In this document: positions 1-61,849 of the stretch, one piece after another
Layout: each line of letters starts with the position of its first letter
Numbering within the stretch: the first letter of the stretch is position 1
Origin: a virus
Virus record (IMG/VR): IMGVR_UViG_3300037367_000013
Span: 1 to 61,849 of that record
Reading direction: 5' to 3' (one strand)
Length of the DNA: 61,849 nucleotides
Notes under the pieces: model-generated
Databases searched by the model: none
Seen by the model: only the letters and a program-made list of their open reading frames with translations
Told to the model about the DNA's origin: nothing
Translations under genes and position numbers: made by a program

Positions 1-127
1 TATAGCCTATAAATGAAATGAGCGAAATCACTGACAATGCCGCAATGGCCCTAAAACAGGCTATAGAAGCAGTTGGTAGCCAAGCTGCCCTAGCTAGGGC
101 ATTGGGCATAGCCCAGCCGTCTATTGC
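1..127. repeat. Terminal overlap, left copy
   Basis: These 127 bases are identical to 61723-61849. The repeat cuts through the first gene, so it is not a gene boundary. A length of 127 is a common assembler k-mer, and P22-type phages package by headful, so the repeat most likely marks circular closure of the assembly and not a physical terminal repeat. Confidence 0.95.
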
Positions 128-245
128 TGGGTGGCGTCGGGTGCCTGCTACGCGGGTATTGGCTGTGGAGGCCGCCAGTGGGGTTCCGCGTCATGTGCTT
201 CGTCCTGACGTATTCCCTGCCCCAGAAGAGCAGGTCGCCGAATGA
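18..245 (+). CDS. YdaS/Cro-like helix-turn-helix regulator
   Basis: 75-residue DNA-binding protein. Residues about 12-50 form a helix-turn-helix of the YdaS/Cro type (ALKQAIEAVGSQAALARALG, then the recognition-helix region IAQPSIAGWRRVP). It is the first gene of the rightward arm and probably acts as the Cro-like partner in the switch controlling the divergent promoters. There is no Shine-Dalgarno sequence; a putative -10 (61723-61728, equivalent to 1-6) lies about 11 bases before the ATG, so the mRNA may be leaderless. Its stop overlaps the next start (ATGA). Confidence 0.75.
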   Translation: MSEITDNAAMALKQAIEAVGSQAALARALGIAQPSIAGWRRVPATRVLAVEAASGVPRHVLRPDVFPAPEEQVAE

Positions 246-757
246 CCATTTCCAGGGCCTTCCTCCAAAATATCCGCGAAACAGAACGCCCCTTCCTTCG
301 GCAAGCAATCGCGCTCTCCACCCATTTTTCGGAAACACGCGCGCTCGTTGCGGGAGAGGGCGGTGATTGGGGCGCGCTAAAAGCGATCCTAAAGGCCGAA
401 ATACTTGATGAAGAGGGCGGGGAGCATCTTAAGACGGTATTGGAGCGCGCCGACGAAAGCACCCAATACGCCGGGATGCTTGGCCTCGATATAAACAAGA
501 AAAATTTTTCTGACGAAAAGCCACAGAGAACGCCGCCTGTGCGTGCAGTCTCGGAAGTCCCCGATGATCATCCAACCGAATCCGTCGCTGTCAACCTTCT
601 AGCCAAGAGCGACGGCGAGCCTCCGGCAATTGCACACCCCTCAGCCGTGCCTTCCCCTGCCGGAGGCTCACTTAATTCCGACCTCAACGATATCCCACTA
701 TCCTCGCTCCGCACAGATGATGGCGGATTTGTGGATAACTTCCTGCTAAACATCTGA
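242..757 (+). CDS. Hypothetical protein coupled to the first regulator
   Basis: 171 residues, starting in an ATGA overlap with the upstream regulator, so the two are probably co-translated. The N-terminal half (residues 1-85) looks globular and helical. The C-terminal half is Pro/Ser/Asp-rich and probably disordered, ending in a hydrophobic FVDNFLLNI tail. I do not recognise the family. The place next to the switch gene suggests an early regulatory role, but that is inference only. Confidence 0.6.
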   Translation: MTISRAFLQNIRETERPFLRQAIALSTHFSETRALVAGEGGDWGALKAILKAEILDEEGGEHLKTVLERADESTQYAGMLGLDINKKNFSDEKPQRTPPVRAVSEVPDDHPTESVAVNLLAKSDGEPPAIAHPSAVPSPAGGSLNSDLNDIPLSSLRTDDGGFVDNFLLNI

Positions 758-781
758 ATAATCTACAGTTTTGTAAGTTTT

Positions 782-815
782 GCGTAGCCCATAGCCTGAC
801 AAAACGGAGCTACGC
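782..815 (+). promoter_or_regulatory. Inverted repeat in front of a TTG-start small gene
   Basis: GCGTAGC (782-788) and GCTACGC (809-815) are perfect 7-bp inverted repeats around a 20-base loop. The loop contains the CGGAG ribosome-binding candidate (805-809) of the small gene at 818. A folded mRNA would partly hide this site. No T-run follows, so it is not a typical terminator. Confidence 0.4.
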
Positions 816-817
816 CG

Positions 818-910
818 TTGACAACACTAGCAAAACCAACACTCGCCGACCTCCTTAGAGCCTACATTGCCGCCCGCATGCGGGTATTGGCCGAAAAGGG
901 GGCCAAATGA
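818..910 (+). CDS. Small basic protein (TTG start)
   Basis: A 30-residue ORF with TTG start, preceded by CGGAG at good spacing. The translation LTTLAKPTLADLLRAYIAAR continues to a Lys-rich end and is helical in character. Its TGA overlaps the ATG at 907. Too short for family assignment; supported only by the ribosome site and overlap pattern. Confidence 0.35.
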   Translation: MTTLAKPTLADLLRAYIAARMRVLAEKGAK

Positions 911-1134
911 GGCCGATCAACGGTGGCACCGCATGGCTGGCCGCCTTCCTCCAGCACATCTCATTTGCGCGCTACTCCGTAGCGATCAGGAATATCCCTG
1001 GCTGTGTGCGCTCATGGAAAATTCTAATGCGCAATGGTGGCGTGAGTTGGACGCGGCGCGTGAACTCTGCCTGCACTACAAAATCAACAAACGATAATCG
1101 GGTTGCGCTTTCTTCCGTTGAGGGGAAGGCGTGA
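907..1134 (+). CDS. Possible small ORF (alternative to 933-1097)
   Basis: 75-residue ORF whose ATG overlaps the preceding stop (ATGA) and whose stop overlaps the next start (TGATG), the arrangement used by most genuine genes here. Against it, the +2 frame over the same DNA (933-1097) gives a more convincing protein. Only one of the two is likely real. Confidence 0.3.
   Translation: MRPINGGTAWLAAFLQHISFARYSVAIRNIPGCVRSWKILMRNGGVSWTRRVNSACTTKSTNDNRVALSSVEGKA
933..1097 (+). CDS. Small hypothetical protein
   Basis: 54 residues starting MAGRLPPAHLICALL and ending in a charged helix (WWRELDAARELCLHYKINKR). Composition looks like a folded helical protein. The same frame is open from 867, but that start would lie inside the 818-910 gene. 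It competes with the ORF at 907-1134, so one of the two should be dropped once homologues are known. Confidence 0.4.
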   Translation: MAGRLPPAHLICALLRSDQEYPWLCALMENSNAQWWRELDAARELCLHYKINKR

Positions 1135-1418
1135 TGGGCAAACGCCGGGACGATTGGCCCAAACTTCGCCGAAAGAACGATCATTTTACAACGGTCGAAC
1201 TCGCGTACATCAGAAAACGCTGCATTGACGGCGCAAAATCTATCGCTGTTGCCAAAGAACTTCGTTGCTCCGTTCGCTCTATCCAGACTCATTTTAACGC
1301 TCTTCGCGGCAGTTCACCTTCGCGAACCACTCGCAAGGAAGAGCGCCCAGAGCGCGTGCATCGTCCAGCGCCGCCCGCGTCATCGCGTCACTACAAATCA
1401 AATTTCGAGTTGGAGTGA
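1134..1418 (+). CDS. Small HTH DNA-binding protein
   Basis: 94 residues from ATG 1134 (GTG 1131 is the alternative). Residues about 18-58 (from FTTVELAYIRKRCIDGAKSI to RCSVRSIQTHFNAL) resemble a helix-turn-helix of the type scanned by sigma-like or GcrA-like domains. The C-terminal tail is Arg/Pro-rich and likely disordered. It sits directly before the GcrA homologue, so a role in transcription control is plausible. Confidence 0.5.
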   Translation: MGKRRDDWPKLRRKNDHFTTVELAYIRKRCIDGAKSIAVAKELRCSVRSIQTHFNALRGSSPSRTTRKEERPERVHRPAPPASSRHYKSNFELE

Positions 1419-1422
1419 CGCC

Positions 1423-1959
1423 ATGCACAATTATTTTTCCGCAGCGCCTGCCAACTTTGATTGGACTAATGACCGCATTGAGCGATTGAAGGAGCTGTAT
1501 CAAGATGGCACCTCCTTCGGTCTAATCGCCCGCGATCTTGGGACGACCAGATGCAGCGCCATCGGCAAAGCGCATCGGCTAGGATTATGGCGCGGCAAAC
1601 ACGGCAACGGCCACACCTTCGTTCCCAAAAAACGCATTCCGCCGCATTCCAACGGACAAAATCTCAATCGGCTCTTTGCGCGCGTGAAAGCTGTGCAGTT
1701 GCCATTGGTTGATTTGGAACCTGAGCTGGTCAGCGATCCAATCTCATTCTTCGACTTAAATCCGCACCATTGTCGCTGGCCGGTTAGTGGCGAAGGTCTC
1801 ACGATAATGTTTTGCGGAGCAGAAAAGTTTGGCGAGGAAAGTTACTGCGCACATCATTATCGCATTGCGCATCTTTCCCGTTCCAATCGCATGACCGAAG
1901 CAGAACTTGAATTAAATCGTCGTCGCATGGCGAAAGTGAGAAAAGCTAAAGCAGCGTAG
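1423..1959 (+). CDS. gcrA: GcrA family cell-cycle transcription regulator
   Basis: 178 residues. GcrA is an alphaproteobacterial factor that acts with RNA polymerase sigma-70 at promoters carrying CcrM-methylated GANTC sites. Residues 12-55 match the N-terminal DNA-binding domain (WTNDRIERLKELYQDGTSFG, then IGKAHRLGL). The C-terminal domain has the family's CRWP motif (Cys117) and Cys131, Cys142, His144/145 in CG...YCAHH. The start at 1423 is chosen because GGAG precedes it; the longer ORF from 1225 would overlap the previous gene. A phage copy could retune host or phage promoters in the cell cycle. Confidence 0.88.
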   Translation: MHNYFSAAPANFDWTNDRIERLKELYQDGTSFGLIARDLGTTRCSAIGKAHRLGLWRGKHGNGHTFVPKKRIPPHSNGQNLNRLFARVKAVQLPLVDLEPELVSDPISFFDLNPHHCRWPVSGEGLTIMFCGAEKFGEESYCAHHYRIAHLSRSNRMTEAELELNRRRMAKVRKAKAA

Positions 1960-1969
1960 GAGTTTTGTT

Positions 1970-2164
1970 ATGTCCAAGCGTAAGCGTCGTCAGTGGTCAC
2001 AATATCAAGTGAAGCTCTTAAAAAAATATGCCGCCAAGATTCCAGTTTCATTCCTAGCTCCACGTTTAGGACGGACTCGTAATGCTACCCGTATAAAAGC
2101 TTATGAACTGGGAGTTTCTTTGAAGATTAGAGGTTTGGATCATTCTAGGAAAGTGGTTGCCTAA
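1970..2164 (+). CDS. Small SANT/Myb-like or GcrA-like HTH protein
   Basis: 64-residue basic protein. WSQYQVKLLKKYAAKIPVSF followed by LAPRLGRTRNATRIKAYELG reads as a three-helix DNA-binding unit like the N-terminal domain of GcrA without the C-terminal half. It lies 10 bases after gcrA and is probably in the same operon. It may be a partial paralogue of gcrA or an independent small regulator. Confidence 0.6.
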   Translation: MSKRKRRQWSQYQVKLLKKYAAKIPVSFLAPRLGRTRNATRIKAYELGVSLKIRGLDHSRKVVA

Positions 2165-2236
2165 TCTCAGCATAGTCACACGACCGTTTGTAATTGCGTT
2201 GCGTTCAGTAAGTAAGAGCAAAAAGGGTAGAGCAAC

Positions 2237-2581
2237 GTGAGCGCGAGCGCAGATCGTCATTCCGTACCAATCCCTGGCGGCCAACAATGCCCGAAGTGTC
2301 GCGAGTTGATGCAACGCTTTGAGCATTCTGCCGCTTGGAGCCCGCTGCCGGGACGCAATTTCTTTCGATTTTGGGACCGTTGTTTCCCTTGTGGTCATAT
2401 TCAGCATTACGAGTGCGCTCGCACCGGAACTACCGCTACGCCTTTTGCCGATCCTCCTTTTGGTCCTCCGTTAGACGATCCTTTGCCACCATATACCGGG
2501 CGAATAGACCCATCGGATAACTGGCAGTCCGTTGGGGCGGTCGCACATCGCATGGTTGAAAAGATAAAGGCCGCGCGATGA
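2237..2581 (+). CDS. Zinc-finger-like hypothetical protein
   Basis: 114 residues, GTG start. Two CxxC pairs, CPKC (residues 18-21) and CFPC (near residue 50), with His and Cys nearby (CGHIQHYEC), suggest one zinc-binding knuckle. The C-terminal third is Pro-rich and ends in a helix. It overlaps the replication gene by ATGA. Function unknown; early-region position suggests a nucleic-acid role. Confidence 0.55.
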   Translation: MSASADRHSVPIPGGQQCPKCRELMQRFEHSAAWSPLPGRNFFRFWDRCFPCGHIQHYECARTGTTATPFADPPFGPPLDDPLPPYTGRIDPSDNWQSVGAVAHRMVEKIKAAR

Positions 2582-3348
2582 CGATTGAACCGCTTACGCC
2601 ATCAGACTTGGATTTGCGCACGATGCCGTTCATGCCGCTGGACGTAGTTCGGCTGCGCGATAGCGACATAGCCTCCCAAGAGAGCGCGGAGGGCTTTCGT
2701 GCGGCTGTTCTGCTGTGGTGCGTATCTTGGCATCAAGTGCCAGCAGCATCCTTACCCAATGACGACGCCAAGCTTGCTAATTATGCTGGTTTTGGCCGCG
2801 ACGTAAAAGCTTGGAGCAAGATTCGAGATATTGCTTTGCATGGTTTTGTCGAATGCTCGGATGGCCGTCTATACCACCAAGTCGTCGCCATCAAAGCTAA
2901 CGAAGCAAACGCCAAACGAAATGCTTATCGACAACGTACCGCAAACGCTACGGAGTCCAGACGAAAGGCAAAAGAAGATCGTAGCGAACTACGTAACGAT
3001 GCAGCCACATCAGATCGTAACGTTCACCAAGGTAAGGTAAGTGTAAGGGAGAAAGAAAGAGAAGAAGATGCCGCTGACGCGGCTTCGTCGCCCAAAAAAT
3101 ATGAATTTGAAAGCGGGGTTATCCGTCTGGCCAACGTAGATTTTTGGCAATGGAAGGAGGCTTTTTCTTTTCTTGATCTTCGCGCCGAACTGCTTTCGCT
3201 TACTGATTTTGCGCAGAAAAATAGTGATCATTGGTTTTTTGCCGTTCAAGGTGCGCTTGCTAAACGAAATCGAGAGGCAAAATTGGCAAAAGAGCGTGTC
3301 GGCAAAGGCGAATTCAAGCTGATGAGCGGGATTGAGGGTGTGCTATGA
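2578..3348 (+). CDS. DUF1376-type replication initiation protein
   Basis: 256 residues. The first about 110 residues match the DUF1376 pattern (DLRTMPFMPLDVVRLRDSDI, then GFRAAVLLWCVSWHQVPAAS and the winged-helix-like stretch to LYHQVVAIKANEA). A charged linker follows, then a C-terminal helical domain. DUF1376 proteins are commonly found next to phage helicases and are thought to act in replication initiation like lambda O. Overlap (ATGA) with the helicase gene supports this. Confidence 0.75.
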   Translation: MTIEPLTPSDLDLRTMPFMPLDVVRLRDSDIASQESAEGFRAAVLLWCVSWHQVPAASLPNDDAKLANYAGFGRDVKAWSKIRDIALHGFVECSDGRLYHQVVAIKANEANAKRNAYRQRTANATESRRKAKEDRSELRNDAATSDRNVHQGKVSVREKEREEDAADAASSPKKYEFESGVIRLANVDFWQWKEAFSFLDLRAELLSLTDFAQKNSDHWFFAVQGALAKRNREAKLAKERVGKGEFKLMSGIEGVL

Positions 3349-4187
3349 CGGAAGAAAACATATTGCAGCTCGAAAAGATTCACAGGCATGGCCAGCGGGG
3401 GTATTTCTCATTAAAAAACGTACAGCAGGAACAATCCGTTGATGACGTGGCGCTCTCGTCCGGTTGGTGGGAACTTGATCAGATTTGGCGTGTCTATCCT
3501 GGCCAATTCACGATTGTCAGCGGCGTCCCCGGGCACGGAAAATCGACGTTCCTATTCAATCTAATAATTCAGCAATGGCGGACTAATCAGGTCCGCTCGC
3601 TTCTTTACGTACCAGAAAATGAACCCTATTTGCGCGCCACTCTGCGCAGAATTTGGGGCAATAAACCGGGCTTTGATGAGTTCGAGGCTGAAAACTGTTT
3701 TGTACAATCCTCGACGCCAGATAATTTTGATGATGAGCCGCAGGACTTGAGTTGGGTTTTGAATAAAGCGGTTCTTGCCATCAAGCGCGATGAGGTTGGG
3801 TTAGTCGTAATCGATCCATGGAATGAATTAGAGCACGCTAAGCCGCGCGATGTGCTTATGACCGATTATATTCGATATTGCCTGATGTATCTCAAACAGT
3901 TTTGCCGGGCTTATCGGATTGCTTTAATGCTTGTCGCTCACCCGACTAAAGCAATAGCAGAAAATGGCGGTAGGACGCCACTTTTATCGGATATTGAAGG
4001 CTCAATGAGCTGGTACAATAAATGCGACAACGGCTTGATTGTCGTGCGGGATTTTGAAGCAAAGAGCGCCAAGATTATTTCGGCCAAAGTGCGGGAGCGC
4101 GGCGCTGGCAAAGTCGGCAGTTGTTTTTTCAATGTTGATCCTGAGACGGGGATTTTTACCCCGCAATACGGGGCGGCGACGCCGTGA
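3345..4187 (+). CDS. DnaB-like/Twinkle-like replicative helicase (RecA fold)
   Basis: 280 residues: only the RecA-like motor domain, without a primase or DnaB N-terminal domain. Walker A GVPGHGKST is at residues 60-68, Walker B VGLVVIDPWNE at 151-161, and the motif LMLVAHP places a sensor His at 199. It is probably the phage replicative helicase, loaded by the DUF1376 protein encoded just upstream. Single-domain helicases of this size are common in phages. The stop overlaps the next GTG start (GTGA). Confidence 0.85.
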   Translation: MTEENILQLEKIHRHGQRGYFSLKNVQQEQSVDDVALSSGWWELDQIWRVYPGQFTIVSGVPGHGKSTFLFNLIIQQWRTNQVRSLLYVPENEPYLRATLRRIWGNKPGFDEFEAENCFVQSSTPDNFDDEPQDLSWVLNKAVLAIKRDEVGLVVIDPWNELEHAKPRDVLMTDYIRYCLMYLKQFCRAYRIALMLVAHPTKAIAENGGRTPLLSDIEGSMSWYNKCDNGLIVVRDFEAKSAKIISAKVRERGAGKVGSCFFNVDPETGIFTPQYGAATP

Positions 4188-4351
4188 TCGATCCTTGGGC
4201 GCACATCTTGGCAATTCTCACCGAAATTGAACAGCTAGACCACGAAAGCGGCGCGCATTTTCGGCAGGCGAGTGATCGTGAGGCCGGTCAGATCGTGGCG
4301 CGGATTGAGCGGAAGATGCTCACAAATCAAAAGGTCGAGGCGATTGCGTGA
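4184..4351 (+). CDS. Small acidic helical protein
   Basis: 55 residues beginning at a GTG that overlaps the helicase stop (GTGA), starting (GTG-encoded Met)IDPWAHILAILTEIEQ. Charged helices throughout, with no recognisable motif. Overlap makes co-translation with the helicase likely, so a replication accessory role is possible. Confidence 0.5.
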   Translation: MIDPWAHILAILTEIEQLDHESGAHFRQASDREAGQIVARIERKMLTNQKVEAIA

Positions 4352-4402
4352 CCGTGATGAGTCTTAGGACGCAATATCCTCTCATGAAACCAAGGACCTA
4401 AC

Positions 4403-4978
4403 ATGCACGGAGCACTCGCGTTGAAAGACACCGAAACAACCGAATTTAGCGGTAATCAAATTGCGCCGGCTGAGAAGTGGTGTGCGCTGCTGACGGAATC
4501 AAATGCAGAGCGCAAAGCATGTTTTTGGCTAAGGCTTCGCCAGTACCAGCCCTATTGGCCGCGCTACAAGGGAACCCGTAAACTCAATAGGCATCGCCGC
4601 ATAGACGGCTGGCGCAGTGTTATTGCCGGTTATATTTTTCTGCCGCTATCAGCAGGCGTTATCCCCAATTGGCAATTGATTGAGAAAACCCCCGGCATTC
4701 GCACTATCGAGCGCCCGGACGGATCAAAAATGTTTTTGAATGACGACGACATGGCGAACCTACGGCGCATAGAAGAAGCTCTCAATGCCTCAGTAGTAGC
4801 GGCTGCAAAAGGAATTCCTTTCAAGGTCGGCGAGAACGTCAGGTTCACGCTTGGGCTGCGGGAATTGGTCGGCACCATTATCGAAATTGACAAGCGCGGG
4901 CAAATCACCGTAGAGACAAAGCTATTCGAGCGTTCTGTACGGATGACAATACCCGCATCCGACATTGAAGCGTTGTAG
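4403..4978 (+). CDS. NusG/RfaH-family transcription antitermination factor
   Basis: 191 residues. Residues 25-120 fit the NGN domain (KWCALLTESNAERKACFWLR, later GYIFLPL and TPGI), which binds the RNA polymerase clamp. Residues about 141-190 fit a KOW domain (KVGENVRFTLG, VGTIIEI, ITVETKLF, IPASDIEAL). NusG relatives suppress pausing and termination. Its position after the replication genes and before about 40 kb of late genes matches a late-operon antiterminator. The 182 bases downstream (4979-5160) are gene-free and might hold a recruitment site, though I see only a short GC hairpin near 5109-5126. Confidence 0.82.
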   Translation: MHGALALKDTETTEFSGNQIAPAEKWCALLTESNAERKACFWLRLRQYQPYWPRYKGTRKLNRHRRIDGWRSVIAGYIFLPLSAGVIPNWQLIEKTPGIRTIERPDGSKMFLNDDDMANLRRIEEALNASVVAAAKGIPFKVGENVRFTLGLRELVGTIIEIDKRGQITVETKLFERSVRMTIPASDIEAL

Positions 4979-5160
4979 CCATAGAGTTTGCCCGGAAGGC
5001 GGCAGGGTTCGCCCCAAGGGCCGCGGACATTCTTCGAGCCGCTATCAGCAATATTTTTGCTACTGGCTACGCCGTTCAAATTCAATGGCAACTCGGCCGA
5101 TCAGGTTGACGCCCCCGCGCGGGCGAAGTGATGGCGCTTTCAAATATTTAGTCGCTAAAC

Positions 5161-5499
5161 ATGGCAGCCAGAAAAACAGCATCGAAGGGCGGCAAGCCCG
5201 ACAAGCTAATGCGGGATGCGCTTTCGATTGAATTGCATCGTGAAGTGGACGGTGCCCCATACGGGTCCGCAAAACCAATTAAGCGCTTGCGTCTTGTCGC
5301 TCATGCTCTTGTCGAAAAAGGGATAAACGGCGATACGGCGGCCATTAGGGAAATCAACGACCGCATGGACGGCAAGGTTCCGCAAGCTATCGTTGGCGAT
5401 GACGATCACGCTCCTGTCCGTGTCAGCGATGCGACCGATGAGCAGCGTGCCCGCGCACTAGCGGTATTCATGGCAAAGAACGCGGGTAAGACGGCGTGA
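5161..5499 (+). CDS. Terminase small-subunit candidate (DUF5681-like)
   Basis: 112 residues. Basic N-terminus with KGGKPDKLMRDALSIELHRE, followed by a helical part ending INDRMDGKVPQAIVGDDD, which is the pattern of small phage proteins often encoded ahead of the large terminase in alphaproteobacterial phages. TerL is 4 kb downstream, so the usual adjacency is missing. Stop overlaps the next GTG start. Confidence 0.55.
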   Translation: MAARKTASKGGKPDKLMRDALSIELHREVDGAPYGSAKPIKRLRLVAHALVEKGINGDTAAIREINDRMDGKVPQAIVGDDDHAPVRVSDATDEQRARALAVFMAKNAGKTA

Positions 5500-5678
5500 G
5501 CAAAGAAGCCATCGTCCGCCAGCAAATCCTTGGCCGTCTTGTTCACATCCTCTCAAAGCTTATCATCCCGGAGGATGCGAACATGAGCGATGCTGATTTG
5601 GTTCGCGAGGTAGCGGCACGCCATGCCGATGCTCAGCCGAAATTGATTGAGCCGCCGCCTAATGAGGTGAAGTTATGA
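5496..5678 (+). CDS. Small hypothetical protein
   Basis: 60 residues, GTG start overlapping the previous stop and its own stop overlapping the next ATG (ATGA). Helical (SKEAIVRQQILGRLVHILSK) with a Pro-rich C-terminus. No family recognised. Confidence 0.5.
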   Translation: MSKEAIVRQQILGRLVHILSKLIIPEDANMSDADLVREVAARHADAQPKLIEPPPNEVKL

Positions 5679-5845
5679 GGCGAGTTTTATGGCGGATGCT
5701 TTTGAGCTTATCTGTATTTATTGGCCGATTGGCTATCAAGCTTTACGAACCGGAGTCTTATGTTGTGCCGGGTTATGTGAGATTTGACGGGGAGGAGTTT
5801 GAAATTAAAAGGATTGATGTTCGATCCGGGCCGGCTGCGGTTTGA
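5675..5845 (+). CDS. Small membrane-anchored protein
   Basis: 56 residues. Start is MRRVLWRMLLSLSVFIGRLA, a positively charged N-terminus with one hydrophobic helix, followed by a polar tail (YVVPGYVRFDGEEFEIKRID). Probably a bitopic inner-membrane protein. ATGA overlap with the upstream gene supports expression. Confidence 0.5.
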   Translation: MRRVLWRMLLSLSVFIGRLAIKLYEPESYVVPGYVRFDGEEFEIKRIDVRSGPAAV

Positions 5846-5848
5846 AAA

Positions 5849-6613
5849 TTGTCCATCGGCCACCGACCATCCGGCGATGAGCAAGACGAACTAATCCAGG
5901 CATCCATCGCATCGCTCTATTCAGCCCTTGGCGAAGCGGATACGCCACGCCTATTTGAACAATCCTACAAGATCGACACCGAGCACGACATTCCAACAGG
6001 CGGCGGTAATTCAGTTGACCGCAAGACCAAATACATTGACCGCGTTTTGTATCAACAGGTCATGGACGGCGAATTCAAAGCCACCGGCCTGCTACCGTTT
6101 CAAATTATAGATCGCTGGCTTGACCACGAACATTCCGAAAAGTGCATTGCTGACGGGAATAATGCGGTTGACGATTATCTGCCGTGTCATCGCAGAGCCT
6201 TACGCAAAGAGCATGAGGGCGTTCTGGCGATACTCGGCAGAACTCATGCGGTAGAAAAGATCAAACGATACGAAGGAACGATCTGGCCTGCGCTGTTGCG
6301 CTGCTACCATCGGGACATCAAAAATCCACCGAAAGATTTGTGGTGCGCTCCGGTTCTGGATCAACCGACAGAGCGTGACGAAGAAATCCTCGAAATCTTC
6401 CGCAAGCTTGGCGTGATCGACGCTTCCAAGCGTGCAAAGTACGAAGTTCACTACGGGTTTGGCCCGCGCGACTGCGACAAATGCCGTGGCTGGAATCCAG
6501 ACCTTGTCTCACAGGAACACGGCCAGCTAGCGGCCTGCAAAAGAGTGGTCGGCTTAGTTAGGCAAGATCGCCACTGTGACCTGTTTTTACCAATCAAGAA
6601 TTCCTCGGCCTGA
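5849..6613 (+). CDS. Conserved-looking phage protein of unknown function
   Basis: 254 residues from a TTG one codon after the previous stop. It carries charged, His/Cys-containing segments (WLDHEHSEKCI near residue 92, YLPCHRRALRKEHEGVL) and a CDKC pair near the C-terminus, suggesting metal binding, but no complete HExxH motif. No signal peptide. It precedes the structural genes; I cannot assign a function. Confidence 0.6.
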   Translation: MSIGHRPSGDEQDELIQASIASLYSALGEADTPRLFEQSYKIDTEHDIPTGGGNSVDRKTKYIDRVLYQQVMDGEFKATGLLPFQIIDRWLDHEHSEKCIADGNNAVDDYLPCHRRALRKEHEGVLAILGRTHAVEKIKRYEGTIWPALLRCYHRDIKNPPKDLWCAPVLDQPTERDEEILEIFRKLGVIDASKRAKYEVHYGFGPRDCDKCRGWNPDLVSQEHGQLAACKRVVGLVRQDRHCDLFLPIKNSSA

Positions 6614-6679
6614 TCGCCGCCGTCAAGCGCGCTCGAATCCTTAAACCTTCCGCCGGCCCACCGGCAATAGGAGATCGAT

Positions 6680-7324
6680 ATGAACAAGCGACATCTTGCG
6701 GTGGCCGCTGGCGTGCTGGCCCTCGTTACTGGCGGCGTGGCGTATAGTGCTGGAAACTGGTCAACGCTGCCTCAAGTCGGCGAACCGTCGTTCTGCGTGT
6801 CCACCGTCAGCGGTACGGCATCGCCGTCGAACTCGCCGTACCTGCAGCCGCCTGGTTCAACGCAGGGCACTGGCTCATCCATCTGCGCACAGACCGTTCC
6901 TGCGGGCCCTGTGGGCCTGACCGGCAATGAAATCATCCCGGCCGATACGCAGCTCACTGGTTCAGCGGCACCGCAGACCGTGACAATCCCGGTTCTGTTG
7001 TTCGACAGCGGTGCGTTCAATTATGTTCAGGGTTATAGCACTTTGCTGTCCGGCACAAACGTTGTTATCCCGAACAACACCAATGTCGAATTGCTTGATC
7101 CGTCCCAGACTGTAGGGACATTGAGCGTTACGCTACCAGCCTCCCCGCTCAATGGTCAGATGGTCCGTCTCGCTTCGACCCATACGATCACGTCACTTTT
7201 GATGATAGCGCCGGGCACTACGATCAACAATTCACCGACCGCGCTGACGGTTTCGACCACTGGTGCGTACAACTATGATTTCATCTATGACTCCCCGCTG
7301 TTGACGTGGTTCCGGGTTCAATAA
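6680..7324 (+). CDS. Exported virion-type beta protein
   Basis: 214 residues. Signal peptide in residues 1-23 (MNKRHLAVAAGVLALVTGGV, cleavage near AYS/AGN). The rest is Thr/Ser/Pro-rich with beta-strand pattern; the last 70 residues (VTLPASPLNGQMVRLASTHT ... TWFRVQ) resemble the C-terminal domains of the proteins at 21118 and 24190. SD GGAG lies 9 bases before the ATG. Likely a decoration or fibre-type protein, but the export signal is unusual for a virion part. Confidence 0.6.
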   Translation: MNKRHLAVAAGVLALVTGGVAYSAGNWSTLPQVGEPSFCVSTVSGTASPSNSPYLQPPGSTQGTGSSICAQTVPAGPVGLTGNEIIPADTQLTGSAAPQTVTIPVLLFDSGAFNYVQGYSTLLSGTNVVIPNNTNVELLDPSQTVGTLSVTLPASPLNGQMVRLASTHTITSLLMIAPGTTINNSPTALTVSTTGAYNYDFIYDSPLLTWFRVQ

Positions 7325-7370
7325 GCTGGGATTTCTCGGCTTCATTGTTGCCGCTACTTTCTGGCCTGGG

Positions 7371-8510
7371 ATGGCCGGGGCGGCAGAAACTTCGCGGTGG
7401 GTGACGTTACTCGTAGCTTTGCCCACTGCGCTATTCTTCGTGAACGTAAAGCCAAATCAAATCCATTGGCTTGGTTTTGCGTTATTGATCTGGGCTGAAT
7501 TGTCGCTGGCATGGACGCCAGTTCCTTACGACGGTCTGTTTGCGCTAGGCCAAATGATCCTGATCGGACTGGCGTTCCTGATCGGATGCGGCGTTGACGA
7601 TGCGCGGCCGATTTATCGCGGGATGGGAATAGGACTGTGGATATCGTCTGTGATCTGTGTCCTGCAGTTCTTTGGTTACAGTCCGGTCATTTCGCAATTT
7701 GTGCCGTCCAGCCTGTCCATGGCGTGGTTCTCCGACGTTGGCGCTGTCTATCCGTCCATTATTCAAGCTACGGGTTTATTCGTTAATCCAAACACGCTTG
7801 GCGAAATCAGTGTTTTGGTTCTCGTTGCACTTGCCGTCGATCAATCCCGCGTGTCTCTGATTATCGCAGCAGGCGTGTTGCCGTCACTTGTTTTGAGTGA
7901 GTGTCGATCAGCGATGGTAGCCGGTGCGGTCTGTGCTGTCCTATACGCTCTCAAGCGATGGTCATGGCGTGCAACCGCTGTCATTCCGATACTCGCTGTC
8001 TGTGTATTTGCGTTAGCAAGGTTCAAATGGCTCCATGGCGCGCTCGGCGAGGAACGTATCTCTATATGGCGGGATACTTGGAATGGGATTTCGTTTTTCG
8101 GCAATGGCGTTGGATCGTTTGTTTCAGCGTTCCCGAAATTCGCCACGCTGATTGATACGACGCAGGTTCAGCCTTCCCGTGCCCATAATGACGCGCTCCA
8201 AATCTTATTCGAGCTTGGTGTTCCCGGTTTTATCCTCGCAACGTTCTTGGCCGTCATGCTTTTGTTTCGTGCGCAGGAGCGTGAGAGACTGGCTCTTATC
8301 GCCTTCGGTATTACCGCCATGTTCGGCTTCCCGCTTCACAATCCAGCCACCGCGTTTCTGGCCGGGATTATTGCGGGCCATGCTGCTAGAGGTTGGTATA
8401 GCGTGCGCGATTTTCATGTCGCTCGCCGAATATCACTATACCCAGGGCGGCAGTCTCATGATTCCGGGCGAATTAGAATCCGCAGCGCGTTTGTTTCCGT
8501 TCGACCGTGA
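7371..8510 (+). CDS. O-antigen ligase/polymerase (Wzy_C/WaaL family), 5' part of a split gene
   Basis: 379 residues with about ten hydrophobic helices. The family's periplasmic-loop signature is present: GLFVNPNTLGEISV (136-149), RISIWRDTWNGISFFGNGVG (229-248) and RAHNDALQILFELGVPG (270-286). These enzymes join or polymerise lipid-linked sugar chains at the inner membrane. After about residue 340 the sequence turns basic and non-membrane (VARRISLYPGRQS), as if out of frame, while the proper TM/TPR continuation is in the +1 frame (8380-8790). Open frame and hydrophobic sequence extend upstream to 7323 without an ATG/GTG/TTG, so the true start is uncertain. Confidence 0.8.
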   Translation: MAGAAETSRWVTLLVALPTALFFVNVKPNQIHWLGFALLIWAELSLAWTPVPYDGLFALGQMILIGLAFLIGCGVDDARPIYRGMGIGLWISSVICVLQFFGYSPVISQFVPSSLSMAWFSDVGAVYPSIIQATGLFVNPNTLGEISVLVLVALAVDQSRVSLIIAAGVLPSLVLSECRSAMVAGAVCAVLYALKRWSWRATAVIPILAVCVFALARFKWLHGALGEERISIWRDTWNGISFFGNGVGSFVSAFPKFATLIDTTQVQPSRAHNDALQILFELGVPGFILATFLAVMLLFRAQERERLALIAFGITAMFGFPLHNPATAFLAGIIAGHAARGWYSVRDFHVARRISLYPGRQSHDSGRIRIRSAFVSVRP

Positions 8511-8790
8511 ATACCGAAGGGCACCGGCTCAATTTATTATTCGCGAGAATGTGTGGGAACAGCCAAGTTACGCAATCGCCCAACTGGAAGCCGCAAAGAA
8601 ATTCGATCCTAACTCGAAATATCTTGAGGAATGGATAGCCGAGTTTGAGCGGCGCCAAGAATTTGCCGCAGCAATACCAAAATGCACCGGCTGTGACCTG
8701 CATTATGCTGGCATAGGCTGGTTTAATCCATCATTCGGTTCGTCCGACGATCTCATCCCCTACATGCACAAGGAGACTACCAATGGCTGA
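8380..8790 (+). CDS. TM plus TPR-like domain, probable 3' part of the O-antigen ligase
   Basis: 136 residues from ATG 8380. It begins with a hydrophobic helix (MLLEVGIACAIFMSLAEYHY) and continues GELESAARLFPFDREYRRAP and AQLEAAKKFDPNSKYLEEWI, the A..P.d.. pattern that normally follows the last helix of Wzy_C proteins in one chain. It overlaps the ligase ORF by 131 bases in the +1 frame. Either a frameshift (programmed, mutational or sequencing) joins them, or they are two overlapping genes. Confidence 0.6.
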   Translation: MLLEVGIACAIFMSLAEYHYTQGGSLMIPGELESAARLFPFDREYRRAPAQFIIRENVWEQPSYAIAQLEAAKKFDPNSKYLEEWIAEFERRQEFAAAIPKCTGCDLHYAGIGWFNPSFGSSDDLIPYMHKETTNG

Positions 8791-8950
8791 CGATATTGGT
8801 TCAATCAAATCCATCAACGGGACTTCCATGGCGCTCAACAATCAGGCCGGACAAGGGACGGTGAAGCCTTCGGCGAGCGGTGGAAAGTCCGATCCGGGCG
8901 GCACGAAGCCCCCGATGGAAAAGGAAGTTACGCCAGCTATGCCGAAGTGA
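8783..8950 (+). CDS. Small Gly/Lys/Pro-rich protein
   Basis: 55 residues, starting MADDIGSIKSINGTSMALNN, low complexity and basic, probably disordered. GGAG (8772-8775) precedes the ATG and the start overlaps the upstream stop region. It resembles in style the 50-residue protein at 13812. Unknown role. Confidence 0.5.
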   Translation: MADDIGSIKSINGTSMALNNQAGQGTVKPSASGGKSDPGGTKPPMEKEVTPAMPK

Positions 8951-8974
8951 ATTGCAGCGAGCGCGGGGCTGTTC

Positions 8975-9376
8975 ATGCTCAAATCATTTTCAGCAATACT
9001 CGCGCTCGCCCTCTTTACGGGGTCTGCCTTCGCGCAGACGGCTGTATCTGGGAAACCGATAAATCGGTCAACGGTCAATGATTCCGTCACGATCACGACG
9101 GGAAATACCTTCCAGCAGGTTTTGCCGTCGAATTTTGGTACAACTGTCCAGCGCCAAGCACTCACCCTTGAGAACAACAACGCTTCCGATAGCTGCTGGA
9201 TTGCATTTGGAACAGTAAGTGGCACCGCAATCACCGCAGCGAATGCAACGAAGGCCGAGTCCATCCTGTTATTGGCTGGCGGTTCCTATACGCGATATTG
9301 GCCGTTTGTACCTTCGGATGCTTTTGTTGCGACCTGTGCTACATCTAGCGACACGCTTTATCTAGATGTTCAATGA
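8975..9376 (+). CDS. Exported small virion-type protein
   Basis: 133 residues with a clear signal peptide (MLKSFSAILALALFTGSAFA, cleaved before QTA). The mature part is beta-rich with two pairs of Cys (DSCWIAFG, VATCATSS), consistent with a periplasmic or surface location. Overlaps terL by 11 bases. Possibly a head-decoration or exported accessory protein. Confidence 0.6.
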   Translation: MLKSFSAILALALFTGSAFAQTAVSGKPINRSTVNDSVTITTGNTFQQVLPSNFGTTVQRQALTLENNNASDSCWIAFGTVSGTAITAANATKAESILLLAGGSYTRYWPFVPSDAFVATCATSSDTLYLDVQ

Positions 9377-11036
9377 AGGGCACGCTAACCCAATTGATCC
9401 ACGGGCGTTTATTGCGGGACTAAACTCACGGCAAAAAGCCGAATTGGATCAGATATTGGCCAAGGAATTACGCGCGGCATGGCTTCCCGACCCGCGTAAC
9501 GAACCACAGTTACAAGCTTATTACTCCGAAGCCGAGTTGATGCTGTTCGGGGGAGGGGCAGGCGGCGGCAAGACCGATCTTATCTGTGGTGTAGCTCTCA
9601 ACAATCACCACAACAGCGTAATCTTCCGCAAGCAAAGCACGGATTTGCGCGGTATCGAGGACCGCATTCTATCGCTGGCCGGTTACGATGGCTGGAATGG
9701 CAGTCTTAAGACACTACGAAGGGACGGAAAACTCTTAGAACTCGGCCATCTTGAGAAACCAGGTTCGGAGGAAAGCTGGCGCGGCCGTCCCCATGATTTT
9801 ATCGGCTTTGACGAAGGCGCTCAGCTCGCAAAGCTGAAAGTCCGGTTCGTTCTAGGCTGGATGCGAAGTGTCAACCCGAAACAGAGGCGTAGGGCTATCA
9901 TCGCCAGCAACCCGCCAAGCGGTGGTGACGGCGAATGGCTGATCGAATGGTTTGCGCCCTGGCTTGATCCGAAGTTTCCGAAGCCTGCTGTTCAAGGTGA
10001 ACTGCGCTGGGCTGTGACGGGACCTGATCGTGAGGGTACAACAGTTTGGGTGCCAGACGGAGCACCAATCGTATTCACAGGCGCGTTGGAATGGCGCTAC
10101 GCGACTGAGGATGAAATCGCACAAGGCGACGCCAATACCGAAGTCGTCCAGCCGCAGACCAGGACATTCATTCAATCGCTGCTGCGGAATAATCCCTATC
10201 TCGCCAACACCGGCTATCGCGCACAAATACAGGCCCTTCCTGAGCCTCTTCGGTCGCAACTTCTAAACGGCGATTTTGTTGTCGGCCGCGAAGATCACGA
10301 ATGGCAAGTCATACCGACTGCATGGGTAAGGGCGGCACAGGAACGATGGAAACCAGTCCCGCCTGACGGCGCATTGATGACCGTTATGGGCGTTGACGTT
10401 GCCCAAGGCGGCGCAGACCGGACAGTTATCGCTTGTCGTTATGGTCCTTGGTACGCACCATTGATTGAGCGGCCTGGAATTCTAACCCCAACCGGATCAC
10501 AGATTGCCACGCTGGTTGTCGAAAATCGCAGAAACAATGCAATTATCGTAATGGACATGGGCGGCGGCTATGGTGGTGCTGCAAAGCAGCGTTTGAACGA
10601 CAACGGAATCGATGTTCGTGGTTTCAACGCCGCCAACGCTTCGACTGAGCGCACCAAAGACAAGCAACTGGAATTCGTCAACAAGCGCAGCGAAACCTTA
10701 TGGCGGTTTCGTGAGGCATTAGACCCTGACCAAGACGGAGGTTCCCCCATTGCACTGCCTCATGATCCTCAAATCCTGGCGGACCTGACATCGGCGCGTT
10801 GGAAACTTACACCGCGTGGCATACTGATCGAGCCCAAAGAGGATTTGAAGAAGCCGGAACGCCTTGGACGTTCTCCCGATAAGGGCGATGCTGTTGTGAT
10901 GGCCTGGTCCGAAGGTGAAAAGGGCATTGTGATCGCCATGAAGAAAATGGCGCGGCTGGCTGGCTCTCTTTCGCCAATCCATTCGACCAATACTTTGCCG
11001 AACGAGCGAGGCGCAGGATGGATGAGCGGAAGATAA
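9366..11036 (+). CDS. terL: Terminase large subunit
   Basis: 556 residues. ATPase domain: Walker A GGGAGGGKT at 62-70, Walker B DFIGFDE at 144-150, and SNPP (181-184) as the coupling region. Nuclease domain of RNase H fold: Asp344 in MGVDVAQGG and Asp397 in IVMDMGG, with a third acidic site in RSPDKGDAVV near the C-terminus. It packages DNA into the prohead through the portal. P22-like neighbours suggest headful packaging. Confidence 0.95.
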   Translation: MFNEGHANPIDPRAFIAGLNSRQKAELDQILAKELRAAWLPDPRNEPQLQAYYSEAELMLFGGGAGGGKTDLICGVALNNHHNSVIFRKQSTDLRGIEDRILSLAGYDGWNGSLKTLRRDGKLLELGHLEKPGSEESWRGRPHDFIGFDEGAQLAKLKVRFVLGWMRSVNPKQRRRAIIASNPPSGGDGEWLIEWFAPWLDPKFPKPAVQGELRWAVTGPDREGTTVWVPDGAPIVFTGALEWRYATEDEIAQGDANTEVVQPQTRTFIQSLLRNNPYLANTGYRAQIQALPEPLRSQLLNGDFVVGREDHEWQVIPTAWVRAAQERWKPVPPDGALMTVMGVDVAQGGADRTVIACRYGPWYAPLIERPGILTPTGSQIATLVVENRRNNAIIVMDMGGGYGGAAKQRLNDNGIDVRGFNAANASTERTKDKQLEFVNKRSETLWRFREALDPDQDGGSPIALPHDPQILADLTSARWKLTPRGILIEPKEDLKKPERLGRSPDKGDAVVMAWSEGEKGIVIAMKKMARLAGSLSPIHSTNTLPNERGAGWMSGR

Positions 11037-11194
11037 TCGAGGAAGCAGCGGCCCGCTTTAAGAAAGCCAATGAGTGGAATCCGCGTTGGCGCGCTGACGA
11101 ATTGGCAAACGCCATCAACACATATGCGGGCAAAGCTCCGGTTGAACCTACCATCGACCAATCACCCAATCGCGGTTCTGGCTGGATGCGGTAA
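11018..11194 (+). CDS. Small hypothetical protein between terL and portal
   Basis: 58 residues (MDERKIIEEAAARFKKANEW at the start), overlapping the end of terL by 19 bases and sharing TAATG with the portal start. Helical and charged, C-terminus ends GSGWMR like the TerL tail GAGWMSGR, perhaps from local duplication. Unknown function. Confidence 0.5.
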   Translation: MDERKIIEEAAARFKKANEWNPRWRADELANAINTYAGKAPVEPTIDQSPNRGSGWMR

Positions 11195-13368
11195 TGGATT
11201 TTGGTGCTACCCAGACCGATCCGCCGCTTCCGGGTAAGGCTGGTATCGTTCAGGAGGCTGTTGAACGTTATCACGCCTGCAAGGATTGGCAGGGCGTTCA
11301 GGACGAACGGACGCGGGAAGATATCAAGTTCGCCAATGGCGATGCGCGCAATGCGTGGCAATGGCCGACCAAAATATATGAGGACCGCACTTCGCCTTCG
11401 ACTGACTTGCCGTGTCTGACCATCAACAATACGCGGGTTCATAACGACTTCATCATCAACCAAATATCTAAAAATGGCTGGAGCGTTAAAATCCGGCCTA
11501 CTGGCGGGAAAGCAAGCTACAAGTCAGCGCAGGTTCTTTCCAGTATCATCCGTCGCATTTTGTATATCTCAAAATACAGTGCGCAGCGCAGGAAAGTGAA
11601 CGAACAGCAGGTTGACGGTGGTATCGGCTACGTCCTGATTGAAACTGCGTATGTATCAAATAAAACGCGCGATCAGGATATTTATCTAAAGGCGTCACGC
11701 GACCCAACGGCAGTCTATCTTGATCCGTGGATTCGTGAACCGGACGGCTCTGACGCGAATTTCGGATTTGTATTCGAGCGGATGCAGCGCAAGGAATTCA
11801 ACCGTAAATATCCCGAGTATAAGGATAAGGTTGGGACCGCTCCGGTTGATAGTGCGTTTGCCGATTGGATTTCCGATAAGGAAATTATGCTGGTCAAATA
11901 TTACCGCAAAAATCCGAAGTCGGACACTTATGTTTGGTACAAAGAAGCAGACGGCAACGAAGTCGAGAAACTAGCTTCCGAAATCAAGGACGAGGCCGGA
12001 AAGGTAATTTTCAAGGCTCTCCTTGAGGACATCGAAAACGGTGTGATCGATGGCGGAACACGCAAAGTTTCAGATGATAAGGTAGAGTGGTTTCTGATTG
12101 CTGGCGACACCATCATCGACAAAGGAAAGTGGGCCGGTAAGTATATTCCGATTTGTCGCTGCGTGGGTCGAGAGTTGGTTATCGACGCGACGTTGGACCG
12201 TAAAGGGCATACGCGGCCACTAATCGACGCTCAACGCATGCTGAACTTTTCGGCCTCAACGGATGTTCAGATGAATGCGCTGCAGCCAAAATCGCCATTC
12301 ATCGGGTCCGCAGAGGCGACAGAGGGACAAGAGGGCTGGAAGTCGGCAAATATCAATGCCTATGCGGTCCTGCTCTATAATCAGTGGGACGACGAAGGCA
12401 ATAAACTGGACGCTCCGCAGCGCGTTCAACCAGCGCAACCAAATGCGGCCTACCAGACCGCGATGCAAAATGCCGAACGGCAGATGCAGATGATTTCCGG
12501 CCAGTGGCAGGCCGAGATGGAAAAAAACGACGGTCAATATCCCCAATCGGGCAGGGCGCTCGATACCAGAAAAGAACAAGGTGATATAGCTACTTGGCAT
12601 TTTGTTGAACACATGAACGACATGGAACGCTTTATTGGCGTTCAACTGCTGGACCTCATTCGGGTGATATACGACACGGAGCGCGCGTTACAGATTGAGG
12701 ATGAGGACGGCGAAAAGCATTGGATTACCGTAAATCCAAACCAGGATGAGGCGGTTCAGGAACTAAACCACGAAAAAAAGGACGAAGAGGCCGCCAAACT
12801 CGCGTTCAACCCCAAGATCGGTGAATACGAGTGCATCTCCGATCCGGGCAAAGACTATGCCACCAAGCGCGAAGAGGCGTGGGAAGCCTATGCCGGCATC
12901 TTCCAGACCAATAAAGAACTTGCCGCCGTCGCGTCCGATATTATTTTCAAATACAGCGACTTGCCTGGAGCGGACAAGATAGCCGAACGGCTGCAAAAGG
13001 AAATCAAGGCCCTCAAGCCCTATCTTTTCAGCGAGAACGCCGACCCGCAAATCATGGCGCTGCAACAGCAGACCCAGCGTCTTACGGCCTTGAATTCCGA
13101 ACTTATGACCAAGCTGGCTGATGCAAACTTGAAAATCCGTGGCCGTGATGAATTGCGCGATGTCGAGTCGTTCAATGCTGATACCAAGCGCATGGAAGCC
13201 GAGATTAAGGCTCTTAAAGAACTGCTCCTGACACCGCAGCAAAAAATGCAGATGGAACATGAACTGGATACCATGGCCCATCAGCATATTTACGACAGCA
13301 TTCAGCAGGCCAATCAAGGCGCAATCGATAGCGCCAATTCTCAGACTACCAATGGAACGGGGCAGTAA
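11194..13368 (+). CDS. P22-like portal protein
   Basis: 724 residues, the size of the P22 portal. N-terminal region DERTREDIKFANGDARNAWQ, then LPCLTINNTRVHNDFIINQI and a central segment with DPTAVYLDPWIREPDGSDAN are typical of this family; the C-terminal quarter is coiled coil (QQQTQRLTALNSELMTKLAD onward). The protein forms the dodecameric ring through which DNA enters and leaves the head. It follows terL as expected. Confidence 0.92.
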   Translation: MDFGATQTDPPLPGKAGIVQEAVERYHACKDWQGVQDERTREDIKFANGDARNAWQWPTKIYEDRTSPSTDLPCLTINNTRVHNDFIINQISKNGWSVKIRPTGGKASYKSAQVLSSIIRRILYISKYSAQRRKVNEQQVDGGIGYVLIETAYVSNKTRDQDIYLKASRDPTAVYLDPWIREPDGSDANFGFVFERMQRKEFNRKYPEYKDKVGTAPVDSAFADWISDKEIMLVKYYRKNPKSDTYVWYKEADGNEVEKLASEIKDEAGKVIFKALLEDIENGVIDGGTRKVSDDKVEWFLIAGDTIIDKGKWAGKYIPICRCVGRELVIDATLDRKGHTRPLIDAQRMLNFSASTDVQMNALQPKSPFIGSAEATEGQEGWKSANINAYAVLLYNQWDDEGNKLDAPQRVQPAQPNAAYQTAMQNAERQMQMISGQWQAEMEKNDGQYPQSGRALDTRKEQGDIATWHFVEHMNDMERFIGVQLLDLIRVIYDTERALQIEDEDGEKHWITVNPNQDEAVQELNHEKKDEEAAKLAFNPKIGEYECISDPGKDYATKREEAWEAYAGIFQTNKELAAVASDIIFKYSDLPGADKIAERLQKEIKALKPYLFSENADPQIMALQQQTQRLTALNSELMTKLADANLKIRGRDELRDVESFNADTKRMEAEIKALKELLLTPQQKMQMEHELDTMAHQHIYDSIQQANQGAIDSANSQTTNGTGQ

Positions 13369-13503
13369 ATGCCGCTCACCAAAAAGGGCAAAAAGATCAA
13401 GCGTGCTATGGACAAAGAGTACGGCAACAAGAAAGCCGAGCGGATTTTCTATGCAAGCCGAAATAAGGGCTCCATCAAAGGCGTCGATAAGAAGCGCAAA
13501 TGA
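13369..13503 (+). CDS. Small basic conserved phage protein
   Basis: 44 residues, starting MPLTKKGKKIKRAMDKEYGN and later FYASRNKGSIKGVD. This Lys-rich micro-protein motif recurs in many podophages near the portal gene. It starts right after the portal stop and overlaps the next ATG by ATGA. Role unknown; may bind nucleic acid. Confidence 0.65.
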   Translation: MPLTKKGKKIKRAMDKEYGNKKAERIFYASRNKGSIKGVDKKRK

Positions 13504-13808
13504 ACCCGATAACGCAAATTTTCAATGACATTCCAAACGCCTTCGATGTTCTGCGCATCATCGCGCAAGACGAAGGCAAGCTGACCGAGGTTGATCGCGC
13601 GGCCGTTCGTAATGCTGCGGACGAACTAGAAGCTTCCGAGCGCGCTCATCTGGCAACCTTAGCCGAGCTAATCGAGACGCGCGGTAGGCTAATTGCCGTC
13701 AATGATCGTTTGATTGAACTGCTCGCCGCACATAAATCACCTGTCTCTCCCGTCATGGGCTATTCCACGGGATGGCAGGAAGTTCTTGTGACGCAATATT
13801 CAAGGTGA
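13500..13808 (+). CDS. Coiled-coil hypothetical protein
   Basis: 102 residues. Residues 25-80 are a long acidic amphipathic helix (VDRAAVRNAADELEASERAH onwards), likely a coiled coil. Located between portal and scaffold, so head assembly is a reasonable guess, but no family is recognised. Confidence 0.55.
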   Translation: MNPITQIFNDIPNAFDVLRIIAQDEGKLTEVDRAAVRNAADELEASERAHLATLAELIETRGRLIAVNDRLIELLAAHKSPVSPVMGYSTGWQEVLVTQYSR

Positions 13809-13811
13809 ACC

Positions 13812-13964
13812 ATGGCCGAAACCGTCACGCCGAAGCCCATGCCGCTCACGTCCATGCCGGATCGGGTTTACCCTCCTGACCAGCAGGACAAGAACCAGGA
13901 ATTGAAAGCCGGCATCCAGGGCGAGCAAAAGAACTGGAATCCCGGTAAAGGCCCGAGCAAATGA
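13812..13964 (+). CDS. Small Pro-rich protein
   Basis: 50 residues, starting MAETVTPKPMPLTSMPDRVY. Pro/Lys/Gln-rich and probably disordered; its stop overlaps the next ATG (ATGA). Similar in style to 8783-8950. Unknown role within the head-gene block. Confidence 0.5.
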   Translation: MAETVTPKPMPLTSMPDRVYPPDQQDKNQELKAGIQGEQKNWNPGKGPSK

Positions 13965-14299
13965 CGGCTGAGTTAAACTCACTCAAATGTCCAGTGCAGA
14001 CTTCTAGCAAGCGTGCGCTTTTGGCGATGTGGGATGAAGAGGCGCGCGATGGATGCCATCAATTAACGCTAAAACAAAAATCCCATATATTTTGCATGCG
14101 TGTGCACGATGCATGGCATGAACTGCGTAAGCCGTTGAGCATCGCCCCATACATTAGGTGGCATCTACTCCTGGGTGAAAAAGTAACTTTTCTTGATCGC
14201 TGCTCATGGTGGGCAAGCGCTTTACAGAAACGAGCTACAGGCTTTTGTTATATAATGCTCTCTGGGTATAGAGATTTTATGAATCCGCCAACGTTATGA
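13961..14299 (+). CDS. Hypothetical protein
   Basis: 112 residues with several Trp and Cys (VHDAWHELRKPLSIAPYIRW). No signal peptide or recognisable domain. ATGA overlaps at both ends place it in the head operon. Its less polar, Cys-rich composition differs from the structural proteins around it. Confidence 0.5.
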   Translation: MTAELNSLKCPVQTSSKRALLAMWDEEARDGCHQLTLKQKSHIFCMRVHDAWHELRKPLSIAPYIRWHLLLGEKVTFLDRCSWWASALQKRATGFCYIMLSGYRDFMNPPTL

Positions 14300-14745
14300 C
14301 AAAAACAGTCGAAATTAACGGCGAACTAATCACCACTCAGGAGGCCATGGCGCTTCTCAAGATGCTTTATGATGACGCCAAGCGCATGGCTGGTGAATTC
14401 CACGGTATGAATCGCAGCGCAAAATTCCGCGTCAATTGGCCGAACGAATATGACTTTGCTGAATCAGAATGGCGCAATTTCGTAGAGCCCACACGCCAGA
14501 TGTACACCGAAAAACTCGCTGATCCGCTTACGTCGGAATACGACAAGGCGCGTATCTTCAAGGTGCTCATTCTGCAGGCCCGCATGGCGCAGAACACTGA
14601 AACCGACAATCGTTTGCAGATCGCGCCCGGCACACAGCAATTCGAGGGCGATAAGAAAGAAAACAAAAACATCATGGATAAGTTCGGCGCACGACCAAAT
14701 TTCCGTGCTTGGCTGAAAAGTTCTACCGCTCGCAGCGTTCATTAA
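14296..14745 (+). CDS. Hypothetical head-operon protein
   Basis: 149 residues, all-helical in character, with ITTQEAMALLKMLYDDAKRM and the C-terminal IMDKFGARPNFRAWLKSSTA. Lies directly before the scaffold gene. I do not recognise it; a minor head or assembly protein is likely from position. Confidence 0.55.
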   Translation: MTKTVEINGELITTQEAMALLKMLYDDAKRMAGEFHGMNRSAKFRVNWPNEYDFAESEWRNFVEPTRQMYTEKLADPLTSEYDKARIFKVLILQARMAQNTETDNRLQIAPGTQQFEGDKKENKNIMDKFGARPNFRAWLKSSTARSVH

Positions 14746-14757
14746 AGAGGATCATAA

Positions 14758-15564
14758 ATGTCTGATACCCCCGGCGAAGCTGCCGTTCCGGATGCGGCCG
14801 TCGATCCCGCAGTTGTTGTTGAGCCTGTTGCCGAACCAGAACTTCAATTACCACCTCCAGCCCCGCAACGTCCGCAGATGGTGCCTGTGGCTGTGGTCGC
14901 GGACTTGCGCGAAAAAAAACGCAACGTCGAAGCAGAATTGGAAGCCGAGCGTACACGCCGTATCAATGCGGAGGCCTTGGCTGAACGGCTATCAAAAGGC
15001 GATAAACCTACCGAATCCCAGCGCGTTGCACAGGTTCAGGAGATACCTGCAGACGACATTGACCGCCGCGCTGCGCAACTCGTTTTCTCACGCGACGTGG
15101 ACAAGGTGCGTAGCAACGGCCTAGCGCAATTCGGTCCATCATTCATGGATACGATCAAAGCATTAGGCGCAGTCGGTGCCGATCAGGACAGTTTCGTATC
15201 GCAGGTTATGGCCGTTGATGGCGATCAGGCGCATGTTCTTCTGAACGATTTAGCCCAAGACCTCGAAAAGACTGTCTCGCTTGTCAACATGGACCCAAAC
15301 CGAAGGATTGTGGAGCTGACTAAAATGGCCGTTGCCGCAAAAGCGCCTGTAAGGGGAGAGGATGGCAAGTTTGTTCCACCGGAACCCAAAGTCGAACCAA
15401 AAACCCCTCCGAAGCAAGTCTCCAAAGCACCGGCGCCGCCTCCACCTATTGAACCGTCATCTTCGAAAGAAATCGACGGTTATAGTGACGAAGCGACGGA
15501 TGAACAGTTCACGGCCAAGTTTGAGGCTCGAATGAAAGAGCGTGCCGTGCGAGGGCGTCGCTAG
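14758..15564 (+). CDS. Scaffolding protein
   Basis: 268 residues, acidic, with Pro/Ala-rich N-terminus, a central coiled coil (LREKKRNVEAELEAERTRRI) and a basic C-terminal end (FTAKFEARMKERAVRGRR). In P22, a basic helix-turn-helix at the scaffold C-terminus binds coat protein, and this end fits that. SD AGAGG precedes the ATG. The order portal-scaffold-coat matches P22, apart from the HNH gene inserted after it. Confidence 0.75.
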   Translation: MSDTPGEAAVPDAAVDPAVVVEPVAEPELQLPPPAPQRPQMVPVAVVADLREKKRNVEAELEAERTRRINAEALAERLSKGDKPTESQRVAQVQEIPADDIDRRAAQLVFSRDVDKVRSNGLAQFGPSFMDTIKALGAVGADQDSFVSQVMAVDGDQAHVLLNDLAQDLEKTVSLVNMDPNRRIVELTKMAVAAKAPVRGEDGKFVPPEPKVEPKTPPKQVSKAPAPPPPIEPSSSKEIDGYSDEATDEQFTAKFEARMKERAVRGRR

Positions 15565-15596
15565 GGCTTGCAAGCTACTGATTCAATGATATAATC

Positions 15597-15632
15597 GGGT
15601 CCGTGGAGTGCTGATAACACTCCGCCGGACCC
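15597..15632 (+). other. Strong RNA hairpin between scaffold and HNH gene
   Basis: GGGTCCG (15597-15603) pairs with CGGACCC (15626-15632), and inside it GGAGTG (15605-15610) with CACTCC (15618-15623), around a 7-base loop. Thirteen pairs with a small internal loop. No U-run follows, so it is not a standard terminator; it may stabilise or process the scaffold mRNA. Confidence 0.6.
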
Positions 15633-15661
15633 TAACCAAACCGAGCGCGGGAGCGCCCGAA

Positions 15662-16288
15662 ATGGCTGATGAAATCATATCGTATCTGGATGCCAAGGCG
15701 AGTGGGTTTAAGCGGTATTTTACCGGTAAGCCGTGTCTAAATGGTCATGTTGCGCCCCGTTTTGTTTCTAACTGTGCATGTTCTGAATGTCAGTACGACA
15801 GAACGAGAAAATGGGCAGCCCAAAATCCTGAATTAAAGAACCGCTTTGTCAAAGATTGGTTTGACAGACATCCGAATTATCGCGCTGCTTGGGTTAAGAA
15901 TAATCCAGAATCGATCCGAAAAACAAAACGCAAGTGGTATCTGAAAGACCCCAAGAAGCGAGTTCAGGCCGCTCTTAATTGGGCGTTGAAACACCCCGAA
16001 CATCGCCGCACGTCTGTAAGAAACAGGACTGCACGGCGGAAGGCTGCTTCTGGATCGCACACCGCCGACCAAATTCTTAAAATGCTTCGCAGCCAAAATT
16101 GGCTGTGCGCCGCTTGCGGCATTTCCATCAAGAAAAAGCGACATATCGACCACATTATGCCGCTGCTTCTTGGTGGCTCAAACGACATCGGCAACTTGCA
16201 AGGTCTGTGTCCCGCCTGCAATTGCAGTAAGAACGCGAAAGACCCATTTGTTTGGGCGCGTGAATTGGGAATTGAACTAAAAATATAA
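15662..16288 (+). CDS. Free-standing HNH homing endonuclease
   Basis: 208 residues. The N-terminal part has a Cys cluster (CLNGHVAPRF ... CACSECQYDRTRK) and Trp-rich repeats (WFDRHPNY, WVKNNPES, WYLKDPKK, WALKHPEH), typical of DNA-contacting modules of phage homing enzymes. The C-terminal nuclease has CAACG, HIDHIMPLLLGGSNDIGNLQ and CPACNCSKN. The start at 15662 is preceded by GGGAG. It is inserted between scaffold and coat genes, a likely homing site because these genes are conserved. Confidence 0.88.
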   Translation: MADEIISYLDAKASGFKRYFTGKPCLNGHVAPRFVSNCACSECQYDRTRKWAAQNPELKNRFVKDWFDRHPNYRAAWVKNNPESIRKTKRKWYLKDPKKRVQAALNWALKHPEHRRTSVRNRTARRKAASGSHTADQILKMLRSQNWLCAACGISIKKKRHIDHIMPLLLGGSNDIGNLQGLCPACNCSKNAKDPFVWARELGIELKI

Positions 16289-16294
16289 ACGGCC

Positions 16295-16458
16295 CTATCG
16301 CCGTCGCCGATAGCATCCGCGCCGTGGAGCGGTATTCCACGATCCTACACCCGCACTCTCGTTCGACTCGGGATCGAACCTGAACCGCAGCACGTCGCTG
16401 CATCCCCATTCATGCGCCGTGGAGATGGCGCTACGACCTATGGAGCCATCCCGATGGC
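16295..16458 (+). promoter_or_regulatory. Array of short perfect hairpins in the coat-gene leader
   Basis: Within 165 bases there are six perfect 5-6 bp inverted repeats: CTATCG/CGATAG (16295-16313), CGTGGA/TCCACG (16323-16341), GTTCGA/TCGAAC (16361-16379), GCAGC/GCTGC (16387-16401), GCGCC/GGCGC (16414-16431) and GCCAT/ATGGC (16445-16458). The last one pairs the coat start codon (16454). The octamer CCGTGGAG occurs at 15601, 16322 and 16417. The leader could set coat translation level or be a remnant of a structured mobile element. Confidence 0.55.
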
Positions 16459-17716
16459 GAACAATATTTTGACCCCCTCAATGATCACGCGCTACTCGAT
16501 GCGCATGTTCTTGAATACAAATTATTTTTTGCAGAATGTGAGCCGTCAATTCGAATCTCAATTCGGCATTGAAGGCGCTCGCATTGGAGCGCAGTTGCGT
16601 ATCCGATATGCCAACCAGTACACCGTCACTGACGGACCTGGCATCTCAATCCAGGACACCACGGAACAGCAATTCTTGCTGGCCGTCGCTACGCAGCGCC
16701 ATGTGGATGTGGCCTTTACTTCGGCCGAAACCACGTTGGACGTTGACGACTACATGGAGCGCATCGTTCTGCCGCGCGTCAACGCTTTGGCGGCCAACGT
16801 TGCTCTCCAAGTGATGGTGAATACCGCGACTGCGGCACGCAACATCACCGCCAACGTCGATTCCAACAACAACATCCTGCCGGTCACGGACGGCCCGATT
16901 GCGCTCGCCCGCGCGATCTTGGAGGAAAACTCCGCGCCGAACTTCGGCGAGATGGGTATGCGCAAGGTCGTGCTTGCGCCGCGTTCGGACACGCGCATTC
17001 AGCAGGCACTTCGCGGATTGTTCAACCCCGTAGAATCCATCAGCCGTCAGTACAACACCGGCATGATGTATGAGGCGTTGCAGTTCCGGTTGTTCGAGGA
17101 TCAGTCGGTTGTTTCTCATACCACGGGTTCGGCGACCACGGCGACTGTCTCCGCGACCGCAGGACAGACCGGAAATGCTCTGACGATCACTGCTCTGAGT
17201 GGCACGATCAATGCTGGCGATATTTTCACAATTGCCGGTGTGAATGGCGTCAACCGCATCAACTATTCGTCCACGGGCGTTGCGGCGCAGTTTGTTGCGC
17301 TTTCCAATGTTGCGAATGGCGGAACTACGCTTACTTTCTATCCGCCTATCGTGCCGCCGGCATCGTCAACTCCGTATGCCGGGAACGCTTACACCCCGCA
17401 GCAATACCAGACGGTGACGGCATCGCCTGCTGCTAACGCGGTTATTACCCCGTTTGCCAACGCCAGCGTGACCTACCGCGAAAATATGGCTTACGCTCCG
17501 GATGCGATTACCCTCGTGGTTGCTCCGCTCTGGATTCCGCCAAACGAAAAGGGCGTCATCGCGGCTGCGCGCCATGAGTATGACCGGCTGTCGATGCGGA
17601 GTCTCGTTGTGTACGAGCCAACAACTGATCAGCCGATCGATAGGTTGGACATTCTCTTCGGATCGGGGGTTCCTCGGCCCGAATGGCTCGTTCAGGTGGC
17701 GGATTCTACGCCGTAG
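16454..17716 (+). CDS. Major capsid protein, P22 coat-like
   Basis: 420 residues. The N-terminus MANNILTPSMITRYSMRMFL and the following QFGIEGARIGAQLRIRYANQ ... DTTEQQ ... VDVAFTSAETTLDVDDYMER fit the P22 coat-protein family (HK97 fold). An Ala/Thr/Gly-rich stretch around residues 215-330 may be the inserted domain seen in P22 coat. GGAG (16442-16445) precedes this ATG; the in-frame ATG at 16412 would add 14 non-conserved residues. Confidence 0.9.
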   Translation: MANNILTPSMITRYSMRMFLNTNYFLQNVSRQFESQFGIEGARIGAQLRIRYANQYTVTDGPGISIQDTTEQQFLLAVATQRHVDVAFTSAETTLDVDDYMERIVLPRVNALAANVALQVMVNTATAARNITANVDSNNNILPVTDGPIALARAILEENSAPNFGEMGMRKVVLAPRSDTRIQQALRGLFNPVESISRQYNTGMMYEALQFRLFEDQSVVSHTTGSATTATVSATAGQTGNALTITALSGTINAGDIFTIAGVNGVNRINYSSTGVAAQFVALSNVANGGTTLTFYPPIVPPASSTPYAGNAYTPQQYQTVTASPAANAVITPFANASVTYRENMAYAPDAITLVVAPLWIPPNEKGVIAAARHEYDRLSMRSLVVYEPTTDQPIDRLDILFGSGVPRPEWLVQVADSTP

Positions 17717-17854
17717 TTACCGGAAGATCGGACCTCACCCTGAGACGCTGGCCGACCGTCAGGGCAACCACGCTTTCGATCCATCTCCGATCTTTCATGC
17801 GCATTGCTGTGGAAATCGAAAGAAGTCGGCCAATAAATTCATAGGAGAAATACA

Positions 17855-18664
17855 ATGTTTGATCCCGAACTTCACGAAGTTGATCCGGCAACTGGATTCC
17901 ACGTCAATAAGGAAACTGGTGGCATTGTTGGCGTAGTGCCGGCACCTATCCCGCCTGCCATTCACAACGAATGGCCGAAATGGGTCAAGGTTCACGATAG
18001 CCATATCGTGCGAAAAAAGGCTGATACCGGAAACGCCGAATTCGACGGTAACGCGGTTGTCGTCCGCAACCCCGACGATAAAGTTCCCGAAAGTATCAGC
18101 ACGCCTGGATATGCCGATAGCCACGTCAATCGCGTGACTGGAGAAGTCACCGTCCTGGTCAATAATGAGGACGAGGAAAAAGCCGCTACCGGCGCGCGCG
18201 CGGAAAAGTCGGACGAAAAGCCGGAAGTCGTTGCCGACGACGCAACCAAGCGTGCCGTTCATGCCGATGTCGAACGCATCAAGCGCGAACAGCTCGTGGT
18301 GCTCGCCAAGGAAGCGGCCGCCGAACAGGAAAAACTGGTAGCCGAAGAGGCAAAGCGCCGCGTTGTGGAACAGCAAGAAATTGAAAAACGAGCCGAAGAA
18401 GCGGCGGCCGAACTTGCGACAAAGCAGCGGGAACGTCTCGGCTCTCAACTCGGCGCGCCTGTCGCACGCGCTTCCGTCTATGATAGCGGCCCCGTTGGGC
18501 GTCCTGCAACTGACCAATACGATGAGCAGTTCAACATTGGCGCATCGTACGATCAGAACCGAACAACTGGCGGAATTAACCCGCGTAATGTGCCATCTCA
18601 GGCTAATCCTGCGAACCCGTATCCCACCAAGAATCCGGGCAATGCGGGAAATCAGAGCGAGTGA
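17855..18664 (+). CDS. Coiled-coil structural protein candidate
   Basis: 269 residues. N-terminus of beta character (FHVNKETGGIVGVVPAPIPP), then an acidic/basic coiled coil (VERIKREQLVVLAKEAAAEQ ... VVEQQEIEKRAEEAAAELAT), and an Asn/Gly/Pro-rich disordered tail. SD AGGAG precedes the ATG. It follows the coat gene; perhaps a head accessory protein. Family not recognised. Confidence 0.55.
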   Translation: MFDPELHEVDPATGFHVNKETGGIVGVVPAPIPPAIHNEWPKWVKVHDSHIVRKKADTGNAEFDGNAVVVRNPDDKVPESISTPGYADSHVNRVTGEVTVLVNNEDEEKAATGARAEKSDEKPEVVADDATKRAVHADVERIKREQLVVLAKEAAAEQEKLVAEEAKRRVVEQQEIEKRAEEAAAELATKQRERLGSQLGAPVARASVYDSGPVGRPATDQYDEQFNIGASYDQNRTTGGINPRNVPSQANPANPYPTKNPGNAGNQSE

Positions 18665-18694
18665 TTGCGTTCTAACGCTTCCAAAGGAAATACC

Positions 18695-19468
18695 ATGGCA
18701 TTCGTCCTACCTCCCAAGAAAGAAGTCGGCTATCTCGACCCGGAGATTGCCGGCGAGGGCGCAAAAGTCATTACAGGCGACGGAGAGGTTCTTACCTTTA
18801 ATCCTCCCCCTCCAAAGCCTGTAATGCCTGATCCAAGTGAAATCAAAAAGATCAGGCATTACTTCAACCGGATTTATCCAAAGACTCAAGTCTGGCCGGC
18901 GTGGCTTTATCATCCGACCGAACCGCCGCGCATCGTCAAGAATGCCGACGAGGCGGCAGAACTTGGTGTCTGTTATCGCCCGACCGATGCGGACGAACGT
19001 ATGCAGTTCGGTTTGGAGTATGTCTGGGATTGGAAAGAGGACAGCAAATGGCGCCCAAAGCCTTACACGGCAAAGCGCCATTATGATCCGGCACACCCGG
19101 AAACCGGCAAGGAGTACATCGCAACTCCGATGGCGCAGAGTGCCGCCAATCGCCAAATGCTGGATCAGGTCTTGCCGGAAGTTACTGCGGCTGTCGTCGC
19201 GGCATTGAAGCAGGGCGGTTCCGTCGCGCCTAACAAGGTTGATCCCAAACAATGGGATGAATTCCTCGCTTTCCAGGCGTGGCAGAAAACGAAAGAGGCC
19301 ATCGATACCATCGATGAGACAACGGAGTCTCCTGCTGGCAACGCTCTGACTGCCTCGCCTGACCAAGAGCGCGCCGCATGGGAAGCCGAAGCCGAACGCA
19401 AGGGCCTCAAGGTTGATCATCGCTGGTCGCTTGAAACCTTGAAAGAGCGCGTCCAGAAGGCCGCATGA
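18695..19468 (+). CDS. Hypothetical structural-region protein
   Basis: 257 residues from the ATG after AAAGGA. Sequence includes IRHYFNRIYPKTQVWPAWLY and RPKPYTAKRHYDPAHPETGK, then a helical C-terminus ending WSLETLKERVQKAA, which resembles a small SAP/HeH-type DNA-binding helix pair. The position between coat and tail factor suggests a virion or assembly role. ATGA overlap with the next gene. Confidence 0.55.
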   Translation: MAFVLPPKKEVGYLDPEIAGEGAKVITGDGEVLTFNPPPPKPVMPDPSEIKKIRHYFNRIYPKTQVWPAWLYHPTEPPRIVKNADEAAELGVCYRPTDADERMQFGLEYVWDWKEDSKWRPKPYTAKRHYDPAHPETGKEYIATPMAQSAANRQMLDQVLPEVTAAVVAALKQGGSVAPNKVDPKQWDEFLAFQAWQKTKEAIDTIDETTESPAGNALTASPDQERAAWEAEAERKGLKVDHRWSLETLKERVQKAA

Positions 19469-19815
19469 GTTTAAACGGCCATCAAATAACTGAGACTGCC
19501 GCGCTTGTTCTTCCGATTAGGAACAAGTTTGGCTCGCGGGATGAATTTGTGGCGGCAGTTACGGATTCTTTCTCCAACTTGAATCATATGTATGAGACAG
19601 AGCCGGTATTGTTATCCCATCCAGAATGGACCCATAAAAATCTCGGCAAAACAGTCTTTTATGTTACGTTGCCCATCAGTCTCGCAAAATCCGGTGTTTA
19701 TGTTCACGCGCTCAGCAGCGTAGTAAAAAATGTGATTGAGAGGCGCAAAATGATTTTGCGGATTGCGCGTGTTGAAACCGATGATAAATGGTTCGTGTGG
19801 GTAGAGACCGACTAA
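19465..19815 (+). CDS. Hypothetical protein, possible head completion factor
   Basis: 116 residues, mixed alpha/beta, with NHMYETEPVLLSHPEWTHKN and a C-terminal strand RIARVETDDKWFVWVETD. It overlaps the upstream gene and ends immediately before the gp4-like gene. No recognised domain. Role in head completion is inferred only from position. Confidence 0.5.
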   Translation: MSLNGHQITETAALVLPIRNKFGSRDEFVAAVTDSFSNLNHMYETEPVLLSHPEWTHKNLGKTVFYVTLPISLAKSGVYVHALSSVVKNVIERRKMILRIARVETDDKWFVWVETD

Positions 19816-20589
19816 ATGGCCGGCCCTCCTCCGGCCGAAGCCGGAAATATTCCGTTAGATCAAGTTGGGGACCTTCTTACTAACGCGCTCGTTGATGGCG
19901 GAATTGTTGGCATTGATGAGGCAGTTGAGGCCGCAATTCTAAATCGCGCCTTTCGCCAAGCAAACTGGCTATTAGCCCAATGGGCACGCAAGCGATGGAT
20001 GATCTACCGCATTCAGGATTATGCGGTTACTGCAAACGGCAATCAGACTTACAATGTCGGCCTTAACGCGGATATCAATATAAATCCACGGCCAGACCGA
20101 CTTGAATACGCATTTGTGCGATTTCTCAATACGGGGGGACCTGCGCAGTTTCCGGTCGATATCCCGCTTGATATTATTCAATCACACGAAGATTATTCGC
20201 GTATCACCGTAAAAAGCATTGGCACTTTGCCGTGGAGGATTTTTTACGATCCGGTTTGGCCCGTTGGTGTTTTATTTCCTTGGCCGGTTCCGCAGTCTGG
20301 GCTCTATCAGCTTCACGTTGGGTTCAAATGCGTCTTGCCGCGCTTTACGAATATACAGGAGCCAATAAATTTTCCTCCTGAATACGAGCCGGCGATGAAT
20401 TATAATTTGGCTAGGCGTTTTCGTGCATCTTACCAGATGCCAGCCGATCCAGAAATTTCGGCTCTTGCGCGTGATTCTCTTAACGTCATTCGGCTTGCCA
20501 ACTCTGCCATGAGTACATTGCGGCTTCCAAATTTCCTCAGAAATCGTGATCGCGCATATTCATATCAATCGGACGATGTTGGCGATTAA
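19816..20589 (+). CDS. P22 gp4-like tail accessory factor
   Basis: 257 residues. The helical start with FRQANWLLAQWARKRWMIYR, then YAVTANGNQTYNVGLNADIN and the C-terminal PEYEPAMNYNLARRFRASYQ fit the P22 gp4 family, which binds below the portal and starts tail assembly. In P22 this protein is longer and has been linked to muramidase activity; here I see no such motif. It converges on the HNH gene with overlapping stops. Confidence 0.78.
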   Translation: MAGPPPAEAGNIPLDQVGDLLTNALVDGGIVGIDEAVEAAILNRAFRQANWLLAQWARKRWMIYRIQDYAVTANGNQTYNVGLNADININPRPDRLEYAFVRFLNTGGPAQFPVDIPLDIIQSHEDYSRITVKSIGTLPWRIFYDPVWPVGVLFPWPVPQSGLYQLHVGFKCVLPRFTNIQEPINFPPEYEPAMNYNLARRFRASYQMPADPEISALARDSLNVIRLANSAMSTLRLPNFLRNRDRAYSYQSDDVGD

Positions 20590-21071
20590 TTACCATATTT
20601 CCATTTTGGTCGACTTGTACCCGGTTTGTCGAATAAATGATCTTCTGGCCATCCTCGATTTAATCTAGTCTTGAGTGTATTAACTTTGAAACCAAGCACT
20701 CGCTCGGCCATCTTTATCGACATAACTCTCCCATCAGGAATGGTTATAAGGCGAATGCCTGCTCTGCCGACATTGTTTGGCTTGTTATTGTTTTGTTGTT
20801 CAGCAGTTGCCCATCGCACATTGCCTGGTTCGTAATTGCCTCTATGATTAGGAAATCGGTCTAAGCTATATCCGGCTCCAGGCGGCTCGCCAATATCCTC
20901 TTTGAACTTGGCAAAATCGTTCCAACGTTCACAAACCTTGATGCCCTTAGCTCCATACCATTTATAGGCTTGATGGTTTGGGTTGGTGCATTTGTTTCGC
21001 ATGGTAAGCCATCGGCCATAGAGCTTTGTGCGCTTTCCAACGATATTCGCGCCGTGTTTGATGGGTGCCAT
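20586..21071 (-). CDS. HNH-type homing endonuclease on the opposite strand
   Basis: 161 residues. The segment LYGRWLTMRNKCTNPNHQAY, YGAKGIKVCERWNDFAKFKE and YSLDRFPNHRGNYEPGNVRW with ATAEQQNNN is the standard pattern of this phage nuclease family. The C-terminal part (RLITIPDGRVMSIKMAERVL) resembles a NUMOD-type DNA-recognition helix. It is the only leftward gene inside the late region and its stop overlaps the tail-factor stop by four bases, which fits a late insertion of a selfish gene. Confidence 0.85.
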   Translation of the reverse strand: MAPIKHGANIVGKRTKLYGRWLTMRNKCTNPNHQAYKWYGAKGIKVCERWNDFAKFKEDIGEPPGAGYSLDRFPNHRGNYEPGNVRWATAEQQNNNKPNNVGRAGIRLITIPDGRVMSIKMAERVLGFKVNTLKTRLNRGWPEDHLFDKPGTSRPKWKYGN

Positions 21072-21117
21072 GAGCGACGTTAATCATAACTAACGCTACT
21101 CGTCAAGGAGAACTTTG

Positions 21118-21600
21118 ATGTTCAAGACCAATGCAAAACTTCTCATCGGCGCGGCCATCATCTTCGCTGGCATTGGCGCCGCCGCCGCTAAAATCGGAAC
21201 GGCGCCAAATCAATACGATGGCTACATTCCCATCGAAGGTAAGTGGGTTTATGGCGTGGCTGCAGGTCAGAACTTCATTTATCAGAACGGTCTTACTGCC
21301 GTAGGAACAAATCAGGCGACTGCGCTGCAACTCGGCGTCGGCTATTATTTGATGGAAGTCGATACGGCGGGGTCTGGCGGTGCGACGGGTGTTGCTCTTC
21401 CGGCCTGTATCGCGGGAACGCAAATCGTTCTCGTTGATAATACCGCTTACACAATCGACGTTTACCCGCAGATCAATAACAATACCGCGCTCTCGCCTGC
21501 AGCTCAGGACACCATCAACAACAGCACAAGCACCACTATTACTACCTATACGAACAAGGTGTTTACTTGCGGCAAGACCGGCGTGTGGTCGGCGAAATAA
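21118..21600 (+). CDS. Exported beta-domain virion-type protein
   Basis: 160 residues. Signal peptide (MFKTNAKLLIGAAIIFAGIG, cleavage near AAAA/KIG). The C-terminal half (ALPACIAGTQIVLVDNTAYT, then DVYPQINNN and VFTCGKTGVWSAK) matches in layout the protein at 24190 (VKVYPP ... FQCWAATQF), suggesting a shared fold. SD AAGGAG lies before ATG 21118; a TTG at 21115 would add one residue. Confidence 0.6.
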   Translation: MFKTNAKLLIGAAIIFAGIGAAAAKIGTAPNQYDGYIPIEGKWVYGVAAGQNFIYQNGLTAVGTNQATALQLGVGYYLMEVDTAGSGGATGVALPACIAGTQIVLVDNTAYTIDVYPQINNNTALSPAAQDTINNSTSTTITTYTNKVFTCGKTGVWSAK

Positions 21601-21609
21601 CGGTGTTGC

Positions 21610-22686
21610 TTGAGCAGCCATCGTAATAAGCGCCGGCGCCAGCAACGCGAAGAGCGTGAGGCACGAGAAAAACGCGCACAGTCAGAGGCGATAATCTTCC
21701 ATGAGAGTCCGCCCGCAGTATTACGGCTGGTTCGATCAGAGGGGGAAAGTGTACCGGCTGAGCCGATTGCCACCGGACTCGCCAGTGAGACCGTCAGTGT
21801 CATTCCAGAACCTGCACGAATTGAAACTAGCGACGGAACACAAGCGGGTTCAAGTGCTCTGGCATCCGCCGTTGACGCTCCAACAGTCCCAAGAGTGGAG
21901 CGGATTGAGCCTGTCCGCATAAGGCGTAGTTTCGACGCTAACGATATCAACCCGATCCTGAATGATCCGAGCATTTTCCCGTTTGTTTCAATTCCGGGGA
22001 TGGATCATATCGACGTTGCTCCTGTCTTGGCCGATGAACGTAACATTCTGTTGATGGCTGACGGCGGTGGTATCCTGTGTTGCTGGGTTGAACCCGGCGC
22101 TTACGAAATCCATACCAACTTTCTCAAGCCAGAACGCGGAACCCATCCAGAACGCGGCCCTTATATCCGCAATGCTTGTCTTGCGGCTTATCGTTGGATG
22201 TTTACGCGCACCGAATGCACTGTGCTTCTTACTAAAATCCCGGCCTTCAATCGTGCAGCCGCTATCTTTGCCCCGCTGCTAGGTTGGGTCAAACAATTTG
22301 AACGTAAGGCGGTTTGGCCTACCAAGGAGGGCCTTGTCGATCAGAGCTATTGGGCACTTAGTTACAACGATTGGGTCCGCAAGACGCCTGAATTAGTGGA
22401 GTCAGGCCATAAGTTTCACGACAGATTGCGCGAAGAATTCCTGCGTCACGGTCATGCCGAAGAACAGCATCCCGATGATGAATGCCATGATATTCATGTC
22501 GGTGCTTGCGCGGAAATGATTTTCGGTGGCCAGCCGCAAAAGGCTGTTGCTCTCTATAACGCTTGGGCGCGATTTGCCGAGTATGGGCAGATCAGTTTGA
22601 TTTCCGAACATCCGACCGTGATCGATATCGGCAATGCGCTTTTGCAGATTACCGGCGATACCTTCAAGGTTGTCATGGTGAGGTAG
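21610..22686 (+). CDS. GNAT-like phage protein (P22 gp14-type region)
   Basis: 358 residues, TTG start. Residues 1-105 are charged then low complexity. Residues about 108-260 (SFDANDINPILNDPSIFPFV, MADGGGILCCWVEPGAYEIH, RNACLAAYRWMFTRTECTVL) look like an acetyltransferase (GNAT) fold found in phage morphogenesis clusters near tail-factor genes. Whether it acetylates anything is unknown. The C-terminal 100 residues are helical and His-rich (RHGHAEEQHPDDECHDIH). Confidence 0.6.
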   Translation: MSSHRNKRRRQQREEREAREKRAQSEAIIFHESPPAVLRLVRSEGESVPAEPIATGLASETVSVIPEPARIETSDGTQAGSSALASAVDAPTVPRVERIEPVRIRRSFDANDINPILNDPSIFPFVSIPGMDHIDVAPVLADERNILLMADGGGILCCWVEPGAYEIHTNFLKPERGTHPERGPYIRNACLAAYRWMFTRTECTVLLTKIPAFNRAAAIFAPLLGWVKQFERKAVWPTKEGLVDQSYWALSYNDWVRKTPELVESGHKFHDRLREEFLRHGHAEEQHPDDECHDIHVGACAEMIFGGQPQKAVALYNAWARFAEYGQISLISEHPTVIDIGNALLQITGDTFKVVMVR

Positions 22687-22690
22687 CTCG

Positions 22691-24193
22691 ATGGTCGCAC
22701 TGGCTTTGACCTCTGGCGCCTATCAAAGTGAATCGTATATCGCTTCCGCCCAAAGGGCGATAAATCTGTTTACAGAAAAGAACCCACAAGAAACAAATTC
22801 AAAGTTTCCGACCACGCAATATGTGCGGCCAGGACTATTGTTGCAGGGCACGCCGCCCCAACTGGTCGCTGGCCGTTGTCTTTATGGAGCTACGAATGGC
22901 GATCTCTATGCCGTCATAGGGCAGGGGATTTTCTATGTTAATCCCGACAATGTTTTCAATCAGATCGGGACTGTAATTTCTGATCTCACCACACCATGCT
23001 ACATGGCGGACAACGGAACAAATATCCTTTTGGTTGATGGTTCTGCTTATGGCTACCAGATCAATATGGCAAGTCGCGTTGTTACGCAGGTAGCCGATCC
23101 GAATTTCCTAGGCTCGGATCGCGTTGATTTCATCGACTCATATCTGATCCTCAATAAACCAAAGACAAACGAATGGTACTGCACACTATCTGATGAAGTG
23201 GCGTGGAACGCGCTTTATATCGGCGTCAAGACGGCGTGGCCTGATAATGTCCTGTGTGTTGTAGCCATTGAACGTGAAGTCTGGGTGTTCGGACCAAAGA
23301 AAAGCGAAGTCTGGTACAACGCGGGTGCTACACCTTTCCCGTTCCAGATATTGCCCGGCGTTATCATTGAGCAGGGCTGCGCGGCAAAATATTCGCCAGC
23401 CAAAATGGATACTAACGTTTACTGGCTATCCCAATCGCCGGAAGGCGCGCGGATGGTCATGCGCGGGAATGCCCAGAACGTTGCGCAGCGAGTTTCGACG
23501 CACGCCATTGAAGAAGAGTTCCTAAGTTACGCGCGGGTTGATGACGCGATAGGTTCTGTTTACCAGATTGAAGGCCATTCGTTCTACGAACTGCACTTTC
23601 CAAGCGCGGACAAGACTTGGGCTTTCGATCAGGCGACCGAACAGTGGATGGAAGATTGTTCGATAGATAACAACGGCGTTCTGCATCGCGCCAGAAATTC
23701 TTTTACGGCTTACGCCTATGGAAAGAATTACGGCCTCGATTGGAATACCGGGCTGCTCTATCTGATAGACCAAAAGACCTATACCGATAACGGTCAAGTC
23801 ATTCCGTGGATCAGGTCGTTTCCACATTATGCCAACGAACTGAAATATCAAAATCTGGCGGCCATCGTTGCCGATGTTGAAACCGGAACTAGACCGAATA
23901 CCGGCGAATCCACGCAATTTCTGTCGCCGTGGAGTTCAGGTTTTAGTTCTGGATTTGGGCCGCTTACTGAGGTTCCGGCGCCAGTCATAAATCTTCGTGT
24001 CTCACGAAATGGCGGCGCTTCCTACGGCAATAACCGTCCTAAGGGGATGGTTGGCTCAGGACGTTATCGGTCGATGATGCGCTGGCGAGGCAATGGCATG
24101 GCGCGCGATTGGGTTATTGAATTGAGTTCTACCGCCGCAATGTCTGGCGCTCTCAATGGGGCGTATATCGATCCCATCGGGGCTAATGCGTGA
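22691..24193 (+). CDS. P22 gp10-like tail hub / packaged DNA stabilisation protein
   Basis: 500 residues, size as in P22 gp10. Characteristic start (ESYIASAQRAINLFTEKNPQ), YVRPGLLLQGTPP, VDFIDSYLILNKPKTNEWYC, WVFGPKKSEVWYNAGATPFP, YWLSQSPEGARMVMRGNAQN and RWRGNGMARDWVIELSSTAA. It plugs the portal after packaging. Followed directly (GTGA overlap) by a fibre-like gene. Confidence 0.85.
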   Translation: MVALALTSGAYQSESYIASAQRAINLFTEKNPQETNSKFPTTQYVRPGLLLQGTPPQLVAGRCLYGATNGDLYAVIGQGIFYVNPDNVFNQIGTVISDLTTPCYMADNGTNILLVDGSAYGYQINMASRVVTQVADPNFLGSDRVDFIDSYLILNKPKTNEWYCTLSDEVAWNALYIGVKTAWPDNVLCVVAIEREVWVFGPKKSEVWYNAGATPFPFQILPGVIIEQGCAAKYSPAKMDTNVYWLSQSPEGARMVMRGNAQNVAQRVSTHAIEEEFLSYARVDDAIGSVYQIEGHSFYELHFPSADKTWAFDQATEQWMEDCSIDNNGVLHRARNSFTAYAYGKNYGLDWNTGLLYLIDQKTYTDNGQVIPWIRSFPHYANELKYQNLAAIVADVETGTRPNTGESTQFLSPWSSGFSSGFGPLTEVPAPVINLRVSRNGGASYGNNRPKGMVGSGRYRSMMRWRGNGMARDWVIELSSTAAMSGALNGAYIDPIGANA

Positions 24194-24648
24194 GCATAAA
24201 GAACGGGTCTAGTGTTAACGCCCAATTTATCCCAACTGCCGCTCTAGTCGATCAAAATGGAATTCCCACCACGGCTTACGGTCGTGGTTTTTTGCAAGCG
24301 GTATGGGTGCGTGGCGGAAGCGGAACAGGAATCGTTCCTGTTGTCAGTCCGTCTCTGACGGCGGCCGGAACCACAATCGCAACCGCGCTCCAATTGACTG
24401 CGGATTGGAACAACGTTGCTACAGCAGCGGCGGGCAGCGGTGTGGCGATTGCCGCGCAACTTAATTTGCAGCCGGGAAATGATATTTGGGTGTTCAATAG
24501 TGCAGCTAATACCGTGAAGGTCTATCCGCCAAATCCAGTTACGCAGATAGATGCGCTCGGCAATGGTGCTCCCTATTCGCTCACGCCTGGAAAACTGCGC
24601 TGTTTCCAATGCTGGGCCGCGACGCAGTTTCATTCTTATGGAAATTGA
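24190..24648 (+). CDS. Small beta-rich virion protein
   Basis: 152 residues, GTG start overlapping the previous stop. No signal peptide. Ends in DIWVFNSAANTVKVYPPNPV, IDALG and a Cys/Trp-rich tail, a domain also visible in the exported proteins at 6680 and 21118. Likely a virion protein attached near the tail hub. Confidence 0.55.
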   Translation: MSIKNGSSVNAQFIPTAALVDQNGIPTTAYGRGFLQAVWVRGGSGTGIVPVVSPSLTAAGTTIATALQLTADWNNVATAAAGSGVAIAAQLNLQPGNDIWVFNSAANTVKVYPPNPVTQIDALGNGAPYSLTPGKLRCFQCWAATQFHSYGN

Positions 24649-24657
24649 GCAAACACG

Positions 24658-25347
24658 ATGCCTGTCGGCGCCACAATAGGAGCGATTGGTTCTATCGCTG
24701 GGGCCGGGCTTGGTGTGTTCGGGTCACTAACTGCATCCAAGCAACAGCAGCAGGGATTGCAAGCAGCTCTTGCCGCGCAGGAGGGAATGTTCAACACGGC
24801 CCAAGGTGCGTTGCAGCCTTATTATACAACGGGTGCCGGTGTCGGATCGACTTTAAGTTCGCTGCTGACTCCTGGTGCCAATCAGACCGCTACGCTCTCA
24901 CAAATTCCGGGCTACCAATTCGCCCAAAATTGGGGACAGCAAGCGGTTCAAAATCTTGGCACCACAACTGGACTTGGCGGAAACACGCTGACTGCCGGTG
25001 CCAATTTTGCAACCGGGCTAGCGCAACAGAATTTTGGTCAATTGATCAATCCGCTTCTGAGCCTTTATCAGACCGGAGCGGGCGCAGCCAGTTCGTTGGC
25101 TGGCGCGGCAGGGCAATTCAGCGGGCAAATCGGTCAGACTCAGGCCGGTATTGGTCAAGCGCAAGCCGCAGGCACGTTAGGTGCGACCAATGCGGCGTCC
25201 AGCGGTTTAACGGGTGCGTCGAATTCGATCCTCAATACAGCATTGTTCAGCCGTTTGCTCGGTGGCGCTAATAACGCAAGTAATCCCGGTATCTATTCGA
25301 CGGGCTCAGTGCCTTATCCAAACGCGCCTTTTAGTGCTGGTGCCTAA
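24658..25347 (+). CDS. DNA ejection (pilot) protein, P22 gp7/gp20-like
   Basis: 229 residues. N-terminal Gly/Ala-rich hydrophobic stretch (GATIGAIGSIAGAGLGVFGS) then Gln/Ala-rich repeats (GQIGQTQAGIGQAQAAG). This composition is typical of ejection proteins that leave the virion and help DNA through the envelope. Gene order after the gp10-like protein matches P22. Confidence 0.68.
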   Translation: MPVGATIGAIGSIAGAGLGVFGSLTASKQQQQGLQAALAAQEGMFNTAQGALQPYYTTGAGVGSTLSSLLTPGANQTATLSQIPGYQFAQNWGQQAVQNLGTTTGLGGNTLTAGANFATGLAQQNFGQLINPLLSLYQTGAGAASSLAGAAGQFSGQIGQTQAGIGQAQAAGTLGATNAASSGLTGASNSILNTALFSRLLGGANNASNPGIYSTGSVPYPNAPFSAGA

Positions 25348-25895
25348 TGCCAAGCGCACTCAACGCACTCTCGCCGAAAGTCTCGTCTCGCCCGCGCGCA
25401 ACTGCGCTCAGTGGCGGCGCACCCCCTCCCGCGCCAGCAATGCCGCAAATGCAGGAAGGCAGCGGCCCTCCCGGTATGCAGCCTGGAGGTCAACAGCAAA
25501 CTCCCGCGCCGTCGCACGATCAGACAGTTGCATCGTTGCGGCATTTTCAGGCAATTGCGACACAACTAAAAGCATTGCTCGCTAGTCCCGATCTCGGCCG
25601 AACCGATATGAAAGATGTCGTGATCGATGGAACGACGCGGCTTGTCGCTGATCGCATGATTCCGCCATCACAGGCGGTGACGACATTGGCGACATTTCCA
25701 GAGCGCCCATTTGACCAAAAACAATGGGTAACTCAGCACATGCAACAGATTATTCAAGCGCGCGATCTTGTTCTAGCACACCACGCCGCCGCGTTTGCCG
25801 GTCAAGGTCCGCAACAGGCTCCTGATCCGAGTTCTCATATGGCAAACATCGGTTCAATGATGAGCGGGAGCTATTCAGGTCAGCCGAATGCCTGA
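25347..25895 (+). CDS. Ejection-region protein
   Basis: 182 residues: Pro/Gly/Gln-rich first 60 residues, then a helical domain (SLRHFQAIATQLKALLASPD, VIDGTTRLVADRMIPPSQAV). TAATG overlap with the upstream gene and an 8-base overlap with the next. Probably an internal virion protein by position; family not named. Confidence 0.55.
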   Translation: MPSALNALSPKVSSRPRATALSGGAPPPAPAMPQMQEGSGPPGMQPGGQQQTPAPSHDQTVASLRHFQAIATQLKALLASPDLGRTDMKDVVIDGTTRLVADRMIPPSQAVTTLATFPERPFDQKQWVTQHMQQIIQARDLVLAHHAAAFAGQGPQQAPDPSSHMANIGSMMSGSYSGQPNA

Positions 25896-27060
25896 TCTCA
25901 GCGGATTATACCCGCAACCCCCGCAACAAAACCAAAGTTTGCTAAGTGGCAATCCGCAGCAATTGATTGGGACGCTCGGCGAATTGCAGCGCATTGGTAT
26001 TTTGAATCAGCAGGCGCCTGCTCTAATGCAGGAACCTGCCGCTAATTTACAGAATACGCAGATCGCCAATCAGACGGCACAGATTCAACAGCAGGAAGCG
26101 GCGCGAAAATTGGTATGGGGTGCGCTCGGTAACGGCATCAACGGCATGGGTAATCCATCGCCAGATGATGTGCATAATACCGTCGTCAATCTCTCGCGCG
26201 CTTATCCGCAGATCGCGACACAATATCCCGACATTTTCAATTCAGCGTCGGACATGCTCTTAGCGCCGGGCGGCATCAAGAAAAATGCCGCTGTCATGAT
26301 GAATTCGGTCATGTCGCCCGAAGCTGCTTCTGCGCCGACCGACGTGGGTTTCGATTCACAAACAGGACGGACAACGACTGGAACGCGTGGTCAGTTCAAT
26401 GTAACTGCAGCATCAGGTCCAGTATCAACACAGGCCCCTCCTGGTACGGCGGAATCCGCGCAAGTCATGCAAAGCGATTTGCAGCGTGCCGGCACGTTCA
26501 GTCAGGATATGTTCCCGTGGCAACAGGCATTGAAAAAATTACAGGCGCTTGGTCCCGGTGCGACTGCCCCCGGTTCGCAAGGGCGTCAGGAATTGGAATC
26601 ATTCATCTATGGCTTGGCTCCAAGCCTCGTCCCTCAAACTGAGCTTGACAAGATCAAAAACTACGCCGATTTGCAAAAATATCTGACGAACGCGATGCAG
26701 CAGCGCGCCCAGAATCTTGGCCCTCATACCAATGAGGGGCTTTCAACGATGGCGACTGGAAGCCCGAACGTTAATATCAACGATATGTCGGTCGATGAGC
26801 TGATCAAAGCCAATATCGGATTGAGACGAGCGGAGCAGGCGCAAATTCTGGAATCTGCGAAAGCTGGTCCCGCTAATTACACTGGCGCAAAAGCGCAGAT
26901 AGCTGGAAATCAGGACATAACCGCTTTTGGCATGGACATGATGTCGCCTGAACAGATTGCTGGCCTTCAAAAGAACTTGAAAGGCGGCGCGCGGGCGAAA
27001 TTTAATTCATCGCTTCATTCTGCAATTAGCAACGGCCTGATTACGCCTCCAGGTCAGTAA
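25888..27060 (+). CDS. Internal virion / ejection protein
   Basis: 390 residues, Gln/Asn/Ala-rich, with long helices (ELQRIGILNQQAPALMQEPA, QNTQIANQTAQIQQQEAARK) and a helical C-terminus. No catalytic motif. Stop overlaps the start of the cell-wall hydrolase fusion, so the two may be co-injected. Confidence 0.6.
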   Translation: MPDLSGLYPQPPQQNQSLLSGNPQQLIGTLGELQRIGILNQQAPALMQEPAANLQNTQIANQTAQIQQQEAARKLVWGALGNGINGMGNPSPDDVHNTVVNLSRAYPQIATQYPDIFNSASDMLLAPGGIKKNAAVMMNSVMSPEAASAPTDVGFDSQTGRTTTGTRGQFNVTAASGPVSTQAPPGTAESAQVMQSDLQRAGTFSQDMFPWQQALKKLQALGPGATAPGSQGRQELESFIYGLAPSLVPQTELDKIKNYADLQKYLTNAMQQRAQNLGPHTNEGLSTMATGSPNVNINDMSVDELIKANIGLRRAEQAQILESAKAGPANYTGAKAQIAGNQDITAFGMDMMSPEQIAGLQKNLKGGARAKFNSSLHSAISNGLITPPGQ

Positions 27061-29339
27061 TGGCAGACACTTTAACGCCAGACGATCTTGATGCAGTGAC
27101 CAGAACTGTTCTCGCCGAGGCCGGAAACCAAGGCGACAACGGAATGGCTGCGGTTGCCTCTGTGATCAGGAACCGTGTTAATTCAGGTCAATATGGAAAT
27201 TCGCCCTCTGATGTAGTGTTGGCCCCTGATCAATTCTCGGCGTGGTCATTACCGCGCAACGATCCGAATAACCCTTCGCGGTTTTCCACTAAAAATCCGC
27301 AATATCAGCATGCGGCAAATATTGTGAATTCCGTTTGGTCGGGAAAAACGCCAGACCAAACGAATGGTGCCGATCATTACTTGAATCCTTCAATTGTCCA
27401 AGCCCAGAAAGGAACCTTACCAGCTTGGGCACAGGGACAGCCTACTGCTCAAATTGGCGCGCATTCTTTCTATTCGCAAAGCGGTCCTGACTTGCTAGGC
27501 GCATGGAACGCGCCTTCCACTGGGGCCCCTTCCGCTGGCACTGCACCCGCGTCAACCGCTGCTCCTGATTTGCTCGGATCATGGGGCAATAATGCCGCTC
27601 CTGACATAACCGCCGGCGCACAATCGCCATTGCGCATTACTATTCATCCGCAGAATTACGCGCCCGCGCCAGGGCAACCGGAAACCCCGGCACAATGGAC
27701 CAATCGTATTCTCGCTGAACATCAAGGCGATAATCTAACGGATGAGGCGGTGCGTCTTGGCGTTGGGGGATTGCGTGGTGTTGGGGACGTTGCCGATACA
27801 ATTGCACAGGCGGCGGCATCGACTGGAACGGCAGGCGCAAATGTTCTGCAAAATGCCGGCGTGATCTCGCCACAAACGGCAGGCGCGGTTCAGAATTGGG
27901 GGGCCAATGTCAACCAGCGCGTCATTCAAGCCCGCAATTCCTTCGACGATCTTTCCGCGAACAGTCCTCTGGCGCAAGCCGGTAGAATTGGTGGTCAGAT
28001 TATTGGTACTGGCCCTCTTCTTGGTGCTGGTGGGGCAGCAATTGAGGGAGCGACGGGACTCAGCACAGTACTAGCAGCGCGTCCAGTAATTGGGGCAGCA
28101 TTGACCGGCGCCGGTGCTGGCGCGGGCGCATCTGCGCTTACATCCGCCGCCTCAGATCAGTCGTTAGGTCAGCAGATTGGGACTGGTGCGTTAGCCGGTG
28201 GATTACTTGGACCGTTAGGTTATGGCGCTTCTAAAGTTGGGGCCGGAATTAATCGCGGTCTGTTTGGTTCAATCGCACCAGAAACCGCACAGCTTGCGCA
28301 GACCGCGCGCGACACTTATGGAATTCCGGTTACTGCCGGCCAGATGAGTACTAGCCCTCCCGTGCGCTTTCTCGATTCGGTTCTGCAAAGACTGCCATTT
28401 TCCGGGTACGCTTCCAGAACTGCACAGCAGCAATCCGGGCTTAATCGCGCGGTTGCCAACGAAATGGGTGTCAGCGTGGACGCAATTACCCCCAGCGTGA
28501 TCGATACGGCCAAGAAAACAGCATACGCTGATTATGACGCCGCGAAGTCGAATATGGGTACGCTGAATGTTGACCAGAAATTCGGCGACGACCTAAAGAA
28601 CGTTTACGATAACGCGCATTACAATCTCGAACCGGCTCAAGCCAAACTGGTTGATAAGCATTTGTCGAATGTCTTGAGCAAAGTCGATCAAACTAACGGA
28701 ACACTAGACCCTGATCTATATCAGACATTGACGCGAAAGAATGGTCCTCTTGATAACGCGATCAATTCTCGCGATTCCAAGGTTTCGACTTACGCATCTA
28801 ATATCAAGGATGCTCTTGAAAATCTTGTGGGGCGGAATGATCCCGCTCTAAAAAAGCTCAAGGACGAGGCAGACTACAAATATTTTGTTGCCAAGTCTCT
28901 GGAGAATGGCCGCGAGAATTTAATATCGGCATCGGGTGACGTTAATCCGTCGCTGCTTTATGGGGCCGTTGATAGAAGCGGGACGCCTATCGGAACATTA
29001 GGCCAAATCGGCAAACGCTTTATGCGCGAGCCGCCAAGTTCTGGAACCACCGAACGCGCTTTGACGATGGGTCTTATTGGCAGCGGGCTAGGTGCGATTG
29101 GGTACGGTGGATATGAGTTCGATCCCGACAACTTTCAACGCAACGCGGCACTTAGCGTAGCGGCGCTTTTAGCCGGACGCGGCGGAAGCGCGATCCTCAG
29201 AAGCGGTCCTCTTGCTAATGCGCTTATCCGTTCTGGCGGTGGATCGGCTCAACGTTATCCATTTGTGAATCTCTTGTCGCGTGCTGCGCCTGCCGCTGCG
29301 CTCACTTACCGAAACGCCAATGGGCTTCCCGGTCAATAG
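27060..29339 (+). CDS. Ejection protein with N-terminal SleB-type cell-wall hydrolase
   Basis: 759 residues. Residues about 8-140 match the SleB/hydrolase_2 family: TRTVLAEAGNQGDNGMAAVA with catalytic Glu15, VIRNRVNSGQ, PDQFSAW and ADHYLNP. Residues 280-390 are Gly/Ala-rich and hydrophobic; the rest is helical. In P22 gp16 occupies this place, and many phages put a muralytic domain on an ejection protein to open the peptidoglycan for DNA entry. It closes the conserved virion block. Confidence 0.82.
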   Translation: MADTLTPDDLDAVTRTVLAEAGNQGDNGMAAVASVIRNRVNSGQYGNSPSDVVLAPDQFSAWSLPRNDPNNPSRFSTKNPQYQHAANIVNSVWSGKTPDQTNGADHYLNPSIVQAQKGTLPAWAQGQPTAQIGAHSFYSQSGPDLLGAWNAPSTGAPSAGTAPASTAAPDLLGSWGNNAAPDITAGAQSPLRITIHPQNYAPAPGQPETPAQWTNRILAEHQGDNLTDEAVRLGVGGLRGVGDVADTIAQAAASTGTAGANVLQNAGVISPQTAGAVQNWGANVNQRVIQARNSFDDLSANSPLAQAGRIGGQIIGTGPLLGAGGAAIEGATGLSTVLAARPVIGAALTGAGAGAGASALTSAASDQSLGQQIGTGALAGGLLGPLGYGASKVGAGINRGLFGSIAPETAQLAQTARDTYGIPVTAGQMSTSPPVRFLDSVLQRLPFSGYASRTAQQQSGLNRAVANEMGVSVDAITPSVIDTAKKTAYADYDAAKSNMGTLNVDQKFGDDLKNVYDNAHYNLEPAQAKLVDKHLSNVLSKVDQTNGTLDPDLYQTLTRKNGPLDNAINSRDSKVSTYASNIKDALENLVGRNDPALKKLKDEADYKYFVAKSLENGRENLISASGDVNPSLLYGAVDRSGTPIGTLGQIGKRFMREPPSSGTTERALTMGLIGSGLGAIGYGGYEFDPDNFQRNAALSVAALLAGRGGSAILRSGPLANALIRSGGGSAQRYPFVNLLSRAAPAAALTYRNANGLPGQ

Positions 29340-29419
29340 ACCGTAGGTAAAGCAGCCCCCGACAAAAATCAAAATTGTCCACCAATTCAAGTGCATCGCC
29401 ATTTCCTAAAGGAGCGTTC

Positions 29420-31342
29420 TTGAACCCATTGCGCTATTTTATTCCGATCTTGACAGCCGCGCTAGTAGCGTTCGGTGGGGTAGAAGCGCATGCGCAGGCG
29501 ACACTTTTACCGCCGGGCGAAACTTGCTTCACGGCATTGACGCCGACTTCCGGTGGACCTAATGGTACAGGGACGGGTTTTGTCGGCCTCCTTGGAACGA
29601 TTACGGCCGGGAGTGGGGGCACGACAGGCACATATTCCGCTGCATTCACGGGCGGCCATGGCACCGGGGCCACCGGCATTTTCACGGTGTCTGGTGGCGG
29701 CGTTACTGCCGTTTCCGTTCTCAATCCCGGGCAAGGTTTTGCTGTTGGCGATACGTTGTCTGCATCCTCTGCCAACATCGGAAATGTCTCTGGCTTCTCT
29801 GTTCCAGTTTCGAGTGTTGCCATCAATCAATCACTCGCTGGCGGAAGTGTCTATTATTACATTCCAAACACTGGAACGTTTAAACAGACGTGGCAGAATT
29901 CCGGGCAGACTGTTCTAAATACTAATCCGGTCACTCTCGATGCGAATGGCTGTGCAATTGTTTATGGCGCCGGAATCTATCGTCAGGTTTTAGAGGACTC
30001 GCAAAATAATATCGTCTGGGATCAGCTCACCGCCTCAACGGGAACGCCGGGCGCTTTCTATTGGGCAAATCTCGCGGGCGGCACCGCTAACGTCATTACC
30101 GTTACGGATGCTTCGTTTGCCGGCACTGACGGCCAGATTATTTCCTTCATTCCGCTTTTCACCAATACCGGCGCGGCTACGCTCAATGTGTCAAGCTATG
30201 GTGCGGTTCCGATTGTCAAGGATACGGGGACTGGAGCAGTAGCTCTGACTGGCGGCGAGATAGTCGCTAACTCGCCGTCGAATATCGTTGAAGTTGAATT
30301 CTCGGCAACACAACAGAATTTCCATATCCTGAACTTGGTGCAGGCGTCCGCTTCTGCCGCGCCAGTACAGCCACCACAGGGTTATCTCAACGATGTTGGG
30401 GTTGCCAACGGTGGCCCAATCCAAGGCGGTACGGACATTTCGGCGGCAACCACGATTTATTACACGCCTTATGTCGGCAACCAAATCCCAATTTGGAATG
30501 GTTCATCTTTCACCATTCTAACATTTTCTGAATTGGATTTAGTGCTGTCATCGTCGGCGCAATCAGCGTCAACTATTTATGATGTTTGCGTGTTCAATAA
30601 CGGTGGTGTGCCGACGATAGTGTTTGGTCCGGCATGGTCAGACTCCGCAGCAGGTGCAGGGGCGCGCGGCACAGGAGCAGGTTCGGCGCAGATCAGCTAT
30701 CAAAGCGGCATTCTCGTCAATACCGGACAGATTGCGGCTAACAACGGTTCTAACAGCTACACAGTGCCAGCACTGGAATGCACCTACGTCGGTTCGATTT
30801 TTATCGATGGCACCGCAGGCGAAGTCAGCACCAACAGAGTCTTTGGGCAAAACCGGAAATGGGGAATATGGAATGCCTACAATAGAGTTCCAATTGGGCT
30901 GCAGGTAGGGGACAGCACAGCAAGTTGGGAATATGACACCGCGACAATCAGAGCATCCAATGCCGCCCCGGCTTCATATTCTGGAGCTACCTTCAATGCT
31001 GGGAGTGGAACGACCGCAAACGGACTTACTGTTTTTACAGGATTGGCCGAAGAGGAAGCTAATTGTTCTTTTTCACAGAAAACTTCCAACAATGCCAATG
31101 CCGGGAACGTTATGTCCAATGGAATTGGACTGAATTCAACTACGGCGTTTTCGGGTGTGGTTGGGCAGAACCTAGTGCCTGGAACCACAAAAACTGTTTA
31201 CCAACCCGTAGCTCATTACATAGTAGCGCCTTCCCTTGGAACAAACGTAATTGCGGCCCTGGAGGAAGGCCCGACCGGGACTACTAATCTATTTTATGGC
31301 ACCCAATCCAACATGCTTCTGCAATGCAGTTATCGCGGATGA
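29420..31342 (+). CDS. Exported tail-fibre/spike-like protein
   Basis: 640 residues from a TTG 5 bases after an AAAGGAG site. Signal peptide of about 25 residues ending EAHA, then mature N-terminus [17 protein letters not shown]. Residues 30-220 carry Gly/Thr-rich repeats and [40 protein letters not shown], a segment commonly found in N-terminal phage fibre domains. The C-terminal 250 residues form a separate beta domain. It is probably the main adhesin, yet carries an export signal. The ORF is open from 29375. Confidence 0.7.
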
Positions 31343-32562
31343 TGAAGTACATTCTCTTAGCGTGTGCGCTTGTCTGTGTGCCGTGCGCTGCAGTTGCGCA
31401 AACTGGATCGTCAAAATCCACTACGGCGCTTACGACCGAAACAAATTCGCTATGGCCTGATAATACTGTTGGCACGATTACGCCTTTCAATGCCCGTCAA
31501 ACTCTGCTCGATATCATCAGTTCGTATGCCAATTTCACAACCAATAATCCGGTAATAGCTGGCGGCACGACAGCGGTTGGAACGGGAAGCTCGCAAGCAA
31601 CGGTAGTTACGTCCGCCAACACTGCAAATCAAAATCAGATATGGTCGCTCAATTCAGGAACGACTAGCAATGCTAGCACTGAGGCCAATCTATTCGCCGG
31701 GCTCGGTGGCACAGGATCGAATTTATATGTCGCGCTCTCTACTATAGGGGGGGCTTCGCCGTCGGCTACTTTGGCGAGTTCGACGGGTCTCACTGGCGGT
31801 TTTACCATCAGCGCCGGCGCGGGACCGTTGACAGTGGAAAGTCCGACGCTTGTTACCGCCGCTCTTGGTACGCCAGCTTCGGGTGTTCTGACAAATGCAA
31901 TAGGGCTTCCTCTCACAACCGGCGTAACCGGCAATCTGCCAGTCACCAATCTGAATGGAGGGACAAGCGCATCGTCATCGACATTCTGGCGCGGTGACGG
32001 AACGTGGGCCTCTACCTCCGGTGCGACTATAGCTTTGCTCGCAACGTTGACCGCAAGCAATTCCGCTACGTTGACAGATGTTGGCAATTGTAGCACGGGA
32101 GCCGGTGCAGGATGCTTTACCTCATCCTATAGCCGCTATGAAATCGTTTTTGAAAATATGGTGCCGGCCACAACCGAGCAACCGCTTGAACTGCAAGTCT
32201 ATACCGGCGGCGCATACAAGACGAGCGGCTACTTCGCAAATATGTTTGCTTACATTGGCGGCACGCCAGTCAATGGTCAGCCGACGACTTTCATTCCACT
32301 CAATTACACGACGGCCAATAGTGATAACTCCGCAAATTCAGCACCGGGTATCAGCGGCACGATCAACGTCATAAACCCATCGGCCAACGCCATTGCGGAA
32401 TGGTACGGACAATCGAGTTGGCTTCAACAGACCGGCAGCTATACGTCCGTTGGGCAAATAAGCGGGCTGTGGAACACGGCAGGCGTTGTTACAGGCTTTC
32501 AGGTTCTGTTTGCGTCCGGCAACATCACGTCAGGCGTCATCAAAATTTACGGCGTCCAGTGA
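31339..32562 (+). CDS. Exported tail-fibre protein with receptor-binding-type C-terminus
   Basis: 407 residues. Signal peptide [20 protein letters not shown] before QTG. Then [20 protein letters not shown], and a repetitive shaft ([45 protein letters not shown]) widely seen in alphaproteobacterial phage fibres. The last 150 residues ([20 protein letters not shown] ...) are a compact beta domain. ATG 31339 overlaps the upstream stop; GTG/ATG options upstream would add up to five residues. Confidence 0.72.
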
Positions 32563-32607
32563 CGCGGCAGTTTGGTGAACGAATCCGGTCTCTCAATTTG
32601 CACAACG

Positions 32608-32620
32608 TTGCGTGACGCAA
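32608..32620. repeat. 13-base palindrome in an intergenic gap
   Basis: TTGCGTgACGCAA is a perfect 6-bp inverted repeat with one central base, in the 118-base gap between two fibre genes. It could be an operator or a small hairpin. No promoter could be assigned with confidence. Confidence 0.3.
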
Positions 32621-32680
32621 ATTCTTCTATCTAAGCCGTCAAACCGGCCCATCTAACCACACAAATCATCGGTGATCGGC

Positions 32681-32929
32681 ATGCGACTCTTATCGCCGCG
32701 CGCATTTGTATTGTTAGCGGTCATGCTTGTGCTGGCGAGCATGGCTAAGGCGGACGGGATTTTCAATCCGACTGCAACGACCGGAACGACAACGGTTGGC
32801 GGCGGTGAAGGTATCAACAATCTCAGCATCGGCGGTGGTGGCAGCGGTCCACCCCCAACCTGTTCAAACAAACTCGATTTCTCAGTCGCGTGCAACAGCC
32901 AATACGTCTCTGTCCTCGGACTCATGTGA
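32681..32929 (+). CDS. Small exported Gly-rich protein
   Basis: 82 residues. Signal peptide MRLLSPRAFVLLAVMLVLAS to MAKA, then FNPTATTGTTTVGGGEGINN and a GGGGSGPPP linker, ending in a Cys-containing tail (CSNKLDFSVACNSQYV). Probably a periplasmic or surface peptide, perhaps an anchor for its neighbours. A GTG at 32672 would add three residues. Confidence 0.55.
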   Translation: MRLLSPRAFVLLAVMLVLASMAKADGIFNPTATTGTTTVGGGEGINNLSIGGGGSGPPPTCSNKLDFSVACNSQYVSVLGLM

Positions 32930-32930
32930 G

Positions 32931-33815
32931 ATGAAAATCATGCGGCAAATTCTATACGGCATAATCGCAAGCTTATTTGCGATTAGTACGGCGAATGCGG
33001 GGTCTGGTACAATCAACGTTACGCCAGGAAGCGGCGCTACTTATGCTGTCACTACAGATGGCAGCGGTAATTTCATAGGGCATTTTGGCCTTTGGGATTA
33101 CGCGGCAGGGGCGAACGGTGCCGGTATTGATACTTCGCATGGACTGTTGGTAGACCCGGCTGCTGTTGCGACATGGGGCCTAACGCCTCTCGGGGGTACG
33201 ACTAGTTCTCCGACCAACGCATGGCTTGCAGGCTGCCAATACCTTGCCAGCGCGCCGACATACACGACAGGCGATTCTGGGGCTATTCAATGTACGATTA
33301 ATGGCTATCCGATTGTTAGTGTAGCTAATACCAATCCCAACGGCACCACGACCGCCGCCAACAGCTCCCCCGTCACGCTCGCCACCAACAGCCCCGGCAT
33401 CATCACTCTTGGGCCAGCGGCGGATACGAGTTCGGTTCCGGTTGTCCAGGGGCCAACCTCATCAGCCACTAGTGCGCTATCCAAGGCCAGCACAACGGCG
33501 CTCGGCACGTCGCTTGTGGTCAAAGCTAGTGCGGGTAATCTCTACGGCTTTAACGTCACTGGCGTAGCAGGCGCGGCCGCTGGATATGCCATCGTCTATA
33601 ACGGCACGACGGCACCCGGTACCGGCGCGCTGACTGGCGCGAACGTGCTGGACTTCTGCTATTTCGATACAACGGCGCGGGGCTGCGCCCTGAGCTATAT
33701 CCCGCTGGCGGCGGCTTACTCGACGGGGATTGTTGTTCTCGTTAGTTCGGCTGCGTCGCCCTACACCTACACAACCGGCACCGACACGGCGGCAATCACG
33801 GCGGTTTACAAATGA
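32931..33815 (+). CDS. Exported fibre-like protein
   Basis: 294 residues. Signal peptide MKIMRQILYGIIASLFAIST to ANA, then GSGTINVTPGSGATYAVTTD. Beta-rich throughout with four or more Cys in the mature part. The end (VLDFCYFDTTARGCALSYIP, VVLVSSAASPYTYTTGTDTA) looks like a lectin-type jelly-roll strand pattern. Overlaps the next start by four bases. Confidence 0.6.
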   Translation: MKIMRQILYGIIASLFAISTANAGSGTINVTPGSGATYAVTTDGSGNFIGHFGLWDYAAGANGAGIDTSHGLLVDPAAVATWGLTPLGGTTSSPTNAWLAGCQYLASAPTYTTGDSGAIQCTINGYPIVSVANTNPNGTTTAANSSPVTLATNSPGIITLGPAADTSSVPVVQGPTSSATSALSKASTTALGTSLVVKASAGNLYGFNVTGVAGAAAGYAIVYNGTTAPGTGALTGANVLDFCYFDTTARGCALSYIPLAAAYSTGIVVLVSSAASPYTYTTGTDTAAITAVYK

Positions 33816-34711
33816 GTCTCATCCGCAAACTTTTCCTCGCCCTCCTATGCAGCGCATTTCTTGCCTTGCCTGCGTGGGCGCAGTTGGTGTTGCCGGGGTC
33901 GTCGGGGGGCGGCGGGGGTTCCGGCTGCGCCACCACTGGGTGCACATATACTGGGACTGTGACATTCAATGACGCTAGCACCTATGGAAGTAGCGGCATC
34001 TCAGGGCTGCTCGGGCTTGCGATAAGTGGTGGAACCGTTACGTCAAGCACGCCGCCTTTAACAATAGCCCAAACTTGGAACAACTCCGGTACCGCTTTCA
34101 ATATGTTTACGATGACTGCGACAGTAACAGCGGACAATAATAATTCTACTTTTGGGGTCATGAAAAGAGGTACTACAACCGAATTCACATTTGGTGAATT
34201 TGGTGTTCTTAATATTAACAACTACGCGACATTTGGTAGCATCAACACACCATACATGGAAGTAGGGTCCTCAGCTTCGCAGGCTTCCGTCATACAAAGT
34301 ACGGGCCTATATGGATGGTCGTCGGGTACTAATGTGGCGGGTGCTTGTGATACCTGTTTAGGGCGCTCAGCAGCGGGGGTTGTCAAAGCGTTTGGTGCAT
34401 CATCTGCGGTTGGTAATTTTCAGTCGCAAAGTTTTATTTCAATCGGCTCGCCTCCAACATTGACCGGAACCTGTACGACAGGATCACAAGTTGGCGGGAA
34501 TACCGCAGGTACATTCGCCGCTACGTGTGTTGCACAAACCGTCATCATGACTTTTGCCTACACAGCTCCCAATGGATGGGTCTGCGATGCGCACGATCAA
34601 AGCACGCCTGCTGATGTGCTCAACCAAACTGCAAATTCAACCACGCAGGTAACTTTAACTGGAACAACGGTTGCCTCAGATTCCATCGCCTTCAAGTGCA
34701 TGGCGTTCTAA
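33812..34711 (+). CDS. Exported fibre-like protein with Gly linker
   Basis: 299 residues. Signal peptide MSLIRKLFLALLCSAFLALP to AWA; mature N-terminus QLVLPGSSGGGGGSG, similar to the protein at 36605. Central Asn/Thr/Ser-rich beta repeats, then a Cys-rich region (GACDTCLGRSAAG) and a C-terminal domain (VIMTFAYTAPNGWVCDAHDQ). Probably a surface or fibre component. Confidence 0.6.
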   Translation: MSLIRKLFLALLCSAFLALPAWAQLVLPGSSGGGGGSGCATTGCTYTGTVTFNDASTYGSSGISGLLGLAISGGTVTSSTPPLTIAQTWNNSGTAFNMFTMTATVTADNNNSTFGVMKRGTTTEFTFGEFGVLNINNYATFGSINTPYMEVGSSASQASVIQSTGLYGWSSGTNVAGACDTCLGRSAAGVVKAFGASSAVGNFQSQSFISIGSPPTLTGTCTTGSQVGGNTAGTFAATCVAQTVIMTFAYTAPNGWVCDAHDQSTPADVLNQTANSTTQVTLTGTTVASDSIAFKCMAF

Positions 34712-34713
34712 TC

Positions 34714-35985
34714 GTGCGCCGCCCGATTGATCTAAAACGCATTCTGTTGGCTCGCCGTAATTTTCTGCTAGCCAGCGGGCTAGGAACGTTCGGCGGATTA
34801 TTTCAACTGAGCGCCGCGCAGGCAGTAACTGGCGTGCAGGGAACGCCAGCCTCTTTCAACTCATCTGGTGCATTATCAAATGCGGTCAGCGCGACAGCAA
34901 GGCGCGGCCTCCTTTCACTTTTTGCTTGGATCATCTTATCGAGTGCCGCGTCGGCGGGGTTTTTCTGTCAGTGCGCTCTTGGTGGTCTGGTTGCTGGGAC
35001 ATGGCAACCGCCAGCCATGTCATCGAACGGCGCGTATATTTACGTTCCAACGTTTCCAGACTCAATTCTAGGAAATCCTCCAGGCTATATTCATTCTACA
35101 AGTACCACCGGAGCTACTTGGGCAAGACAAACAAATTGGGGTAATCGCTTTTGGGTTGTTGGCTGCACGTCGTCGGATGGAACTATAGTCTACGAGGCCG
35201 ATCAGGGAAGTGGCAGCGGCGGTCTAATTTATAAATCTGTTAATGGCGGCGCTCCAACAGCCACCAATTTTCCACAACTGGCGTGGCAACAAGTCTCATG
35301 CGATAATTCAGGGGCTGACCTCGTTGGGTGTGTCGGGACGCAGAGTACGCGAGCTGATCTGTTTACATCAGTTGACGGTGGAAACACCGTCATAGATCAA
35401 ACCACAAGTTTGAGCCGAGATTATACATCCTGTGTTATTTCTGGCGATGGTACTAAAATTGCAGCCTCAAACGAGGCTGGGCAGGGCCCAAACGGCGATG
35501 GCTGCATTTACGTCTCAATCAACTGGCAGAGCGGAAGTCCGACATGGACTGAAAATATCTGTGCAGCTAATGGATCGACATTTGCTTCCAACGTTGCTTA
35601 TTGCCGAACCGGATCGACGCTTTACGCTGGTTTTAATGCTAATGGTAACAGCAGCCATGTGTTTAAGAGCACGAACGATGGAGGCTCCTGGACTGACGTA
35701 AATCCGCCGGGCGGCACAGCAGCGCAGCGTAATTGGTTTTGGGTTGCCTGCGATGCCGATGGTCAAGTAGCCACAGCATCTAATTACGATTATTTATACG
35801 TCTATACTAGTGGCACTTGGGGACCGCAGTTGCCTATCTCTCCGAACGGACCTGGTAACCATCAAAACGGCTATCAGGCCATTTCAGATAATGGTCAGAT
35901 TATCGTCAACGCAGTCTACGCAGCTTACATCTACGTTTCGCAGGATGGCGGTTCCACTTTCCCTGTAACGAACGCCTCACCATGA
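34714..35985 (+). CDS. Tat-type exported beta-propeller (BNR-like) protein
   Basis: 423 residues from GTG two bases after the previous stop. N-terminus has a twin-arginine-like motif (ARRNFLLAS, Arg14-Arg15) and hydrophobic segment ending SAAQA. A second hydrophobic segment follows at 66-80 after another Arg pair. Residues 100-420 show repeated propeller blades with Asp-box-like motifs (SVDGGNT, STNDGGSW, SQDGGST) and many Cys. Such propellers occur in sialidases and sugar-binding proteins. No sialidase catalytic set was identified. Confidence 0.6.
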   Translation: MRRPIDLKRILLARRNFLLASGLGTFGGLFQLSAAQAVTGVQGTPASFNSSGALSNAVSATARRGLLSLFAWIILSSAASAGFFCQCALGGLVAGTWQPPAMSSNGAYIYVPTFPDSILGNPPGYIHSTSTTGATWARQTNWGNRFWVVGCTSSDGTIVYEADQGSGSGGLIYKSVNGGAPTATNFPQLAWQQVSCDNSGADLVGCVGTQSTRADLFTSVDGGNTVIDQTTSLSRDYTSCVISGDGTKIAASNEAGQGPNGDGCIYVSINWQSGSPTWTENICAANGSTFASNVAYCRTGSTLYAGFNANGNSSHVFKSTNDGGSWTDVNPPGGTAAQRNWFWVACDADGQVATASNYDYLYVYTSGTWGPQLPISPNGPGNHQNGYQAISDNGQIIVNAVYAAYIYVSQDGGSTFPVTNASP

Positions 35986-36608
35986 CTCGCTTTGCCCCAT
36001 TCCTCGCCGTCCTCCTATTCTGCGCTGGGAGTGCCGCAGCGGCACAAGTCAGCACACCAGTCCCCACAGCGCCCACTTACAACAGCGGCGCGTATGGCTG
36101 GCCCATACAGGGTGTGCTTGGCGGAACGCCAGTCCCAGTCACGGTTACCAATCCGACTGCTCCAGTCTCGGCCACGATTGCTTGGCCTACAACACCACTC
36201 ACAGTTACAGTCGGCAACGTGTTTAATCCGGGCTTTGCCGGTTCTGGTCCAGCCTCACCCGTCGTAGCATCACCGAGTTGCACGAAGGTCATCAATATCA
36301 GCCAGACGGCCTCGACCGACGTGCATACATTTACCAATCTCGGCTACATCTGCACGATTATTCTCATCGGCACGGCGCAGAACATCGGCATCGAGGAGGG
36401 CACCGGGACGCTTTGCAAGACCGCCAGCACGCCTCTGTTCGGCATATCACCCGCTGGCCTTCCTACGACGGCGATAAACAGTGGTGGGTTCTCAGCGCCA
36501 TCAGGCACGCCTTGGCTGGTAACACAGACCGTCGCGGATCACCTGTGTATCTTGCAGAGTGGCAACGGCAACGTGTCGGGCACAATCACTTATTTGGATC
36601 ATCCATGA
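35982..36608 (+). CDS. Exported hypothetical fibre-cassette protein
   Basis: 208 residues. Signal peptide MTRFAPFLAVLLFCAGSAAA, then Pro/Thr/Val-rich stalk (TPVPTAPTYNSGAYGWPIQG, VPVTVTNPTAPVSATIAWPT) and a compact domain with four Cys (SCTKVINISQTASTDVHTFT ... LCKTAS ... HLCILQSG). Overlaps neighbours by ATGA at both ends. No family recognised. Confidence 0.58.
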   Translation: MTRFAPFLAVLLFCAGSAAAAQVSTPVPTAPTYNSGAYGWPIQGVLGGTPVPVTVTNPTAPVSATIAWPTTPLTVTVGNVFNPGFAGSGPASPVVASPSCTKVINISQTASTDVHTFTNLGYICTIILIGTAQNIGIEEGTGTLCKTASTPLFGISPAGLPTTAINSGGFSAPSGTPWLVTQTVADHLCILQSGNGNVSGTITYLDHP

Positions 36609-37378
36609 AAAGATTTCTGCCAATCCTTGCGGTGTTGCTGGTTTGCGTTGGCCTATTCTGCCTGGCGCAAGCGCCGTCCCGCGCGCAGGGATGGTTGCCG
36701 CTGGGGGCGGCGAGTGGGGGCGGAGGATCGTTCTCGCTGACTTATGCGACCTTCGCCAACAATGCCCCAACCTGTTGCAGCGGTGTCACCTTAGTCGATT
36801 TTAATACGTTGACATGGGGACCGGGATGCAACGCGCTTGTCGTTGATGTAACATTCAGCGGTCCTCCTACCGCGATTGATGTTAGCGGCATTTCAATCGG
36901 CGGCAGCGGCGGAACGGGCGGCCTCGGTGGATCAGAAGTAACGGGCAGCTATGCGTCCAATACCAGCGGAAACGTCTTTTCGACAATCTGGCAAACATCT
37001 GGTGCGCCATCCGGCAGTTCTGGCGATGTTGGTGTAAGCTTTACCGGAGCGGTTGGGCAATTCAGTTCGGACGTTTCGGTGGCGCTGTATTGTTTGATTT
37101 CGGCGCATCTGACGGGCGTTGGTGCAAATAGTCAGACATTCGCGACCAGCGTTTCACAGTCAATTGCTGTTCCAAGCGGCGGTAAAGGTATAGCGGCAGT
37201 TTTACAAAGTAGCAGCGGCGCTGTGACGTTGACGAATGCCACGCTTGACAAAGGCCCCGTAGGGAGCAGCGTGTTTTCCAATTTTGCCAGCGTAACCGGC
37301 AACGGTAGCACAATCGCGGTGACGGCAGGCGGCCCGAATGTATCGTGGGCGCTTTCAGAGGCAGCGTGGGGGCCGTGA
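36605..37378 (+). CDS. Exported fibre-cassette protein
   Basis: 257 residues from ATG 36605 (ATGA overlap). Signal peptide of about 27 residues ending PSRA; mature N-terminus QGWLPLGAASGGGGSFS. The body is beta-rich (LTYATFANNAPTCCSGVTLV, ALVVDVTFSGPPTAIDVSGI) and resembles small phage fibre-tip domains in style. The longer open frame from 36278 overlaps the preceding gene and is rejected. Confidence 0.6.
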   Translation: MKRFLPILAVLLVCVGLFCLAQAPSRAQGWLPLGAASGGGGSFSLTYATFANNAPTCCSGVTLVDFNTLTWGPGCNALVVDVTFSGPPTAIDVSGISIGGSGGTGGLGGSEVTGSYASNTSGNVFSTIWQTSGAPSGSSGDVGVSFTGAVGQFSSDVSVALYCLISAHLTGVGANSQTFATSVSQSIAVPSGGKGIAAVLQSSSGAVTLTNATLDKGPVGSSVFSNFASVTGNGSTIAVTAGGPNVSWALSEAAWGP

Positions 37379-39852
37379 TGCGGCGTGTCCTCAGTGCTCT
37401 AGCGATATTCGCAAGCAGTATGGGCGCAGCTTGCGCGGGCATGGCCCCGGTGTTCATGTGGAACGGTGGCGGCGGGAGCCTAGCAGCGCCGCAAGTCCAG
37501 ATCGGCGTCGGCGGGACCGAGTTCTTCGGTTACAGCAATACGACGCCAACCTTCATAAACTGGTTCAAGGGCTCGCAGTATAATTTGAACGGCAACGCGC
37601 CGACAGTGTTGGACGCAAATCAATATCCCAACGCGGCGGCAATGACCGCCAGCATGTCGTTCAATCCGACGTTTCAGCCCACCCGCGCTATCTATAGCGG
37701 AAATTGGGAAGAGGGCTGGACTGGAACTTGGGCGCTGCAAAACCAAAGCACAATTACGGTCGTATCTGATCCGCAGAGTTGCAATCAGGGTAGCGGGCTG
37801 TTTTCCGGCACGAACTGTGACGTGACGTTCTCGTACACGGCCGATCCTAACGGTGCCGTCACTATACCGCAGAGCACCTATTCCGGTGTCTCCGGCGCGT
37901 TCCTGATCCGATCATCGGACAAGACGGACTACACGAACGGCAAAGTGTTTCTGCCCGAGTTTCGCAGCATCGTTAATTCGTCAGGGCTAAACCCGCTCGC
38001 GCTGCGAACTATGAGCGCCGGACTGACGATCGTCGGAAGTTGGCGGGATAGACTGCCGGTCGCTGCGGCTTCATACGGTTTAAATTACTGGGTGCCGAAC
38101 GATTGGGCCGGGGCAGATACGACGCACACCGATAACTACGTCCTGACCTCCTATCCGAACATGCCGGGAAGCTGGACGGATAGTGAACTTTTTCAGGCGA
38201 GTTTTACGCACGCGAGTAATACTACTATAGCGATCACCGCTGCGGCGAATGACAGTGGGAATAATCAGGTTCAGTTAACCGTGGGCTCGACAGCGGCCCT
38301 GAGCACCAATCAGAATGTATTGGTTGCAAATTGTGCGAGCAATCTTCCGCCAACAGTCTATGCGATAACCGTAAAAACCGGCACGACCCTAGACTTGCAG
38401 GGGACAACGTACTCGTCCGGCGTATGGAGTAATTGCCCGGTAAGCGCGTCGTTCGCGCCGGGCTTCATATCGACAACGACGGTCAATGTCGGTAGCCGTG
38501 GCCCAAAATTCGTCTTGCCACTAACTAATCTTGGCTTCTTTAGCGTGCCGTCCTCGACGATTGCCTCAAGCGATACGGGTACATTCGTTTACAACGCATT
38601 GTTAGGAGTTTTGCTCTATACCAGCGGCGGGATAACCTACATCAGCGGCGGCGAGGGGCCATTGCCGCCTGAGATAATGGCTGAACTTGCTAACGAAGCT
38701 GGCACCGCTCTGTGGTGGAACATTCCTCCATTCTGGCACGCCGCAGATGTTAATTCGGCGGTCAGCTATTTTAACTCCAACCTTAATAGCGATCTCTTTA
38801 TTGAGTATAATAACGAGAATTGGAATTTCCTGTCTGTGTTCATGACACAGAACGGATACGCCCTTGGGTTGCCGAATGGGTCTAACGAGGGGCTTTACAG
38901 CTATGTCGGCCTGGAAATCAGACAATTATTCGGGGCAGCAACGTCCGCGTGGACTAGAGGCTCATCGCATCTCCATCGCATCAATGCCGCGCAGGCTGGC
39001 GCCGGAACGCTCGCTCCAGACTTTGCGAGTTACCAATTCGCAGGCGCAGCTTTGTGCGGGACTAGCTGCGGAAATTCTACTTACCAGGCCGCTGTGGGCA
39101 CCGACTACAATGTTTCACCAAATCGCCCGAAGGACTTTAGCGATGCCTATGCCATCGCGACTTATTTTCAGGGCGCACAGGCCCAAGGCGATGTTGCAAG
39201 TTCGCTGACGCAAATCACCGGGATGTGCAACGGCACGACTTGCACCGGATTGATCGCGGCGGCGTCCTGCTATGCCGCGCCATCCAATACGACCTGTGGA
39301 ACGGGCGGAACCGCCGCGCTGGCATATCAATTCATCGATAATGACCTCCGAAGCGGCAATTTGATCGGACAGAGCGGTTGCGCGAACAATAACACGACGA
39401 TCTCCTGCATCGAACCGGGGTTTTTCACTACCTGGCAGGGCATCGCCAATACCGACGGCAAGCAACTCGTCGCCTACGAGGGAGGATTTAGCGGGGCTGG
39501 CCCATCGGTCGCTGGGTTGACGGCCTTGGGCGATGGCAATGCCTCGACCGATGCGACCAATATCAACAATCTGTTGATTGCCTACAGGAACCAGTCGTTG
39601 TTCCAGACGACCTACACTCTGTTGAACACGACGTGGTTCTCAAATTCTACAGTGACCGGAAATGCCAATCTTGGCGTCGAGGCCGGCACGATAAGCATAG
39701 GAGCCTATAATCTGGGTTTGATGCCGGGGCTGTTTCCATTTGCGCCTTACCAAAATTACAACGCCATCAAGGCCATCAACTACCTGCTCAAGCGTGATCT
39801 CAATCCGGCGAGTAACGACAACGATCCAGTAGGACTAAGTAAGGTTGCGTAA
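37378..39852 (+). CDS. Large exported glycoside-hydrolase-like protein
   Basis: 824 residues. Signal peptide MRRVLSALAIFASSMGAACA. The body looks like a clan GH-A-type glycosidase with inserted beta domain: FIEYNNENWN carries an Asn-Glu pair (Glu480) typical of the acid/base, and LVAYEGGFSG (Glu701) fits the nucleophile on a later strand. Spacing of 221 residues is longer than the usual clan value but an insertion rich in Cys and Thr lies between. It may degrade host surface polysaccharide. Start overlaps the previous stop. Confidence 0.62.
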   Translation: MRRVLSALAIFASSMGAACAGMAPVFMWNGGGGSLAAPQVQIGVGGTEFFGYSNTTPTFINWFKGSQYNLNGNAPTVLDANQYPNAAAMTASMSFNPTFQPTRAIYSGNWEEGWTGTWALQNQSTITVVSDPQSCNQGSGLFSGTNCDVTFSYTADPNGAVTIPQSTYSGVSGAFLIRSSDKTDYTNGKVFLPEFRSIVNSSGLNPLALRTMSAGLTIVGSWRDRLPVAAASYGLNYWVPNDWAGADTTHTDNYVLTSYPNMPGSWTDSELFQASFTHASNTTIAITAAANDSGNNQVQLTVGSTAALSTNQNVLVANCASNLPPTVYAITVKTGTTLDLQGTTYSSGVWSNCPVSASFAPGFISTTTVNVGSRGPKFVLPLTNLGFFSVPSSTIASSDTGTFVYNALLGVLLYTSGGITYISGGEGPLPPEIMAELANEAGTALWWNIPPFWHAADVNSAVSYFNSNLNSDLFIEYNNENWNFLSVFMTQNGYALGLPNGSNEGLYSYVGLEIRQLFGAATSAWTRGSSHLHRINAAQAGAGTLAPDFASYQFAGAALCGTSCGNSTYQAAVGTDYNVSPNRPKDFSDAYAIATYFQGAQAQGDVASSLTQITGMCNGTTCTGLIAAASCYAAPSNTTCGTGGTAALAYQFIDNDLRSGNLIGQSGCANNNTTISCIEPGFFTTWQGIANTDGKQLVAYEGGFSGAGPSVAGLTALGDGNASTDATNINNLLIAYRNQSLFQTTYTLLNTTWFSNSTVTGNANLGVEAGTISIGAYNLGLMPGLFPFAPYQNYNAIKAINYLLKRDLNPASNDNDPVGLSKVA

Positions 39853-39932
39853 GGTTTTGTTTCATTCCCGACCTGAGCAAGCTTAACCGCCTCACGGTCA
39901 CACTAGCTCCGAAACCACCAAAGGATAACGAC

Positions 39933-40502
39933 ATGCGATGGTTTTTCGCAACGCTCATCTTTTTCTGTGTTTCTTCCGCCGATGCTCATGCACGATATCA
40001 TCATTATGCCCATCACCGCATGTCGGCGGGTGCGCAGCTACTTTCTGCTGGTCTATTGCACCAGCTTGATTCCGTACAGTGGGCGTCACAGCCCAACGCC
40101 GACAATATGGGTACTCCAATTGCGACCGTAGCTATTGAACAAACAAGAATGGTTGGGGCGCGTGGTGTAGCCGTCCATCGCTGGCATGAGGATGGCGGCA
40201 GTGGACTGAGCGCGCCCTGCCGTGAAGCGCGCAGAGAGGGCGGCCCGTGCGGGTGCCACACAGCGGAAACGTTGCTCGGCACATCGCAACACGTTTACCA
40301 CGGCATCAATGTTTGGCTCGCCAATGGCTGGCTGGCATTCCGCCATGTCGCGCCAGCACCGGGTATGGCCGCTGTTTGGCCCGGCCGCCATGTCGCACCG
40401 ATTGTCGCCGTGGATGGTAACACCGTGACCGTCGCTGATTATTTCGGGACGCGAACGGTGCGGATGGCTGGGCTGGTCTTTGTCGATCCACGCTCAAGAT
40501 AG
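39933..40502 (+). CDS. Secreted Cys-Gly-Cys protein, rhizobial type
   Basis: 189 residues. Signal peptide MRWFFATLIFFCVSSADAHA, preceded by AAAGGA. The C-terminal domain has GPCGCHTAETLLG, VWLANGWLAFRHVAPAPGMA, and HVAPIVAVDGNTVTVADYFG, a pattern I associate with small secreted proteins of Bradyrhizobium-like genomes (Cys near start, His before a beta strand, as in CHAP/NlpC-type Cys-His hydrolases). A murein peptidase function is possible but unproven. Confidence 0.6.
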   Translation: MRWFFATLIFFCVSSADAHARYHHYAHHRMSAGAQLLSAGLLHQLDSVQWASQPNADNMGTPIATVAIEQTRMVGARGVAVHRWHEDGGSGLSAPCREARREGGPCGCHTAETLLGTSQHVYHGINVWLANGWLAFRHVAPAPGMAAVWPGRHVAPIVAVDGNTVTVADYFGTRTVRMAGLVFVDPRSR

Positions 40503-40740
40503 CATCTCGCACTGGTTCTGCGAGCGCCATCCGCAAGTATTTTTACTGCGTATTTGGTCCGACTGGTTTGAGCGTGGACGCTATGGACGCGGCGCTACTG
40601 CCAAGTTTGGTTTTTGTCCCGCGTGCTGCCGTGAAGCGTTTGACGCAACGATCCCAACGATCAAGGCGCACCCAAAATGTCGTGGCAGGAATTATTCGTC
40701 AATTCCGAAAACTCACCGGATGACGATCCATGGGAGATAA
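40480..40740 (+). CDS. Small Cys-containing protein
   Basis: 86 residues from TTG 40480, overlapping both neighbours. FCERHPQVFLLRIWSDWFER and FGFCPACCREAFDA suggest a zinc-binding unit. The end overlaps the next gene by 64 bases, more than usual here, so the start or reality is uncertain. Confidence 0.4.
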   Translation: MSIHAQDSISHWFCERHPQVFLLRIWSDWFERGRYGRGATAKFGFCPACCREAFDATIPTIKAHPKCRGRNYSSIPKTHRMTIHGR

Positions 40741-40877
40741 GGGACCCAGATCATGACGTAAATGTGGAGTGGGCGCGGCTGATTCTAATCTTTATTGCAA
40801 TTATTGGTGCTGGCGCGCTCGCGGTAATTTTTGGCGGCCTGATCTATTTCGGTAGCATGGTGATCCAATGGCCGTGA
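40677..40877 (+). CDS. Small membrane protein (lysis-region)
   Basis: 66 residues. Acidic N-terminus (SENSPDDDPWEIRDPDHDVN) and one long hydrophobic helix (LILIFIAIIGAGALAVIFGG) near the C-terminus. It directly precedes and overlaps the endolysin gene, so it could be a holin or antiholin. Confidence 0.55.
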   Translation: MSWQELFVNSENSPDDDPWEIRDPDHDVNVEWARLILIFIAIIGAGALAVIFGGLIYFGSMVIQWP

Positions 40878-41443
40878 CCGATCCAATCTTCCTGCAATGC
40901 TTGCCATTCACGTTAATGCAGGAATGCAATGTCTACACCGGGACGGCGGCAGATTGGTCAAACCCGAGAAATTTTGACGACGACCCTCACGATCCGGGCG
41001 GCGAAACCCAGTGTGGAATTACAAATGACGAGTTTCAAATAGACCTTAAAAAGTTGGGACTGCCCGCAGTTGACGTGCGGCAGATAACGCAGGCTCAAGG
41101 TCAAGGAATATATTATTCGTCCTACTGGTTGCTGAACTGTCCCAAGCTGCCAATGGGATTAAACCTCCTTGTTTTCGATGAGAACGTAAACGCCGGCGTC
41201 GGCCGTAGCACTCGATTGTTACAAGCGGCGCTGGAAATTACCTCAGATGGAATTTGGGGACCGCAGACCGACGCGGCGGTGAAGGCCATCACCGATCCTG
41301 TTTCGGTCATGAACAAATTTACCGCCGAGCGCGAAGCTTATTATCGGTCGCTTTCGACGTTTCAATATTTCGGCACGGATTGGATACGGCGTTCGCAGCA
41401 GATCGATGCTGACGGATTGAAACTATTTGGAGCAACATCATGA
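40868..41443 (+). CDS. Endolysin, GH108-type muramidase
   Basis: 191 residues. The family signature DPHDPGGETQCGIT is at residues 39-52 and the C-terminal half (LLQAALEITSDGIWGPQTDA) is the peptidoglycan-binding domain paired with GH108. The catalytic Glu would be Glu19 (MQECNVYTG); normally the motif is Glu-Gly-Gly, and here about 12 extra residues separate it from the DPGG motif. Cleaves the glycan strands at lysis. No signal peptide, so a holin is needed. Confidence 0.85.
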   Translation: MAVTDPIFLQCLPFTLMQECNVYTGTAADWSNPRNFDDDPHDPGGETQCGITNDEFQIDLKKLGLPAVDVRQITQAQGQGIYYSSYWLLNCPKLPMGLNLLVFDENVNAGVGRSTRLLQAALEITSDGIWGPQTDAAVKAITDPVSVMNKFTAEREAYYRSLSTFQYFGTDWIRRSQQIDADGLKLFGATS

Positions 41444-42003
41444 CCGTTCATGGCTTCTGGATGTATGGAATGTGGGGACCAATCACCGATCCCGGTGCGC
41501 GTGTCATGACTGATCGCATGGCAAGCGAGCTTGGGCCGATCAACATGCACGGCTCGCCGTATCGCGATTATGATGTGAACACCATCGTCGGAATTATTCT
41601 CAGCTTGCCAGATAGTGATGTGGCACTTGTCGGCGGTACATCGCTCGGCAGCAACAATGGTCCAGTCGTCGGCGCTTATGTCGCGCTGCAAAACATAAAA
41701 CGGATCATTCATGGCCTTTGGGGCTTTCAGGCTTCGGATTACGGCGCGAAAGCTGGCGACCCTTCCTATCCTGGTCTTACATCCAATGTTCTTTTTGCTC
41801 ACCTGACCAGAAGCGACACGATTATTCCGGTGCCTGGCATCGGTGCATATAGCTGGGTCAAGGCCACCGGCAATACCACGACAAATCTTTACATCGACAC
41901 CGTTGACGATGTGCATCCGGGCGACGGCAACACCAGTATTCAAGATAAATATTTGGCTGAAATGAAACGAGTCATCGCGACTGCCACAGGAGCAACATCG
42001 TGA
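41440..42003 (+). CDS. Small alpha/beta-hydrolase, LysB-like candidate
   Basis: 187 residues. Nucleophile elbow VALVGGTSLGSNNG (Ser68 in GTSLG), an acid Asp126 in LTRSDTIIPVPG and His159 in DDVHPGDGN give the Ser-Asp-His order of an alpha/beta-hydrolase. It lies between endolysin and the holin candidate with ATGA/GTGA overlaps on both sides, so it is probably a lysis gene. LysB esterases in mycobacteriophages act on the outer envelope; a similar role on a Gram-negative envelope is inference. Confidence 0.65.
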   Translation: MTVHGFWMYGMWGPITDPGARVMTDRMASELGPINMHGSPYRDYDVNTIVGIILSLPDSDVALVGGTSLGSNNGPVVGAYVALQNIKRIIHGLWGFQASDYGAKAGDPSYPGLTSNVLFAHLTRSDTIIPVPGIGAYSWVKATGNTTTNLYIDTVDDVHPGDGNTSIQDKYLAEMKRVIATATGATS

Positions 42004-42425
42004 AAAATGCTTGGGCGGCAATTCAGAATGTCTTTTCCGCGCCATCACTAGCCGCGTTGCGCAATGTTCTATCGGCGGCCTCTGTTTTCATCGGCGCGCT
42101 TGGCATTGCGGGACTAACGCAAACGAAACTGCAAAGCCTCGTTGACGCCATCATGAGCTTGGGCACGGCCACGGCGGCTCTCATTGCGGCGATCAGTGTC
42201 GTAGTCGCGGCGGCAATGCCAATCATTGCCAGCCTTAAATCTACCTTTGCAGCGCAGCGAAAAGCCGTCGCAAACCAGCCGCACACTATCGTTGTCCAGG
42301 CAAATTCTGCCGATGCTGTGGTTGCCGCTGCGAATGCCGTTGCCGCCATCCCGGCGGTCAATCAAGTTGTGGCCTCTCAGCGTGTGGCCGACGCGACTCC
42401 AAGCGAAAAGGTGGTTTCCAAATGA
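42000..42425 (+). CDS. Holin candidate
   Basis: 141 residues, GTG start. Two hydrophobic segments (VLSAASVFIGALGIAGLT and ATAALIAAISVVVAAAMPII) and a polar Ala/Val-rich C-terminal tail. Size, topology and place after the endolysin and hydrolase fit a class II-like holin. Confidence 0.6.
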   Translation: MKNAWAAIQNVFSAPSLAALRNVLSAASVFIGALGIAGLTQTKLQSLVDAIMSLGTATAALIAAISVVVAAAMPIIASLKSTFAAQRKAVANQPHTIVVQANSADAVVAAANAVAAIPAVNQVVASQRVADATPSEKVVSK

Positions 42426-42757
42426 AAAAACTCTTAGTTCCTCTCGTTCTCACGCTTACGCTAGGTGGCTGTGCCGAAACCCAAACGGTTCTTAGCGATA
42501 TAGCTCTTACACTCGGAACCGTCGCCTCAATCGGTTCGGCGGTGAGTTCTACAATTCCGGCACTGTGCGCCGAACTCAACCAAGCGGCGACGACAATAGC
42601 ACAAAGCGGAGTGGTCAGCGCCTCGCAATCTGCGGCCCTCCAAAGCGGGACCAATCATTATAATACCTATTGTGGGCCTATCGCGCTCGACGCGGCTACC
42701 GCAGCCACGGCTGCAGCACAGTTGCAGGCCGATATCAACGCGCTGCAAACGCCATGA
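42422..42757 (+). CDS. Lipoprotein of the lysis region
   Basis: 111 residues with a lipoprotein signal (MKKLLVPLVLTLTLGGC, lipidated Cys17), then Ala/Ser/Thr-rich helices. Could be an outer-membrane spanin subunit (Rz1-like), though it is longer than usual and not nested in an Rz gene. Confidence 0.6.
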   Translation: MKKLLVPLVLTLTLGGCAETQTVLSDIALTLGTVASIGSAVSSTIPALCAELNQAATTIAQSGVVSASQSAALQSGTNHYNTYCGPIALDAATAATAAAQLQADINALQTP

Positions 42758-43020
42758 GTATGACCCTAGTTTTCACAATCATAAGTGACATCATCACTTA
42801 TGCTCCGCAGGTCATCGCTTTGGTGCAGAATGGCATCAAAGCTTACGATGCAGTCCAACAGACAGCACCAAATCTCGTTCCTAATCTAGAAAAGCTGTTT
42901 ACCGATCTGTTTCCAGGTTTTGATGCTTCGGCGCTGGCAAAGGCGTTCACGGAATCGGTCGTCACTAGCGGCGTCGTGAAAGTGACGACGTATGCTTGGA
43001 ATCCTGCGGTGCCCCGGTGA
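42754..43020 (+). CDS. Small membrane-proximal protein
   Basis: 88 residues from ATG 42754 (ATGA overlap). First 25 residues hydrophobic (LVFTIISDIITYAPQVIALV), then an amphipathic helix. Perhaps a membrane-associated lysis or superinfection protein; unrecognised. Confidence 0.5.
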   Translation: MSMTLVFTIISDIITYAPQVIALVQNGIKAYDAVQQTAPNLVPNLEKLFTDLFPGFDASALAKAFTESVVTSGVVKVTTYAWNPAVPR

Positions 43021-43223
43021 AGATTTGGCCGGCGATTGTATTTGCATTGCTGACGTTTCCGGCTCTTGCGGCACCCAGAACAATTCCGGTGGATGAGATT
43101 AATGCTGCTCTCAAAGGGCATATCTGGACTTTTCCTCTCGACGGTAAGCCAACCTCACTAGCGTTCAAGGAGTTTCATCGCGTGCGTGGTTATACCTATG
43201 TTATCACCGTGGAAGTAAAATGA
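43017..43223 (+). CDS. Small secreted protein
   Basis: 68 residues, GTG start overlapping the previous stop. Signal peptide MKIWPAIVFALLTFPALA, then a 50-residue mature part (INAALKGHIWTFPLDGKPTS ... YTYVITVEVK) with beta pattern. Unknown role in the lysis block. Confidence 0.55.
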   Translation: MKIWPAIVFALLTFPALAAPRTIPVDEINAALKGHIWTFPLDGKPTSLAFKEFHRVRGYTYVITVEVK

Positions 43224-43224
43224 A

Positions 43225-43614
43225 ATGGCAGTTGATACCGATGAATCCACAAAATCTCTCTACAAACAAATGGGGGAAACTAAAGAACGAATAGCAGCAT
43301 GGTCGTTTCGTGGTCTGACTACGCTGGTGATGATAGCTCTCACAATCATCGGATGGTTCGTCCAAGATAAGCTTGGCTCGTTCAATCAAAAATTTGACAC
43401 GCTGGATCAGCAGCGTCAGCAGGTTTGGAAAACAGTCGGCGAACAATCAACCTTACAAAAGACGCAGGGCGAAACGATGATAAGGCTGGAGACATCGTTA
43501 GCGGACCACATTGCGACCGAAAATCAAATCCTGCAATCCATTACCGGCGAAGAGAAAGACCACGAGGATCGGATTCGCGACCTGGAAGGCCATCCGAGTC
43601 GGCATGGCGGGTAA
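43225..43614 (+). CDS. One-TM coiled-coil protein
   Basis: 129 residues: short cytoplasmic part, a hydrophobic helix (LTTLVMIALTIIGWFVQDKL) and a long coiled coil (FDTLDQQRQQVWKTVGEQST ...). This layout fits an inner-membrane spanin (Rz-like) or a lysis-timing protein. Confidence 0.55.
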   Translation: MAVDTDESTKSLYKQMGETKERIAAWSFRGLTTLVMIALTIIGWFVQDKLGSFNQKFDTLDQQRQQVWKTVGEQSTLQKTQGETMIRLETSLADHIATENQILQSITGEEKDHEDRIRDLEGHPSRHGG

Positions 43615-43617
43615 GCG

Positions 43618-44022
43618 ATGGCCCAATCAGGTGATCCTCAAATATCATGGATGACTGTTGTTGGGGCTGTTGCTGTTGTTGGCCTGATGAGTGGTGCCCA
43701 ATGGGCGGTATCGCAAACGCAGTTTGCCAACGTCGATAAGATCGAAGTTTCTGACCGCGCGCAAGCCACCGCGTTCTATGTGGAATTGCGAGACCGGCTT
43801 ACTGCGGTAGAACGCAAGCAAGTCGAAATTATCGAAAAACTGGCTCACGACCCTGTAGAAGCCCGCACGTTCCAGGCAGTGTCAGACGCGAACGATAAAC
43901 GAATTGATTTGATACAGGCACAAATCACGGACATCAACAGGCAAATAGCGGCCGCGCTCATCATTATCGACAATAATAATTCCGGATTGCAAAAACGCGC
44001 AACGCCAACACTTCCACCGTGA
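43618..44022 (+). CDS. One-TM coiled-coil protein, spanin candidate
   Basis: 134 residues. N-terminal hydrophobic helix (WMTVVGAVAVVGLMSGAQWA), then a charged coiled coil (AFYVELRDRLTAVERKQVEI) and a helical end. With the lipoprotein at 42422 it could form a two-component spanin; the neighbour at 43225 has the same layout, so which is the partner is open. Confidence 0.55.
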   Translation: MAQSGDPQISWMTVVGAVAVVGLMSGAQWAVSQTQFANVDKIEVSDRAQATAFYVELRDRLTAVERKQVEIIEKLAHDPVEARTFQAVSDANDKRIDLIQAQITDINRQIAAALIIIDNNNSGLQKRATPTLPP

Positions 44023-44192
44023 TTGACTTTCAAATCAACGAAACCTGTCCGAAGTGTCACAAGCAAACCGTCCGATTGGCGACGATAGAGCCGCATCATA
44101 CACGCGATGATATCGCCATCCATTCGTTTCATTGCGTTGATTGCGGACTTGTGCGGATGAAAGAAATAGACCTTAGGGAGAGGCGGCTATGA
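44019..44192 (+). CDS. Zinc-ribbon small protein
   Basis: 57 residues, GTG start overlapping the previous stop. Two Cys pairs, CPKC and CVDC, about 33 residues apart form a clear zinc ribbon (DFQINETCPKCHKQ ... HSFHCVDCGLVRMKE). Stop overlaps the next ATG. Unknown partner. Confidence 0.6.
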   Translation: MIDFQINETCPKCHKQTVRLATIEPHHTRDDIAIHSFHCVDCGLVRMKEIDLRERRL

Positions 44193-44350
44193 TGTTGCTA
44201 TTGATTGTAATTTTGGTGATCATTCTTTTGGGCGGCGTGAGCGGTTTTGGTCCAGGTGGGTATGGTTACGGCTACGGACATGGCGGGATTGGGATTGTTG
44301 GAATACTCCTGATTATTCTTGTGGTGCTTGCACTCACTGGTAGGATTTAA
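44189..44350 (+). CDS. DUF3309-like small membrane protein
   Basis: 53 residues: hydrophobic helix (MMLLLIVILVIILLGGVSGF), Gly/Tyr-rich loop (GPGGYGYGYGHGG) and second helix ending LTGRI. This two-helix Gly-loop layout with terminal GRI matches the DUF3309 family of alphaproteobacteria. Function of the family is unknown; in a phage lysis block it might affect the membrane. Confidence 0.65.
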   Translation: MMLLLIVILVIILLGGVSGFGPGGYGYGYGHGGIGIVGILLIILVVLALTGRI

Positions 44351-44353
44351 TCC

Positions 44354-44611
44354 GTGAGCGAAATCGCAACCGGACTCTCGCTCGCTGCCGCCATATCACT
44401 TCTTCTGATTTGGGGAATTGTCTTTTGGTTCGTGTGCCCATGGATCGGAATGACAGAGCGAGCCACGCTAATTGTGCGGGCGCTCATCGTTGTAATAACG
44501 GCTTCCTACATTCTCCATGACATCGTTGCTACTTATCCCGCAAGTTCAGCGCCATACCGCCCGCTGGATTCACCTGCGCCGCCGAGCATCATGGCCCCGG
44601 AGCGGCGATAA
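44354..44611 (+). CDS. Small two-TM membrane protein
   Basis: 85 residues, GTG start. Hydrophobic helices LSLAAAISLLLIWGIVFWFV and ATLIVRALIVVITASYILHD with a short loop, then a Pro-rich tail. Similar in layout to holins; unrecognised. Confidence 0.5.
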   Translation: MSEIATGLSLAAAISLLLIWGIVFWFVCPWIGMTERATLIVRALIVVITASYILHDIVATYPASSAPYRPLDSPAPPSIMAPERR

Positions 44612-44612
44612 C

Positions 44613-45026
44613 ATGAGAATTGATCTTCACTTACACGCCGATCCTGATTCCGAGGTCTTAACCAGACTCGACGTGATAATCCGCAAACTTGACCTCATTC
44701 TGGAACGAGAGACAAACATCATGTCAGTACAAGCCGATATCGCCGCTGCACTAGCGCAGCTAACGACAGACGTTGCCGCACAGACTACCGTGGAAGCAAG
44801 CGTTGTGACTTTCATCGAAGGGCTACAGGCGCAAATCACGGCGCTTGCGGCGCAGACTACCGATACCACGACTGCTGCTGCCCTTACCGCACTCGACAGC
44901 CAGCTCAACACCAATACCGCAGGGCTGACGGCGGCTATCGTGGTCAATACGCCTGCGCCAGTTGCGGGGGCTGCGCCTATTACGCCGGCTGCTGCCAAGG
45001 CTAGTGCAACGGCGGCTACCCAATAG
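44613..45026 (+). CDS. Ala/Thr-rich coiled-coil protein
   Basis: 137 residues from ATG 44613 near the end of the rightward operon. N-terminal RIDLHLHADPDSEVLTRLDV then a helical Ala/Thr/Gln-rich repeat (ADIAAALAQLTTDVAAQTTV). The longer ORF from 44517 overlaps the previous gene. Last gene before the terminator. Confidence 0.5.
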   Translation: MRIDLHLHADPDSEVLTRLDVIIRKLDLILERETNIMSVQADIAAALAQLTTDVAAQTTVEASVVTFIEGLQAQITALAAQTTDTTTAAALTALDSQLNTNTAGLTAAIVVNTPAPVAGAAPITPAAAKASATAATQ

Positions 45027-45084
45027 GGCACTCAGCCCTTACGCCAAGCCGTCCCTGACACTGGACGGTGATTCCCCCAACTTA

Positions 45085-45116
45085 GGCGGCAGGCTTAACG
45101 GCTTGCCGCCTTTTTT
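45085..45116 (+). terminator. Rho-independent terminator of the rightward late operon
   Basis: GGCGGCA (45085-45091) pairs with TGCCGCC (45104-45110), extended by three or four further pairs, followed directly by six T (45111-45116) and a TGTTTT. It ends the rightward arm between convergent operons. Confidence 0.9.
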
Positions 45117-45182
45117 GTTTTGCACCATATTCGCTTATCACAGAACAAAGTGCCGCCCCCGTTGCCGAGGGCGGCGATCTCG

Positions 45183-45419
45183 CTACCTAGTGCGGTTTGG
45201 CACCCCAAGTGTGTCATTGTTAATTACGTTCTCCAAGGCCACACAAACCGCCGCCGGTTCGCGTCGCTCCCGCTCACACCATAGGACAACATGGGTGTCG
45301 TTGGGGCCATCGATCACAACGCCGGTCCATTCCTTCGCCGGGTTCTTATTGCGGACGTCAGCAATCTCGTAGCCAGTGGTCTTGAACCGTATGATGTCCC
45401 CGTTCTCCATCTCGATCAT
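45183..45419 (-). CDS. Small hypothetical protein, end of the leftward operon
   Basis: 78 residues starting MIEMENGDIIRFKTTGYEIA, chosen because GGAGG lies 6-10 bases upstream; the longer frame from 45458 has no ribosome site. Beta-barrel-like composition (Sm/SH3-style short barrel). Last gene before the convergent terminator. Confidence 0.6.
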   Translation of the reverse strand: MIEMENGDIIRFKTTGYEIADVRNKNPAKEWTGVVIDGPNDTHVVLWCERERREPAAVCVALENVINNDTLGVPNRTR

Positions 45420-45547
45420 GATAACCTCCGTTGTTGATCGACGGAGACAGTGTAGCAAGTGGGGTCCGCGCTTTTCGGCGTTTCAACAAATCCGCTCACG
45501 CCACGCTTGAACAACTTGCGCGTTTCGACCGACTTGACTTTAGGCAT
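45416..45547 (-). CDS. Small basic protein
   Basis: 43 residues (MPKVKSVETRKLFKRGVSGF and on to DPTCYTVSVDQ). Overlaps the next gene's start. A longer version starting at 45616 is open but lower quality. Confidence 0.4.
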   Translation of the reverse strand: MPKVKSVETRKLFKRGVSGFVETPKSADPTCYTVSVDQQRRLS

Positions 45548-45625
45548 AACGCGGACTTCTCGCGCGCGAGCAAATAAAGTCGGCGACGGAAGTGTCGATG
45601 ACATCGAAGCCACCAAAGCAGAAAA

Positions 45626-45793
45626 TTATTTTTCTGCCGAAATTTTAATATCGTGATCGCGCGCCCAATCTAAGGCGGCGCGAATGTCCTCTGGACTTAG
45701 TGTGTGCGAGCTATTCGAGCGGTGGCGTTGGCAGGCGTCCACGTCTTCGACGGACGTGTGGTTCTTCATGCAGGTCAAACAAAACCATTTCAT
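45626..45793 (-). CDS. Small Cys-rich protein
   Basis: 55 residues starting MKWFCLTCMKNHTSVEDVDA. Cys5-x2-Cys8 and Cys21/His24 suggest zinc binding; the C-terminal half is a helix (LSPEDIRAALDWARDHDIKI). ATGA overlap with the gene upstream in the operon. Confidence 0.55.
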   Translation of the reverse strand: MKWFCLTCMKNHTSVEDVDACQRHRSNSSHTLSPEDIRAALDWARDHDIKISAEK

Positions 45794-46167
45794 ACATTCT
45801 CTCCTAACTGCTCATTATTGCGGACGGCAGCGCGAGCTTCTAGCCATATTTCGCCCTCGGGCGTCTTGGTGCCAATCCCGCGATCAAGATAGCTGTAGTC
45901 GTGGCTGCAAACGAGTTTGGCGAGCGCCGCCCGCAGCCGCTCGATCTCGGCGTCTGCTTTCTTTGAAAGCGCCAGCATGTTTTGCATCGCACTTTCCGCC
46001 ACATCGACGCGCCCCAATAGCCATACGCATAAATCGGCGTGGTCGGGCCATGTCAGGCTCTTTCCGGTAGCGCCCTGCCAGCGCTTAATGGCGCGCTGAT
46101 CGGCCTGCCAGCGCAGGTCAAAACCGGCTTCGAGCTCCTCCAATTGCGTATCCAAAGATCGCTCCAT
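45790..46167 (-). CDS. Helical hypothetical protein
   Basis: 125 residues. RAIKRWQGATGKSLTWPDHA and ADLCVWLLGRVDVAESAMQN then a coiled coil (LSKKADAEIERLRAALAKLV). No enzymatic motif. Typical accessory protein of the leftward operon. Confidence 0.55.
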   Translation of the reverse strand: MERSLDTQLEELEAGFDLRWQADQRAIKRWQGATGKSLTWPDHADLCVWLLGRVDVAESAMQNMLALSKKADAEIERLRAALAKLVCSHDYSYLDRGIGTKTPEGEIWLEARAAVRNNEQLGENV

Positions 46168-46169
46168 AA

Positions 46170-46379
46170 TCAGGTATTAGCTGAGAACTTTCTGCGCGGA
46201 TAGACATACTCGTTGCGCACTTTCATCCAGCACTCAGGGCAAAGATCGTAGTTTTGATCTGGCGACAGTCCCATATTGTCAGACGCGCCGCTAATGTTTA
46301 TGCGTGCCCAACTATAGATGCCGCTTCCTTTCGCGCCGCAGGAGTCACAGGTCAATTCGATGGTGTGCTTTGTGGTCAT
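46170..46379 (-). CDS. Zinc-ribbon protein
   Basis: 69 residues. ELTCDSCGAKGSG and YDLCPECWMKVRNEY give two CxxC pairs, a zinc ribbon of the kind found in small phage nucleic-acid-binding proteins. Function unknown. Confidence 0.6.
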   Translation of the reverse strand: MTTKHTIELTCDSCGAKGSGIYSWARINISGASDNMGLSPDQNYDLCPECWMKVRNEYVYPRRKFSANT

Positions 46380-46397
46380 GTCTAACCCTATGTGATG

Positions 46398-46796
46398 TTA
46401 TCGTTCGATCCAATAGCCACCGCGCAACACCGCCTTCGCTGGCGGCGGCGTAAGTGGGACAGGTCGCGCCAAATTGTTCCTCTCGAAACGCTTTCTGATC
46501 TTGGTAGCGATGTGGGCAACATAGCTAGGCAGTATTTCGCCGGTCAGCAAAAAATGCCGATATTCGTCGCCGGTCATGTCATTCTTGGCATCGTTACATC
46601 CAGCACAACTTAGAACGAGATTGTGCGTCTTAAGCGACCCGCCTCTGCACTTCGGCATATCGTGGTCGATAGAAGCGTTCGACGGATGGGGAACCCCGTT
46701 CCCGGCGATAATTGTTTTGCTGCAATAGCTGCATCGCCGATCTTCCGGGGCGGTGCCAGCCAGCCAGTTATTTGCTTTTTTGCTACCGGGAGTCAT
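46398..46796 (-). CDS. HNH endonuclease
   Basis: 132 residues. RCSYCSKTI (zinc pair), ASIDHDMPKCRGGSLKTHNL (His-containing core) and CAGCNDAKNDMTG make a compact HNH nuclease. N-terminus is short, so no separate DNA-recognition domain. In leftward early genes such enzymes may be homing or packaging-associated. Confidence 0.8.
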   Translation of the reverse strand: MTPGSKKANNWLAGTAPEDRRCSYCSKTIIAGNGVPHPSNASIDHDMPKCRGGSLKTHNLVLSCAGCNDAKNDMTGDEYRHFLLTGEILPSYVAHIATKIRKRFERNNLARPVPLTPPPAKAVLRGGYWIER

Positions 46797-47011
46797 TTGT
46801 TCCTGAACGACGTATTAGAATTTTCCTGGCATCGTTCTTTTACAAGCATCGACCCGCGCGACATTGCATCAGCGACGGCGAAGCGACTACGCGGATCGTC
46901 TTGTATGTCATTGACCACCACGGATAGGCTGCCGTCCCATTCCTCACAGACGGTCACGGTATAAATCACCGGAGGACGTTTGGTGGCGAGGCTAATGATT
47001 TTATCGGTCAT
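46793..47011 (-). CDS. Small hypothetical protein
   Basis: 72 residues, beta-rich (IYTVTVCEEWDGSLSVVVND) followed by a helix. ATGA overlap with the HNH gene. No motif recognised. Confidence 0.5.
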   Translation of the reverse strand: MTDKIISLATKRPPVIYTVTVCEEWDGSLSVVVNDIQDDPRSRFAVADAMSRGSMLVKERCQENSNTSFRNK

Positions 47012-47017
47012 GTGATA

Positions 47018-47185
47018 TTAGTTTTGCGTTTTGGTTTTGCGGTTTGGTTTTGGCAGCTTTTTCTTCCTCCAAGTTTTCCCATTGTCATTGCTGCTATAAA
47101 CGTAACCGCCCATTATGCAGACTTCCTTTTCCCGGTTTTTGGATACAACCGAAATCGGCCATTCACGCAGTTTTGGTTTATTCAT
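47018..47185 (-). CDS. Small phage gene whose 5' region is split by an IS
   Basis: 55 residues starting MNKPKLREWPISVVSKNREK. Its ATG (47183-47185) lies inside the 9-base target duplication; the IS begins 4 bases upstream. Removing the IS restores the sequence AATAGGGGACGAAATGAAT with its ribosome site (now at 48995-49003). Thus the protein is intact but has lost its original ribosome site and possibly its transcript. Confidence 0.65.
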   Translation of the reverse strand: MNKPKLREWPISVVSKNREKEVCIMGGYVYSSNDNGKTWRKKKLPKPNRKTKTQN

Positions 47186-47188
47186 TTC
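47180..47188. repeat. Target-site duplication, left copy
   Basis: ATTCATTTC occurs here and at 48987-48995. IS1595-family elements usually make 8-bp duplications, so one base of the nine may be chance. Confidence 0.75.
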
Positions 47189-47302
47189 ATGCTTATCCGG
47201 TTGCGTCCCACGCATACCTCCCGCTGTACCTATGCAATCTATCCGGTTGTCTCCCACAACGCCCCGTGCCATATTGAAGGCATAGGCAGATAGGAGATAC
47301 CG

Positions 47303-47659
47303 ATGTTCCGACCCGACCAAATCGACCAAGCATGGGCCACTTTGAAGATCGAAGTCGTCCATGCGCCATGGACTGGCAGCATCAAGCCTTGGGAACTTTA
47401 CGGCGTGTTTACCTTCCCGCACCGCAGCCGGGTTCATTGGGGGAGCTTCAAGACCGAAGCCGCCGCTAACAAGAAGGCCGAGGCACTGCGCAAGAAATAC
47501 CCCCAAGCCGCAGCGGGCCAAACCGAAGCCGTGTTTGAACAGGGCTATGACATCGACCGCGCCTATGCCGAGGCCGACCTTCACGCCGCCGGAAGCGATG
47601 CTTGGCACTACTGGATGGACGAAGCCAAGCGCCTCGAAAAACTGCATCGGGAGGGCTAA
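47303..47659 (+). CDS. IS passenger protein A
   Basis: 118 residues. Starts MFRPDQIDQAWATLKIEVVH, with a Lys/Ala/Glu-rich helix (FKTEAAANKKAEALRKKYPQ) and a helical end. SD AGGAGA precedes the ATG. IS1595-family elements often carry unrelated passenger genes. Function unknown; no signal peptide. Confidence 0.55.
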   Translation: MFRPDQIDQAWATLKIEVVHAPWTGSIKPWELYGVFTFPHRSRVHWGSFKTEAAANKKAEALRKKYPQAAAGQTEAVFEQGYDIDRAYAEADLHAAGSDAWHYWMDEAKRLEKLHREG

Positions 47660-47662
47660 GTC

Positions 47663-47926
47663 ATGGGCAAGCCCTTCTATTGCACGGCCGCCAGCCTTGG
47701 CGACGGCAACCGCTACTGCACTTGTTGCGAACGCGACTTGAGCGGCCATGCGGTGAGAATGCTGGAATTGGACCAGCGGACCTACACCTATCATGACCTT
47801 GGCGGCGTTCCTGCCGACAGGTCGCAGGGATGGTTCCCGTTCGGCCTCAAGTGCGCCAAGCGCAAAATTGCCGAACACGCGCTCAAGGTTAGCGACGAAA
47901 TTCAACTTGCGAAGCAGGGGGCGTAA
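47663..47926 (+). CDS. IS passenger protein B (zinc-binding)
   Basis: 87 residues with CTCCERDLSGHAVRMLE (zinc pair) and a later CAKRKI; second half helical. It starts 4 bases after the first passenger and abuts the transposase start (TAA/ATG). Possibly part of an element-specific cargo pair. Confidence 0.55.
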   Translation: MGKPFYCTAASLGDGNRYCTCCERDLSGHAVRMLELDQRTYTYHDLGGVPADRSQGWFPFGLKCAKRKIAEHALKVSDEIQLAKQGA

Positions 47927-48976
47927 ATGTCCCCCGCCATCCCCGACGTTCACAAATGGGAAAACCTGCCCTTCCCGCGCTCGTTGCCGCAGTTCCAAAA
48001 GCTGTTCCCGAACAACGAGGCGTGCGCCCGTTACCTTGAAGGCGCACGCTGGCCCAAGGGCTTTGAATGCTCGCATTGCCACGAAAAGGCCGAGCCGTTC
48101 CGCTTTGAAGCCCGGCCCGGCGTGCTCCGCTGCCGGAAATGCCGCAAGGATACGTCCCTGACCGCCGACACTGTTATGGAGCGCACGCATACGCCCCTGA
48201 CAACGTGGTTTTGGGCGGCTTACCTCATGTCCAGTTTTACGGACGGGTTTTCCGCCGTTCAATTCCAACGCCAGCTTGGCCTTAGCCGGTACGAGACGGC
48301 CTACCAGATTATGCACAAGCTCCGCGCTGGCATGGTCCGCAAGGATCGCGACCCTATTGGCGGTAACTTGGCGCGCGGCGATCACGTCGAGGTTGACGAA
48401 ACCTACATCGGCGGGGCGACACGCGGCGAAGGCAAAGGCCCACATGCCGACGACAAGAGCATCGTGGTTGCCGCCGTCGAGGTTCGCCAGCGGCCCGCCA
48501 AGAAAGGCGATAGGCCGACCCGGCGCGGCGGTCGATACGCTGGCCGACTCCGCATTGAGGTAGTGCCCGACCGCACCGCCAAGGCTCTGTGCGGCTTTGT
48601 GGAGGCCGCTGTCCAGCCGGGAGCAATCGTCATCACCGATGCTGCCCCGAGTTATCACGGCCTCGAAAAGCTCGGCTACGCCCACTTGCCGGTCGTCGAA
48701 GCCAACGACCCGAAGATCGCCGAAGAATACCTGCCGATCATTCACCTTGTTTTTAGCAACCTCAAAAGCTGGCTGCGCGGGTGCCATCACGGCGTCAGTC
48801 CGCAGCACCTTCAAGCCTACCTGAACGAATATGCCTTCCGCTTTAACCGCCGCTTCTACCCGTTCAACGCCTTCCGCTCTTTGCTCGGCATCGGCGCGAA
48901 CGGCGAAAGCCCGACCTATGACGGGCTTTATAGCGGCGAGTGGAAACACCCTACTGTTAGCAGTCATGGGAGCTAA
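47927..48976 (+). CDS. IS1595-family transposase
   Basis: 349 residues. N-terminal zinc ribbon (FECSHCHEKAEPFRFE ... LRCRKC), then the catalytic core: VEVDETYIGG (first Asp), VITDAAPSYH (second Asp), and FSNLKSWLRGCHHGV giving the Asp-Asp-Asn-Lys pattern of IS1595/ISXO2 members in place of a final Glu. C-terminus YLNEYAFRFNRR is also typical. Complete and apparently active. Confidence 0.92.
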   Translation: MSPAIPDVHKWENLPFPRSLPQFQKLFPNNEACARYLEGARWPKGFECSHCHEKAEPFRFEARPGVLRCRKCRKDTSLTADTVMERTHTPLTTWFWAAYLMSSFTDGFSAVQFQRQLGLSRYETAYQIMHKLRAGMVRKDRDPIGGNLARGDHVEVDETYIGGATRGEGKGPHADDKSIVVAAVEVRQRPAKKGDRPTRRGGRYAGRLRIEVVPDRTAKALCGFVEAAVQPGAIVITDAAPSYHGLEKLGYAHLPVVEANDPKIAEEYLPIIHLVFSNLKSWLRGCHHGVSPQHLQAYLNEYAFRFNRRFYPFNAFRSLLGIGANGESPTYDGLYSGEWKHPTVSSHGS

Positions 48977-48986
48977 CCGGATAAGC

Positions 48987-48995
48987 ATTCATTTC
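48987..48995. repeat. Target-site duplication, right copy
   Basis: Second copy of ATTCATTTC, including a duplicate start codon read leftward (48990-48992) that now runs into the IS end and gives only an 11-residue peptide (MNAYPVSSHDC). Confidence 0.75.
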
Positions 48996-49000
48996 GTCCC

Positions 49001-49183
49001 CTATTGTGATGTTAGCGAGATTGCTGTAAGCGCACCTACGCACGCCGAAAGAGTTTCCAACCAAACGTGCTTTTGCCATAGGAGAATGCCCTGACCGATC
49101 ATCAGGCCAGTGCCGAGCCCCATTACATAGATTCCAAGTCGCTGCATCTTGGTTTGATCTTCGGTCAGTTTTTCGTTTGGCAT
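49001..49183 (-). CDS. Small membrane protein
   Basis: 60 residues, with LGIYVMGLGTGLMIGQGILL and a second hydrophobic helix at the C-terminus. Its TAG stop is directly followed by GGGGACGAA, the ribosome site for the gene now at 47018, so the IS separated two neighbouring genes. Confidence 0.6.
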   Translation of the reverse strand: MPNEKLTEDQTKMQRLGIYVMGLGTGLMIGQGILLWQKHVWLETLSACVGALTAISLTSQ

Positions 49184-49197
49184 ATGTTATCACTTTT

Positions 49198-49419
49198 CTA
49201 CTGATTAGTAACAGATTTGAGTTCAGCAGGTTCTTTAGGCCCGAAATCCTCGCGTGTACCTTCGGCTCCGTCGTGCATGTAGCTCTCAAAGAAAACCGTT
49301 GCCGACCAAATCATCGGAGCCACACCTTCATCGCTGCGCTCATTGCGCCCGGACATGAGAAGGGCGGCCATCTTGCAAGCTTGCCAGCGAATCCAGAAGT
49401 ATTTGATGCCCTTAAACAT
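49198..49419 (-). CDS. Small hypothetical protein
   Basis: 73 residues starting MFKGIKYFWIRWQACKMAAL, a basic hydrophobic start, then MIWSATVFFESYMHDGAEGT. Perhaps membrane associated. No family. Confidence 0.5.
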   Translation of the reverse strand: MFKGIKYFWIRWQACKMAALLMSGRNERSDEGVAPMIWSATVFFESYMHDGAEGTREDFGPKEPAELKSVTNQ

Positions 49420-49436
49420 GGTTCACTTTCGACACG

Positions 49437-49754
49437 TTATTGCGTGATTTCGCCGTTGGTGATCCGACCGTGCCAGTGGCCTTCGATTTTTACACTCGGA
49501 TTAAGCGTCAACGTCTCGAATGTGTCGCCGCTTCGGGTATGCCAGTCAGCGTCTGGCTGCGGGAATTTGGCCGCATAGCCCTTCGGGTCAATAGGCGGTT
49601 TGAAGCTGACCGCGATCCGGTTGCTGCAATGAGGGCATAGAAACGAAACCCCAGTATAGAAAGGCGTCCAAGTAACTTTTCCCGTCCACAACGGCTCCGG
49701 TTCGACAAAGTTGAGCGGGTAAACCCAATGTGGTGATCGTTCTGTTAGGCGCAT
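49437..49754 (-). CDS. DUF6527-like small zinc protein
   Basis: 105 residues. FLCPHCSNRIAVSFKPPIDP (zinc pair), and the C-terminal TLTLNPSVKIEGHWHGRITN GEI (leading Thr-Leu, Pro-Ser-Val, His, Asn-Gly-Glu-Ile) fits DUF6527 proteins found in phages and accessory regions. Function unknown. Confidence 0.55.
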   Translation of the reverse strand: MRLTERSPHWVYPLNFVEPEPLWTGKVTWTPFYTGVSFLCPHCSNRIAVSFKPPIDPKGYAAKFPQPDADWHTRSGDTFETLTLNPSVKIEGHWHGRITNGEITQ

Positions 49755-49763
49755 GATGGCCCC

Positions 49764-49946
49764 TCAATCCATCGGCATCGGCGTTCCGTGCGGCCATCCG
49801 GTCGCCCAGAAGATCGGCCACGCGGCGGCGCGGGCGAGCGCCAGTCCAGGCGTGACCATTTGCAAGAACACGATGTGGAAAGCGAACACCGCGACAAAGC
49901 CAGTCGCGTAGATCGCGCACAAGGTCGCAAGAATCGTCGTTCTCAT
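49764..49946 (-). CDS. Small membrane protein
   Basis: 60 residues, almost all hydrophobic: ILATLCAIYATGFVAVFAFH and LALARAAAWPIFWATGWPHG. Two probable TM helices. Overlaps neighbours by ATGA. Unknown role. Confidence 0.6.
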   Translation of the reverse strand: MRTTILATLCAIYATGFVAVFAFHIVFLQMVTPGLALARAAAWPIFWATGWPHGTPMPMD

Positions 49947-50167
49947 GACGTGAACGCTGCCCGGAAAGCGATGCCGATTGCCTCTGACGAAACGCGGCTG
50001 TCTTTCGCTTTTTCGATTAGGTCGAGCAGATCGTTATAATAATTGCATGCCGCGCAGATGTCCTTAGCGCGCATTCCCGCCAACATTCCTGCCGTTGGAT
50101 CATCTTCGTGTCGGATGATGCCCGGACGCTGCGGATCGATAAACATCTTCGGCAGTTTTTCGCTCAT
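49943..50167 (-). CDS. Small hypothetical protein
   Basis: 74 residues starting MSEKLPKMFIDPQRPGIIRH with GGAG upstream, so the long frame to 50317 is rejected. Then DICAACNYYNDLLDLIEKAK (single Cys pair) and a helical end. No named family. Confidence 0.55.
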   Translation of the reverse strand: MSEKLPKMFIDPQRPGIIRHEDDPTAGMLAGMRAKDICAACNYYNDLLDLIEKAKDSRVSSEAIGIAFRAAFTS

Positions 50168-50178
50168 GATTTTGTCTC

Positions 50179-50295
50179 CTACCTGACGCATAGTGGACCG
50201 CCTTGCAGGACTATCCGACGCTTTGCCCTGCAAGGCATCCGGTACCACTTTGCGGCTCGTAAACCCAGGTCTAGGCTCGTCGGCGCAAAGCTCAT
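50179..50295 (-). CDS. Possible small basic protein
   Basis: 38 residues starting MSFAPTSLDLGLRAAKWYRM, fitting the only frame without stops in the gap between two genes. Ribosome site is weak. Could be non-coding. Confidence 0.3.
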   Translation of the reverse strand: MSFAPTSLDLGLRAAKWYRMPCRAKRRIVLQGGPLCVR

Positions 50296-50336
50296 ATCTC
50301 AATCGCCGCCCTAACACGAATTTTCATTACGGATGC

Positions 50337-50501
50337 TCAACGCGCGGCGTCTTGAAGAACAAAGCGAATGCGGGGCCACGCTACGGCCAGCGCGTATTGC
50401 ATGAACTGAGCATGTTCCGGTGATCCTGCAGGATGGATTTTTTCGGCGCGGCACAAACTTTCAAGCAAGCGCCCGGCTTCCGCTTTCCCAATGTCGCTCA
50501 T
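50337..50501 (-). CDS. Small helical protein
   Basis: 54 residues (MSDIGKAEAGRLLESLCRAE ...) with an excellent ribosome site (CAGGAGGTAGG). Helical, with Trp/Arg near the C-terminus. Otherwise this 200-base gap would be empty. Confidence 0.6.
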   Translation of the reverse strand: MSDIGKAEAGRLLESLCRAEKIHPAGSPEHAQFMQYALAVAWPRIRFVLQDAAR

Positions 50502-50516
50502 TTTCCTACCTCCTGT

Positions 50517-50753
50517 TTAGCGTGGAACGATCTTGAAGCCGCGTTCCTCAATCTCCGCGACCAGCCCGTTGCCAAAATCCTCAAGCATCTGCCGCTCAAA
50601 CTCAGTTGGCGTATAGTCGGGATCGCGAAGCTCATATTCGGCGCTGTACTCATGAACAATCGAGCCCACACGCTCGATGGTGTGTCGCCGTATCTTTATG
50701 GGCATTCGCTCGATCACCTTCGACCATCGCCCGAAAAAACTCTCGGCCATCAT
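50517..50753 (-). CDS. Small hypothetical protein
   Basis: 78 residues, starting MMAESFFGRWSKVIERMPIK, ending IEERGFKIVPR. The last motif (EERGFKIV) is shared with the protein at 60442, suggesting a common short domain. GGAGACA precedes the ATG. Confidence 0.55.
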   Translation of the reverse strand: MMAESFFGRWSKVIERMPIKIRRHTIERVGSIVHEYSAEYELRDPDYTPTEFERQMLEDFGNGLVAEIEERGFKIVPR

Positions 50754-50763
50754 TGTCTCCCCA

Positions 50764-51225
50764 TTAAAGACCGCCCGGCGCTCGGGTCGGCTTCTTTTCG
50801 GTCATCGCGGCTTTTTTCTCATTCCACTCCCGGCGCTGAACGATCTCCACCAACGCGGTGTCGAACTCGCCGCGGTGTGCTTCGATTAAGCCGCTTATGA
50901 CCGTCAATTCGTCCCGAAGCAGACACCCGCGATCTTCGCGGCCGTGCGAGTAATAGTGATTGCCGCGCTCCCATTCGATCTCGCGCTGCATCGCCAACCG
51001 CGGATCATCCTGCCACCGTCCCCACCGCCGGGCCGTGTCGGCGCAGGTCATGCAGGTCAGCATTGCCATCCGCTGCCGGCCAAGGTCCTTCTCGCGCTTG
51101 AAAAACTCGTCTCGCGTGAGCGTCTTGACCTTCGAGGCATCATAGCCGCATTCGGTGATGGCCGGATCATTCGGTGATCGCCACGGCAGGCGCGGGCGGA
51201 GAATGTGATCGACGGGTTCTTTCAT
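50764..51225 (-). CDS. Hypothetical protein
   Basis: 153 residues from MKEPVDHILRPRLPWRSPND; this start overlaps the stop of the upstream gene (ATGA). It has MLTCMTCADTARRWGRWQDD (zinc pair), EIEWERGNHYYSHGREDRGC and a basic helical end. Looks like a conserved accessory protein of rhizobial phages; no function. Confidence 0.55.
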   Translation of the reverse strand: MKEPVDHILRPRLPWRSPNDPAITECGYDASKVKTLTRDEFFKREKDLGRQRMAMLTCMTCADTARRWGRWQDDPRLAMQREIEWERGNHYYSHGREDRGCLLRDELTVISGLIEAHRGEFDTALVEIVQRREWNEKKAAMTEKKPTRAPGGL

Positions 51226-51347
51226 AGGTAGCGCCCCAAAAACCCTAGCGCGAAAAGGAACGCTGCCCCTATAGCAATGCAAATCGCAAGCGAGCGTTCA
51301 CAGGTGCATGGCTCGTGGGGCCAATAACATTTGAGCGGATGGCGCAC
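51222..51347 (-). CDS. Small membrane protein with Cys-rich start
   Basis: 41 residues, GTG start after AGGA. RHPLKCYWPHEPCTCERSLA then a hydrophobic helix (ICIAIGAAFLFALGFLGRYL). The stop overlaps the next start. Too short for most gene finders but well supported. Confidence 0.6.
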   Translation of the reverse strand: MRHPLKCYWPHEPCTCERSLAICIAIGAAFLFALGFLGRYL

Positions 51348-51356
51348 GGTTTTGTC

Positions 51357-51389
51357 CTATTGCCGCGAATTAAATTCGATGTTGCTCAT
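51357..51389 (-). CDS. Ten-residue coupled micro-ORF
   Basis: MSNIEFNSRQ. Its ATG overlaps the stop of the upstream membrane-protein gene (ATGA), a GGGAG lies in that gene's end, and its TAG begins the AGGA site of the next gene. It could serve only to couple translation of its neighbours. Confidence 0.3.
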   Translation of the reverse strand: MSNIEFNSRQ

Positions 51390-51580
51390 TTTACTCCCGC
51401 GCGCATTCGCGATTTCTTGATGGCAACACACACAAACATTGGCACAATAAATATCTGGAACAGCATCATGAAGGGGAGCGCCACGATTGGACCGTCCATC
51501 ACCAGCATAACGCCCGCGACGATCATCGTGCCAATGCACAAAACTGTTGACCCGTAGAACAGCGCGTCCAGAATTTTCAT
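51386..51580 (-). CDS. Small two-TM membrane protein
   Basis: 64 residues with STVLCIGTMIVAGVMLVMDG and ALPFMMLFQIFIVPMFVCVA. Basic C-terminus. Preceded by CAATAGGGTCAAACGAC. Unknown role. Confidence 0.6.
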   Translation of the reverse strand: MKILDALFYGSTVLCIGTMIVAGVMLVMDGPIVALPFMMLFQIFIVPMFVCVAIKKSRMRAGVK

Positions 51581-51610
51581 GTCGTTTGACCCTATTGCCG
51601 CGTTAGAGGA

Positions 51611-52165
51611 CTAAGCGGCGTGCGCCGCTTTGCCCTTCCATTCCTCATCCTTTTCAATCGTCTTTTTGAACAGAAGATTTCCGGCGACGTGGAAGATGAT
51701 GATGCCCTCCGGTTTCATGAAACCGGGCGCGGCAGCGCTACCTTCCTCCTTGAGCCTCTTAAGGACCTTGAGGCCGAGCGCAGGCGCGTCGAATAGATCG
51801 CGGGCCAGCACTGGCACCACATGACAACAGGCTGGGCGCAGAGCGTCGTCGGCCCATTTAGACACGTTGAACAACGACCACCGCTTTTCGGTCAGGCTGT
51901 AATTACGTTGGATGCCTTGGCCCCACCATTCGCCGTAGTGCCGACCGGGACCGAGCTTCATCAGTTCGGTTTTGTTGCCTTCGACCCATTTGGCGAAGCC
52001 GTAGTTATCCTCAGCCGGCGTGATCCAGCGCGATTTGCTGCCGGCAAATACGTCGCCGTCCTCGGTAATCATGACCACGCCGTTCGTGCCGTCGATCTTC
52101 TCGGTGACGACGCACTCCCGCGCAAGCCGGGGGATTTTCTTGAACTCGATAAATTCAGGCACCAT
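51611..52165 (-). CDS. RNA ligase (nucleotidyltransferase superfamily)
   Basis: 184 residues. The nucleotidyltransferase motifs are present: EKIDGTNG (nucleophile Lys23) at 22-29, HYGEWWGQG at 77-84 (motif III-like), KPEGIIIF at 151-158 (motif IV) and LFKK at 165-168 (motif V). Related to T4 Rnl2 and other small phage RNA ligases that seal broken RNAs, for instance tRNAs cut by host defences. Only the catalytic domain is present. AGGAGA precedes the ATG. Confidence 0.8.
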   Translation of the reverse strand: MVPEFIEFKKIPRLARECVVTEKIDGTNGVVMITEDGDVFAGSKSRWITPAEDNYGFAKWVEGNKTELMKLGPGRHYGEWWGQGIQRNYSLTEKRWSLFNVSKWADDALRPACCHVVPVLARDLFDAPALGLKVLKRLKEEGSAAAPGFMKPEGIIIFHVAGNLLFKKTIEKDEEWKGKAAHAA

Positions 52166-52184
52166 TTCTTATCTCCTAACGGCG

Positions 52185-52268
52185 TTAGCGCCAAACAATT
52201 ACGCCGACATTCGCTAAGATGGCGAGGGCACAGATCGCTATCGCAATCCAGTTTATCAGGTGTGGCAT
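52185..52268 (-). CDS. 27-residue membrane peptide
   Basis: MPHLINWIAIAICALAILAN and a short VGVIVWR tail; one hydrophobic helix. Good AGGAGA site upstream. Probably a genuine phage microprotein. Confidence 0.5.
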   Translation of the reverse strand: MPHLINWIAIAICALAILANVGVIVWR

Positions 52269-52300
52269 CGTTCTCTCCTGTGTTTACTGTTGACGGCGTA

Positions 52301-52426
52301 TCAGTGAACTACCTCTTTTTGGGCGCATTCGGGACAGGTCCCTTCACCGAAACGAGGCGGAATATCAGCCCCGCAATGTCGGCAGAAATCGCTTCCACCG
52401 TCTGGCGTACCCCATTGCTTGGCCAT
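52301..52426 (-). CDS. Zinc-ribbon small protein
   Basis: 41 residues: MAKQWGTPDGGSDFCRHCGA then CPECAQKEVVH. Two CxxC pairs about 15 residues apart form a zinc ribbon. Starts 4 bases after the upstream stop; the longer ORF to 52594 overlaps that gene and is rejected. Confidence 0.55.
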   Translation of the reverse strand: MAKQWGTPDGGSDFCRHCGADIPPRFGEGTCPECAQKEVVH

Positions 52427-52430
52427 CGCC

Positions 52431-52676
52431 CTAGCAATCCCCGGTAACGATCTCAACTTTGACGGCCCTTGGCACGCGCCAGCAGTGTGGCTCACGCCGT
52501 AAGTCAGGCCGTTCGCGAATGTAGCCATATTCTTTGTCGATAAACTCGCGGCATTCCCGCCGTGTCGTGAACACAGTTGGAAACTTGATCCCAAGATGGC
52601 GATGCCAAATAGACAGATACTCGCGGTGTCCGTCGAGTTCGTTGGTCTGCGACCATTTTGGTGCCCACAAAGTCAT
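52431..52676 (-). CDS. Small hypothetical protein
   Basis: 81 residues, LDGHREYLSIWHRHLGIKFP, TRRECREFIDKEYGYIRERP, ending in a strand (AVKVEIVTGDC). Compact alpha/beta. No family. Confidence 0.55.
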   Translation of the reverse strand: MTLWAPKWSQTNELDGHREYLSIWHRHLGIKFPTVFTTRRECREFIDKEYGYIRERPDLRREPHCWRVPRAVKVEIVTGDC

Positions 52677-52689
52677 CGTTATTTCATCA

Positions 52690-53175
52690 TTACAGAACTG
52701 GCCAAAGATGTTTGACGCCAGCTTCTATCGCTGCCCGGATGCGCAAGCGATGCTTGTCGCGCTTCGTGATCCGAACATCGAAATTCGACACGGTGTTCAT
52801 GCTGGCCTCCAACATCTCCTTTGTCGGGTCCATCGGCACCAGGAAATAGCAATTATCGCGTAGGACACGCACAAGCGTTTTGGCGCTGATTTGCGCGCCA
52901 GCCTGCATCAATACCCAATCCAACGAACCAAGCAGCGGGCGGCGCTGCGTAGGCTGGCGCGCGCCATCCCAAATCTCCTTGACCAGTTGGCGAATGCGCC
53001 GGGGGTCCTTAACACCAGCAAGTAGGCAGGCGGTCACAATCGGCTCGCCAAACTCAAAGACGCACTCGCGCACGGCAGGGCTATAGTTCTCAAGCCGCTC
53101 GAAAGATCGAACGGTCTTTTCCGACACCTTGTCGTCGGCGCGCGTCCTATCAGATCGGTTTGCCTGCGTTTCCAT
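52690..53175 (-). CDS. Helical hypothetical protein
   Basis: 161 residues from METQANRSDRTRADDKVSEK; the GTG at 53193 is an alternative, but the bases between them carry the intergenic motif TGAATGGTTAG seen elsewhere. Contains ECVFEFGEPIVTACLLAGVK and LDWVLMQAGAQISAKTLVRV; all helix. Perhaps nucleic-acid binding, but unknown. Confidence 0.55.
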   Translation of the reverse strand: METQANRSDRTRADDKVSEKTVRSFERLENYSPAVRECVFEFGEPIVTACLLAGVKDPRRIRQLVKEIWDGARQPTQRRPLLGSLDWVLMQAGAQISAKTLVRVLRDNCYFLVPMDPTKEMLEASMNTVSNFDVRITKRDKHRLRIRAAIEAGVKHLWPVL

Positions 53176-53189
53176 CACTAACCATTCAG

Positions 53190-53465
53190 TCACCGAGCAA
53201 CTATCGGACGACCAAGCATCCGCTCGTGATCGGCCCGGTGCTTTTCTGCGGCCTCACGAAAACGCCGCTGCATATCTGGCTTCGCATCGCTATCTAGTCC
53301 GGCGAGGACGGCGCGCTGTGCGAGTCCAACAATGACCCTCATATCGTCGTCCACGAAGGTACAATTGAACCCAAGCCCTTCCTCGGCCCAGCGGCGGCAG
53401 TTCGTGACAGCACCGTGCGCCAAATCGGCATAGCGGTTTCTCATTATGCGTTCGCGGCGGCTCAT
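53190..53465 (-). CDS. Hypothetical protein
   Basis: 91 residues from MSRRERIMRNRYADLAHGAV, with TAGGGGACAGCAG upstream. Mixed helix; LGFNCTFVDDDMRVIVGLAQ and a Lys/Arg/Glu-rich end. No motif. Confidence 0.55.
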   Translation of the reverse strand: MSRRERIMRNRYADLAHGAVTNCRRWAEEGLGFNCTFVDDDMRVIVGLAQRAVLAGLDSDAKPDMQRRFREAAEKHRADHERMLGRPIVAR

Positions 53466-53498
53466 CTGCTGTCCCCTAATGGTCAAGCTGCTCTGTGG

Positions 53499-53687
53499 TC
53501 ATCGGTCCCAAATCGGATGTGGCGCTATTTCGTCGAATGTCTTTGCTATCTCCACATCCTCTAGGATTCGGTCGCGCAGCCATGCGTTGCGAGATTTGAA
53601 GCCGTCCCTTGTGATTAGGCGCTCCATTTCGACGACTTCCTCTGGCGTCATTCGACATGACACGATGATCTTTCCGTCCGGTCCCAT
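53499..53687 (-). CDS. Ribbon-helix-helix-type regulator
   Basis: 62 residues. KIIVSCRMTPEEVVEMERLI (strand plus helix) and TRDGFKSRNAWLRDRILEDV fit the RHH (Arc/MetJ) fold of small DNA-binding repressors. The overlapping ORF 53476-53697 in another frame lacks such sense and is rejected. Confidence 0.65.
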   Translation of the reverse strand: MGPDGKIIVSCRMTPEEVVEMERLITRDGFKSRNAWLRDRILEDVEIAKTFDEIAPHPIWDR

Positions 53688-53718
53688 TTCCCATCACTGA
53701 CCATTCAGAATTTTATCA

Positions 53719-54087
53719 TCAAAGCGGCGTTTCGGGAGATAGAGCCCTTCCGACTTTATTGCCGAGGGTTTTTTCCAGTCGCTTGCTCCAACCGAGCGGC
53801 TTCAACTCTGGTCCTGGCGCTCGTCCTACTCTTTTCCATTCTGGAAATCTCTCGATCCTTGCCGCTGCCTTTAGGGCCTCGCTGCGTTTCTTGTAGCTGT
53901 AGCGCCACGATCTGATCGTTAATCCGGATACTCGATGGGACAGAATAAAATCGCCGTAAAGCTCCCCGTCCGTGCCGATCTGTCGGTGAACGACAATTGG
54001 CGAGTTGCGCGTGTTCGCCCACGCTTCCGTGAGTCTGTCTCCGTAGGTCCGGCAATTAGCCCTAAAATCCTTGATCTTCACGGGCAT
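53719..54087 (-). CDS. Basic hypothetical protein
   Basis: 122 residues. GELYGDFILSHRVSGLTIRS, RYSYKKRSEALKAAARIERF. Resembles small phage DNA-binding proteins with a three-strand face. TAGGGGA precedes the ATG. Confidence 0.5.
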   Translation of the reverse strand: MPVKIKDFRANCRTYGDRLTEAWANTRNSPIVVHRQIGTDGELYGDFILSHRVSGLTIRSWRYSYKKRSEALKAAARIERFPEWKRVGRAPGPELKPLGWSKRLEKTLGNKVGRALSPETPL

Positions 54088-54106
54088 CGTTTAGTCCCCT
54101 AACCAT

Positions 54107-54316
54107 TCAAGAACGCGAAGGCCTTATCATCGAGCACCAAACTGGGATTGCTTCGTAGCATCCGTTCGGCCCCAATAATTCCTTCCGCGATTTCAGTTTG
54201 TCGCCTAGAAATAACTTGATGGCATGTTCGCGAGTGTCAGCAATGCTGCCATGGACAATGCCGCCGTGTTTTTCTTTGAGGCGAACGACCCACATTCGTT
54301 CTGAATTGACCATCAT
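54107..54316 (-). CDS. Small hypothetical protein
   Basis: 69 residues, start at either of two Met (MMVNSERMWVVRLKEKHGGI). Then TREHAIKLFLGDKLKSRKEL. Start overlaps the upstream stop. Strand-strand-helix pattern; not assigned. Confidence 0.5.
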   Translation of the reverse strand: MMVNSERMWVVRLKEKHGGIVHGSIADTREHAIKLFLGDKLKSRKELLGPNGCYEAIPVWCSMIRPSRS

Positions 54317-54471
54317 GGCTTTTCCTCATCAACTCGCCGAATCGGAGGCTCGCTGAACCCGCACTTGCAGACAAAGCCGTCCCATGAGTCTCGGCCGCCC
54401 TTACGCCAGCCACAGGCTTTGCAGTAAGGATGGACAACGTTCGGCGTTTCGTTACTGGCGGCGATCTGCAT
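54313..54471 (-). CDS. Zinc-ribbon small protein
   Basis: 52 residues: MQIAASNETPNVVHPYCKAC, then GFVCKCGFSEPPIRR. Two Cys pairs (CKAC, CKC). The stop overlaps the next start. AAGGAAC precedes the ATG. Confidence 0.55.
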   Translation of the reverse strand: MQIAASNETPNVVHPYCKACGWRKGGRDSWDGFVCKCGFSEPPIRRVDEEKP

Positions 54472-54487
54472 TTTGTTCCTTAACCCG

Positions 54488-54763
54488 TTAAAAAATTACA
54501 GAGTTAGCGGCCAAGGCGATGCGGCCCGTTTCGGATATCGACACGATTTTGTCGGCCCATTCGCCAGTGCGAGTCTCAATTAACTTTGCGAGCGCGAGAC
54601 TGTTGTAGGTCTGCGCCGGCATTTGCTTCGGCCAAGAGCCATGCGGCTTGCCGCCCCACCACGGCGAGCACCACGGCTCTTTGGATAGCCATTTAAGGGC
54701 CTCTATCTGCTTCGGGCGTAGCTTGATGTGCCGGGCATGAACTTTTTGCAAACCTTCACCCAT
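54488..54763 (-). CDS. Helical wHTH-like protein
   Basis: 91 residues from ATG 54763, TGATG overlap with the integrase stop (GTG 54766 possible). LRPKQIEALKWLSKEPWCSP, YNSLALAKLIETRTGEWADK and ETGRIALAA form a winged-helix-like pattern. Possibly an excision or regulatory factor, but not proven. Confidence 0.5.
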   Translation of the reverse strand: MGEGLQKVHARHIKLRPKQIEALKWLSKEPWCSPWWGGKPHGSWPKQMPAQTYNSLALAKLIETRTGEWADKIVSISETGRIALAANSVIF

Positions 54764-55731
54764 CACACGGCCTTTCTTGCATCAGCCCGCAGTTTCATCA
54801 CTTCGGCGATCTTGTCCGTCGCCCCACGCGAGTACCGCGCCGTAGTAGCCACGTCCGAATGGGTAGCCGCGTGCCGGACTAGCTCTAGGCTCACCCCTGC
54901 GTCCGTAGCCTCAGAAATTGCCCCCGCGCGGGTGTCCATGTTGCGGATGTCGTCGGGGATTCCGCACTGGCGGGCCAGGGAGCGCCACAGACGGCGGAAA
55001 TCCCAAGCGTTGTACGGGAGGCCGGTTTCCTCGGAGACGATCAGCGGGCCGCTCTGTGGCAACTGGGCACGTTCTACGATCAAGTGATCGAACCTCAATT
55101 CCTCCATAAGCATGGGAGCCAAGGCCAGGTTAACCTCGATTTCCTTGAGCCGTTTTGACGTAACGTGCCGAAGGACCATGTTTTCGTCTATTTCCTCCCA
55201 CCGGATACCACGGAGCCACTTAAAGCCGTTATCGGTAACGTTGGAGTCGCCCGGTTCGGACAGCGGAACCCACTCGCCAATGCAGTCCTTTTGCCTCAGC
55301 ATCAGGTCAAATTGAAGCGCCTGCGCCGTAGCGATAGACCCCCGGCCAGTCCGGCGGGCCTCCCTGCGGATGGTGACAACCTGATCGGCCGTCATGCGCG
55401 TAACTCTAGGCTTACCCATCTGGAACCGCATGGCGTGTAGCCTGGTAGAGAGGCGCACACAGTCGTCGTCCTCTAGGACCACGTTTCCGTAGTTGCACAG
55501 GATTCTCAGCATCCCGATCAAAGCGTGGGACATTGGGATACCGCGTAGCATCCAGGCTTGATGCGTCAGGATTAGGTCGCGGGTTTTGATCTCGCCGATT
55601 TCCTTGTCGCCAAGGTCGGCCTCAATGCGCTTGCAGAGACAGTCGTAATGCTCGCGGGTTTTGTAACGGCACTTGCCGTAGGTGCTGGCCGCGTCGGTGC
55701 GGTAGGATTGGATTAGCTCACTGACTTTCAC
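54763..55731 (-). CDS. int: Tyrosine recombinase / integrase
   Basis: 322 residues. Catalytic positions: Arg146 (LMLRQKD), Lys near 193-196, Arg268 (MDTRAGAISEATDAG), His291 (ATHSD) and nucleophile Tyr300 (ARYSRG). The usual His of box II (HxxR) is Met265 here. N-terminal SAM-like core-binding domain in residues 1-105. Integration makes the phage temperate. The gene is co-translated with the upstream HTH (ATGA). No attP site could be identified. Confidence 0.88.
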   Translation of the reverse strand: MKVSELIQSYRTDAASTYGKCRYKTREHYDCLCKRIEADLGDKEIGEIKTRDLILTHQAWMLRGIPMSHALIGMLRILCNYGNVVLEDDDCVRLSTRLHAMRFQMGKPRVTRMTADQVVTIRREARRTGRGSIATAQALQFDLMLRQKDCIGEWVPLSEPGDSNVTDNGFKWLRGIRWEEIDENMVLRHVTSKRLKEIEVNLALAPMLMEELRFDHLIVERAQLPQSGPLIVSEETGLPYNAWDFRRLWRSLARQCGIPDDIRNMDTRAGAISEATDAGVSLELVRHAATHSDVATTARYSRGATDKIAEVMKLRADARKAV

Positions 55732-55925
55732 GACTTTACCTTTCGGTAGGTTACTTCGGACTCAATGCCAAGAGCATCACATATCGCTGGACCAGGATCG
55801 CGACGTCTATTGAGAACGTCGCTGACGTAGGCGGGAGAAAGTTTGTTTGTTTTTGCCCACGCCGCTGCGCTTCCGATAGCGGCACAAGCTTGACGCAATC
55901 TAAGCCGCACATCATCAGCGTTCAT
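55728..55925 (-). CDS. XRE-family HTH regulator
   Basis: 65 residues from MNADDVRLRLRQACAAIGSA. The HTH covers about 14-50 (AWAKTNKLSPAYVSDVLNRR, DPGPAICDALG). Directly upstream of integrase with ATGA overlap, so it may regulate int or act like an excisionase, or be the CI-like repressor in reduced form. No C-terminal dimerisation domain. Confidence 0.65.
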   Translation of the reverse strand: MNADDVRLRLRQACAAIGSAAAWAKTNKLSPAYVSDVLNRRRDPGPAICDALGIESEVTYRKVKS

Positions 55926-55966
55926 TTTTACCAAACCGAATCCGTCGCAATTGGTCTTTCGGTGCG

Positions 55967-56179
55967 TTAAAGATTTGGCCGTCCAACAAGTGTCTCTGGC
56001 CATACGAGCGCATCAGCGCGTCCGGTAAATACGAGCCATGTTGCGCGCCACCGTTGCGTAACTGAATAAAGTGGCTCTGCCCTCGCCGGAACGTATCGGC
56101 CATTAGGCAACTGTGTTTCGTTGGCCCCGGCCATCTTGAGCCATTCATGCGACACATAGCAAATTCCGGGCAGCCTCAT
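55967..56179 (-). CDS. Small hypothetical protein
   Basis: 70 residues: MRLPGICYVSHEWLKMAGAN, LPNGRYVPARAEPLYSVTQR, WRATWLVFTGRADALVW. Beta-rich with many Trp. The overlapping frame 55915-56157 is rejected as less protein-like. Confidence 0.5.
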   Translation of the reverse strand: MRLPGICYVSHEWLKMAGANETQLPNGRYVPARAEPLYSVTQRWRATWLVFTGRADALVWPETLVGRPNL

Positions 56180-56191
56180 CGGCGTTATCCT

Positions 56192-56368
56192 TTAGATGGT
56201 GTGAACCTGAGTGCCGTCCTCGAAGATCGCCACGAAGAAACCTTTGGAAGCCTCGACCACGCGATAGTCGGTGTCGGGATCGTCGGAGAGTAAGGACACA
56301 GCCAACTCGTCGGCCTTCACCTTAGAGGGGAAGAAAGTGATGATTTGGTGATTGATGGTGGTGTGCAT
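56192..56368 (-). CDS. Small conserved hypothetical protein
   Basis: 58 residues: MHTTINHQIITFFPSKVKAD and SDDPDTDYRVVEASKGFFVA. Compact alpha/beta. GGGAG precedes the ATG; the longer frame from 56428 is not needed. Confidence 0.6.
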   Translation of the reverse strand: MHTTINHQIITFFPSKVKADELAVSLLSDDPDTDYRVVEASKGFFVAIFEDGTQVHTI

Positions 56369-56420
56369 GTCCAAGCTCCCTTGTCTCTGAAATCGACAAT
56401 ACGCTAATCCGCGAATATGT

Positions 56421-56648
56421 CTAATCACGAATTGTTACAGCCAACGGAGCCGCGCGTTTTTCGTACATTGCCTGCTCATAGCGCCTTTGATCCGCAAGCA
56501 TCCGATCTAGCAATTTTTCAGCCGGTCGCGGCGTTAGGAAGAACTTGCTGACGCGCCGCCAACGATCCGGCCATGGTAATCGCTCAAAGACCGCCCACTG
56601 GCGCGTACTGCCCCAAAATTCCTCCGAGTGGACATAGAATTTTTCCAT
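56421..56648 (-). CDS. Hypothetical protein
   Basis: 75 residues, MEKFYVHSEEFWGSTRQWAV, WRRVSKFFLTPRPAEKLLDR and a charged helix. Basic/aromatic; maybe DNA binding. Not recognised. Confidence 0.5.
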   Translation of the reverse strand: MEKFYVHSEEFWGSTRQWAVFERLPWPDRWRRVSKFFLTPRPAEKLLDRMLADQRRYEQAMYEKRAAPLAVTIRD

Positions 56649-56662
56649 TGGTCCTGACGGTC

Positions 56663-56854
56663 CTAATTTTCTCGCCGTTCTGCGGTTTCTTTTCCGTGTT
56701 TGAACCCCTCTCGGTATGCGGCGAGCTTAATTCTATCTTCATTTTCAAAATACTCCTGCAATATGCGCAGATGTGGCTTCCCTTCTGCATCGCAAAAAGT
56801 CAAAATACCACTCGGCTTAATCACGATTGCCTCGCTGGCGGATTTGGGGACCAC
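56663..56854 (-). CDS. Small hypothetical protein
   Basis: 63 residues, probable GTG start overlapping the upstream gene by 34 bases. SEAIVIKPSGILTFCDAEGK and YFENEDRIKLAAYREGFKHG. Overlap length makes the start uncertain. Confidence 0.45.
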   Translation of the reverse strand: MVPKSASEAIVIKPSGILTFCDAEGKPHLRILQEYFENEDRIKLAAYREGFKHGKETAERREN

Positions 56855-57057
56855 GTATAACCGGGACGACCAGCCTTAAACTGTGGAAGCGTTTTGACGT
56901 AATCCATCCACAATCCACGGTCGCCTATGAATTGATCGCGGCTCTCCAAACAGAATGTCAAGTGCGCAACCTCGGCGCGTAGTTCCTCAATCCGTTGGAG
57001 GGCTACGGTTAACGCATTAACGGTATCGGGCGGCTTATCAAAGATTGTCTTTTTCAC
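56821..57057 (-). CDS. Coiled-coil small protein
   Basis: 78 residues: VNALTVALQRIEELRAEVAH coiled coil, then FIGDRGLWMDYVKTLPQFKA. Typical of phage accessory proteins; unknown. Confidence 0.55.
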   Translation of the reverse strand: MKKTIFDKPPDTVNALTVALQRIEELRAEVAHLTFCLESRDQFIGDRGLWMDYVKTLPQFKAGRPGYTWSPNPPARQS

Positions 57058-57069
57058 ACTGACGCTCCT

Positions 57070-57648
57070 TTAGCGACAATGCCGGCGAATGTAGTGCTCG
57101 CCCCAACATCCTTGCCAGTCGGCGCGCCGCCCATACTTTCGTTTTAGCCTCGTCATGCCGTCAAGATTGTCGGCGCACAGATCGTCCCAAATGTCGTGCC
57201 ATACCGCTCCGTATCGGACGCCCTTCGGCGGCTGATAGCTAAAGGCGTCAGCACAGATGATCTCCACTCGGCTGTCGGCTTGGTAATGAGGGCCAGCGAG
57301 CGCAATTACGTCAGTCTCCTTCTCAATAACCGTCACGCGGTCCACGCCATCGCGTTTGAGTACCGCCGCAAGTACCATCCCAATACCGAGGCCGTTTAGT
57401 AGAACATGGCTGCGCGCTTGGAGTACGATAGAATAATGGTCGCGCATTTCGTCCGGCGTGTCGCTCATAATGAGGCCACGGCGCGTGTGCTTTAGGGCTG
57501 TATAGGTGCCTGGACTTGCCGCGCCGCGACCGTGCTGCATTGCGCGAATGCGACCCATCATAGCGTCGTGTTCGGTTATCTCGAACCGCTCAATAATCCA
57601 ATCTCCGCGTTTCCCCGGCGGAACGGTGACTTGCTCGATAATGCTCAT
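57070..57648 (-). CDS. SAM-dependent methyltransferase fold (spermidine-synthase-like)
   Basis: 192 residues from MSIIEQVTVPPGKRGDWIIE with GAGGG upstream. HVLLNGLGIGMVLAAVLKRD is a SAM-binding motif I, VTVIEKETDVIALAG motif II (acidic Glu at strand end), and VEIICADAFSYQ motif III. GAVWHDIWDDLC fits the position of motif IV. Substrate unknown; no DNA-methylase NPPY motif, so modification of a small molecule or protein is equally possible. Confidence 0.7.
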   Translation of the reverse strand: MSIIEQVTVPPGKRGDWIIERFEITEHDAMMGRIRAMQHGRGAASPGTYTALKHTRRGLIMSDTPDEMRDHYSIVLQARSHVLLNGLGIGMVLAAVLKRDGVDRVTVIEKETDVIALAGPHYQADSRVEIICADAFSYQPPKGVRYGAVWHDIWDDLCADNLDGMTRLKRKYGRRADWQGCWGEHYIRRHCR

Positions 57649-57673
57649 GGTTTTCCCTCGCATTTTGCAGACG

Positions 57674-58045
57674 TTAACGCGCAACGACAGTACCATCCAT
57701 CTTGCGCTTGAATTTTCCATCGCGGTTTGTGGCGAAGCTGGACCTGCGTTTAATGCCAAGATGTTTTGCGCGGCGCTTATACGTTTTTGATTTGATCGCA
57801 ACATCGCAAGCTGTCTTTTGTGGATGATGCTCAGTCAGGAACGGCCGCAGATTGGATTCGCGGCGCTGGCCCCCATTGATGATTGCGATTTCATCTTCGC
57901 AATCCCATCGCTCGCCAACCATGATTTTGCGTGAACAACCGCATTGGCAGCGGCCTTGATATTTGTCGAAGATGCGGACGCGCACGCGCGGCGGAATCGC
58001 GCTATCGTCTGTTTTGCCAATCCATTCTTCGACGGAGCGCGTCAT
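57674..58045 (-). CDS. HNH-type nuclease
   Basis: 123 residues. RIFDKYQGRCQCGCSRKIMV, ERWDCEDEIAIINGGQRRES, NLRPFLTEHHPQKTACDVAI. The HNH core is plausible but the first His is weakly placed. Basic C-terminus. Overlaps the upstream gene by ATGA. Confidence 0.65.
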   Translation of the reverse strand: MTRSVEEWIGKTDDSAIPPRVRVRIFDKYQGRCQCGCSRKIMVGERWDCEDEIAIINGGQRRESNLRPFLTEHHPQKTACDVAIKSKTYKRRAKHLGIKRRSSFATNRDGKFKRKMDGTVVAR

Positions 58046-58224
58046 GGCGCGTCACCGTCAGGATAATATTTCCATAGGCATTGAGCATCGATACGCTCAA
58101 AACATTTTGGAAAGCGCCCAATGAAATCTGCCAGCCAAGGATGCTCCGCAAGTTGAACATCAAAAATAACTTGGTGATTGTCCCATTGTTTGAACGGAAC
58201 GGCGATGTTTTCAAAGGCACTCAT
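58042..58224 (-). CDS. Small hypothetical protein
   Basis: 60 residues from MSAFENIAVPFKQWDNHQVI; start overlaps the upstream stop. WLADFIGRFPKCFERIDAQC. No motif. Confidence 0.5.
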   Translation of the reverse strand: MSAFENIAVPFKQWDNHQVIFDVQLAEHPWLADFIGRFPKCFERIDAQCLWKYYPDGDAP

Positions 58225-58748
58225 GTGGATTGCTCCACAAACTGATCGCGATCCCGCCAACACACAAACGCGCTTTCCAGCAAATCAAATCGTGTTGCCG
58301 CTTCCGATCCCGGAATAATATCGGCGCGGGATTCAACGCGGCAGTATTCCCGGATTGCGTTGGCGGCTTCTTCCTTATCCGTAATAGGACCAGCGCCAAT
58401 CGGTGCGTTTTCATTCCACCATTTGTGGAAAAGATCATTCCCCGAAAGTATGCCCGCGCGTTGGGCCAGACGCTTAGATGGATCAACCGGCTTATGAGCG
58501 CGAGAAGCGGCAACATCGGTTTTGTCAGGCCGTGTTGCCGCTTCTTTCGCGCCGTCAGAAACTTTGTCAGTCTTAAGTCTGGCAATGCCAAACCACACTT
58601 CCGCAGCAGGGTTTGGCATTCCGCCTAGCGCCGCGTAAGCTGCATCCGCGCTTTCTAATGGGACTTCAAAAACTACCTGCACACAGCTTCGCGTGCGGAT
58701 AAGTTTCCAATCCGAATAGCAGGCGCGAAATGCAGCGGGAGTGTTCAT
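58221..58748 (-). CDS. Conserved hypothetical protein of the recombination block
   Basis: 175 residues. N-terminus (FRACYSDWKLIRTRSCVQVV, FEVPLESADAAYAALGGMPN) is a strand-rich domain, followed by a charged linker and a helical C-terminus (ITDKEEAANAIREYCRVESR). I have the impression of a family next to YqaJ/RecT pairs in alphaproteobacterial phages, but no name. Confidence 0.55.
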   Translation of the reverse strand: MNTPAAFRACYSDWKLIRTRSCVQVVFEVPLESADAAYAALGGMPNPAAEVWFGIARLKTDKVSDGAKEAATRPDKTDVAASRAHKPVDPSKRLAQRAGILSGNDLFHKWWNENAPIGAGPITDKEEAANAIREYCRVESRADIIPGSEAATRFDLLESAFVCWRDRDQFVEQST

Positions 58749-59395
58749 GCCGCCTCTGCAATTGCTGGCGTTCCGCCATAGAGTTGCGTAAGATCGTGGA
58801 CGCGCAGCTCTACTTCGGTAAGAAAGTCTTTAACCAGCGTTTCAAGTTCGGCAATCTGCTTGTCGTCGCGCTCGACGCGAGAGACGAATAATTGCATCGC
58901 TGCCGGTAGCCGTGGATCGAATGAAACAAAATCGCACCAGATGCCGCCCGTACACGCCATCTGCCATTGCATTTGCGACGTGTATTTTGCCGGAACGGCT
59001 TGCCCCAACAGTGTGTCAATGTGAGTGGCTGTCGTGGGACATTTGATTTCCACTAAGCCGCCTTCGCCTACTAGGCCATCTGGACTTGCGCCAGACATTT
59101 TGATTGTTGGGTGAGTAATGAAGCCAACTTCGGCTACAGTTTTGTCTTGCCTGAATTCATATGCAGCCCGCGCCAGTGGTTCAGTTTCAGTTCCCCATTG
59201 CATGGCGGCATTCGTGTAAGACGGAGCAACTGTCCCGGTAAGCCGCTCGGCAACTAATTCCGCCATGTAGTTAGCGCGCGATGCCCCCCATCCGCTCTTG
59301 GTCTTGGCAATCACATCCGCGATGCGCGAAGCCGTTACGCGGCCGAGTCGCGCTGCAAACCACTCAGGCGAACCCTGTTTAAGTTCTTCGCTCAC
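58745..59395 (-). CDS. YqaJ/lambda-type exonuclease
   Basis: 216 residues. GSPEWFAARLGRVTASRIAD at the start is the family's opening motif; the catalytic core GASPDGLVGEGGLVEIKCP holds Asp106, Glu116 and Lys118. The enzyme resects DNA 5' ends for single-strand annealing and pairs with the annealing protein that follows upstream in the operon. ATGA overlaps both sides. Confidence 0.88.
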   Translation of the reverse strand: MSEELKQGSPEWFAARLGRVTASRIADVIAKTKSGWGASRANYMAELVAERLTGTVAPSYTNAAMQWGTETEPLARAAYEFRQDKTVAEVGFITHPTIKMSGASPDGLVGEGGLVEIKCPTTATHIDTLLGQAVPAKYTSQMQWQMACTGGIWCDFVSFDPRLPAAMQLFVSRVERDDKQIAELETLVKDFLTEVELRVHDLTQLYGGTPAIAEAA

Positions 59396-60081
59396 GATTG
59401 GCGCTCCTTTGCGTCCAGGAGTGCCTTGGCGTGTTGGTATTTGCTCTCTGGAATGCTCTCGATTTTTTCGACGCCAATATATTTACAGAACTTGCCAATG
59501 TCTGCGCCCACGGCGACGATGCGCTCTTGGATTTCTATGACTTGCGCGGCGTTGATATATGCGCCGTTTCCATTGCCATTTGCTGACGGCGCTGGCCGCT
59601 TGGCGACAGCCGGAATGTCCTCGATTTCGGTTTCATCGAGCCAGCCAAGACCGCAGATTGAGAGAGTGGCGCGGCGCTTGGCCTTGGTGACGGCTTTCAG
59701 CTCTGCATTGGCGCGAGCTTCGCCCTTGAGCGTTTCCGGGAATGCCACCGCGCCCAAATCCTCATCGCTGCGGCCGTCCGGCAACTTGGCGCGTACATGA
59801 ACGGTCAGAATATCATGCGCGATTTCACGCGAAACGATTTCGAGCGTCACTCCATTGATCTTGCGAAGCTGGTCCGTGCATGAGCGCAGCGCGTAAAGCT
59901 GCAACTTGCCATTCAGAGTGATGAACTCGAATGGCTTTGTGAGGGGATTAAGTCCCATGCTCTGGCAAACTTCGCCATAATAGCGAACCCGCTCATCCGG
60001 CGTAAGCTTGCTAATATCGCCAGCAAGCAAAACGCTTTCCATGATTTCGCTGTGAACTGGTAATTTGACTGGTACGCTCAT
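59392..60081 (-). CDS. Single-strand annealing protein (RecT/Red-beta-like)
   Basis: 229 residues. Segments YYGEVCQSMGLNPLTKPFEF, LNGKLQLYALRSCTDQLRKI and AELKAVTKAKRRATLSICGL form the conserved core of a phage protein family encoded next to YqaJ exonucleases, so an annealing role is very likely. The C-terminus has a Gly/Asn linker then a helical DNA-binding-like tail. I name the superfamily only from context and motif style. Confidence 0.7.
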   Translation of the reverse strand: MSVPVKLPVHSEIMESVLLAGDISKLTPDERVRYYGEVCQSMGLNPLTKPFEFITLNGKLQLYALRSCTDQLRKINGVTLEIVSREIAHDILTVHVRAKLPDGRSDEDLGAVAFPETLKGEARANAELKAVTKAKRRATLSICGLGWLDETEIEDIPAVAKRPAPSANGNGNGAYINAAQVIEIQERIVAVGADIGKFCKYIGVEKIESIPESKYQHAKALLDAKERQS

Positions 60082-60251
60082 GCTACGCTCCTGTGTTTCA
60101 ACTTTGCCGCCCTGTTTTCCTGCTTCAATTGCTGGACTGTTAATTGGATTAATCGATTCAGCAACGGTTTCCGCGTTCCATGTCGAGCGCGAAGCTTAGC
60201 TATCTCACGAATGAGATTTTGCCGCTTCCGCATTAAGCTTTCATATCTCAT
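60078..60251 (-). CDS. Small basic coiled-coil protein
   Basis: 57 residues: MRYESLMRKRQNLIREIAKL and LIQLTVQQLKQENRAAKLKH. Very basic helix, overlaps neighbours by four bases on both sides. May bind nucleic acid with the annealing protein. Confidence 0.55.
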   Translation of the reverse strand: MRYESLMRKRQNLIREIAKLRARHGTRKPLLNRLIQLTVQQLKQENRAAKLKHRSVA

Positions 60252-60445
60252 GGCGAACCCTGCCGGAGTTGAAGAACCGCCAGCGCAACCCGACCCTTCA
60301 CATCATGCTTGCGGTAGATCGAAACCAAATGTGATTTAACCGTATCCTCCCTGATACCCAATCGGAAGGCTATGACCTTATTGGGATGGCCGTCGATTAG
60401 GAGTGCGATGATTTGTTGTTCGCGGGTTCTTAAGTCGGTGGTCAT
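60248..60445 (-). CDS. Lone LuxR-type HTH protein
   Basis: 65 residues from MTTDLRTREQQIIALLIDGH. The GerE/LuxR helix-turn-helix (NKVIAFRLGIREDTVKSHLV) covers nearly the entire protein; no receiver or autoinducer domain. The start overlaps the upstream stop. It could bind host LuxR/FixJ-type promoters or act on phage DNA. Confidence 0.75.
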   Translation of the reverse strand: MTTDLRTREQQIIALLIDGHPNKVIAFRLGIREDTVKSHLVSIYRKHDVKGRVALAVLQLRQGSP

Positions 60446-60831
60446 GACGGGAACCATATCGTTTCGCGATCCTCAAAAGTTGAACCTTTGATACGATGTT
60501 TCCATTTGCGCCGCTTTAGTGTTTCGCCAAGTTCGCGCGTCGGGTCGATTATGTTTGGTATCAATCCCGCTTCCATAATGGCAGCGATTGTGCGCGTCAT
60601 CGCGCCACGGTCGCTTTCAATAGCGTGCAATAGAACAAGGCGGACGTTGTTACCGTTGATCGAAGCAACCGAAGCCGCTTGCCAATCACCTAAGCGAAAC
60701 CACGGAACGTCACCGGGACGAACAATCTTGAAGCCGCGTTCTTCCTCGTTATCGACGATGGCGGCTACAGGGTCATAGCCCCCGCCCACAATCTTGTCGA
60801 TTAGTTGCAATAGTTTTGTGTCCGGCATCAT
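60442..60831 (-). CDS. Hypothetical protein
   Basis: 129 residues from MMPDTKLLQLIDKIVGGGYD, overlapping the upstream stop. NEEERGFKIVRPGDVPWFRL, GNNVRLVLLHAIESDRGAMT. The EERGFKIV motif is also at the end of the 50517 protein. Unknown. Confidence 0.5.
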   Translation of the reverse strand: MMPDTKLLQLIDKIVGGGYDPVAAIVDNEEERGFKIVRPGDVPWFRLGDWQAASVASINGNNVRLVLLHAIESDRGAMTRTIAAIMEAGLIPNIIDPTRELGETLKRRKWKHRIKGSTFEDRETIWFPS

Positions 60832-61046
60832 GCCGCCCATCCTGCCGTCGAAATAATGCGCCCGACAACTTCGCCACGCACGCAAATCAAATCAAAATCG
60901 TCCTCATCGTTGCGCGAAGTTACATCGTCAGGATCAACGTCAAACCAATCCCCGACAAGGTGTTGGACTTTTAGCCAACGGTCGGCACATGGCGTCGAAA
61001 ACGATCCGATAGGGCGATTGGCTAAGTCGATTATGCGGAGCATCAT
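60828..61046 (-). CDS. Small acidic protein
   Basis: 72 residues: RIIDLANRPIGSFSTPCADR, WFDVDPDDVTSRNDEDDFDL, ICVRGEVVGRII. Alternating strands with acidic turns. Overlaps both neighbours. Unknown. Confidence 0.5.
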   Translation of the reverse strand: MMLRIIDLANRPIGSFSTPCADRWLKVQHLVGDWFDVDPDDVTSRNDEDDFDLICVRGEVVGRIISTAGWAA

Positions 61047-61207
61047 GACGCGCGTTCCTCAAGTTGCTCGCGCAAATCCGCGATGGCTTCCTGTTCGGTG
61101 TGGCCATAGCCAATCGGGCATCCCGGCTCGTAATTATCCGTGGTGGCCGACCAGTCGAATTGACGGAGCGGGATTGGCTTTGCCCAATAGTCGGTGAGGA
61201 TTTTCAT
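61043..61207 (-). CDS. Small hypothetical protein
   Basis: 54 residues from MKILTDYWAKPIPLRQFDWS; the ORF extends to 61243 but this ATG overlaps the preceding stop. GYGHTEQEAIADLREQLEER is a helical tail. This fits a common phage family with a strand then helix. Confidence 0.55.
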   Translation of the reverse strand: MKILTDYWAKPIPLRQFDWSATTDNYEPGCPIGYGHTEQEAIADLREQLEERAS

Positions 61208-61413
61208 GGCGTGGCTCCGGTCTTGTAAACTGAGAGCAAACAATGGATTGCGCCGTCGATATCCTCGTCGCGCGCTAAGGCAATCTCGGCACCTTTTATT
61301 GCCGTCCGAAGCCGCTCAATTTCGTCGGCCCCCCACAAAACCATCGTGCGTAGGCTGTCGGGGTGAAAGTTTTTCGACCTAACTTCGCGAAGTTGATCCA
61401 CGATATCGACCAT
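61204..61413 (-). CDS. Small helical protein
   Basis: 69 residues: MVDIVDQLREVRSKNFHPDS, MVLWGADEIERLRTAIKGAE. All-helical; a dILeaD-type phage accessory motif. ATGA overlap with the next gene. Confidence 0.5.
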   Translation of the reverse strand: MVDIVDQLREVRSKNFHPDSLRTMVLWGADEIERLRTAIKGAEIALARDEDIDGAIHCLLSVYKTGATP

Positions 61414-61416
61414 GGC

Positions 61417-61596
61417 TCAGTTCTCCAGCTTGTATTGGCCGAGCGGATCGGAAGCCGTGCGCCAGCCAAAATGGAGTTCAAAGAAACTGCGGACGAGGGC
61501 CTTTGACGGAAAGCCATCGTGCTCGAATTGGCCGGTCGCCTTATTGCGGAGGGCGAAGGTGCGGGCGGTGTCGGCTACGATCTCGTAAGTGGTCAT
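61417..61596 (-). CDS. First gene of the leftward operon
   Basis: 59 residues from MTTYEIVADTARTFALRNKA with GGAG upstream; the longer start at 61626 lacks a site. Beta-helix pattern, unrecognised. Its promoter lies 45-73 bases upstream. Confidence 0.5.
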   Translation of the reverse strand: MTTYEIVADTARTFALRNKATGQFEHDGFPSKALVRSFFELHFGWRTASDPLGQYKLEN

Positions 61597-61640
61597 ATCG
61601 GCTCTCCGGTTAGCGGTCATGAACACAATAGGCCGTTCCT

Positions 61641-61669
61641 ATATAAAGGCAATACCTATATCTATGCAA
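61641..61669 (-). promoter_or_regulatory. Leftward early promoter
   Basis: On the minus strand TTGCAT (-35, 61664-61669), a 17-base spacer and TTATAT (-10, 61641-61646). The spacer contains an operator-like 13-mer. Predicted start about 61632. Confidence 0.55.
61648..61660 (+). promoter_or_regulatory. Operator-like site 1
   Basis: GGCAATACCTATA. It matches the complement of 61717-61729 (GGCTATACCTAAA) at 11 of 13 positions, in inverted orientation, and lies in the spacer of the leftward promoter, where binding would block RNA polymerase. Confidence 0.45.
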
Positions 61670-61700
61670 ATACACGATGGCTGCTATGCGCTATGGGCCG

Positions 61701-61728
61701 TTGCCGATGCCTATTGTTTAGGTATAGC
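61701..61728 (+). promoter_or_regulatory. Rightward early promoter
   Basis: TTGCCG (61701-61706), 16-base spacer, TATAGC (61723-61728). The expected start, about 61735, is only a few bases before the ATG of the first gene (at 61740, equal to position 18), so the transcript would be leaderless or nearly so. Confidence 0.4.
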
Positions 61729-61729
61729 C
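61717..61729 (+). promoter_or_regulatory. Operator-like site 2
   Basis: TTTAGGTATAGCC, inverted near-copy of site 1, overlapping the -10 of the rightward promoter. A regulator here would also repress its own gene. Confidence 0.45.
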
Positions 61730-61849
61730 TATAAATGAAATGAGCGAAATCACTGACAATGCCGCAATGGCCCTAAAACAGGCTATAGAAGCAGTTGGTA
61801 GCCAAGCTGCCCTAGCTAGGGCATTGGGCATAGCCCAGCCGTCTATTGC
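61723..61849. repeat. Terminal overlap, right copy
   Basis: Exact copy of bases 1-127, including the beginning of the first gene; see the left copy. Genome length without it is 61,722 bp. Confidence 0.95.

Follow-up and report, generated by a model that had tools for sequence, protein, structure and literature searches.

Predicted export signals on a P22-like tailspike gene and the nine genes that follow it

The receptor-binding proteins of tailed phages are taught as products of the cytoplasm. In the virus considered here, the genes at the tailspike and fibre position all appear to begin with an export signal, which raises the question of whether these proteins leave the cytoplasm and, if they do, how they could still become part of the particle. 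The window, that is the whole stretch of DNA analysed, is the 61,849-base IMG/VR record IMGVR_UViG_3300037367_000013, a single virus record. Family searches typed it as a P22-like podovirus, with a P22-type portal, coat, gp10-like head closure and ejection genes in order, the P22-type structural genes matching phrog_156, phrog_283, phrog_578, phrog_598 and phrog_26400.

The ten-gene cluster and its signals

The features of the window on which the argument rests are as follows; signal scores are those at the likely starts, and cysteine (Cys) counts refer to the mature proteins.

11194-13368: portal (family search)
16412-17716: coat (family search)
22691-24193: gp10-like head closure (family search)
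24658-25347 and 27060-29339: ejection proteins (family search; the latter also given as ejection/endolysin)
29420..31342, + strand: gene 1, putative tailspike, 640 aa, TTG start, Sec signal with predicted cleavage AHA^QATLLPP, score 5.07, 6 Cys
29828..30028, + strand: head-binding (virion-attachment) domain of gene 1, residues 137-203, tblastn matches to P22-like tailspikes
31324..32562, + strand: gene 2, Sec signal followed by a tail-fibre-like protein with a repeat and a terminal domain matching phrog_14820 (E 1e-14), score 7.49, 2 Cys
32672..32929, + strand: gene 3, small predicted exported protein, AKA^DG, mature form about 58 aa, score about 7.5, 2 Cys
32931..33815, + strand: gene 4, predicted exported, ANA^GS, score 6.44, 4 Cys
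33812..34711, + strand: gene 5, predicted exported, AWA^QL, score 6.58, 8 Cys
34714..35985, + strand: gene 6, Tat-like signal (R14-R15) and then a Sec-like stretch, scores 3.10 and 4.9, 10 Cys
35982..36608, + strand: gene 7, predicted exported, score 6.59, 4 Cys
36605..37378, + strand: gene 8, predicted exported, score 6.97, 4 Cys
37378..39852, + strand: gene 9, predicted exported, 824 aa, ACA^GM, score 5.43, 12 Cys
39933..40502, + strand: gene 10, small predicted exported protein, ADA^HA, score 5.60, 3 Cys
40868-41443: glycosyl hydrolase 108 endolysin, after the ten-gene cluster (family search)

The ten genes thus occupy the place of the tailspike and fibres in P22-like phages, between the ejection genes and the endolysin, and a capture of host genes in the contig was rejected on the same ground. 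Since neighbours share some bases or lie almost end to end (31324/31342, 33812/33815, 35982/35985, 36605/36608 and 37378/37378), the ten look like a single late operon. A scan with the ejection protein returned no relatives.

Signals were scored with a home-made measure that combines the charge of the n-region, the hydrophobic core and the -3/-1 site. On E. coli K-12 proteins all 17 Sec or lipoprotein controls reached at least 4.19, no cytoplasmic control exceeded 3.44, and the Tat control, HyaA, stood at 2.45. An n-region, hydrophobic core and AXA-type cut site are present in nine of the ten genes. The claim from which this work started, that every gene from 29420 to 40502 begins with an export signal, held on this score, with nine clear Sec signals and one Tat-like, and each of the cleavage sites that it listed was found. 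Within the window 19 of 232 start codons followed by 60 open codons score 4 or more, real starts included. In P22-like relatives 1/89 and 2/312 of the genes that precede the tailspike reach 4.5, and because these amount to just three of 401, ten signals in a row are not a product of chance.

The one low scorer, gene 6, has an N-terminus (ARRNFLLASG) that fits the twin-arginine motif, and its start codon is uncertain. Some 50 residues past the Tat-like signal, at about 34885-34957, comes the Sec-like stretch, a tandem that could have arisen by fusion of two genes with signals or as the relic of an old start.

Three further genes of the window may be recorded here. An O-antigen-ligase-like membrane protein (7371-8510; Pfam Wzy_C, E 4e-10, above the cut-off), which could alter the surface polysaccharide of the host, is encoded between the replication and packaging genes. 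Adjoining it is a gene (6680-7324) for a 214-aa protein whose N-terminus resembles a signal (5.42) and which matches nothing in Pfam. After the endolysin, 41440-42003 encodes a 187-aa protein that reads as alpha/beta-hydrolase-like (GGTSLG) and has no family match.

A tailspike behind a signal peptide, and its relatives

Gene 1 provides the strongest link between the signals and the virion. By tblastn its residues 137-203 match the N-terminal attachment domains of the tailspikes of PAE2 (52%), P26218, X14 and several Vibrio phages. A profile built from gene 1 homologues (A2) matches PDB 7eeq, ‘Tailspike head-binding domain', with an E value of 2.7e-9, and the same family profile also matches the tail spike chains of 9vyg and 9vyh. 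The C-terminal part of the protein is related to the Pam5 tail spike and to a protein of the Agrobacterium phage Rivra. The gene lies directly downstream of the ejection proteins, an order shared by four relatives (L101, L109, L111 and L160), and its TTG start stands behind a strong ribosome site, AAAGGAG. The AlphaFold model was unusable (pLDDT 40.5), as was that of gene 6 (41.6). The first strand of the head-binding domain (residues 27-37) follows immediately behind the signal, and about 100 aa are inserted between this strand and the rest of the domain. Classical relatives begin with M-ATLLPNGKQQF and have signal scores below 4. Since the signal of gene 1 sits right before the ATLLPP strand, the predicted cut, AHA^Q-ATLLPP, would leave an ordinary tailspike N-terminus, Q-ATLLPPG as against the usual (M)ATLLPNG. 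Gene 1 is thus, as judged from these matches, a P22-like tailspike carrying a signal peptide, and the simplest reading would be that of an ordinary tailspike that takes an unusual route. P22 gp9, the spike of PDB 7eeq and those of PAE2, P26218 and X14 share with it the position after the ejection proteins, the head-binding domain and the phage type; they differ in starting at the domain, with no signal, whereas gene 1 has the Sec signal, the insert and an even number of cysteines.

The head-binding domain was found at 80 viral loci, which were analysed together with two bacterial genome loci. In about 50 distinct proteins that lack a signal the domain begins at the initiator methionine, mostly 18-21 residues before the LAGG box. 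In 16 distinct proteins, gene 1 included, a signal of about 18-28 residues replaces the methionine ahead of ATLLP or its equivalent, and the cut site falls at, or a few residues from, the junction with the attachment domain. Three spikes (L099, L113 and L115) were counted among those without a signal because their score of 4.07 arises only through a GTG upstream of MTASILPN. On a 66-row tree the presence of the signal changes state twice, as against a mean of 14.5 for shuffled states; the spikes with signals form two clades, which could also go back to a single origin. Gene 1 is most closely related to L101, a signal-bearing protein (score 7.83) that matches it from end to end at 61% identity. 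Five others (L109, L111, L117, L151 and L160) contain the Pfam Collar domain above the cut-off, which suggests that, the signal aside, these are tail fibres of the usual kind. In the clade of L160, L170 and L173-L177 a pair of cysteines (FPxC and TYC), present in none of the relatives without a signal, lies inside the head-binding domain and is a candidate disulfide. A genome scan with the anchor found matches in Cupriavidus and Achromobacter only, none with a true signal; in a 398-genome sample seven genomes matched, all distantly save the Achromobacter seed genome, and no signal was present among those examined.

The evidence for the other nine genes is of a different kind. Gene 2 has at least 581 relatives in viral contigs, and in most phages with its repeat the repeat protein has no signal (all but five of about 77 with a complete start). 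Gene 4 has a weak local match to a protein, L200_1133, that itself bears a signal. Residues 1-41 of gene 8, signal included, are 66% identical to L200_3666 with a different body behind, a pattern that would be a module swap of the kind seen for fibre N-termini. The C-terminal 23 aa of gene 9 are 70% identical to L200_4598, another protein with a signal; the scan with gene 9 gave no relatives, and neither gene 5 nor gene 9 matched anything in phage records. The relatives of gene 10 in two phage loci (L089 and L090) likewise have signal peptides. Near the lysis genes of these loci (L089:13408-13878 and L090:6648-7064) are small proteins in which an SRR-LL twin-arginine motif precedes a lipobox-like AVSGC or TVAGC; they are possibly Tat lipoproteins encoded by phages. 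Of the ten proteins, that of gene 1 alone has a recognised attachment domain. Family searches recognised none in genes 3-10, and they lent no support to a propeller in gene 6 or a glycosidase in gene 9, as the sequence-only reading had proposed. Its description of all ten as virion-type genes can be kept for gene 1, where the head-binding domain is shown, and is supported for gene 2 by the tail-fibre repeat; for genes 3-10 a virion role is hypothetical.

Cysteines and other fibres with signals

Disulfide-bonded proteins usually have even numbers of cysteines. The mature counts are even in nine of the ten proteins of the cluster, in which cysteine makes up 1.62% of residues as against 0.46% in 17 other virion or lysis proteins of the same phage (p 2.6e-8). 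Among the spikes, all 15 clusters that have both a signal and cysteines are even, compared with 14 of 42 without a signal (p 5e-6); relatedness of the sequences inflates these and the other p-values. Over all fetched loci, soluble signal-bearing proteins with at least two cysteines divide 47 even to 4 odd, and the other proteins 322 to 268. The contrast among the homologous spikes is hard to explain unless the forms with signals fold in an oxidising place.

Signals are not confined to the family of gene 1. A second fibre family (ATxxPVQLLNPAGSTSGQ...; phrog_11393) has one in 68 of 69 distinct members and an even cysteine count in 53 of 65. Among its members are gp19 of the cultured Burkholderia phage BcepC6B, annotated as ‘tail fiber protein', and orf35 of the Xanthomonas phage PBR31, annotated as ‘putative structural protein'; the PBR31 paper names a signal only for the esterase gp40 (PMC10975493). 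These fibres resemble the cluster in their conserved Sec signals, mostly even cysteines and related gene position, but they are not homologous to gene 1, and they follow spikes that, wherever seen, are themselves without a signal. Partly for this reason, the rate of signals in downstream genes does not differ significantly between the two kinds of spike (8/26 after those with a signal versus 25/145 after those without, p 0.11). Four loci (L016, L025, L048 and L200) each have three to five adjoining fibre-like genes with signals. At L200:1133-7894, which belongs to the phage of L090, three such genes, with 6, 8 and 24 cysteines, lie upstream of the head-closure gene and not after the ejection genes. 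Phages of these types come from soil, freshwater and culture. Signals are thus kept across distant phages, which is the outcome of the comparison with related phages proposed at the outset. Two cultured podoviruses, JC1 and phiGT1, have fibres without a signal, and since the same holds for most proteins with the gene 2 repeat, export is evidently not required for the job of a fibre.

A possible assembly route and its alternatives

Taken together, the conservation of the signals in distant phages, the cut at the start of the attachment domain, and the enriched and even cysteines make export of these proteins a well supported prediction, and in this respect the earlier interpretation is supported. 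We propose, with a probability of about 0.6, that the receptor-binding parts are exported to the periplasm, where they lose their signals and acquire disulfides, and then join the tails at lysis; within the late operon the ten genes would form the section for receptor binding and appendages. The cytoplasm would, as usual, be where the heads, the tail hub and the ejection proteins are made. The tailspike and the fibre-like proteins that follow would enter the host Sec pathway, perhaps once Tat, and signal peptidase would trim them; the Dsb system would pair their cysteines as they fold in the periplasm. The mature spike would dock on the tail hub once endolysin and holin mix the particles with the periplasm. 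Such docking is conceivable because the cut would restore a normal head-binding N-terminus, and addition of the P22 tailspike is the final assembly step and also works in vitro. What we infer from these sequences is that the proteins are exported in the living cell and form disulfides, that docking takes place during lysis or afterwards, and that the products of genes 2-10 belong to the virion. One may speculate that the phage gains stable fibres and avoids premature binding inside the cell.

It could be argued that the proteins are exported and oxidised but that most never join virions, and instead cover a cell that is dying or lysogenic, or remain in free solution, where they might block receptors against superinfection, stop progeny from sticking to debris or trim surface polysaccharide. 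Genes 3-10, with no recognised attachment domain, the relatives of gene 10 near lysis genes, and the O-antigen-ligase-like gene, which points to a phage that acts on the cell surface, would all fit such a role, and because the spike that accompanies the second fibre family has no signal, the fibre exported alongside it might have its place outside the virion. The tailspike attachment domain, however, is kept in gene 1 and its relatives, five of which have the tail-collar domain, and L160-type phages show no spike gene after the ejection genes other than the signal-bearing one, from which it follows that at least the gene 1-type protein should be in the particle. As a general account, wholesale exclusion from virions therefore seems to us unlikely, at something over one chance in five; genes 3-10 may nevertheless include secreted accessory proteins, and could conceivably form a separate periplasmic or surface complex.

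The N-termini are also hydrophobic enough for membrane insertion, and the sequence-only reading had allowed that they might be retained as virion anchors; they might equally tether the fibres to the inner membrane at the site of assembly. We regard retention as improbable because gene 1 has a separate, conserved attachment domain behind the cut, one that relatives without a hydrophobic stretch use alone; the place of the cut, where the signal meets this domain, is likewise conserved, and cysteines in even numbers speak for domains that are oxidised and set free. Least probable of all, at a few chances in a hundred, is that translation really begins further downstream and that the signals are never translated or are fortuitous. 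Several starts are indeed GTG or TTG or have no good ribosome site, and a few L174/L177-type spikes contain an internal TTG with a ribosome-like site, but most of the spikes with signals have an ATG and a ribosome site before the signal and usually no credible start behind it. Signal character is retained, moreover, despite the divergence of the 16 spikes and of the second family, and the rate among upstream genes argues against chance.

Phage proteins that use Sec are known in other settings. The coat proteins of filamentous phages (inoviruses), M13 pIII among them, are structural proteins with cleaved Sec signals (PMC8310372), but they assemble at the membrane during extrusion without lysis and do not belong to tailed phages. 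SAR endolysins, Rz1 spanins and Lom-type outer-membrane proteins likewise go through Sec, as products of the late phase or of lysogeny, but they are not tail parts and have no virion-attachment domain. Searches of the openly available full-text literature brought to light no previous description of a tailed phage that exports its tail fibres, consistent with the suggestion that the system is undescribed.

Export of the receptor-binding proteins by a large group of tailed phages would, if true, be a new assembly route. We would give even odds to the broader proposal that several tailed-phage lineages split their assembly between cytoplasmic, DNA-filled, hub-bearing particles and periplasmic, disulfide-bonded spikes and fibres, which become infectious only when lysis mixes the two, so that infectivity hangs on host Sec and Dsb and no progeny bind before lysis. 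Such a route would explain disulfide-rich fibres, tie phage yield to host Sec and Dsb, and change how fibres are expressed in practice. In phage annotation, moreover, a gene could no longer be ruled out as a virion component on the strength of a signal peptide.
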